Made by a program: the position numbers and the translations under genes | Origin: a virus | Strand: one strand, 5' to 3' | IMG/VR virus record: IMGVR_UViG_3300025131_000328 | Location: 1 to 27,506 of that record | DNA length: 27,506 nucleotides | Notes under the pieces: model-generated | The model's database searches: none | Seen by the model: the letters and a program-made list of their open reading frames with translations, nothing else | Told to the model about the DNA's origin: nothing | Shown: positions 1-27,506 of the stretch, in pieces | Layout of the letters: each line of letters opens with the position of its first letter | Position numbering within the stretch: position 1 is the stretch's first letter

Positions 1-1138
1 CCAAGATACAACTATGAATTTTAAAATGCTTTCTTTACCTAAAAATATAGAAGTGGTTCCGACGATAGCATTATCAGGGGGAAAGTATTCTCAATTTATG
101 CTTTGCAAAATCCCCGATGTTGGGAATCCAACATACCCATATGCTAATGCAGAGGCCCTCCGGCCAGTGACATATAATCCATCGGATGCTAATATTACAT
201 CTGGATATACGGCAATAGTTTCTGATAGGAATATTTTAAGAATAGAAGGTTATGGAAATAAATTCTCTCCTGCTACTGGAGGCACTACTTGGGCTTCCAA
301 TAACGGTGGATTTGTTATAGATCCAAGTACTGGAAAATATACAGTCAGGGCAACCGGCCAGTTTTTTGAAATTAATCTAGCTCAGTATGTTAAACCTGGA
401 GAGACTGAAACTGCATCTGTAACCATTATTGCAAATGATACGGCAGGAAAATTTATAGTTAATTTCACCGTGTGGAACCCAGGTTCAAGCCCCATTCCCT
501 CCGGAGGTGGCGGCGGCGGATGCTTTGCTGCTGGAGCTAAAGTTGTAACTAAAAACCGTGGTATTGTTAATATTGAAGATTTAAAAATAGGCGAAAAAGT
601 TCAAACGGAAAGAGGCTGGTCTAAAATTTGGGGATATCAAACTTATACTCACAATTCAGAAATGGATTTTATGGTAATAAAGCATGCAGAAGATCAGATA
701 AAGCTATCGACATTGCATTATATTTATGTAAATAATAAGCCGGTATTTGCAAAAGATGTCAAAGTTGGTGATAAAATAAAATATAAAGGAAAATATGTAA
801 AAGTATCTGAAGTATCTAACAAAAGATCCAAAGGAATATATTCTCCTATGACAATAAATGGAAGAATAAATGTAAATGATATTGATTGTTCGATTTATAC
901 AGATGTACCTCACTTCTTAACTTATCCATTAAATAAGATTGCTAGAATCATATTTTTACTTTTCCCAAAAGAAAGATATAAATATTTTAATATGAAACCA
1001 GTTAATAAAGATTCTAAACAATTATTACAAGGTATGCATAAGTGGATGTATATTTTTGGAAGGTTAACTGGAGTGACTGACAAAGCTAAAATAGAGGAGA
1101 GATTAACTTTAGAGGAATTAAGAAATGAAAAAAAATAG
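1..1138 (+). CDS. Virion structural protein with C-terminal hedgehog-type Hint domain (5' partial)
   Basis: The reading frame is open to the left edge of the window. The ATG at 14 is internal, because the preceding codons (Q-D-T-T) and what follows align with the middle of the paralog at 2516-3184 (TSTMKRNLITLPKN versus DTTMNFKMLSLPKN). Numbering from that ATG, residues 1-160 are the paralogous structural core, 163-169 a Gly linker, and from 170 a Hint domain. The nucleophile is Cys170 (GGCFAAGAKVV), followed by the IEDLKIGEKV block, Thr233-x-His235 (LSTLHYIYV), and a hedgehog-like end (GIYSPMTINGRINVND, then Cys292 and a His). Known Hint domains self-cleave at the N-terminal Cys; processing and possible linkage to a nucleophile are inferred here. 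About 75 residues follow the Hint core. The next gene overlaps by 14 bases. The core function is unknown, probably tail or baseplate surface. Confidence 0.85.
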   Translation, partial: QDTTMNFKMLSLPKNIEVVPTIALSGGKYSQFMLCKIPDVGNPTYPYANAEALRPVTYNPSDANITSGYTAIVSDRNILRIEGYGNKFSPATGGTTWASNNGGFVIDPSTGKYTVRATGQFFEINLAQYVKPGETETASVTIIANDTAGKFIVNFTVWNPGSSPIPSGGGGGGCFAAGAKVVTKNRGIVNIEDLKIGEKVQTERGWSKIWGYQTYTHNSEMDFMVIKHAEDQIKLSTLHYIYVNNKPVFAKDVKVGDKIKYKGKYVKVSEVSNKRSKGIYSPMTINGRINVNDIDCSIYTDVPHFLTYPLNKIARIIFLLFPKERYKYFNMKPVNKDSKQLLQGMHKWMYIFGRLTGVTDKAKIEERLTLEELRNEKK

Positions 1139-1403
1139 TTATAATATTGCAATAGTTTTAACCCAAGTAATACATTTTATATATCTTATTTTATTAGCTG
1201 CATCAATTCCACTTTTAGTCATATACGAACCCTTTTGGGTATGGGTTCCTCTAAATGCTTGGGTGGCACATCATGTTTTTGCTAGATATTGGAGGGATTG
1301 TCCTTTAACTAGGATTGAAAATGGATTTCGTAAGAAGATAGGAAAACCCGAAATACAGACATTTACATTATCTTTATTAGAAAAAATAAAGGGTATTAAA
1401 TAA
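1125..1403 (+). CDS. Small membrane protein, DUF2784-like
   Basis: A 92-residue protein with two hydrophobic segments (about residues 8-34 and 37-50) followed by a cytosolic-looking basic tail. The block CPLTRIENGFRKKIG (about residues 59-73) matches the CPLTxxEN signature I associate with the DUF2784 membrane family, whose function is unknown. The start ATG lies inside the end of the preceding Hint gene (14-base overlap) and the next gene starts 1 base after its stop, so it is translationally linked to two virion-protein paralogs. It may act in envelope insertion, in processing of the Hint protein, or in superinfection exclusion; none of this is shown by sequence. Other short membrane proteins with a chance CPLT block cannot be excluded. 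Confidence 0.75.
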   Translation: MKKNSYNIAIVLTQVIHFIYLILLAASIPLLVIYEPFWVWVPLNAWVAHHVFARYWRDCPLTRIENGFRKKIGKPEIQTFTLSLLEKIKGIK

Positions 1404-1404
1404 T

Positions 1405-2355
1405 ATGGGATATATTGACGAAAATGAATTAACGGTAGATGCAGTTTTAACCAGACGGGGTAGAGATTTAATGTCTTCTGGAGAAGGAACTTTTGCAATA
1501 AGTAAATGGGCTTTAGCTGATGATGGAGTTGATTATAGGTTATGGGATGAGATGCAGTGGACCACTGGATATTTTGGCAATGCAATAGAGAATATGCCAA
1601 TCTTGGAACCAAATCCCATTGCAAACAGACACTTACATTCTAAATTATATAAGAAGTTACCACAAAATACAAATAAACTTCCTACAATGAAAATTTGGTC
1701 GGGTGTTGTTCCGGCCGGTGGATATTTTATCAATAGTTTGAGTTATCAAATAAGTACAAACGATGGTGGTATAATTCTTAATCCGATGCAAGTAAATCCA
1801 AACATACCGGATCAAGGATGGGTTATTCCAGGAAATGGAATATTTGCACCCATGGGATATACAGCTGTTGTAAGGGATGCTAGGGTTTTATCTCTTAGTG
1901 GTGGTATATTAACAGGAATTAAACTTCCAGATCTGGGATGGTCTACTAACCCCATTCAGTCTATAATGGGAACTTCAAATGGAAATCCAATTGCTACTGT
2001 TAGTGCAAATACTTTTTTCTTAGAACCAAAGTTTATTAAAGACACTTCGATTACCGAACAAAATACTCAGGTTTTTATTCATGATAATGAAATAGGACAC
2101 AATCTCATAATTGATGTTAAAGTAATTAGAGGGCAGATCTCGAATATACCTGGTCCAAGTGGCCCATGGGGGGGAGGCCCATCGGGAAATCCAGGCGGTC
2201 CAGGTCAACCATTAGGTCCAATCGGCAAGCCAGGAGGAGGAGGTGGAGGTCCAGGCCCAGGCCCACCGGGTCCAAGTCCACCTGGTCCAGGCCCAGGCCC
2301 AACGGGTCCAAGTCCACCTGGTCCAAGCGGCCCAGGAGGACCCTATGGTCCATAA
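1405..2355 (+). CDS. Virion structural protein with collagen-like C-terminal tail
   Basis: A 316-residue protein. Residues 1-248 are paralogous to the proteins at 1-1138 and 2516-3184: shared starts (TVDAVLTxxGRxxL, ALADDxVDYxLWD, xAIENMxxxExNP), a middle LPTM block and GYTAxxxxxxxLxxxGG. From Pro249 the sequence becomes a Gly-Pro-rich collagen-like tail (GPS, PPG, GPT triplets) with a Gly run. Collagen-like tails in phage fibres form triple helices and act as stalks or adhesive surfaces; that role is inferred here. The coding DNA of the tail is GC-rich against an AT-rich background and contains exact repeats. The TAA stop falls inside the repeat and the frame continues for 15 more sense codons to TAG at 2401-2403. 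The gene begins 1 base after the DUF2784-like gene. Confidence 0.85.
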   Translation: MGYIDENELTVDAVLTRRGRDLMSSGEGTFAISKWALADDGVDYRLWDEMQWTTGYFGNAIENMPILEPNPIANRHLHSKLYKKLPQNTNKLPTMKIWSGVVPAGGYFINSLSYQISTNDGGIILNPMQVNPNIPDQGWVIPGNGIFAPMGYTAVVRDARVLSLSGGILTGIKLPDLGWSTNPIQSIMGTSNGNPIATVSANTFFLEPKFIKDTSITEQNTQVFIHDNEIGHNLIIDVKVIRGQISNIPGPSGPWGGGPSGNPGGPGQPLGPIGKPGGGGGGPGPGPPGPSPPGPGPGPTGPSPPGPSGPGGPYGP

Positions 2356-2375
2356 GGTCCAAGTCCACCTGGTCC
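2269..2375 (+). repeat. Three copies of a 20-bp collagen-coding repeat, one beyond the stop
   Basis: The sequence GGTCCAAGTCCACCTGGTCC occurs exactly at 2269-2288, 2305-2324 and 2356-2375. All three are in the collagen-tail frame (spacings 36 and 51, multiples of three) and encode G-P-S-P-P-G-P. The third copy starts directly after the TAA at 2353-2355. Confidence 0.9.
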
Positions 2376-2515
2376 CAGTCCACTGACTACTAAGACTTAT
2401 TAGAAGCAGATATTTAATTTGAGAGGATTGAAAAAATAGAAAAAGAATGATTTAATTGGAATAAATTTAAATAAAAATATATTTATATTAGAAGAAACGA
2501 TTTTAAGGAAAAATT
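2356..2515 (+). other. Intergenic gap with readable collagen-tail extension
   Basis: Bases 2356-2400 continue the upstream frame as GPSPPGPSPLTTKTY before TAG. The rest is AT-rich and contains a TATATTTATATTAG stretch at 2478-2491, resembling the recurrent intergenic element, and a weak AAGGA ribosome-binding site at about 2505-2509 ahead of the ATG at 2516. Confidence 0.6.
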
Positions 2516-3184
2516 ATGGCATATCTAGATTCTGGCACACTTACTGTTGATGCAGTTTTAACAAAATTGGGAAGAGAAAAACTTTCTCAAATGGGACAAG
2601 GACTTCAAATAGTTAAATTTGCCTTGGCGGATGACGAAGTAGATTATAGCCTGTGGGATATAAATAATTCGAATGGAAGTGCCTATTATGGCGAAGCAAT
2701 TGAAAATATGTCTCTCATAGAAGCTAATCCAAATGAAACCTCTACAATGAAGCGTAATTTAATAACATTGCCAAAGAATTCACAGAGACTTCCAACCATT
2801 GGAATGGTTGGTGGAATTACTTCTTATACAATAGATTCCGGTACAACAATTCCTTTAATATTAAAGATGCAGACTTTTAATCCCGCAGGAGGAAATGGTA
2901 CATTGGGATATACGGCTACTATTCTTAGTGGGGCTATTTTACAGATAGAAGGTCAAGGTGTAAATGCTGGTGGGGGAACAAGCTGGTGGCTTAACCAAGG
3001 TATACAAACAAATATGGAGAATAGGGTTATTACTGCAACGGGGATGGAATTCTCGATTTTGCCTGTCGCCCAATATAATCAAAATAGGGTAACACAAGTT
3101 ATGATATCAGGGAATGAGACCGGCGGACATATAGTAGTTGATATTACAGTAAACCAGATGTCAGTAAATGTCCTAGTCACATAA
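2516..3184 (+). CDS. Virion structural protein, tail-less member of the tandem paralog family
   Basis: A 222-residue protein, the minimal form of the family at the left end of the window. Its N-terminus (MAYLDSGTLTVDAVLTKLGR) has the pattern TVDAxLTxxGRxxL followed by FALADDEVDYxLW. I have seen this start in uncharacterised structural proteins of uncultured T4-like phages, but no function is established. The second half (about residues 80-215) looks like an all-beta domain: GYTATILSGAILQIEGQG, a WW pair, and VMISGNETGGHIVVDITV. Unlike its two upstream paralogs it ends directly after this domain. AAGGA lies upstream of the ATG. It is probably a baseplate or tail-surface component, and serves as the reference for recognising that the first gene is 5'-truncated. 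Confidence 0.8.
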   Translation: MAYLDSGTLTVDAVLTKLGREKLSQMGQGLQIVKFALADDEVDYSLWDINNSNGSAYYGEAIENMSLIEANPNETSTMKRNLITLPKNSQRLPTIGMVGGITSYTIDSGTTIPLILKMQTFNPAGGNGTLGYTATILSGAILQIEGQGVNAGGGTSWWLNQGIQTNMENRVITATGMEFSILPVAQYNQNRVTQVMISGNETGGHIVVDITVNQMSVNVLVT

Positions 3185-3237
3185 CTGTTTAAATTGAAAA
3201 AACAATATGAAAAATTTAATTAATAAGGAAATATAGA

Positions 3238-4233
3238 ATGGCAACATTTACACAGTTTGCAGGCACTGAGATTGTATCTGATTTAACAGCTCAAAAAGTT
3301 ACTAGTACATTATGGAGTAATGGAGCAACATTGGACGGAACTTCTGGTTTGGGATTCTTCACCTCTTCGGCTCAGGGTAGTACATCGGAATCTTTTTATC
3401 ATGTATATGATTATGATCCATCAAATGCAAATGCCCAGATTCAATTTGATATTGCTTATGGCCATTATGCTGGAAGTGGTTCGACTAAAGCACCTGGAGC
3501 TACTGCTGGAATTACTCCAACTCATGCAGTTTATTCTCAATGGAAAAATCTATTATTAGAATCGACCTCAAAGAAGTTCACAATTAATAGTGCACAAAGT
3601 CCTGATATATATGTTCTAAATGTTGCAAGAAATAGATATAAACAAAAATTAAGTCCTGAGGGTTTTGAGCTTCATATTAGCGGAGCGATGAATCCATTAA
3701 AATTAAAAGCAGATATTGTTACTACTCCAGTACAGGTAAATGGTTTAGATACATATAAAATAGTTAGCGGGACTATAGCCGGAGGCAATGTATCATTAAC
3801 TCCTGAGTATGGAGTTATGTACCCAGATATGGGCGTTGTTATATTGGGTCCATCTGGGTTAGATGCTTCTGCTTCATTGGGTACTGTAAGGACTAGCGAA
3901 ACTGATGCTATCAATAGCTCAAGGCTTTTTGAGCATATTAGTGCTAGTAAATATTTTTCTGGAAAGAGCGAAGAACATTTAAAAAGCACTATTTACTTTG
4001 TTAATGTAAAAAATGGTGAATATAATTTTACTGCCAATCCCACATTTATTTCCGGATCAGCAACTGATGGAATATTTAGGTTTCAGTCACAGATTGGAGA
4101 TCCCCAGGTTTATATAACTACAATTGGATTATATAATGCTAATAATGAATTACTAGCAGTTGCAAAATTAAGTAAGCCTCTTTTGAAAAATTTTAGTAGA
4201 GAAGTTTCAGCAAGGGTTAAATTAGATTTTTAA
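3238..4233 (+). CDS. Putative virion structural protein (C-terminal IGLYN family, copy 1)
   Basis: A 331-residue protein, Ser/Gly/Thr-rich and without membrane segments. The last 40 residues (YITTIGLYNANNELLAVAKL, then KPL and R-V-K-L-D-F) match the end of the next gene product (YITTIGLYNEDGELLIVGKP, R-F-D-T), so the two are paralogs at least at the C-terminus. The N-terminal part has a STSESFYHVYDYDPSNANAQ stretch and an ISGAMNPLKLKADI region. A TAAGGA site sits about 10 bases before the ATG. Its position between tail-type paralogs and other virion genes points to a baseplate or tail structural role. No enzyme motif is visible and I do not recognise a named T4 homolog. Confidence 0.75.
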   Translation: MATFTQFAGTEIVSDLTAQKVTSTLWSNGATLDGTSGLGFFTSSAQGSTSESFYHVYDYDPSNANAQIQFDIAYGHYAGSGSTKAPGATAGITPTHAVYSQWKNLLLESTSKKFTINSAQSPDIYVLNVARNRYKQKLSPEGFELHISGAMNPLKLKADIVTTPVQVNGLDTYKIVSGTIAGGNVSLTPEYGVMYPDMGVVILGPSGLDASASLGTVRTSETDAINSSRLFEHISASKYFSGKSEEHLKSTIYFVNVKNGEYNFTANPTFISGSATDGIFRFQSQIGDPQVYITTIGLYNANNELLAVAKLSKPLLKNFSREVSARVKLDF

Positions 4234-4251
4234 AGACTCAAAAATATTCTT

Positions 4252-5208
4252 ATGTCATTAATTTTTAAAGAAATATTTAAAGAAGACATAAGCATAACTC
4301 CTTATATTGCTCATAAAACTTGGAATGTTACAGATGAGACTACTGGTAGTTATGGTATAAGAGAATATACGGCCATAAGTTCTTCGCGTACAGGCAATAC
4401 AGCTATTGCATGGTCATGGTTACCCCTTCAAGGTAAAAATATTGCACCCGTTTCCACTGGCAGCCAGGCAGCTACTGTCAATTATCTCGTCGCTCCTAAT
4501 ACTCCAGGCAGAAAATTGGGATATGAATTAGATGGATCAAGCCATGGGGTTGATAATGCTTTAACTCACCGATCTTTAGATGTTTTATATTATAGACCCA
4601 ATAGATATAATTTTTCAAATATGGGAGGACCAGTTGGGTCTTATGTCCCGGACACTGTTACCAAATTAGATGCTACTGCTTCGGTCTTATCTATACCAGA
4701 ACAGATTTGTGGTGATGGTATAAATCCCAAGAGTATTTCTATAACGTCTACTGGAATAGGTGGAACAATAACCGACGATGGATCGGGATATCTTGTTAGT
4801 AGTTCTGGAGTAAATGTTGGAGACGTTTTTTATTCGGATGGATTAATGGTAGTTACTAATACTGGATCTGCATTTAAAACAGTCTTTAATGATTTTCAAC
4901 TTACCTTTCAAGGAACTCATAGGATAATAGAGAATGAATATCGATGTATTATTACGGAACGAGATTTTATGGTACCAACAAATCCAACAGCCATGAGCGG
5001 CAGTGGTTTGGATGTAAATTCATTAAACTATCCAACTGGTTCGGGAATATTAGCCGGTTTTGTCTCTTCATCAGATTTTGCACCATACATCACAACAATA
5101 GGATTATATAATGAAGATGGAGAATTATTAATAGTTGGCAAACCCAGCCAACCAATTCAAAACTCTCAATATCATGATTTGGAATTTGTATTAAGATTTG
5201 ACACATAA
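4252..5208 (+). CDS. Putative virion structural protein (C-terminal IGLYN family, copy 2)
   Basis: A 318-residue protein, 18 bases downstream of its paralog. It is low in charge and rich in Ser/Gly/Thr. The C-terminal 40 residues repeat the YITTIGLYN-x-x-x-ELLxVxKxSxP motif, followed by a short beta-like end (LEFVLRFDT). The N-terminal half is unlike copy 1 at the level of visible motifs: ISITPYIAHKTWNVTDETTG, and FMVPTNPTAMSGSG near residue 245. This suggests shared attachment or assembly through the C-terminal part, with specialised N-terminal parts. Baseplate or tail is likely by context; the exact role is unknown. Confidence 0.75.
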   Translation: MSLIFKEIFKEDISITPYIAHKTWNVTDETTGSYGIREYTAISSSRTGNTAIAWSWLPLQGKNIAPVSTGSQAATVNYLVAPNTPGRKLGYELDGSSHGVDNALTHRSLDVLYYRPNRYNFSNMGGPVGSYVPDTVTKLDATASVLSIPEQICGDGINPKSISITSTGIGGTITDDGSGYLVSSSGVNVGDVFYSDGLMVVTNTGSAFKTVFNDFQLTFQGTHRIIENEYRCIITERDFMVPTNPTAMSGSGLDVNSLNYPTGSGILAGFVSSSDFAPYITTIGLYNEDGELLIVGKPSQPIQNSQYHDLEFVLRFDT

Positions 5209-5209
5209 A

Positions 5210-5665
5210 ATGGAAAGTCATTGGTTTTATAAGAGAAAGGTTTTAAATGAACCTCCCGAAAATATGCATGGTTTTGTTTATATTATATTTAATAAAATAA
5301 ACGATAAAAAATATATTGGAAGAAAGTATTTTTATTCTATTAGAAGAGTAAAGAAAAAGGGTAGTACCCGAAGAAGGGTTACAAAGAAGGAATCCGATTG
5401 GAAACAATATATTGGTAGTTCTAAAAGTCTAATTAGTGATATTGAAAAATATGGAAAAGACAATTTTTCATTTCACATAATATCTTTGGGAGAGACCAAA
5501 GGCCAGGTTAATTATTTGGAGGAAAATTTTCAACACAAGTTTGATGTTCTAACATCTCATAATTCAGAAGGAGAAAAAGAGTTTTATAATGATAGCATTG
5601 GAAATCGAAAATTTATTTCTATAAAGATCAATGAAAACCTTATAAAATCAATAAAAGTACTTTAA
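5210..5665 (+). CDS. GIY-YIG-type putative endonuclease
   Basis: About 151 residues from the ATG at 5210, one base after the upstream stop. A TTG at 5198 is in frame but would overlap the upstream gene and is less likely. The GIY-YIG hallmarks are GFVYIIFNK then KKYIGRKYF near the N-terminus (about residues 21-42), a second YIGSSKSLISDIEKYGK block, FSFHIISLG, and a conserved-looking LEENFQ with the candidate metal-binding Glu. Family members cut DNA as repair, restriction or homing enzymes. A free-standing gene between structural and replication genes fits a homing endonuclease or a phage-encoded DNA-processing nuclease. No separate DNA-binding repeats are visible, although a Lys/Arg-rich insert (RRVKKKGSTRRRVTKKE) lies between the two YIG blocks. 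Confidence 0.75.
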   Translation: MESHWFYKRKVLNEPPENMHGFVYIIFNKINDKKYIGRKYFYSIRRVKKKGSTRRRVTKKESDWKQYIGSSKSLISDIEKYGKDNFSFHIISLGETKGQVNYLEENFQHKFDVLTSHNSEGEKEFYNDSIGNRKFISIKINENLIKSIKVL

Positions 5666-5684
5666 TTTTTATTTCTCGATTTTT

Positions 5685-5695
5685 TTTCGTATATT
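5685..5695 (+). promoter_or_regulatory. Candidate host-type promoter element upstream of primase
   Basis: TTTCGTATATT, preceded by a T-rich tract, lies 11 bases before the primase ATG. The same 11-mer precedes the bS21 gene at 23695-23705. TATATT-type boxes after T-runs resemble the Bacteroidota sigma factor box TAnnTTTG, but here the last two bases do not match and no clear upstream TTTG is placed correctly. Confidence 0.4.
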
Positions 5696-5706
5696 ACATA
5701 AGACTT

Positions 5707-6621
5707 ATGGATAATCTTAAACTTCAAAGAATATTAGAAGCTGCTTTGGGTAGTGGAGATTTGTTTAGCGGAGATAATGTAGCATTCAATTGTCCATTCT
5801 GTCATCATGTTAAGAAAAAACTTCAGATTAATTTGGTTTCTCATAAATGGCATTGTTGGGTTTGTGATGCAAAAGGAAGAACAATATATACTCTGATAAA
5901 TAAATTAGATGTTAGTAAGGAGATAAAAAAATCCATATCAAAGATTATAAAGTCAGGAGACTTTAGAGAAAATAAGAATCAAGATTATGAGATCCTTTCC
6001 TTGCCAAATAGTTTCACGAGATTTTGGGAAGCAAATAAAAATGATCCAGAATATAAAAATGCAATTAAATATCTTTTGTCAAGAGGATTGAGCGTTTTAG
6101 ATCTATTGAAATATGATGTTGGATTTTGTACAGAAGGTTTATATTCTGGGATGATAGTCATTCCTAGTTACGACGAGAACGGATTAATAAATTTTTATAC
6201 GGCAAGAAGCTACTATAAAGATTCTTCGTTTAAGCATCGAAATCCTAGAGTCTCTAAAGATATAATTGGTTTTGAATTATTCATAAATTGGAACGAACCC
6301 ATAACAATAGTTGAAGGGGCATTTGATGCAATTGCTGTAAATAGAAATGCAATCCCCCTATTTGGTAAAAATATGTCAAATAGATTAAAATTAAAAATTG
6401 TTGAAAATAAAGTAAAGGTTGTTAATTTAGCCTTAGATAGTGATGCCATTAATCAGGCTTTAAAGCATTGTGAATATTTAATGGCTAATGGAATTAAAGT
6501 AAATCTAATTGAACTTGATAACAAAGATCCCTCAGATCTAGGATATCCTGAATTTACCAAAAGATTGAGTAAAGCAAAAGAATTAGATTTTCAAAAAATA
6601 ATGGAGTATAAATTATTTTGA
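5707..6621 (+). CDS. DNA primase (zinc finger plus TOPRIM, gp61-like)
   Basis: A 304-residue protein that should synthesise RNA primers for lagging-strand replication. The N-terminal zinc site is Cys29-x2-Cys32 and Cys50-x2-Cys53 (NCPFCHH, WHCWVCD). The middle region has LSRGLSVLDLLKYDVGFC and the primase-like MIVIPSYDENGLINFYTARS. The TOPRIM core has the acidic motif VEGAFDA (Glu203, Asp207) and the DxD motif LALDSD (Asp244, Asp246). The architecture is that of DnaG/T4 gp61-type primases, shorter than DnaG and without a C-terminal helicase-binding domain. A T4-type gp41 helicase is not in this window. It overlaps the next gene by 4 bases (TTGA), which couples it to the recombination nuclease, and it has its own promoter-like element upstream. 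Confidence 0.9.
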   Translation: MDNLKLQRILEAALGSGDLFSGDNVAFNCPFCHHVKKKLQINLVSHKWHCWVCDAKGRTIYTLINKLDVSKEIKKSISKIIKSGDFRENKNQDYEILSLPNSFTRFWEANKNDPEYKNAIKYLLSRGLSVLDLLKYDVGFCTEGLYSGMIVIPSYDENGLINFYTARSYYKDSSFKHRNPRVSKDIIGFELFINWNEPITIVEGAFDAIAVNRNAIPLFGKNMSNRLKLKIVENKVKVVNLALDSDAINQALKHCEYLMANGIKVNLIELDNKDPSDLGYPEFTKRLSKAKELDFQKIMEYKLF

Positions 6622-9600
6622 TAAGAAAAAAATATAAAGTTGATTTTAATAATATATCAACAATCCTACATGTTAGTGATATTCACATTAGGAATTTTAA
6701 AAGACACAAGGAATATCGTAGCGTATTTAAAAGGTTATATAAGCAGGCCAGAGAACTTCCAGAAAACAGTATAATATATATCGGAGGAGATGTTGTTCAC
6801 AATAAGACTGATATTTCACCAGAGCTACTTTCTATGACTTCGGAGTTTTTAAATAGCTTAGCAAACATAAGAAAAACTATATTGATAGCAGGTAATCATG
6901 ACGCAAATCTTAATAATAAAAGCAGATTAGATTCTCTCTCCCCCATAATTAAAAATTTAAATAATCCAAACCTTTATTACTTAAGGGACACCGGTGTTTA
7001 TTCATTTGCGGATGTTGACTTTATTGTAATGTCAGTATTTGATAAGCCAGAAGATTATCCCAGAAGTGATTGCTCAAAAGCCAACACAAAAATTGCTCTT
7101 TATCATGGACCAATGAATTCTTCAATAACAGATGTGGGTTTTAAAATCAGAAATCCCGAAATGACCATAGACCGCTTTGATGGATTTGATATGGTTTTAT
7201 TGGGCGACATTCACAAGAAACAATTTCTGAATAAAGAAAAAACGATAGCATATTCATCGAGCCTTATTCAACAAAACTTTGGAGAAACTTTTGATGGTCA
7301 CGGATATATCATTTGGGATGTAAAAAATCGGAAACCTCTTTTTAAAGAGATGTTAAATGATTATGGTTATTATACTATAAATATAAAAGATGGTAAATGT
7401 CCTGATATATCCGATATTCCTAAAATGCCAAGAGTACGTTTGATAACAGAAAATACCTCTAATGCCGAAGTAAAAAAGATTCTCATTTCAATCCGGAAGA
7501 GATCCAAAATGCAGGATTATTTTGTTATAAGAAAAGAGAATTCATCGGAAATAAACAGAGGAACAAAAAAGGGTTTTGATTTGATTAGAAACCTAAGAGA
7601 CGTGGAATATCAAAATGTATTAATTGAAGATTATTTGAATCGTAATTCTTTTTTAGATGACTCTACTTTGAATGTTATAAAATCTATTAATAGAGAAATG
7701 AATCAACGATTGGTTGATATTGATGTTGGTAGGAACATAAATTGGAAGATAAAGAATTTTGAGTTTTCCAATATGTTTAGCTTTGGAGAAAAAAATAAAG
7801 TTGATTTCACAAAAATGAATGGGACGATTGGATTATTTGCAGCTAATCATATTGGAAAAAGCGCTTTATTAGATTCTATATGTTTTTGTTTGTTTGATAA
7901 ATGTAGTCGAGCTAGTAAGGCCGAAGACATAATGAATAATAAGAAAAGATCCTTTGATTGTAAAATAAATTTTGAAATAGAGGGGGTTGATTATTTTATT
8001 GAAAGAAAAGCTAGATATATTAAAAGTGGCCGGGGTAATGTAAGAGTAGATGTTGATTTTTGGATGAGTGGAGAAGATGGAGATGTTATTTCTTTGAATG
8101 GAGAACAGAGAAGAGATACAAACAAGAATATTCGTGGATATATTGGAAGTTACGAGGATTTTGTTCTGACGTCATTATCAGTTCAAAATGATAATACGGG
8201 ATTTATTGATAAGACCCAAACTGAGAGAAAAGATTTGCTAGGTCAGTTTATGGATTTGAATGTTTTTGAAGAATTATATCAGAATGCTAATGATGAGATT
8301 AGGGATATCACTGTATTGCTTAATGATTTTAGGAATAATGATTTTACTAACAAGCTTGCAGAATGTGAAGTTTTAGCTAAGAATAAAAAAATTGACTATA
8401 ATATTTTAGAAAAAGAAAAAACCTCAAAGATTCGAGAACGTAATAAAATAAATGAAAAAATATTAAATCAAACTAAAAAACTAATTACTATAGATGGCGG
8501 AGAATTAGACCTTGAAAAGCTTCAATTAGAAAAGAAAGATGTAAGTAATTCAATAAAATCTGGAGAGGGTTTTTTAGTAAATGTTAAATCGGACTATCAA
8601 GATACAGAAGAAAAAATAAAACAGTTAAAGGTGCAATTTAGATCTTATTCCGGTAACTTAAGGAGCAAATATGACGAATATCTTAATATAGAAAAACAAT
8701 TATTAGGTAAGGGTTCAGATTTGGATCAAATCAAGATTATAGTAAAGAATAAACTAGATAAACTTAAAAAATTAGAAGAACACAAATATGATCCAAATTG
8801 TGATTATTGTATAAATAATATTTTTGTCAAAGATGCAATTAAAACTAAAGAAGAATTGAATCATGATAAAATAAAAGTGTCTAATATTCTAAAAGTTCTT
8901 GAAAGCTTAAAAGAATCTATATCCAAATTAAATGGAGTCAAAGAAAAATATAATGAAAAGTTAGATTTAGAAATTTTGATAAGGACCGAAGAATCTACCT
9001 TAAATAAATCAAAAGATTCCATATATAGTATAAAAACAAAATTAGCTTTAAATGAAAAAAGATTTGAAGAAGTTTTAAATCTTATTGATAAAATTCATAA
9101 AAATAAAAGGGACATAGAAAGAAATTCTAAAATTTCAAAAAATATAGAAGCTTTAGAAGTAGATCGAAATACTGTTAATACGAGAATAAATGAATTAGAT
9201 TCAAATCTCATCGATCTTTATGGGAAAATTAAAGTAGCAGAAACCACAATAACTTCTATTAATTCATCTATAGAAGAAGCTGGAAATCTTGAAGAAAAAT
9301 ATAAAGCCTATGAGCATTATTTGAGAAGCATAAAAAGAAATGGAATTCCATACGAACTGATTTCGAATGCTTTGCCATACTTAGAAGAGGAAGTTAACTC
9401 CATATTATCTCAGATGGTAGAATTCAATGTTAAATTTGAAACGGATGGAAAAAATATAAATACCATAATAGATTATGGTACTGCTGGAAGTTGGTCATTA
9501 AATCTGACTTCTGGGATGGAAAAATTTATAGCTTCTTTGGCTATTAGGGTTTCACTTATAAGTCTTACTAATTTACCATGTCCCAATTTTATAGCTATTG

Positions 9601-9779
9601 ATGAGGGGTTTGGAAATTTAGATCCCGAGAATATTAATTCCATGAACACTCTTTTTAACTATTTAAAAAATTACTTTGATTTTATATTAATAATTTCTCA
9701 TATTGATACAATGAAAGATACTACCGAGGACTTAATTGAGATTAATAAGATCGGAGATTATAGTTTAGTTAATTATTAA
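6618..9779 (+). CDS. Fused SbcD-SbcC recombination nuclease (gp47-gp46 fusion)
   Basis: A 1053-residue single frame containing both subunits of the Mre11/Rad50-type complex. Residues about 10-330 are the metallophosphoesterase: VSDIHI, GGDVVHN, AGNHD, YHGPMN, LGDIHKKQ. Residues from about 375 are the SMC-like ATPase: Walker A AANHIGKS with Lys414, a long coiled coil, a zinc hook Cys728-x2-Cys731 (CDYC), a second coil, the ABC signature LTSGMEK (963-969), Walker B IAIDEGFGNLD (Asp995, Glu996), and IISHID. In T4 these are separate proteins (gp47 nuclease, gp46 ATPase) that resect DNA ends for recombination-dependent replication. The start is a TTG overlapping the primase stop, since no in-frame ATG precedes the VSDIHI motif. 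The first P-loop Gly is Ala, a mild deviation. Confidence 0.95.
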   Translation: MIRKKYKVDFNNISTILHVSDIHIRNFKRHKEYRSVFKRLYKQARELPENSIIYIGGDVVHNKTDISPELLSMTSEFLNSLANIRKTILIAGNHDANLNNKSRLDSLSPIIKNLNNPNLYYLRDTGVYSFADVDFIVMSVFDKPEDYPRSDCSKANTKIALYHGPMNSSITDVGFKIRNPEMTIDRFDGFDMVLLGDIHKKQFLNKEKTIAYSSSLIQQNFGETFDGHGYIIWDVKNRKPLFKEMLNDYGYYTINIKDGKCPDISDIPKMPRVRLITENTSNAEVKKILISIRKRSKMQDYFVIRKENSSEINRGTKKGFDLIRNLRDVEYQNVLIEDYLNRNSFLDDSTLNVIKSINREMNQRLVDIDVGRNINWKIKNFEFSNMFSFGEKNKVDFTKMNGTIGLFAANHIGKSALLDSICFCLFDKCSRASKAEDIMNNKKRSFDCKINFEIEGVDYFIERKARYIKSGRGNVRVDVDFWMSGEDGDVISLNGEQRRDTNKNIRGYIGSYEDFVLTSLSVQNDNTGFIDKTQTERKDLLGQFMDLNVFEELYQNANDEIRDITVLLNDFRNNDFTNKLAECEVLAKNKKIDYNILEKEKTSKIRERNKINEKILNQTKKLITIDGGELDLEKLQLEKKDVSNSIKSGEGFLVNVKSDYQDTEEKIKQLKVQFRSYSGNLRSKYDEYLNIEKQLLGKGSDLDQIKIIVKNKLDKLKKLEEHKYDPNCDYCINNIFVKDAIKTKEELNHDKIKVSNILKVLESLKESISKLNGVKEKYNEKLDLEILIRTEESTLNKSKDSIYSIKTKLALNEKRFEEVLNLIDKIHKNKRDIERNSKISKNIEALEVDRNTVNTRINELDSNLIDLYGKIKVAETTITSINSSIEEAGNLEEKYKAYEHYLRSIKRNGIPYELISNALPYLEEEVNSILSQMVEFNVKFETDGKNINTIIDYGTAGSWSLNLTSGMEKFIASLAIRVSLISLTNLPCPNFIAIDEGFGNLDPENINSMNTLFNYLKNYFDFILIISHIDTMKDTTEDLIEINKIGDYSLVNY

Positions 9780-9780
9780 A

Positions 9781-9794
9781 TTGATATTTATAAC
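9781..9794 (+). promoter_or_regulatory. Recurrent intergenic element (candidate late promoter) before fibre gene
   Basis: TTGATATTTATAAC lies in the 54-base gap between the SbcDC fusion and the fibre-like gene, about 40 bases before its ATG. The core GATATTTAT recurs in gaps at 14136, 16414, 19912 and 27019. Confidence 0.4.
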
Positions 9795-9833
9795 TGCATT
9801 TATTAATTTATTATTTTAGGATTTCAGAATAGA

Positions 9834-11591
9834 ATGGCACAAAAAATTCTTCGAAGATATTTAGAGAAAATTCCCGTTTCCGTAGAGGATAATAGTCTTA
9901 ATTCACCAGATTATTTTGGATTTGATCCAGATTCCCTACCAGGATTTTTTCGTCTTGGAATAAACAAGATTATTTCTAAACCCAATATAGATAATTTGCA
10001 AATAAATAGTGAAATTGAAATGGAAGCTATTGATGGTGAGGGATATGCATTACCGTTTACAGTAGAGGGTAAAATAGATTCAGCTGATAAAGTGGTATTA
10101 AATTTAAGAGTTAGTGAAGATACTCCAATATATAATTTAAAGCTTTATTTTGTTGGAACTCTAAAAGATGGTTCAAAAGTCCGATGGTATAGAACATTTA
10201 CCGTTAATAGAGAAGGCGTTAAATTTTTTGGATCTCCTTCTGGTTCATTAATTACGGGTTCATTTTTTATTGGTAGAGCTCCTGGAAGGGGGATGGAGAT
10301 GTCTGGTAAGAGGTCTTCATTTATTAAATCAACTGACTATCAGGGCTTTAATTTGGCCACAGGTTCTCAAGCTCCTTCTGGTTTTATAATGTTTAGTGGA
10401 TCGGTGCTTCCAACATCTGGAGACGATTATAAGGGTGTTGGTTTAGAGTTGGTATCTGGAAATAAACATTATTTTAGATTCCGATCAAGTCCGGGAGCTT
10501 TAGAAATAAAAACTGATAATATTGATATAAGTGGTAGCAATGTTAAGATAAATACTCCATCATTTTTCCTTGGCAGTAGAAATCCTCCTGCTATGCTAAG
10601 CGGATCTAATGGTATATTGGAAATTAGCTCTTCAAAATTTTCTTTAGATGTTGGAGGTGGTATTTCGGCAAGTGCAGCGGTATTTCAAAACAGCTGTAAA
10701 GCAGATATGTTTATCTATAGAGAAACTAAAATAAGTCCATCCGGCGTAAATGCTGATAATCATCTATTAAATAAGTATGTCTATGGCAGCAGAAATTATA
10801 TTGTTTTGGAAATGACCGGCAGCTCTGATTATGGAGGTCCTGATACCGGTCATTTCATAAGAATCCAAGGTTTAACAGGAACCTATTCTCCCTTAGCCGA
10901 AGAATATCCAATTGGGGCAATTAATATTGCTGGGCCCGGAGATAATAAATACGTTTCCTTTATTATGATAGAAAATGCTATGGGGTCTGGTAATAAACTA
11001 TATTTTGCTCATGGCAAAACCCATCCGGCCGGTGGCAACATTGAAATTCTGAAATCAGATACTGATGATTGGACAGAAAAATCTTGGAATCAAACAACTG
11101 CCTCAGCTGAAGGAGCTTATTCCGGTCTTTTAGCTTTAGATCATGGAGCTCGACTTTTATTTTATAAATCTGAATTTGATTGGAGAATACAATCTACTTC
11201 TGAATATAATCATATAGCACCATCATTTTATTCTGGATCTCACCATGGTAATACAAGTCAAACAACAGCTATTAACGCTTATGGGGATATTGATGTTACT
11301 AGTGGAAATATATACACAACTGGAAATATAAGTGCAAGCGGGCATATAAGCGCCTCTTCAGGCCATTTTGGAACAATATCAACAACAGTAGCGGATAATA
11401 TTTTTACTTCTGGTCATATAACAGCCTCTGGAAATTTAGAAGTTGCAGGAGATATAAGCGGAAGTAGTCTTGCAACCTTCAAAAGCTTACGTTTGGATTA
11501 TGATTCTTTACCAACCTCGGATCCAGCTGTTGCAGGAGTAATTTATATCAACCCCAGTGATAATAGTTTACATATATCTCAAGGGGGATAA
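9834..11591 (+). CDS. Tail-fibre-like or virion surface protein
   Basis: A 585-residue protein rich in Ser/Gly/Ala. The N-terminal part has MAQKILRRYLEKIPVSVED and a beta-type domain to about residue 125, followed by a fibrous region. The C-terminal third carries short beta-helix-like repeats (GNISASGHISASSGHFG, SGHITASGNLEVAGDISGSS). It ends with LPTSDPAVAGVIYINPSDNS and LHISQGG, a terminus I associate with phage fibre and neck proteins, where the LPTSDP block recurs across unrelated fibres. It is therefore likely a receptor-binding fibre or decoration protein of the virion. No lyase or peptidase motif is apparent. It is preceded by a candidate late-promoter element and an AGGAT site about 12 bases before the ATG. 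Confidence 0.75.
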   Translation: MAQKILRRYLEKIPVSVEDNSLNSPDYFGFDPDSLPGFFRLGINKIISKPNIDNLQINSEIEMEAIDGEGYALPFTVEGKIDSADKVVLNLRVSEDTPIYNLKLYFVGTLKDGSKVRWYRTFTVNREGVKFFGSPSGSLITGSFFIGRAPGRGMEMSGKRSSFIKSTDYQGFNLATGSQAPSGFIMFSGSVLPTSGDDYKGVGLELVSGNKHYFRFRSSPGALEIKTDNIDISGSNVKINTPSFFLGSRNPPAMLSGSNGILEISSSKFSLDVGGGISASAAVFQNSCKADMFIYRETKISPSGVNADNHLLNKYVYGSRNYIVLEMTGSSDYGGPDTGHFIRIQGLTGTYSPLAEEYPIGAINIAGPGDNKYVSFIMIENAMGSGNKLYFAHGKTHPAGGNIEILKSDTDDWTEKSWNQTTASAEGAYSGLLALDHGARLLFYKSEFDWRIQSTSEYNHIAPSFYSGSHHGNTSQTTAINAYGDIDVTSGNIYTTGNISASGHISASSGHFGTISTTVADNIFTSGHITASGNLEVAGDISGSSLATFKSLRLDYDSLPTSDPAVAGVIYINPSDNSLHISQGG

Positions 11592-11602
11592 AAATAATAA
11601 AA

Positions 11603-11616
11603 GTAATATTTATAAC
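11603..11616 (+). promoter_or_regulatory. Recurrent intergenic element (variant)
   Basis: GTAATATTTATAAC in the 43-base gap before the 829-residue gene matches the element at 9781-9794 at 11 of 14 positions (ATATTTATAAC identical). An AAAAGGAA ribosome-binding site follows. Confidence 0.35.
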
Positions 11617-11634
11617 AAATAAAAGGAATAGAAA

Positions 11635-14124
11635 ATGCCGTTAGGAAAATGGTTAATAAATAGATTAATTTCTGAAGACAAGGATATTAAAACAATAGTG
11701 GCTATTTACCCGGGTCGATTCCAACCCATGGGCAAACATCATGCTGAGACTTTTAAGGGGTTACGCAAAAAATTTGATGATGCTTATATTGCAACAAGCG
11801 GTAAAGTTGATTTACCAAAATCACCATTTAACTTTAATGAGAAAAAGAAGATTATAAATTCTTATGGCATATCAAATATTGTCCAAGTTAAAAACCCATA
11901 CAAAGCAGAAGAGATTCTTAAAAAATATGATCCTGAAACTACTGCAGCAGTATTTATGGTTGGACAAAAAGATGCAAGTCGCCTTGGTGGTAAATTCTTT
12001 AGACCTTGGAAAGGAAAGGCCGAGGTTGGATATGAAGATGGTGCTTATACATTAATAGCTCCTCATAAATCTCTTAGTGTTCCCGGGTATGGTGAAATGA
12101 GTGGAACAACAATCAGAACTGCATTGGGTGATAAGTCTTTGGATCCTAAAGAAAAGAAAAAATTATTTAAGGATATTTTTGGTCACACAAAGAATTATGA
12201 TTTGATTGTTAAAAAATTAGGAAGTCTTCAAGAATCTCTGATAGAAAAATTTGTAATCAAATCGGATTTTAAAAAGATATTGAGTGAAGCAACTAGTACT
12301 GTTGGTTTGGGAGGAGGAATGGTTGATGATGGTCCAGTAACTGTATTTTCATCTTTTAAAGGGTATTCATCGAAGGGAGATTTTTATGCTAAGCAGATTG
12401 GATGGACAGTAGTAGATTATATATTATCTGGAGCAAAAGAAGTAAAGATAACACCAGATCGTAAGATCGATCCCGTAACATATTTCCCCGCTGGAGTTGC
12501 TGGAAAAAAAACACCCATCAATCCAATAGATTTAAAATCAACTCCAGCATATAAAGCCTACGTAAAGAGAATATCTAATATAGCTTTACGGCTTGGATAT
12601 AAGTTTTTAGATTTTATGGGAGCAGAAGACTCCAAAGAGAAAAAGACTTTTGACAAAGAAAAAATAAAAGAGCCAGATAAATCAATTAAGACACCGACAA
12701 ACTTATCAGAAAGATTGTTGGATCCCGGTATTTGGAAATCTATAATGGAGACTATTACTCTTCCGGTTGAAATTGGTGATACAGTTTATATGGGCAAATT
12801 TAAAAATAAAAAAGTTGTTGTTAAAACTATAAGTTGGAACGAAAAGGGAGATTTGTTGATCAATGGTAAGTCTGCCATGAGAATGAGAATACCTCCCAAG
12901 CCAAACATTTTTGATGGAGTTGTTATAACGGAGGGTGGAGCTTATGGTCATATGGCTCATCCGTTTGATGATAGAGGATTGACCTTTGGTGATTTTAAAA
13001 ATATTATTGAGCTATCACTACAAGGTCAATTGGATCTAGAAAGTAGTGCAACAGAAAAAACTGATGGACAAAATCTATTTATTACCTGGTCGGATGGAAA
13101 ACTAAAAGCAGCTAGAAGTACTGGAGATGTCAAACGTGGTGGCATGGACGTTAAGGCCGTAGCTTCAAAATTTAAGGGCAGAGGAAATATTGAAAAAGCA
13201 TTTAACTTTGCAATGAATGATTTATCCAAGGCAATAGGTGGTTTAAGTGATAAACAAAAAGCTAAAATATTTGATGGTGGAAACAATTGGGTTAATATGG
13301 AGATCATGTACCCTGCATCTCCGAATGTAATTGTATATGATGCACCACATCTTCAGTTTCACAATGTTTTAAAATATAAAGATGGCAAGGCAATTGGAGC
13401 TGTATCAGATGGAGCTCGAATTTTGGCCGGGATGATACAGCAGATAAATGCAAATGTTCAAAAAAGTTTTAGCGTAATAGGTCCACAGATTCTCAAGGTA
13501 AAACCCCATCAAGATTTTGGAGCCAAGAGATCATATTTCAATTCTAAATTAGATAAGTTAAAATCTAAATTTGGATTATCTGATGCTGCTACATTTTCAG
13601 AATATCATCAGACGTGGTGGGAAGATTATGTAGATAAAAATTTTCCAGGAATAGAAAATGCCATAAAAATGGGATTGGTTAAGCGATGGGCTTTTAATGA
13701 TAAGAGTTATAGACTAAATCTAAAAACCATACCAGATAAAGAACTTCTTAATAAAATTAAATCATTAGATAAGGTTAAGGTTGAACAACAGGTTAAAAAG
13801 AATATGTTACCATTTGAAAATTTATTTTTTGAATTGGGTGCTGAAGTCCTCAAGAATGCAGAAGGATTTTTAGCTGCTAATCCTGACAAATCTGTACAAG
13901 CTATAAGAAAGCAAGTTGCTAAAGCAATAAGAGATGTTAGGAAGGGTGGAGACCTTAAAAAATTAAATAAAGTTAAGGAACAGTTGGCCAAGATACAAGC
14001 TATAGGTGGATTTGATAAGATAGTGCCATCAGAAGGACTTGTTTTTATTTATAAGGGAAATACTTATAAGCTCACAGGAGCATTTGCGAGCATCAATCAA
14101 ATTACGGGATTAATGACTTTTTAA
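11635..14124 (+). CDS. NMN-adenylyltransferase-like domain fused to ligase-type nucleotidyltransferase-like domain
   Basis: An 829-residue protein. Residues about 20-190 form a cytidylyltransferase/NMNAT-type Rossmann domain: GRFQPMGKHHAETF (27-40), corresponding to GRFQPxHxGH but with the first His and the Gly replaced, and MSGTTIRTAL (Ser156-Arg161), the SGTxIR motif. Residues about 218-330 are an unrecognised domain. The C-terminal part has the ordered motifs of the DNA/RNA ligase superfamily: Lys475-Thr-Asp-Gly (EKTDGQNLFITW), Glu556 in VNMEIMYP, EGLVFIYKG with Glu800, and YKL with Lys812. Similar KxDGxN proteins occur uncharacterised in T4-like marine phages. The 325-residue span from KTDG to EGLV is longer than usual, and only 17 residues follow the last motif, so there is no OB fold. 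NAD(H)-linked nucleic-acid chemistry is inferred; this is not proof of ligase activity. Confidence 0.7.
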   Translation: MPLGKWLINRLISEDKDIKTIVAIYPGRFQPMGKHHAETFKGLRKKFDDAYIATSGKVDLPKSPFNFNEKKKIINSYGISNIVQVKNPYKAEEILKKYDPETTAAVFMVGQKDASRLGGKFFRPWKGKAEVGYEDGAYTLIAPHKSLSVPGYGEMSGTTIRTALGDKSLDPKEKKKLFKDIFGHTKNYDLIVKKLGSLQESLIEKFVIKSDFKKILSEATSTVGLGGGMVDDGPVTVFSSFKGYSSKGDFYAKQIGWTVVDYILSGAKEVKITPDRKIDPVTYFPAGVAGKKTPINPIDLKSTPAYKAYVKRISNIALRLGYKFLDFMGAEDSKEKKTFDKEKIKEPDKSIKTPTNLSERLLDPGIWKSIMETITLPVEIGDTVYMGKFKNKKVVVKTISWNEKGDLLINGKSAMRMRIPPKPNIFDGVVITEGGAYGHMAHPFDDRGLTFGDFKNIIELSLQGQLDLESSATEKTDGQNLFITWSDGKLKAARSTGDVKRGGMDVKAVASKFKGRGNIEKAFNFAMNDLSKAIGGLSDKQKAKIFDGGNNWVNMEIMYPASPNVIVYDAPHLQFHNVLKYKDGKAIGAVSDGARILAGMIQQINANVQKSFSVIGPQILKVKPHQDFGAKRSYFNSKLDKLKSKFGLSDAATFSEYHQTWWEDYVDKNFPGIENAIKMGLVKRWAFNDKSYRLNLKTIPDKELLNKIKSLDKVKVEQQVKKNMLPFENLFFELGAEVLKNAEGFLAANPDKSVQAIRKQVAKAIRDVRKGGDLKKLNKVKEQLAKIQAIGGFDKIVPSEGLVFIYKGNTYKLTGAFASINQITGLMTF

Positions 14125-14132
14125 TCTAAAGT

Positions 14133-14150
14133 TTTGATATTTATTTATAC
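14133..14150 (+). promoter_or_regulatory. Recurrent intergenic element
   Basis: TTTGATATTTATTTATAC ends 5 bases before the ATG at 14156, in a 31-base gap. It contains the exact GATATTTAT core. Confidence 0.35.
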
Positions 14151-14155
14151 AAATC

Positions 14156-14725
14156 ATGAAGAAAAATATAAAAGAATCTAAAGTTCAAAGGATGAGAAAT
14201 ATTGTCATGGGAAACCACCATGATAAAACTAAAACTCAATCCGGATGGAAAAAATATAAAAATGAAGAACGTGTAGAGGGTGATGTTTGGGACGAAGGTG
14301 GAAAAACCTGGACAATAAAGAATGGAATAAAGCAAAATATTACTAAAATGGATAAGATTCGTGAATTGACTAAAATTCCCCCATTTTGTCCAGTATCTGG
14401 TAAGCCAATTAAAACCATATATGATAAATTTTGTTATAAAAAATATAAAATGGGATGGGAAGCTTGGATTGAACAAGAAACCAATAAAAAAATAAATAAA
14501 ACTTGGGAAGAAGATATAAAAGAAAGAAGTCTTAAGAATAAGTATGCATGGCTCAAGGACATAAGAGAAGAATTTGAAGAGTGGGTTAAAGAAGATCCTT
14601 CTCGAAAATTTATAACGGAGAATGGTCAAATTGAAGATTGGTCTTGCGGATTAAATAAAGAAAAAACTAAAAAAGAATTTTATAAAAAAGCAAAGAAATT
14701 TGAAAAAAATTTAAAGAAAGAATAA
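14156..14725 (+). CDS. Conserved-looking basic/acidic protein of unknown function
   Basis: A 189-residue protein with no membrane segment and many Lys/Glu/Trp residues. The N-terminal half has RMRNIVMGNHHDKTKTQSG and EGDVWDEGGKTWTIKNG. A short Cys-containing patch (PPFCPVSGKPIKTIYDKFCY, about residues 75-94) has two Cys and could hold a metal only if completed by other residues, so a zinc site is not claimed. The C-terminal half is helical and highly charged (WEEDIKERSLKNKYAW, WVKEDPSRKF), ending in a Lys-rich helix. The WxxxGKTWTIKNGIKQ block looks like a small beta-hairpin seen in unnamed proteins of T4-like marine phages. It lies between a nucleotide-metabolism gene and the lysis-type cluster; the function is not recognised. 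Confidence 0.7.
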   Translation: MKKNIKESKVQRMRNIVMGNHHDKTKTQSGWKKYKNEERVEGDVWDEGGKTWTIKNGIKQNITKMDKIRELTKIPPFCPVSGKPIKTIYDKFCYKKYKMGWEAWIEQETNKKINKTWEEDIKERSLKNKYAWLKDIREEFEEWVKEDPSRKFITENGQIEDWSCGLNKEKTKKEFYKKAKKFEKNLKKE

Positions 14726-14729
14726 AATA

Positions 14730-15044
14730 ATGGGATCAGATTTATCAAACGATTTTAATAGGGTTGGACATCCTGGGAAATATTGGAAAGTAATAAAGCA
14801 TTCTGGTGGAATAACTGATTATACTGGGTCTTTATATGGTGCAGGAGCCATATATATAAGTGGGAGTGGTTTTTCTTCGGATGACTATGTAAGGTTGTCT
14901 GGTGGAGGTGATATATCTCTATTTGATTTAAGAAAGAATAGTTATTCGGATCTTTATGAACTTTCTGTTAGTCAAATCTCAAGTTCTGCTGTAAGTCCCG
15001 GAGTTTATGTGTTATTCACAAATAAACCAAGGGGGGTAATTTAA
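14730..15044 (+). CDS. Small Gly/Ser-rich protein, probably structural
   Basis: A 104-residue protein starting 4 bases after the previous stop and ending 1 base before the next ATG. It is rich in Gly, Ser and Tyr with beta-type patterning (YTGSLYGAGAIYISGSGF, LSGGGDISLFDLR). There is no signal peptide or membrane segment. Such compositions are common in small virion or neck-associated proteins; a role is inferred only from this and from the location. Confidence 0.65.
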   Translation: MGSDLSNDFNRVGHPGKYWKVIKHSGGITDYTGSLYGAGAIYISGSGFSSDDYVRLSGGGDISLFDLRKNSYSDLYELSVSQISSSAVSPGVYVLFTNKPRGVI

Positions 15045-15045
15045 A

Positions 15046-15240
15046 ATGGCAAAAGTAAAAGCGGCAGTTGATAAAATTCTATCAAGATTTATAAGTAAAA
15101 AATTAACAGTATGGTTGACAGCAACAGGTCTGTCTCTCTATGGTGGAGTAACTTCCGGAGATTGGGTTACCATTTCTATGGTTTATATTGGATCTCAAGC
15201 AGCTGTGGATTTAGTTGTTGCCCTTAAACAGCAACGGTAA
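15046..15240 (+). CDS. Holin-like small membrane protein
   Basis: A 64-residue protein with a basic N-terminus (MAKVKAAVDKILSRFISKK), two hydrophobic stretches (about residues 20-34 and 38-58) separated by a TSGDW turn, and a short basic C-terminus (KQQR). This size and topology fit two-TM holins, which permeabilise the inner membrane at lysis. It leads a run of four small membrane or coiled-coil genes. No endolysin is encoded in the window, so the lysis assignment is by architecture and neighbourhood only. Similar short proteins can also be general membrane components. Confidence 0.6.
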   Translation: MAKVKAAVDKILSRFISKKLTVWLTATGLSLYGGVTSGDWVTISMVYIGSQAAVDLVVALKQQR

Positions 15241-15245
15241 AGAAA

Positions 15246-15659
15246 ATGCCTAGAAAAACAAATCAACAATTATTTTTAGAATTAAAGGACGAGATGGCGG
15301 AAATGAGGGATCAGTTGCCAAATGGGGAACTGTTGGAAATAAAAAAATGCATGAATAATATATCCCTTCAGCAAAAAATTTTAAATGAAGATTTCTCAGA
15401 AATGAGGGGTGATTTATCTATGCTGAAGAAAAAATTACTTAATCCTGAAAATGGAGTAGTTGTAAGAGTTAATAAAAATACTAGTGATGTTGCTGAACTT
15501 AGTAAATATTCGAAAAAATTTTTAGATGAGTGTGGTAATATAAAACATGATATAAAAGAAATTAAAAAATTTAAAAATGGAATTCATAGGGCTATGTGGA
15601 TAGTTTATACTGCCATTATGAGTATAATTGTTAAATTATTATTTTTTGATGGGAAGTAA
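15246..15659 (+). CDS. Coiled-coil protein with C-terminal membrane anchor (XhlA-like layout)
   Basis: A 137-residue protein. Residues about 1-110 are strongly helical and charged with heptad-like spacing (LKDEMAEMRDQL, ISLQQKILNEDFSEMRGDLSML, VAELSKYSKKFLDECGNIKHDIKEIKKF). A single hydrophobic helix lies near the C-terminus (AMWIVYTAIMSIIVKLLFF), followed by DGK. This layout, a cytoplasmic or periplasmic coil plus a C-terminal TM, resembles XhlA-type holin accessory proteins, with no diagnostic motif. It sits 5 bases after the holin-like gene and 1 base before the next gene, suggesting joint expression. Confidence 0.6.
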   Translation: MPRKTNQQLFLELKDEMAEMRDQLPNGELLEIKKCMNNISLQQKILNEDFSEMRGDLSMLKKKLLNPENGVVVRVNKNTSDVAELSKYSKKFLDECGNIKHDIKEIKKFKNGIHRAMWIVYTAIMSIIVKLLFFDGK

Positions 15660-15660
15660 G

Positions 15661-15990
15661 ATGATTAAAAAGTTTAAAAATTGGATCATTGGATTATTTT
15701 CTGCTTTGGGAGCTTTTTTTGTATTATTATCAATCTTCAAAAAGAAAAAATTAAAAGATATAAAAGAAGTAAAAGAAAACGAGAAAGAAATTGAAATTAT
15801 AAAATCGGATTTAGATAATCTGAAAAAGGTCAAAAAAGAAGCCAAGAAAAAAGTCAAAAAACTCGAAAAAACTGCTGACGGAAGAAGTAAAAAAGTTAAA
15901 ACTGCTAAGAAAGAAGCTTCAAAGGTTGATAAGACTATAAAAGATTTAGAAGCCGAATTGAAAGCAAAAGAAAAATTATTGGGTTTATAG
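15661..15990 (+). CDS. N-terminally anchored coiled-coil protein (i-spanin-like layout)
   Basis: 109 residues from the ATG at 15661, directly after the upstream stop; an in-frame TTG at 15628 would overlap that gene and is rejected. An N-terminal TM (about residues 9-26, WIIGLFSALGAFFVLLSIF) is followed by a Lys/Glu-rich coiled coil (ENEKEIEIIKSDLDNLKK, LEKTADGRSKKVKTAKKE, IKDLEAELKAKEKLLGL). One TM plus a long periplasmic coil is the plan of inner-membrane spanins (Rz-type), which join the two membranes at the end of lysis. The neighbour at 15994 has a signal peptide and a coil and could be its partner. Rz proteins are very divergent, so this is a layout call only. Confidence 0.55.
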   Translation: MIKKFKNWIIGLFSALGAFFVLLSIFKKKKLKDIKEVKENEKEIEIIKSDLDNLKKVKKEAKKKVKKLEKTADGRSKKVKTAKKEASKVDKTIKDLEAELKAKEKLLGL

Positions 15991-15993
15991 GTA

Positions 15994-16395
15994 ATGAGAA
16001 GGTTATTTTTATTTTTATTGATTATTCCAAATTTATGTTTTTCTCAAATTGATACTTGTGAGACTTACAAGGAATTATATTCTACGTCCAAAGCTTTAAA
16101 TTTGGAATACAAGAAAAAAATTTCTAAATTAGATATTGTTATATTGGAGCAGGATTCATTAGTCTCAGTCAAAAATGAGATATTATTCCAAAAAGATTTT
16201 ATGTTGAGAAATGATAGCTTGCAGTTTGATTTATATAATAAACAAATTAAATTGTTAAATGAAAATTTATCAATATACCAAAAGGAACGGGAAAAGCAAG
16301 GAAAATGGCATAAGAGATTTGTACCCGGTTTTGTAGTTGGAACGATTGGAACTGTTTTTTTGATAAACGCTATTAATTATAGTCTGCCTCAGTAA
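15994..16395 (+). CDS. Secreted coiled-coil protein with C-terminal membrane segment (spanin-like)
   Basis: A 133-residue protein with a clear signal peptide (MRRLFLFLLIIPNLCFS, cleavage before Gln-Ile-Asp). The FSQ end is typical of Bacteroidota export signals and is one of the host clues. The body is helical and charged (YKKKISKLDIVILEQDSL, LQFDLYNKQIKLLNENLSIY), and a hydrophobic segment lies near the C-terminus (FVPGFVVGTIGTVFLINAI). Signal peptide, coil and C-terminal TM is the plan of unimolecular spanins, except that no convincing lipobox precedes the Cys (PNLC), so lipidation is doubtful. It lies 3 bases after the i-spanin-like gene and 33 bases before terminase, whose gap carries the recurrent promoter-like element. 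Confidence 0.6.
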   Translation: MRRLFLFLLIIPNLCFSQIDTCETYKELYSTSKALNLEYKKKISKLDIVILEQDSLVSVKNEILFQKDFMLRNDSLQFDLYNKQIKLLNENLSIYQKEREKQGKWHKRFVPGFVVGTIGTVFLINAINYSLPQ

Positions 16396-16410
16396 TTTAA
16401 TTAATTATTT

Positions 16411-16428
16411 TTTGATATTTATATATAG
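16411..16428 (+). promoter_or_regulatory. Recurrent intergenic element immediately before terminase
   Basis: TTTGATATTTATATATAG ends directly at the terminase ATG (16429). It contains the GATATTTAT core; transcripts starting here would have almost no leader. Confidence 0.35.
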
Positions 16429-18012
16429 ATGAAAAATCAAAAGTCCATAAAGGAAATTATTGCCGAGGAATATAAGAAATGTGCTGTTGAACCCAGTTAT
16501 TTTATGAAAAAATATTGCCAGATTCAGCATCCAACCAGAGGCAAAATAAATTTTAATTTATATCCATTCCAAGAAAAAGTATTAAATCAATTTAGAGAAA
16601 AAGATTATAATATAATTCTTAAATCAAGACAATTAGGAATTTCTACTCTTACTGGGGGATATTCTTTGTGGTTAATGTTATTTCACACAGATAAAAATGT
16701 TTTAGTAATTGCTACCAAACAAGATGTAGCTAAAAATCTTGTAACAAAGGTTCGAACAATGCATGAAAATCTTCCTTCTTGGTTGAGGGGAGAAACAATT
16801 GAAGATAATAAACTTTCACTTAGATTTGCAAATGGATCTCAAATAAAAGCAATTTCTGCATCAGCTGATGCTGGTAGATCTGAAGCATTATCTTTATTAG
16901 TTTTAGATGAAGCAGCTTTTATTGATAGAATTGATGATATTTGGGCATCTGCACAACAAACACTTGCAACTGGTGGTAAATCAATTATTTTGTCAACTCC
17001 AAATGGAATTGGTAACTTTTTTCATAAGACTTGGGTAAAAGCCGAAGATGGTGAAAATAAGTTTAATACTATTCGACTACACTGGTCATTGCATCCTGAA
17101 AGAAATCAGGAGTGGCGAGACGAACAAGACGAATTACTCGGAGTCAAATTAGCAGCCCAAGAATGTGATTGTGATTTTATTAGTTCTGGTAATTCTGTAA
17201 TAGATGGTAGTTTGATAGAATGGTATAAAGAAACTTATGCTGAAGAGCCCATAGAAAAAAGAGGCTTTGATGGAAATTATTGGATCTGGGAACCTCCTAA
17301 TTATGTTAAAGATTATATAGTAGTTGCTGACGTTGCTCGAGGTGATGGGACTGATTATTCGGCATTTCATGTAATAGATATTGATGAGGTTAAACAAGTA
17401 GCTGAATATAGGGGATTATTGACTCCAAAAGATTTTGGAAATATGTTGGTGGGGGTATCAACAGAATATAATGATGCTTTATTGGTTATTGAGAATGCCA
17501 ATGTGGGTTGGGGATCTTTACAGGCTGCCATAGATCGAGGGTATAAAAATTTATATTATACGTATAAACAAGAAGGAACAGTTGATTCTTCAATTCAACT
17601 TCAAAAAGGTTATGATTTAAAAGACAGGTCACAAATGACACCAGGTTTTACGACTTCAATGAAAACTCGTCCTCTTTTAATTTCAAAGCTTGATATTTAT
17701 TTTAGAGAAAAAGTATGTATTGTTAAATCGAAACGATTGCTTGAAGAGTTGAGAGTCTTTATTTGGAATGGGCATAAAGCAGAAGCTCGACAAGGATATA
17801 ATGATGACTTAACAATGGCTTTTGCTATTGGACTTTGGGTTCGAGACACAGCTCTTAAACTTAGAAATGAGGGCCTTGAATTAGATAAAAAAGCTTTGGG
17901 ATTAATGGGAAAATCTTCTCCGGAGATATATACGGGAATCATGCCCGAAAACGATCCTTGGAATATGAAAATAAAGGGAGAGAACGAAGATATTACCTGG
18001 TTAATTAATTAA
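16429..18012 (+). CDS. Terminase large subunit (gp17-like)
   Basis: A 527-residue packaging motor. The ATPase half has the Walker A-type KSRQLGIST (65-73), Walker B LLVLDEAAF (Asp160, Glu161) and a coupling-type LSTPNGIGNFF. The nuclease half has VVADVARGDGTDYS (Asp301), LVIENANVGWG (Glu355) and GYNDDLTMAFAIGLW (Asp459/Asp460), the RNase H-fold triad used to cut concatemeric DNA. Domain order, motif spacing and length fit T4 gp17 (610 residues) and its marine relatives. No small terminase is encoded next to it. The portal follows after 8 bases, as expected for motor docking partners. The frame is complete. Confidence 0.97.
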   Translation: MKNQKSIKEIIAEEYKKCAVEPSYFMKKYCQIQHPTRGKINFNLYPFQEKVLNQFREKDYNIILKSRQLGISTLTGGYSLWLMLFHTDKNVLVIATKQDVAKNLVTKVRTMHENLPSWLRGETIEDNKLSLRFANGSQIKAISASADAGRSEALSLLVLDEAAFIDRIDDIWASAQQTLATGGKSIILSTPNGIGNFFHKTWVKAEDGENKFNTIRLHWSLHPERNQEWRDEQDELLGVKLAAQECDCDFISSGNSVIDGSLIEWYKETYAEEPIEKRGFDGNYWIWEPPNYVKDYIVVADVARGDGTDYSAFHVIDIDEVKQVAEYRGLLTPKDFGNMLVGVSTEYNDALLVIENANVGWGSLQAAIDRGYKNLYYTYKQEGTVDSSIQLQKGYDLKDRSQMTPGFTTSMKTRPLLISKLDIYFREKVCIVKSKRLLEELRVFIWNGHKAEARQGYNDDLTMAFAIGLWVRDTALKLRNEGLELDKKALGLMGKSSPEIYTGIMPENDPWNMKIKGENEDITWLIN

Positions 18013-18020
18013 GGATAAAA

Positions 18021-19895
18021 ATGGCTAACAAATCACTTTTTAGCAGATTAAGAAAATTATTTTCAACTGGTATTATAATCAGGCGTGTCGGTGACAAAAA
18101 ATTAAAAGTTGTCGATACAGATTCCCTGCAGGCAGATGGAAATTTAGAAACAAATAAATTAGTAGATCGATATAGTAGATTATATCCGGGAACAAGCTGG
18201 GCTGATTACCAAACCCAACAGGGAAATATTGGGATTCGTTCAGAATTATTTAATGATTATGAAGCCATGGATATGGATTCTATTATAGCTTCTGCATTAG
18301 ATATTTATTCAGAAGAATCCACAGTTAAAAATGGCTTTGGAAATGTATTAGATATTAGATCTCCAAAAAAAGAAATTTATGATATATTACACAATCTATT
18401 TTATGATATTCTAAATATAGAATTTAATTTATATCTTTGGATCCGGAGTATGTGTAAGTATGGAGATTTTTTCCTCAAGATGGATATTGTTGAAAAATAT
18501 GGAATAGTAAATGTTATTCCAATATCTCCTTATTTTATGGTCAGAGAGGAAAGCATAGATCCTTCTAAGCCAGACGAAGTTAGATATTATATAGATGAAT
18601 CTCTTGGCGGAAATGCTTATGCATCTGGATTAGTAACTGGTGGAAAAAGGGATTATTTAGAAAATTATGAAGTAGCTCATTTTAGACTGATAGGAGATAC
18701 AAACTATCTTCCATATGGAAAAGCCATGATCGAACCGGCTAGGAGGGTTTGGAAACAATTAACCCTTATGGAAGATGCAATGTTAATTCATAGGATCATG
18801 CGAGCGCCCGAGCGTAGAATATTTAAAGTAGATATTGGAAACATTCCACCAAATGAAGTTGAAAGTTACATGCAAAAAGTTATAAATAAAGTAAAAAAGA
18901 CTCCGTATGTTGACAATACAACGGGAGATTATAACTTAAAGTTTAACCTGCAGAATATGTTAGAAGATTATTATATGCCAGTACGAGGAGGACAAAGTGG
19001 TACTGAAATAGAAACTTTGAGCGGAATGGAATTTGGAGGAATTGATGACATTGAATATTTAAGAAATAGAATGTTTGCAGCTCTCAAGGTTCCAAAAGCT
19101 TTTATTGGATATGAGGAAGCAGTAGAAGGGAAAGCAACTTTAGCAGCCCAAGACGTTAGGTTTGCCAGAACAATAGAGAGAATTCAAAAAATAGTTACTT
19201 CGGAATTAACAAAACTAGCAATTGTTCATTTATATTCTCAGGGATATACAAACGAGGATCTTGTTGATTTTGAATTGGAATTAACAAACCCATCTACAAT
19301 AGCCGAGGGAGAAAAATTAGAATTGTGGAATGAGAAAATTAGTATTGCTAGTTCGATTAAGGATCTTAATATGCTTTCTGAAGATTGGATATATAAATAT
19401 ATATTTGATCTGTCTACTGAGGACGTTAGTGTAGAGAGGGAAAAAGTAATTGAAGATCTTAAACAAAGATTTAGAAAAGAAGAAATTGAAACCCAAGGAA
19501 ATGATCCAATGAAGACTGGTGAAATCCGAGGAACAGAATATGCACTTGCTCAAATAGATACCGGTGGACAAGCAGCTCCAGGACAACCACAACCATCTGG
19601 AGGAGAATCTGAAGAAACCGAATTAGCTTTTGAAGGCAATAAAAAAGTTGGAAGACCTGATGAAGGTCCAAAATCTGGTAACCAAGATAGTGCAAGAGGC
19701 AGAGATCCAATTGGTAAAGAAAAAAGAAAGAGGGATATTAAAAATAGAGATCGTTCGATAAAGGGTAGTAATAATAAGTCTCCATTGGCTAGAGAAGTTA
19801 AAAATTCTATGAATGGAAAGTTTAGAAACACGAAAATATTGAATGAAAGATCCCTTTTAGACGAAAATAATTTAATAAATGACGAAAACTTATAA
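18021..19895 (+). CDS. Portal vertex protein (gp20-like)
   Basis: A 624-residue portal that forms the dodecameric DNA channel. T4 gp20-type blocks are intact: EDAMLIHRIMRAPERRIFKV (Arg261-Arg266 region), VDIGNIPPNEVESYM, MLEDYYMPVRGG, GTEIETLSG, GIDDIEYLRNRMFAALKVP and KATLAAQDVRFARTIERIQK. T4 gp20 is about 524 residues. The extra length is a C-terminal tail of about 110 residues, Gly/Gln/Pro-rich (GGQAAPGQPQPSGGESEE), then strongly basic (GRDPIGKEKRKRDIKNRDRS), ending in a short acidic helix. Its role is unknown. An AAGGAT ribosome-binding site lies about 5 bases before the ATG. Confidence 0.97.
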   Translation: MANKSLFSRLRKLFSTGIIIRRVGDKKLKVVDTDSLQADGNLETNKLVDRYSRLYPGTSWADYQTQQGNIGIRSELFNDYEAMDMDSIIASALDIYSEESTVKNGFGNVLDIRSPKKEIYDILHNLFYDILNIEFNLYLWIRSMCKYGDFFLKMDIVEKYGIVNVIPISPYFMVREESIDPSKPDEVRYYIDESLGGNAYASGLVTGGKRDYLENYEVAHFRLIGDTNYLPYGKAMIEPARRVWKQLTLMEDAMLIHRIMRAPERRIFKVDIGNIPPNEVESYMQKVINKVKKTPYVDNTTGDYNLKFNLQNMLEDYYMPVRGGQSGTEIETLSGMEFGGIDDIEYLRNRMFAALKVPKAFIGYEEAVEGKATLAAQDVRFARTIERIQKIVTSELTKLAIVHLYSQGYTNEDLVDFELELTNPSTIAEGEKLELWNEKISIASSIKDLNMLSEDWIYKYIFDLSTEDVSVEREKVIEDLKQRFRKEEIETQGNDPMKTGEIRGTEYALAQIDTGGQAAPGQPQPSGGESEETELAFEGNKKVGRPDEGPKSGNQDSARGRDPIGKEKRKRDIKNRDRSIKGSNNKSPLAREVKNSMNGKFRNTKILNERSLLDENNLINDENL

Positions 19896-19910
19896 TATAG
19901 TTTTTTAACA

Positions 19911-19966
19911 TGATATTTATTTAAGAAATTGATATATTTAAATATATAGTGGAATATTTATAATGG
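19911..19966 (+). promoter_or_regulatory. Two copies of the recurrent intergenic element
   Basis: TGATATTTATTTAAG at 19911-19925 and GGAATATTTATAATGG at 19951-19966, the second running into the ATG at 19963, fill the 67-base gap after portal. The strict GATATTTAT core is in the first copy. Confidence 0.35.
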
Positions 19967-20820
19967 TGAAACATAATAAGATTAAAAATACTGGCATTAT
20001 TTTTGAAGTGTTGATTAGACAATTAACTTCTGATGTATTAAATGATAAGAATAAGACTCCAGCCGTAGGAATAATCAGAGAACACTTTAAATCTGGTAGT
20101 CAACTTAAGAAAGAATTAAATCTTTATCGTGGACTCTTCGAAGAAAAATTTTCGTCAGAAGCTAAAGCCTCTAAGTTTTTAGATTTGATTTTAAAAGAAC
20201 GAAAAAATCTTAATAGTTCAAACTTAAGAAGAGAAAAATATAATTTGATTAAAGCAATTCAAGAAGATTATGAAATTAATGATTTTTTTAAGACTAGAAT
20301 TAATGAATATAAAATTTATGCTTCTATTTATAGATTATTTAATTCCGATAGAGAGAAAGTAACTCCAAAAAAATTAACTGAATCATATTACACTCTAGTT
20401 GAAAATTTACAAAAAAAAGGTTCGAATATAAAAAAGACTGGTGGTATTGAATTATCGGAACAATCTAAAGATATTAAATTATTATCATATAAGATTCTTG
20501 TTGATAAGTTTAATGATAAATATGGAGATAAATTGAATGAGAATCAAAGAAATCTTTTATCTAGTTATATAAGTAATGTTTCAAAAAATAAAGCTCTAAA
20601 GACAGAATTAAAAAATCAAATTGAATTGGTTAGTAGGGAACTTTTAAATTGCATCAAGAAAATAAATAATAAAACCATCAAAATAAAATTAAAAGAGATT
20701 TCAAGTTATTTAAAAGGTATGAACGATTTAAACATTATAAAAGAAACTCATGTTTTATCTTTGATGAGATTTCATGAATTAATTAGGGAGCTAAAAAATG
20801 TCGATAAAAAAATTAGATAA
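19963..20820 (+). CDS. Head-cluster protein of unknown function
   Basis: A 285-residue, helical, Lys-rich protein without membrane segments. It begins MVKHNKIKNTGIIFEVLIRQ and continues LTSDVLNDKNKTPAVG. This start (KNTGIxFExLxRQxTSD) occurs in unnamed proteins next to portal in T4-like marine phages, to my recollection. It may be a prohead core or assembly factor because of its place between gp20-like and gp21-like genes, where T4 has gp67 and gp68, but it is much larger than those. It overlaps the next gene by 23 bases. Confidence 0.75.
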   Translation: MVKHNKIKNTGIIFEVLIRQLTSDVLNDKNKTPAVGIIREHFKSGSQLKKELNLYRGLFEEKFSSEAKASKFLDLILKERKNLNSSNLRREKYNLIKAIQEDYEINDFFKTRINEYKIYASIYRLFNSDREKVTPKKLTESYYTLVENLQKKGSNIKKTGGIELSEQSKDIKLLSYKILVDKFNDKYGDKLNENQRNLLSSYISNVSKNKALKTELKNQIELVSRELLNCIKKINNKTIKIKLKEISSYLKGMNDLNIIKETHVLSLMRFHELIRELKNVDKKIR

Positions 20821-21226
20821 CCTGATTGAAAAATTATCAAAAGACGAAGAAGTTGATGAAATTAGTACAACTTCTGGAATTGCTGGATATGAGACTCCAT
20901 ATGCATTTTCTGATGAAGACGAAGAAGATAGCAAGAAGATTGGAGAAACCAAATACAAAAATATAATGAAAGAAATATACAGTTTAAATTATGACTCATA
21001 TAAAAAGGACGAAACCTTAAATTCAAAGCAGAAAGTAAATGGAGCTATATCTGAAATATCAAAGAGATTATTTGAGATTGAAAGAATTTTGGGTCGTAAT
21101 CTTAAATTAAAAAAAGAGCAAGGTCTTGAATCAACTTCTTACTGGAAATCTACAAAGGGAAAACTTGGAAAAATTTCCGAAAGAATGAATAGAATAGCCG
21201 TTAAGATGAGAGATCTCTCGGCATGA
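20798..21226 (+). CDS. Head-cluster protein with acidic N-terminus and STTSGIAGYETPYAF motif
   Basis: A 142-residue protein with an acidic N-terminal part (EEVDEIS, SDEDEEDSKK) containing ISTTSGIAGYETPYAFS, a peptide I have seen in several unrelated proteins of T4-like phages as TTxGxAGYxTPxAF. The C-terminal part is a basic helix (AISEISKRLFEIERILGRNL, ISERMNRIAVKMRDL). It may be a core or scaffolding accessory. The start lies 23 bases inside the preceding gene, and the stop TGA overlaps the ATG of a 42-codon ORF (ATGA). Confidence 0.75.
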   Translation: MSIKKLDNLIEKLSKDEEVDEISTTSGIAGYETPYAFSDEDEEDSKKIGETKYKNIMKEIYSLNYDSYKKDETLNSKQKVNGAISEISKRLFEIERILGRNLKLKKEQGLESTSYWKSTKGKLGKISERMNRIAVKMRDLSA

Positions 21227-21351
21227 AAAAAAAGATATTAAAAGAGGAATTAACAAAATCGGACTTAGAAATAATACGAAAATTAATAAGAAAAGAATTA
21301 TCTTCAATATATTTTGACTTATATAGGTTAAAATCTACTTGGGTTAGATAG
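21223..21351 (+). CDS. Small basic helical protein, 42 residues
   Basis: The ATG at 21223 overlaps the upstream stop (ATGA) and the frame runs to TAG at 21349-21351. The product is MKKKILKEELTKSDLEIIRK followed by a second amphipathic helix ending STWVR. Size, overlap with its neighbour and tight fit before the ATG at 21361 support a real gene coupled to the upstream one. Function unknown. It is comparable in size to small T4 head genes, but no homology is visible. Confidence 0.6.
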   Translation: MKKKILKEELTKSDLEIIRKLIRKELSSIYFDLYRLKSTWVR

Positions 21352-21360
21352 GGAATCATT

Positions 21361-21582
21361 ATGAGCAATATGCAAAAACAAAAGTTAACCTGGCCAGAGT
21401 GGTCAAGAATTTCCGAAAATCAAAAGCTGATTGGGGAAAGTATGGTAAAAGCTAAGATTAAATATCAGCACGATTTATCTTTAGCAGAAAATTATAATAG
21501 ATATCTGATGAATATGATGGGATTAGTTTCAACACCATCAGCTCCTGGTATAAAAACAGGCGGCAGCAGTGATAATAAATAA
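21361..21582 (+). CDS. Small head-cluster protein of unknown function
   Basis: A 73-residue protein: a helical N-terminal part (QKLTWPEWSRISENQKLIGE, then MVKAKIKYQHDLSLAENYNR) and a short flexible Pro/Gly/Ser tail. No membrane segment or recognised motif. It is spaced 9 bases from the preceding small gene and 11 from the next. A structural or assembly role is inferred from position only. Confidence 0.65.
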   Translation: MSNMQKQKLTWPEWSRISENQKLIGESMVKAKIKYQHDLSLAENYNRYLMNMMGLVSTPSAPGIKTGGSSDNK

Positions 21583-21593
21583 GAAGGAAAAAA

Positions 21594-21899
21594 ATGGCAA
21601 AAGTAACTAGAACAGTACTAAAGACTTATTTCAATACTGGAGATAAGCCCACAGAAACTCAATTTGCTAGTTTGATTGATAGTAATTTGAATTTGAATGA
21701 TGGCGGAGATGTTAGTGGATCAGTAACGATCAATTATGCTTCTCAATCGTTTTCATTAAGTGCAAGTTTATCTGCTGTTAAGTTTGACAATCTACCTACT
21801 ACTCTTGCACAGGCAAGACTTATTGGTAGTGGTTCTTTATTTGCTTCTGGTAGCCTGCAAAATGCTGGTAGTAAAGCAGTACATGTATTCACTGGATGA
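21594..21899 (+). CDS. Small structural-like protein with YFNTGDKPTE motif
   Basis: A 101-residue protein. The N-terminal LKTYFNTGDKPTETQFASLI, then D-S, matches a motif (YFxTGDKPTxxQFxxLIDS) that I associate with fibre and surface proteins of Bacteroidota and their phages. The rest is Ser/Gly/Ala-rich beta-like sequence (SGSVTINYASQSFSLSASLS, LPTTLAQARLIGSGSLFASG). It is probably a virion decoration or neck component. GAAGGA lies 6 bases before the ATG. Its presence among head genes, rather than with fibres, is unusual. Confidence 0.7.
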   Translation: MAKVTRTVLKTYFNTGDKPTETQFASLIDSNLNLNDGGDVSGSVTINYASQSFSLSASLSAVKFDNLPTTLAQARLIGSGSLFASGSLQNAGSKAVHVFTG

Positions 21900-21913
21900 T
21901 ATAAATTAATATT

Positions 21914-21920
21914 GGAGGAT
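21914..21920 (+). promoter_or_regulatory. Strong Shine-Dalgarno site deciding the start at 21924
   Basis: GGAGGAT lies just ahead of the ATG at 21924. The in-frame TTG at 21912 overlaps this site and would place it inside the gene, so ATG is preferred. Confidence 0.7.
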
Positions 21921-21923
21921 GAT

Positions 21924-22121
21924 ATGCCCTTAGAAGATCTAATAGGTACATCTAAGTTTGATAAGATAAAAAAGGAATCCACTTTGGCTGGAATGACTGG
22001 TCCTATTGGTAATTATGCAAAGAATAAGGGAAATCCCTTGGAAGACTTTGCAGTAGATCCAGTGGCTTCGAAATTTAATATAGATGGAATACCAGAAAAG
22101 TATTCTAATAAGGTAGGATAA
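21924..22121 (+). CDS. Small head-cluster protein of unknown function
   Basis: A 65-residue protein starting MPLEDLIGTSKFDKIKKEST. It is Gly/Asn/Lys-rich with no membrane segment, and contains MTGPIGNYAKNKGNPLEDFA. It is followed 2 bases later by the protease. T4 has small core genes at this place, but no visible similarity allows a name. One of the strongest Shine-Dalgarno sites in the window precedes it. Confidence 0.65.
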   Translation: MPLEDLIGTSKFDKIKKESTLAGMTGPIGNYAKNKGNPLEDFAVDPVASKFNIDGIPEKYSNKVG

Positions 22122-22123
22122 AT

Positions 22124-22780
22124 ATGGCCAAACAGCTTTTAATTGATTATACCCCTTTTGAAATAACTCCTCGAATGATTAAAGAATCCGAGGAAAGAAA
22201 CGATGGGAAAGTAATTGTACAAGGAACTCTTCAAAGAGCCGGATCTAAAAATCAAAATGGAAGGGTTTATCCAAAAGATATCCTCATAAGAGAAGTCAAG
22301 AAATACAATGACAATCAAATTAAAGAAAGTAGAGCTCTGGGCGAGTTAGATCATCCAGAAAGTTCTGTTGTTAATTTGGCCAATGTTTCTCACAATATAT
22401 TGGAAACCTGGTTTGACGGGGATGATGTTATAGGAAAAGTTGAAGTCTTGGGAACGCCCAGCGGAAATATATTAAAGGAGCTTTTAAGAGCAGGTATTAA
22501 ACTTGGAATTAGTTCTAGAGGTCTTGGCAGTGTTAAACCTTTGTATGAAGAAGGAGATCACACTGTAGAAGTTCAGCCAGATTTTGAGTTGATTTGTTGG
22601 GATTTTGTTTCTAATCCTTCTACCCATGGGGCATTTATGGCTCCAATGCATGAATCTGTTGGCTCTAAAGTCAAGCTTGATAAATATCATAAAGTGAATA
22701 AGATAATAACCAATATAATTTGTGAAATGACCGGAGTTTGTAGAATTCCCACTCACAAAAAATCTAATTGTAAATGTTGA
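22124..22780 (+). CDS. Prohead core protease (gp21-like)
   Basis: A 218-residue serine protease of the herpesvirus/T4 gp21 fold (peptidase family U9/S80 type). It has GRVYPKDIL, the His motif GELDHPESSVV with His77, and the Ser motif LGISSRGLGSVK with Ser130/Ser131, plus the VQPDFELICWDFVSNPSTHG region. Its job is to process scaffold, core and capsid proteins in the prohead, usually after (I/L)xE before A/G. It lies in the T4 order portal - small genes - protease - scaffold - capsid. Length matches T4 gp21 (212). The C-terminal Cys pair (NCKC) is unusual and of unknown meaning. Confidence 0.95.
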   Translation: MAKQLLIDYTPFEITPRMIKESEERNDGKVIVQGTLQRAGSKNQNGRVYPKDILIREVKKYNDNQIKESRALGELDHPESSVVNLANVSHNILETWFDGDDVIGKVEVLGTPSGNILKELLRAGIKLGISSRGLGSVKPLYEEGDHTVEVQPDFELICWDFVSNPSTHGAFMAPMHESVGSKVKLDKYHKVNKIITNIICEMTGVCRIPTHKKSNCKC

Positions 22781-22789
22781 GGAAACAAA

Positions 22790-23071
22790 ATGGCCAATAT
22801 TAATTTAAAATCTCTTGTAAAAGAATCTATATTGGGAGATTTGCCAAGTTCAAAGCTTTTTAAATATAACAAGGGAACTGGTAAATATGATTCGCCAGTA
22901 TCTGTTAATGAAGCACCAATGGATATAGAACTTCAGGAGGATATATCTGATGTTCTTGTATTATTAGGTAGTATTTCTAAAAAAGTCAAATCATATAGTC
23001 CAAAAGCTTTTGGTAAGATCCAATCAGTTATGAAAACCTTAGTACAAGCTAAAAAAGATATTAGAAGTTAG
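22790..23071 (+). CDS. Head-cluster protein of unknown function
   Basis: A 93-residue protein, MANINLKSLVKESILGDLPS, with an N-terminal helix, a short Lys/Gly/Tyr linker and a C-terminal helical half (ISDVLVLLGSISKKVKSYSP). LKSLVKESI-type N-termini recur in proteins of T4-like head clusters and may serve as core-targeting or processing peptides (inference). A GAGGAA site lies 6 bases before the ATG. No membrane segment or enzyme motif. Confidence 0.7.
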   Translation: MANINLKSLVKESILGDLPSSKLFKYNKGTGKYDSPVSVNEAPMDIELQEDISDVLVLLGSISKKVKSYSPKAFGKIQSVMKTLVQAKKDIRS

Positions 23072-23099
23072 ACAAATTTAATCATTATAGGAAAAACTC

Positions 23100-23669
23100 A
23101 TGAAATTAAAAAAAATACTTAAAGAAGCTAGAAAGCACCAATGGAACGAAGAAAATAAAAGAGCTTTTCTTGAAGCTGTTTCTAATTTTAATGATTATGG
23201 GTCTAGTATTTATAAAAATGAAACCATTAAGGAATCATTAAAGACTATAACCGAATTAATTTATAAAGCAGAATCTTTTACTATGAATGAATCTGATGAT
23301 TGGTTTGATGGTATTTCAGTAAAAAGAGATATGAAGCAATTAAAAGAATCTTCCGGTCTTTTTGCAAAAACTGTTAATGAGATGGGTTTACTACAGCAGA
23401 GATTAGAATCCTTATACGAAGACATGGGTTATAAGCTTGGAAAGTATTTTGAGATAAAGGAAAAAATAGATAATATTTCAGATAAAGAAGCAGCAACAGA
23501 TTTTGATGATTTAAAAGACAAAGATGTTGATAATGATGGAGACACAGATGATTCAGATGAATATCTCCATAAAAAACTTGGAGTTGTTGCTAAAAAAGTA
23601 GAGTCACGTATTCCTGCTTTTTCAGAAATGAAATCTACAAGTACTCCCAGCAAATTTAAAAGAATGTAA
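23100..23669 (+). CDS. Head-cluster protein with dockerin/EF-hand-like calcium loop
   Basis: A 189-residue, mostly helical, acidic protein. The N-terminus MKLKKILKEARKHQ contains LKE|A, a candidate gp21-type cleavage site. Residues 142-153 read D-V-D-N-D-G-D-T-D-D-S-D, a DxDxDGxxxxxD loop followed by a helix (EYLHKKLGVVAKKV), the pattern of a single dockerin or EF-hand calcium-binding loop. The tail is Ser/Thr/Lys-rich (MKSTSTPSKFKRM). The calcium loop suggests a calcium-stabilised virion or core protein; T4 head proteins of this kind are not known to me. It is followed by a 67-base gap with the bS21 promoter-like element. Confidence 0.75.
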   Translation: MKLKKILKEARKHQWNEENKRAFLEAVSNFNDYGSSIYKNETIKESLKTITELIYKAESFTMNESDDWFDGISVKRDMKQLKESSGLFAKTVNEMGLLQQRLESLYEDMGYKLGKYFEIKEKIDNISDKEAATDFDDLKDKDVDNDGDTDDSDEYLHKKLGVVAKKVESRIPAFSEMKSTSTPSKFKRM

Positions 23670-23694
23670 AAATAATTTTTTTATTTGAATTTTA

Positions 23695-23705
23695 TTTCGT
23701 ATATT
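23695..23705 (+). promoter_or_regulatory. Candidate host-type promoter element upstream of bS21
   Basis: TTTCGTATATT, identical to 5685-5695 upstream of primase, lies 31 bases before the bS21 ATG after a T-rich tract. With the next bases it reads TATATTTA, seven of eight matching TAnnTTTG. Confidence 0.45.
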
Positions 23706-23736
23706 TAAGTAGTTATTAATTTACTAAAAAATAGTT

Positions 23737-24012
23737 ATGCAAAAAAATAGATTTTATAAAAAACCCAAAAAAGAAGATTTTATAATTCCCGGAGTGCCCA
23801 ATGGAGTAAAAGTTCCTCCTGGATATCTTGAAGTGGCCTTAAGAAAATTTAAGAAACAAACCAAAGAATTTGAAATCTTAGCTGAACATAGGGATAGGCA
23901 GGCTTATATTAAAAAGTCAGCTAGGAAAAGAATATTAAAAGAAAGTGCTATCGAAAAATTGAGAAGAGATGTTGAAAGACAAAAGATAATTGATAAAGAT
24001 TCGTGTTTTTAA
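23737..24012 (+). CDS. rpsU: Ribosomal protein bS21 (phage-encoded)
   Basis: A 91-residue protein. Residues about 30-78 follow the bS21 pattern: YLEVALRKFKKQTKEFEILA, then EHRDRQAYIKKSARKR and ESAIEKLRRD, comparable to [20 protein letters not shown] in E. coli, and to the flavobacterial RQ-x-FVKPS...KLRD pattern. A 29-residue N-terminal extension precedes it (KKPKKEDFIIPGVPNGVKVP). bS21 sits on the 30S platform near the 3' end of 16S rRNA and affects mRNA choice. In Bacteroidota it helps to hide the anti-Shine-Dalgarno. Phage-encoded bS21 is known in marine phages. The gene has its own promoter-like element, no Shine-Dalgarno, and is closed by a terminator, so it forms a separate unit within the head block. 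Confidence 0.85.
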   Translation: MQKNRFYKKPKKEDFIIPGVPNGVKVPPGYLEVALRKFKKQTKEFEILAEHRDRQAYIKKSARKRILKESAIEKLRRDVERQKIIDKDSCF

Positions 24013-24041
24013 ACTTTCGAATACAATATTTTAATTAATTT

Positions 24042-24073
24042 AAGAGCTTTTTTAACAAAAGGCTCTTTTTTTT
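24042..24073 (+). terminator. Rho-independent terminator after bS21
   Basis: Stem AAGAGC (24042-24047) pairs with GCTCTT (24062-24067). It can be lengthened by TTTT/AAAA with one bulged G, and is followed directly by a T tract to 24073. Confidence 0.85.
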
Positions 24074-24101
24074 GTGCTTTTTATTATGTTTTTGGGATAT
24101 A

Positions 24102-24120
24102 TTGATATACTTATATACAT
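24102..24120 (+). promoter_or_regulatory. Promoter-like element of the scaffold-capsid unit
   Basis: TTGATATACTTATATACAT, between the terminator and the scaffold gene, resembles the recurrent TTGATATTTATATA element with small differences. The leader to the ATG is about 97 bases. Confidence 0.4.
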
Positions 24121-24124
24121 AATA

Positions 24125-24187
24125 CGCTATTTCTAATATAGCGATAACATTAAATTAACCTACCTATTATAGTTCCAAATAACTATA
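24125..24187 (+). promoter_or_regulatory. Two leader hairpins upstream of the scaffold gene
   Basis: CGCTAT (24125-24130) pairs with ATAGCG (24138-24143) around a 7-base loop. TATAGTT (24168-24174) pairs with AACTATA (24181-24187) around a 6-base loop. Neither is followed by a T tract, so they are leader structures or operators rather than terminators. Confidence 0.5.
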
Positions 24188-24205
24188 TTTCCTAAAAATA
24201 AATTT

Positions 24206-24211
24206 AAGGAG
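24206..24211 (+). promoter_or_regulatory. Strong Shine-Dalgarno of scaffold gene
   Basis: AAGGAG lies 6 bases before the ATG at 24218. The same hexamer precedes the capsid gene. Confidence 0.8.
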
Positions 24212-24217
24212 AAAGTA

Positions 24218-25255
24218 ATGAGCGATTTATTGAAAGAAGCCATTGCAGATGCAAAAGCAGTTCGTGAAACGGCTATTGAAAATGCAAAGATGGCTCTTGA
24301 AGAAGCTTTTACTCCCAAACTACAATCTATGTTGTCAGCAAAGATTGAGGAAGAATTAGAAGACGAGGCCGATTTACCTGCAGCTATAAGCCCAGGTGAA
24401 GTGGATGAGCAATCTGATTCATCGGATATCGGAAATGGTGATAATAAAGTTGATGTTGCTGATGGTGGTGATCAAGAAGATCCTGGTAAAGGAAAATTAT
24501 CTGAAGACGAAGATGCTGAAGATTTGGAAGAATCAGAACATGGCATGGAAGGCGAAGAAACAGTTTTAGATGATTTAAAAGAAGAGGATGAAGAAGAGGT
24601 CTATGAAGATGAAGATTCCGAATATGTTGAGGAACAAGAGTCTGAAGAAGATCTAGAACTTGAATCTATTATCAAAGAACTTGAAGACGAACTGGAAGAG
24701 GACGAACACGAAGAAGAACTGGAAGTTGATACTGAAGTTCCCGTTGAAGAACCTCCAGTTGCCGACGTAGGTGTAGAAGAAGATGAAGAAGAAGTTGATC
24801 TAGAAGAAATTCTTAAATCCCTAAGGGAAGAAGAAGATGAGCTTGAAGAATCAGAAGATGGATATGAAGGAGAAACTGAAGTGGTTGATACTCTAAAAGA
24901 ACAATTAGAAGAAGCCTATGGCACTATTCGTTCTTTAAAGGGAACAATTAATGAAGTAAATCTTTTAAATGCCAAACTTTTGTTTTCTAACAAGATCTTT
25001 AGGAATCACACTTTATCTGAATCTGAAAAAGTTCGAGTAATCGAAAACTTTGATAGGGCTAGAAGCTTACGTGAAATTAAATTGATTTATTCAACATTGG
25101 CTGAATCTTTTAAAATTTCACCAAAATTAAAGAAAAAAATTACCGAAGGCTTTGCTTCGAAGTCGGTCTCAACGACCAAGGCTTCAAAAAGAAAAGTAAT
25201 AGCTGAAGGTAATGAATTAACTAACAGAATGAAAAAATTAGCCGGACTAATTTAA
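24218..25255 (+). CDS. Prohead scaffold/core protein (gp22-like)
   Basis: A 345-residue, extremely acidic scaffold. The N-terminal helix (MSDLLKEAIADAKAVRETAI) is followed by an Asp/Glu-rich low-complexity region (about residues 48-225) and a C-terminal helical domain (ARSLREIKLIYSTLAESF) ending in NELTNRMKKLAGLI, an end typical of core proteins of T4-like marine phages. Position directly before the capsid gene and composition match gp22, which fills the prohead and is degraded by the protease. Candidate (I/L)xE|(A/G) sites are LKE|A near residue 7, LEE|A near 29 and in QLEE|AYGT, ITE|GF and IAE|GN. It has a strong AAGGAG site. T4 gp22 is about 269 residues; the extra length is mainly the acidic region. 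Confidence 0.9.
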   Translation: MSDLLKEAIADAKAVRETAIENAKMALEEAFTPKLQSMLSAKIEEELEDEADLPAAISPGEVDEQSDSSDIGNGDNKVDVADGGDQEDPGKGKLSEDEDAEDLEESEHGMEGEETVLDDLKEEDEEEVYEDEDSEYVEEQESEEDLELESIIKELEDELEEDEHEEELEVDTEVPVEEPPVADVGVEEDEEEVDLEEILKSLREEEDELEESEDGYEGETEVVDTLKEQLEEAYGTIRSLKGTINEVNLLNAKLLFSNKIFRNHTLSESEKVRVIENFDRARSLREIKLIYSTLAESFKISPKLKKKITEGFASKSVSTTKASKRKVIAEGNELTNRMKKLAGLI

Positions 25256-25260
25256 AAAAT

Positions 25261-25266
25261 AAGGAG
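25261..25266 (+). promoter_or_regulatory. Strong Shine-Dalgarno of major capsid gene
   Basis: AAGGAG lies 8 bases before the ATG at 25275, in a 19-base gap. Confidence 0.8.
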
Positions 25267-25274
25267 AAATTAAA

Positions 25275-26939
25275 ATGACAAAAATTTCAAATTTATTGCA
25301 AGACGCCGGTGCCTCATATAAGAATCAAATCAATGAAACTAAAGGTTTGGTTAATAAGTGGGATAAAACAGGACTTCTCGAGGGAATGGACCAGGAATAT
25401 GATAAATCTGGTATGGCCGTTCTTTTGGAGAATCAAGCTCGTCAATTAATTGATGAGGCTTCTGCAACCGGCGGATCAAATGCCGAAGAATGGTCGGGTG
25501 TTGCTCTACCTCTTGTAAGAAGGATCTTTGCTGAAATTGCAGCTAAAGATTTTGTATCTGTTCAACCTATGAATTTACCATCAGGACTAGTTTTCTATCT
25601 TGATTTTAAATATGGTACAAGTGCAGCAGCAAATGATGCGGGAAGATTTACTGGAGACATCTTTGGTAATACTTCAGCTTCTGCTGATCCAACTGGCGGT
25701 CTTTATGGTGATGGTCGATGGCCTTTTTCCATAAAAGATGATGTTGCTGCAGTATCAGCAGTAAATGTATTTACAGCATCCTGGAAAGAAATCGGATTTA
25801 ACTCCGCTTTATCTACCTCTCTTAATATGGGAGGAAATAGTGATTCTGAGACTCTTTTGAAGATATCCTTTCCATTGGATAAATTAACTAGACCTGATAA
25901 TCAGGGAGTTAAAGGCTGGACAATAACTGGATCCGGGGTAACTGCAGCTAATAATATTAGCTCATACAACTATGTTAGTAATACTATTGCTAGCGCAGGA
26001 AGTAATACTCCAATCTATGGATCTAATTTAACAAGTGCCTTATCAGCATCGATATTTGTCCTTGCAACTAGTGCAATGCCAAAATTGGGTGCAACTATGC
26101 ACGTTAACTATGGCCGACAGCCCACAGAATCTACAAGAGGTGATTTTGAAGATACAGCTGGTGATGGAACAACTATCAATATTCCAGAAGTTAACGTTGG
26201 AATGCATTCAGAGCCAATTGTTGCTAAGACACGAAAGTTGAAAGCAGTCTGGTCTCCAGAATTTGCTCAAGATTTAAATGCTTATCATTCAATTGATGCT
26301 GAAGCTGAATTGACTTCAATGCTTTCTGAATATATCTCGATGGAGATTGATTTAGAGATCATAGATATGCTTTTACAGAATGCTGTAACAACTGAGTATT
26401 GGTCTGTTACACCTGGTCAGTCAATAAATAACGCAGGAACAGCTTTTGACGATGGAACATCAGCAGAAGCTTATAATCAGGGAACCTGGTTCCAAACTAT
26501 TGGAACTAAAGTTCAGAAAGTTTCTAATAAAATCCATGCAAGAACTCTTCGAGGAGGTGCTAATTTCTTAGTTACTTCTCCAGACGTTGCAACGATTATA
26601 GAATCTATTCCTGGATATGCTGCTGATACTGATGGAGGCTCAATGGGAGCACAGGGTTTTGCAATGGGTGTACAAAAAGTGGGTCAGCTTAATAGCAGAT
26701 TTACAGTGTACAAAAATCCATACATGCAAAGGAATGTTATTCTCATGGGATTCCGTGGAACTCAATTCTTGGAAACTGGAGCGGTCTACGCACCATATAT
26801 TCCATTAATCATGACTCCACTGGTATATGATCCTACCAACTTTACACCAAGAAAAGGTGTGATGACACGGTATGCTAAAAAGATCGTACGTCCAGAATTC
26901 TATGGTAAGATTTATATTAAAGGATTGAACAAAGTTTAA
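25275..26939 (+). CDS. Major capsid protein (gp23-like)
   Basis: A 554-residue HK97-fold capsid subunit of the T4 gp23 type (T4: 521). N-terminal helix region residues 1-61 (MTKISNLLQDAGASYKNQIN...LLENQARQLIDE). A candidate protease cut lies at Ile-Asp-Glu61|Ala62 (LIDE|ASATGG), close to T4's removal of 65 residues, with another possible site at LLE36|G37. Body motifs include WSGVALPLVRRIFAEIAAKD, FVSVQPMNLPSGLVFYLDFK, RKLKAVWSPEFAQDLNAYHS, AEAELTSMLSEYISMEIDLE, and the C-terminal YAPYIPLIMTPLVYDP with PRKGVMTRYAKK and PEFYG. Expressed from the scaffold unit and ended by the hairpin at 26964-26998. Confidence 0.97.
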   Translation: MTKISNLLQDAGASYKNQINETKGLVNKWDKTGLLEGMDQEYDKSGMAVLLENQARQLIDEASATGGSNAEEWSGVALPLVRRIFAEIAAKDFVSVQPMNLPSGLVFYLDFKYGTSAAANDAGRFTGDIFGNTSASADPTGGLYGDGRWPFSIKDDVAAVSAVNVFTASWKEIGFNSALSTSLNMGGNSDSETLLKISFPLDKLTRPDNQGVKGWTITGSGVTAANNISSYNYVSNTIASAGSNTPIYGSNLTSALSASIFVLATSAMPKLGATMHVNYGRQPTESTRGDFEDTAGDGTTINIPEVNVGMHSEPIVAKTRKLKAVWSPEFAQDLNAYHSIDAEAELTSMLSEYISMEIDLEIIDMLLQNAVTTEYWSVTPGQSINNAGTAFDDGTSAEAYNQGTWFQTIGTKVQKVSNKIHARTLRGGANFLVTSPDVATIIESIPGYAADTDGGSMGAQGFAMGVQKVGQLNSRFTVYKNPYMQRNVILMGFRGTQFLETGAVYAPYIPLIMTPLVYDPTNFTPRKGVMTRYAKKIVRPEFYGKIYIKGLNKV

Positions 26940-26963
26940 TCTGGATCTTAATTTATTGTAAAG

Positions 26964-26998
26964 TAAGGCTCTATTGTAAAATAGGGCCTTATTTTTTT
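26964..26998 (+). terminator. Rho-independent terminator after major capsid gene
   Basis: AAGGCTCTATT (26965-26975) pairs with AATAGGGCCTT (26980-26990) with one G-U pair, extended by T26964-A26991. The loop is GTAA, followed by seven T residues (26992-26998). Confidence 0.92.
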
Positions 26999-27016
26999 GG
27001 TTTCTTATTTTAAAAG

Positions 27017-27032
27017 AAGATATTTATTATTG
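27017..27032 (+). promoter_or_regulatory. Recurrent intergenic element after capsid terminator
   Basis: AAGATATTTATTATTG, with the exact GATATTTAT core, lies between the capsid terminator and the next gene, about 32 bases before its ATG. This is a position where a new promoter is needed. Confidence 0.45.
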
Positions 27033-27064
27033 GTTTATAGATTAATAAAATATGGGAACACTTA

Positions 27065-27493
27065 ATGGCTGCAGGAATTTATTCTTTTACTATTGAACAG
27101 GGATCTACTGTAGATTTTCAGATAGATTATAAAGATTCAAATGGGAATCCAGTAAATTTAAAAAATTATCAAGCAAGGATGCAAATAAGACCTTCAAAGA
27201 CATCCAATGATACTATATGCATACTCTCATCCTCTCTACAACCAGATGGAACTGGTTTGAATACAACTCCACCATCCGCGTCTACCACTATTCCGGTTTC
27301 TTCTGGTAGTATAAGAGTTTTTATTTCCGCTTTTAGTTCATCTCAGTTTTCATCTGGATCAAATGTATCCTGGGATCAAGCTAATTATGATTTAGAAATA
27401 CGTAGTGGTAGTGGAGTAACTACTGTCGTTAATAGGATATTAGAAGGTAAAGTTAAGCTATCAAAAGAAACAACTAGAAATGGAAATCCTTAA
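27065..27493 (+). CDS. Small virion-type beta protein
   Basis: A 142-residue protein beginning MAAGIYSFTIEQGSTVDFQI, followed by DYKDSNGNPVNLKNYQARMQ. The pattern xGxYxFTIEQGxTxxxxIxxKDSxGxPxNLxxYxARMQIRxS is one I recognise from small uncharacterised structural proteins of many tailed phages. It predicts an all-beta fold, with a Ser/Thr-rich middle (STTIPVSSGSIRVFISAFSS) and a C-terminal YDLEIRSGSGVTTVVNRILE. It is probably a neck, tail or head-completion component. It starts a new transcription unit after the capsid terminator. Confidence 0.75.
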   Translation: MAAGIYSFTIEQGSTVDFQIDYKDSNGNPVNLKNYQARMQIRPSKTSNDTICILSSSLQPDGTGLNTTPPSASTTIPVSSGSIRVFISAFSSSQFSSGSNVSWDQANYDLEIRSGSGVTTVVNRILEGKVKLSKETTRNGNP

Positions 27494-27495
27494 TT

Positions 27496-27506
27496 ATGGC
27501 AAATAA
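27496..27506 (+). CDS. Start of next gene (3' partial)
   Basis: ATGGCAAAT lies 2 bases after the preceding stop at the right edge of the window. The tight spacing matches the rest of the cluster; only Met-Ala-Asn is visible. Confidence 0.4.

Follow-up and report, generated by a model that had tools for sequence, protein, structure and literature searches.

An 829-aa open reading frame of a marine phage (11635-14124, +) joins on a single chain a HIGH-superfamily nucleotidyltransferase (NT, residues 18-200) and a ligase-superfamily domain (R, residues 434-829), and with moderate confidence we propose that its product is a head-packaged polyprotein, which would be cut by the prohead protease to deliver RNA-ligase-like and NMNAT-like enzymes. 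The frame was taken from the ORF list and translation of the window, that is, the whole stretch of 27,506 nucleotides analysed (IMG/VR record IMGVR_UViG_3300025131_000328), and all coordinates given here lie on its + strand. Judged by its gene content, the source virus is a T4-like marine bacteriophage, since a gp21-type protease, gp23, gp20 and a terminase were found in the Pfam search. The polyprotein gene sits among structural genes of the window, just 3' of the gene for a 585-aa protein (9834-11591) and ahead of the terminase; the 585-aa protein has no Pfam match above cut-off and looks fibre-like by eye. A cellular origin of the family was not supported, the genome collection having given six relatives, every one on MAG contigs of 3-20 kb.

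The R domain (12934-14121) is RNA-ligase-like by model and structure comparison. It carries Lys475, the predicted adenylylated lysine, in motif I (KxDG, here KTDG; 13057-13059), Glu556 in motif III (13300-13302), Glu800 in motif IV (EG; 14032-14034) and Lys812 in motif V (14068-14070). The original prediction had placed all of these correctly, and they go beyond chance, being identical and in the same order in 80/80 aligned sequences. K475, D477, G478, E556, E800, G801 and K812 are invariant in 68/68 C-domains, a set that takes in the window and its identical copy L005, and likewise in 80/80 of the wider set, window included, which holds jumbo-phage and MAG relatives at ~30-37% identity. The R alignment (61 members) was drawn from the 68 C-domains, the identical copy L005, near-duplicates or sequences with long N-terminal extensions being omitted, and the wider R alignment comprises 58 of the 61 plus 15 new sequences, with L137 removed for its stop codon. 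The model of R (pLDDT 87.9, pTM 0.83) has a nucleotidyltransferase fold. Rows 1-23 of the VIA structure comparison, a second look at candidates proposed by Foldseek itself, are RNA/tRNA ligases; Naegleria RNA ligase 6vt3 gave Z 9.3 (rmsd 4.1 A, 189 aa) and T4 Rnl1 5tt6 gave Z 8.7 (rmsd 4.0 A, 186 aa), and in Foldseek R reached E only 2.9e-3 and TM 0.22 against the PDB. A DNA-ligase reading was rejected, the earliest DNA ligase of that comparison, Pmar-Lig, standing at row 24. Motifs I, III, IV and V follow the same order as in RNA ligases (Naegleria Rnl, T4 Rnl1/Rnl2, Trl1, trypanosome REL1) and the predicted fold is alike, with an identity of only about 11-15% where the structures are aligned; unlike these enzymes, R carries between motifs III and IV the long insertion already remarked in the original prediction, largely helical in the model, and its chain stops shortly past motif V. 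PF09414 was matched by 38/61 aligned R members at E<=1 (best 0.0023; the window's own sequence gave no match); the curated cut-off of 27 bits was not reached, and the matches of 4/10 members (12.4-17.7 bits) span profile positions 5-33 of 171, the KxDG stretch. A PDB profile search with R sequences returned apparent chance matches only (best E 0.044, ribosomal eS6), PHROGs gave no family common to more than 13/61 members (best E 0.00018), and a YopX match of the window protein (Pfam, E 0.061) was set aside as chance. As modelled, R is supported as a ligase-type covalent nucleotidyltransferase with RNA ligases as its best structural relatives.

The NT domain (11686-12234) contains an altered HIGH motif, GRFQPMGKHH (residues 27-36; 11713-11742), with GxHH for HxGH, and an SGTTIR motif (residues 156-161; 12100-12117). 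G27, R28, Q30, P31, H36, S156, G157, T158 and R161 are invariant in 42/42 N-domains, a set that takes in the window and L005, the copy identical to it. The change from the canonical HxGH of NMN adenylyltransferase to GKHH, pointed out earlier, is real and conserved: by a search pattern that requires the last His, 66 of 76 distinct stretches have GxHH, eight have HxGH and two TxGH. Model comparison and the 42-sequence alignment place both the HIGH-superfamily fold and the SGTxIR motif in NT, whose model has pLDDT mostly 71-92 per 10-residue block over residues 21-200, the model of residues 1-430 being poor past ~residue 206. NT shares fold, GRFQP and SGTxIR motifs with NadM and archaeal NMNAT, and with PPAT, and differs from the NMNATs in its GxHH. 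In the VIA comparison NadM 2qjo (Z 12.3, rmsd 4.6 A, 171 aa), PPAT 3pxu (Z 12.0, rmsd 3.0 A, 148 aa) and archaeal NMNAT 1ej2 (Z 11.9, rmsd 2.6 A, 144 aa) tie, and PPAT ranks first in Foldseek. The window protein matched PF01467 at E 0.0085, under the cut-off. Among NCBIfam models PPAT is best for the window NT, at 17.2 bits far under its cut-off of 103.3, and none of the NMNAT models reached its curated cut-off (best 15.2 bits against 127); all NCBIfam scores are under cut-off with the exception of a single generic domain model matched by L035 and L204. The NMNAT-like domain originally predicted is supported as a HIGH nucleotidyltransferase of NMNAT-like appearance, which PPAT fits equally well. 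Since HxGH is altered and PPAT fits as well as NMNAT, NT may be inactive or act on another substrate.

Residues 1-14 (MPLGKWLINRLISE; 11635-11676) form a capsid-targeting-like peptide with (L/I)xE at its end (E14); L/I-X-E is the cleavage motif of gp21 given in the available text of PMC9026906. The motif is repeated along the chain. E200 (LQE) closes NT, and the linker before domain X (12235-12312) has it at E204 and E218 (ILSE/ATST, the slash marking the position after the Glu). Domain X (residues 227-338; 12313-12648), a conserved block by profile with model pLDDT mostly <50, is followed by a linker (12649-12747) with (L/I)xE at E346 and E359, by E372, which is residue one of module K (residues 372-424; 12748-12906), and by E433 (VITE/GGAYGH; 12931-12933) directly ahead of R. 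Virion-packaging signals of this kind were missed in the original prediction. Among 52 full-length proteins, window included, [LIF]xE ends at residues 9-22 in 42 (shuffles 17.4, max 29), whichever domain comes next; of the 10 proteins that lack it, L125, L129, L205 and L010 seem to have been given a wrong first ATG and L100, L095 and L155 have VxE, all kept as misses, and L074, with a doubtful start, was scored as a hit. In the same 52 proteins [LI]xE occurs at 154 sites in the 3466 residues of short linkers (8-60 residues long), where shuffles give 61.6 (max 88), and at 185 sites in the 37146 residues of domains, that is, ~9x more densely in linkers than in domains and at 2.5x the shuffled expectation. 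When 11 patterns were compared in linkers, after a mild filter that took 125 linkers to 114, [LI]xE had the highest ratio to shuffles (2.40), followed by the overlapping [LI]..E (1.81) and [LI]xK (1.39, slightly over its shuffles too, 91 against max 89), the others lying at 0.44-1.14. Of the nonredundant junctions before X, 21/24 have the end of the motif among the six residues nearest to the junction, out of 16 considered upstream (shuffles 3.1, max 10), and before R it is found in 36/41 (shuffles 10.9, max 21), the remaining five having LLLM instead of LLxE; the three junction counts (21/24, 21/24, 36/41) come from nonredundant 16-mers (24 of 30, 24 of 30 and 41 of 80) that are related by ancestry, so that they are not independent.

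The candidate processing machinery is encoded nearby. A gp21-type prohead protease (Peptidase_S77; 22124-22780; PF03420, E 1.6e-30) is the predicted processing enzyme, and it lies within the window together with the major capsid protein (MCP), portal and terminase, which supports the packaging view. The gp23-type MCP (25275-26939; PF07068, E 3.3e-75) has a candidate maturation site LIDE/ASATGG after residue 61; (L/I)xE fits 4/5 MCP sites, and those four resemble the X junction, the G002 capsid protein having VTE at its site. Other genes begin in a similar way: in the window, a small gene at 23100-23669 starts MKLKKILKE/A, with an N-terminal signal of the tight type, and another at 22790-23071 starts MANINLKSLVKE/S, a possible packaging signal by the looser motif only. 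The tight signal occurs on 7/164 genes in G001, 7/164 in G003 and 6/192 in G002 (shuffled means about 0.05-0.06), its carriers including a kinase-like protein and a PolyA_pol that each stand alone; in G005 (1/101) and the window (1/29) it is weak. The looser pattern occurs on 15/164 in G001 (shuffled mean 4.4, max 14), 13/164 in G003 (4.9, 12), 18/192 in G002 (5.1, 14), 7/101 in G005 (3.2, 10) and 4/29 in the window (0.87, 4). The excess of the looser pattern over controls is moderate; the tight pattern is stronger but leaves out the polyproteins, the window polyprotein and its G001 relative fitting the looser one only.

The arrangement of the domains among relatives bears on whether the chain is cut. 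NT and R share one ORF in 96/102 R-bearing ORFs that start within their locus; of the other six, L003 has its NT-type partner in an adjacent gene, L207 carries another motif of the HIGH type within its R-bearing ORF, and the remainder come from interrupted genes or are short fragments. This frequent joining, and an order that is swapped in L204, would suit a stable bifunctional enzyme whose two domains stay together and act in the infected cell without packaging or cleavage, for example to repair RNA ends or to cap RNA with a supply of nucleotide. We consider this unlikely, as [LI]xE is concentrated in the linkers, unrelated genes bear the same kind of N-terminal signals, and the inserts between NT and R are very variable. 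Relatives shuffle domains, some adding a kinase, a CCA/polyA polymerase or Nudix: the 96 full-length proteins were reduced to 51 nonredundant ones, and in a survey of 44 of these Zeta_toxin was found in 8/44, AAA_33 in 7/44 and Zn_protease in 1/44, and no phosphatase or cyclic-phosphate module was among the eight families matched. Module K is a mobile ~50-aa unit that takes several positions among relatives and occurs in HTVC008M gp128 without NT, X or R. The family also has a member in an isolated phage, Microcystis phage Mel-JY01, whose NT-R protein of 639 aa carries the annotation 'cytidylyltransferase like protein'.

T4 gp63 is Rnl1 and also a catalyst of tail-fibre attachment. That the polyprotein might mainly promote virion assembly in a like manner is quite improbable: the position of its gene among structural genes, between that of the fibre-like 585-aa protein and the terminase, and the presence of T4 Rnl1 among the structural matches of R are in its favour, but the strictly conserved catalytic residues and the kinase-like, polymerase and Nudix modules fused in some relatives fit enzymes better. 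The self-recharging NAD-dependent ligase of the original prediction, in which NMNAT would remake NAD+ from released NMN, draws on the NMNAT-like fold, the NMNAT models among the NCBIfam matches and the ligase-superfamily motifs, and is very improbable given that the best structural relatives of R are RNA ligases, which are ATP-dependent enzymes, that motif I has only ~40 residues ahead of it, that HxGH is altered in the window, that fusion is not obligatory (L003 has the partners as adjacent genes and L204 has them in swapped order) and that linkers with prohead-protease motifs may let the domains part before acting. The 90%-conserved columns ahead of motif I, where LigA has its NMN-binding domain Ia, include no Tyr, and LigA is absent from the structure-comparison list for R, an absence that excludes nothing.

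A comparable pairing is found in cyanophages and pelagiphages, where a HIGH nucleotidyltransferase ('cytidylyltransferase') lies near a ~400-aa KWDG protein (DUF6267, PF19782) in 57/87 loci, 69 of the 87 having >700 bases downstream. There they are separate genes (0/87 fused), in contrast to the one chain of the window, and many proteins of both kinds begin with capsid-targeting-like peptides. Pelagibacter phage HTVC008M likewise has its DUF6267, kinase-like and nucleotidyltransferase genes unfused. That DUF6267 is homologous to R is no more than suggested: hhalign gave E 0.0075 and 0.013 with probability 5 and 3, a forced full-length alignment of this low-probability match lines up the KxDG, PNxIxY, VFH, EG and K motifs, and global hhalign gave no usable alignment (E 0.84); with scores this weak, DUF6267 was rejected as a proven homologue. 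The term 'DUF6267' was found in no paper within the literature searched. Cyanophage nucleotidyltransferases of the same superfamily as NT were detected in virions by mass spectrometry, as given in the available text of PMC9146016 and PMC10665884, and these start MRFRQFIIE/A and MKNFSSFLTE/A, similar to the polyprotein N-termini. In the virion table of PMC9146016, S-SZBM1_140 appears on two peptides, and its neighbouring DUF6267 partner S-SZBM1_141 is absent from that table, which speaks against the packaging view.

The packaged polyprotein has parallels in two known systems. As described in the available parts of PMC9026906, PMC7411985 and PMC3012670, the T4 internal or ejection proteins (IPI-III, Alt) begin with a short peptide that has (L/I)xE at its end, are accompanied by a gp21-type protease in the same phage and are encoded in the structural cluster, as is found here; unlike them, the polyprotein is multi-domain and has candidate sites inside the chain, where one enzyme domain gives way to the next. 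Polyvalent proteins of phages and conjugative elements (Iyer et al. 2017), in the available text of PMC5512222, carry several unlike enzymes per chain and shuffle domains; like the chain here they are encoded by phages, with packaging and injection predicted for them, and the predicted domains here likewise include at least two of unlike enzymatic activity in one protein, the polyvalent criterion. Processing of polyvalent proteins by zincin-like metallopeptidases is a common but not obligatory theme (PMC5512222), whereas the junctions here bear the motif of the gp21-type protease that the phage itself encodes, and the N-terminus resembles the T4 capsid-targeting peptide. The Pfam search gave no peptidase match in the window protein. 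In the main text of PMC5512222 'RNA ligase' occurs three times, always about 2H domains, for which any association with RNA ligases is stated never to have been observed, and our literature search on NMNAT combined with RNA ligase found nothing pertinent.

For the packaged polyprotein we propose the following course. It would be expressed late and carried into the prohead by its short N-terminal peptide, and the gp21-type protease would cleave after (L/I)xE both next to this peptide and within the linkers, freeing the NMNAT-like HIGH nucleotidyltransferase, the accessory X and K, and the RNA-ligase-like enzyme, which would use ATP and Lys475. The freed pieces would enter the host along with the DNA, where the ligase-like domain would most likely join RNA ends, such as those left when host anticodon nucleases cut tRNAs; the kinase and CCA/polyA-polymerase modules found in relatives may serve as helpers, and the NMNAT-like domain may restore NAD+. 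The role would probably be RNA repair, perhaps NAD+ repair, early in infection. More tentatively, the polyprotein may be a virion-borne repair kit matured by the head protease, of which DUF6267 of T4-like cyanophages would be the unfused ligase-like part; its enzymes (RNA ligase and NMNAT-like, joined in relatives by kinase, CCA/polyA polymerase and Nudix), free inside the head, would reverse the cutting of tRNAs and the loss of NAD+ that host defences cause, before phage expression.

If true, the proposal would mean that an enzyme polyprotein can be processed by the head protease of a phage, and that RNA repair can be delivered with the DNA and not made after infection. It would give a testable role to abundant unannotated marine-phage genes, relatives of R being encoded by at least 553 stretches of the viral collection and DUF6267 by at least 597, and the sequence rule of N-terminal signal plus linker motif may point to candidate injected proteins in uncultured T4-like phages.

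The window, a virus record of 27506 bases, represents part of a T4-like phage genome, with genes for a prohead protease (PF03420, 1.6e-30), a major capsid protein (PF07068, 3.3e-75), a portal (PF07230, 9.2e-73) and a terminase (PF03237, 8e-13). ORF finding places an ORF of 829 aa at 11635-14124 (+), which profiles built from relatives divide into a HIGH-superfamily nucleotidyltransferase domain (NT, residues 18-200), a part of unassigned fold (X, 227-338), a mobile module (K, 372-424) and an RNA-ligase-like domain (R, envelope 430-829, conserved start GG434). The original prediction had read nucleotidyltransferase and ligase motifs on this chain, and all of them sit at the residues assigned to them. 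Elsewhere in the window, a phage protein at 14-1138, which starts at 14 or is N-terminally incomplete, has a glycine run and then a C-terminal Hint module of the hedgehog type (PF01079, 9.7e-17). A single chain at 6618-9779 joins a Metallophos part (Mre11/gp47-like, 3.5e-13) to an AAA_23/SbcC part (Rad50/gp46-like), and is resembled by a 1046-aa ORF at the equivalent gene-order position of the relative contig G001. A SegE-type GIY-YIG endonuclease (PF19835, 2.4e-35) is encoded at 5210-5665, and ribosomal protein S21 (PF01165, 5.7e-8), also annotated in Microcystis phage Mel-JY01, at 23737-24012 between small head-region genes and a scaffold-like gene.

The claim that R is a ligase-type nucleotidyltransferase is supported, and by predicted fold and motifs the domain is of the RNA-ligase kind. 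Its catalytic residues are invariant in 68/68 sequences and in 80/80 of a wider set, the window included in both. The model, built from 73 sequences (pLDDT 87.9, pTM 0.83), matches RNA ligases best in VIA, where a Z under 8 may reflect just a common arrangement: Naegleria RNA ligase 6vt3 (Z 9.3, 4.1 A, 189 aa), T4 Rnl1 5tt6 (8.7, 4.0 A, 186 aa), Trl1 6n67 (8.5, 4.8 A, 196 aa) and Rnl2 1s68 (8.2, 4.0 A, 182 aa) precede the first DNA ligase, Pmar-Lig, in row 24 (7.3, 4.9 A, 179 aa). Foldseek returned archaeal RNA ligase (E 2.9e-3) and T4 Rnl1 (3.2e-3) at low TM (0.22-0.23), with no match at E 0.001 or below. Among predicted viral structures 24 matched at E 0.001 or lower, the first two (6.0e-42 and 1.3e-35) being uncultured Caudovirales proteins named only ‘cytidyltransferase-like’. 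Pfam RNA_ligase was hit at E<=1 in 38/61 relatives, far below cut-off wherever bits are given. At one relative locus, L099, R is broken exactly at motif I between ORFs 719-3022 and 3878-5065, with another ORF between them; the first runs from TTEK into CISGDS, and the second has an intein-like stretch ending GILVHN before TDGQNLF, by eye a probable split intein at the catalytic lysine.

The NT domain is less sharply placed. Pfam CTP_transf_like stays below cut-off (E 0.0085), and the model of residues 1-430 is reliable only across NT, about 20-206. In VIA this model is tied between NadM 2qjo (Z 12.3, rmsd 4.6 A, 171 aa), PPAT 3pxu (12.0, 3.0 A, 148 aa) and archaeal NMNAT 1ej2 (11.9, 2.6 A, 144 aa). 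The first Foldseek match is PPAT (E 3.3e-5), with NadM seventh (3.0e-4); in NCBIfam, too, the window's N-domain scores best against a PPAT model (0.0039), ahead of four NMNAT models (0.012-0.046), every one of these scores falling well short of cut-off. The NMNAT models score higher in L002, L035, L204 and L001, still below cut-off, and the sole NCBIfam model passed among these four is the generic TIGR00125 (L035 and L204). The changed HxGH motif pointed out in the original prediction proved to be conserved, with GxHH in 66/76 distinct stretches, HxGH in 8/76 and TxGH in 2/76.

Relatives were found in 328/381 candidate stretches of viral contigs with the whole protein and in at least 553 (553/600) with the R profile. 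Six MAG contigs of the genome collection match, as do six named phage records: NT and R in two (Mel-JY01, LR756508), R only in one (LR756500) and K only in three (LR756502 and two records of HTVC008M). Of the 102 ORFs with R whose start lies within the locus, 96 also carry NT, the six others lying in L003, L207, L206, L099 (one) and L137 (two). The domains are shuffled: NT-X-R, NT-K-X-R, K-NT-X-R and NT-X-K-R (window) all occur, the bare NT-R order is seen in five, R precedes NT in L204, X comes first in L203, L207 has a different HIGH-type motif upstream of R, and in L003 R is solitary and the next ORF carries CTP_transf_like (1.8e-7). Extra domains include PolyA_pol in L037 (6.5e-30), Nudix in L059 (2.9e-14) and ParB_N in L002 (0.00044); 44 full-length relatives hold Zeta_toxin (8), AAA_33 (7) and PolyA_pol, Nudix, Zn_protease and ParB_N (1 each). 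A 1909-aa open frame on a MAG contig labelled Flavobacteriales (L202:829-6555) holds K, a ParB-like stretch (by eye), PolyA_pol, an unassigned region, NT, X and R.

The T4 prohead protease gp21 cuts after L/I-X-E (PMC9026906), and T4 internal proteins carry N-terminal capsid targeting sequences of 10-20 residues that it removes (PMC7411985, PMC9026906). [LIF]xE ends at residues 9-22 in 42/52 full-length proteins (shuffled mean 17.4, max 29), irrespective of which domain comes next. The sequences compared share descent, so that this count and those below are non-independent trials: [LI]xE ends in the last six residues before NT and before X in 21/24 nonredundant junctions each (shuffled 3.7 and 3.1), and before R in 36/41 (shuffled 10.9), the other five having LLLM instead. 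Short linkers hold 154 sites in 3466 residues (domains 185 in 37146), and since shuffles gave 61.6 (max 88), linker composition accounts for part, not all, of the excess. Among 11 patterns tested in linkers, [LI]xE reached 2.40x the shuffled mean (160 vs 66.8, SD 6.5, max 87), [LI]..E, which overlaps with LLxE, 1.81x, [LI]xK 1.39x (91, max 89) and the remaining eight 0.44-1.14x. In the window protein the sites end at E14, E200, E204, E218, E346, E359, E372 and E433, with E459 inside R; E200 and E372 sit at domain edges. T4 gp23 loses a propeptide of 65 residues (PMC9026906), and gp23-type capsid proteins here have candidate sites (↓, presumed cut position) at residue 61, LIDE↓ASATGG (window), LIQE↓ANATGT, LISE↓NSATGG and LINE↓FTTTS, and in contig G002 at residue 58, LVTE↓ANQTGT, with V at P3. 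The X junction, ILSE↓ATSTVG, is similar to these sites.

A tight N-terminal pattern (MIKLxxILxE type) was found, with custom ORF calling, in 7/164 genes of G001 (shuffled mean 0.061), 7/164 of G003 (0.059), 6/192 of G002 (0.053), 1/101 of G005 (0.043) and 1/29 of the window (0.015); the polyproteins themselves fail it and fit a looser pattern only. Two of the genes with the tight pattern encode a kinase-like protein (AAA_33 4.9e-11) and a PolyA_pol protein (3.1e-30), each standing alone, although both domain kinds are also found fused in polyproteins. Three adjoining reverse-strand genes of G003 (L172:17219-19631) each have a targeting-like N-terminal peptide; one encodes a PolyA_pol protein and one resembles, by eye, a module fused in L030.

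Unfused counterparts also occur. HTVC008M has in a row DUF6267 (3.4e-135), a K-module protein, a kinase-like protein (Zeta_toxin 3.1e-13) and a nucleotidyltransferase. A separate HIGH nucleotidyltransferase lies near DUF6267 in 57/87 loci, 69 of which had over 700 bases downstream, and is fused to it in 0/87; 31/87 have an ORF with the searched kinase P-loop string. A sequence relationship between DUF6267 and R is no more than suggested. [LIF]xE is present in 33/51 distinct DUF6267 N-terminal peptides of sufficient length (shuffled 11.2, max 23; 11/65 were too short and 3 lacked Met). Virion MS picked up S-SZBM1_140, which begins MRFRQFIIE↓A, through 2 peptides, in a table from which S-SZBM1_141 (DUF6267) is absent (Table 1, PMC9146016). 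S-CREM2 ORF154, an annotated virion protein that begins MKNFSSFLTE↓A, was termed an NMNAT homologue, and such enzymes were suggested to travel in the virion (PMC10665884). A segment like ESIIDIPR.TYAP.VFD opens many nucleotidyltransferase-bearing ORFs at DUF6267 loci (L243, L237 and others).

The proposal that the fusion is an NAD-dependent ligase recharged by its own NMNAT is weakened because the R fold is RNA-ligase-like, unfused and swapped forms exist, and the domains are likely to be separated. We lean instead, by a modest degree, towards a packaged polyprotein, which would be made late, directed into the capsid by its targeting peptide, cut by a gp21-type protease and injected, whereupon R would seal RNA ends and the NMNAT-like part may restore NAD+; NAD+ synthesis by phage is mentioned as a counter-strategy (PMC9503650). 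Confidence in the packaged polyprotein is slightly tempered by PPAT's first place in two of the comparisons and by the excess of [LI]xK, too, over its shuffles. The closest known kinds are polyvalent proteins (PMC5512222) and T4 ejection proteins, and the combination of T4-type targeting, gp21-type junction sites and an RNA-ligase-like domain was not found in the open-access abstracts and passages searched.
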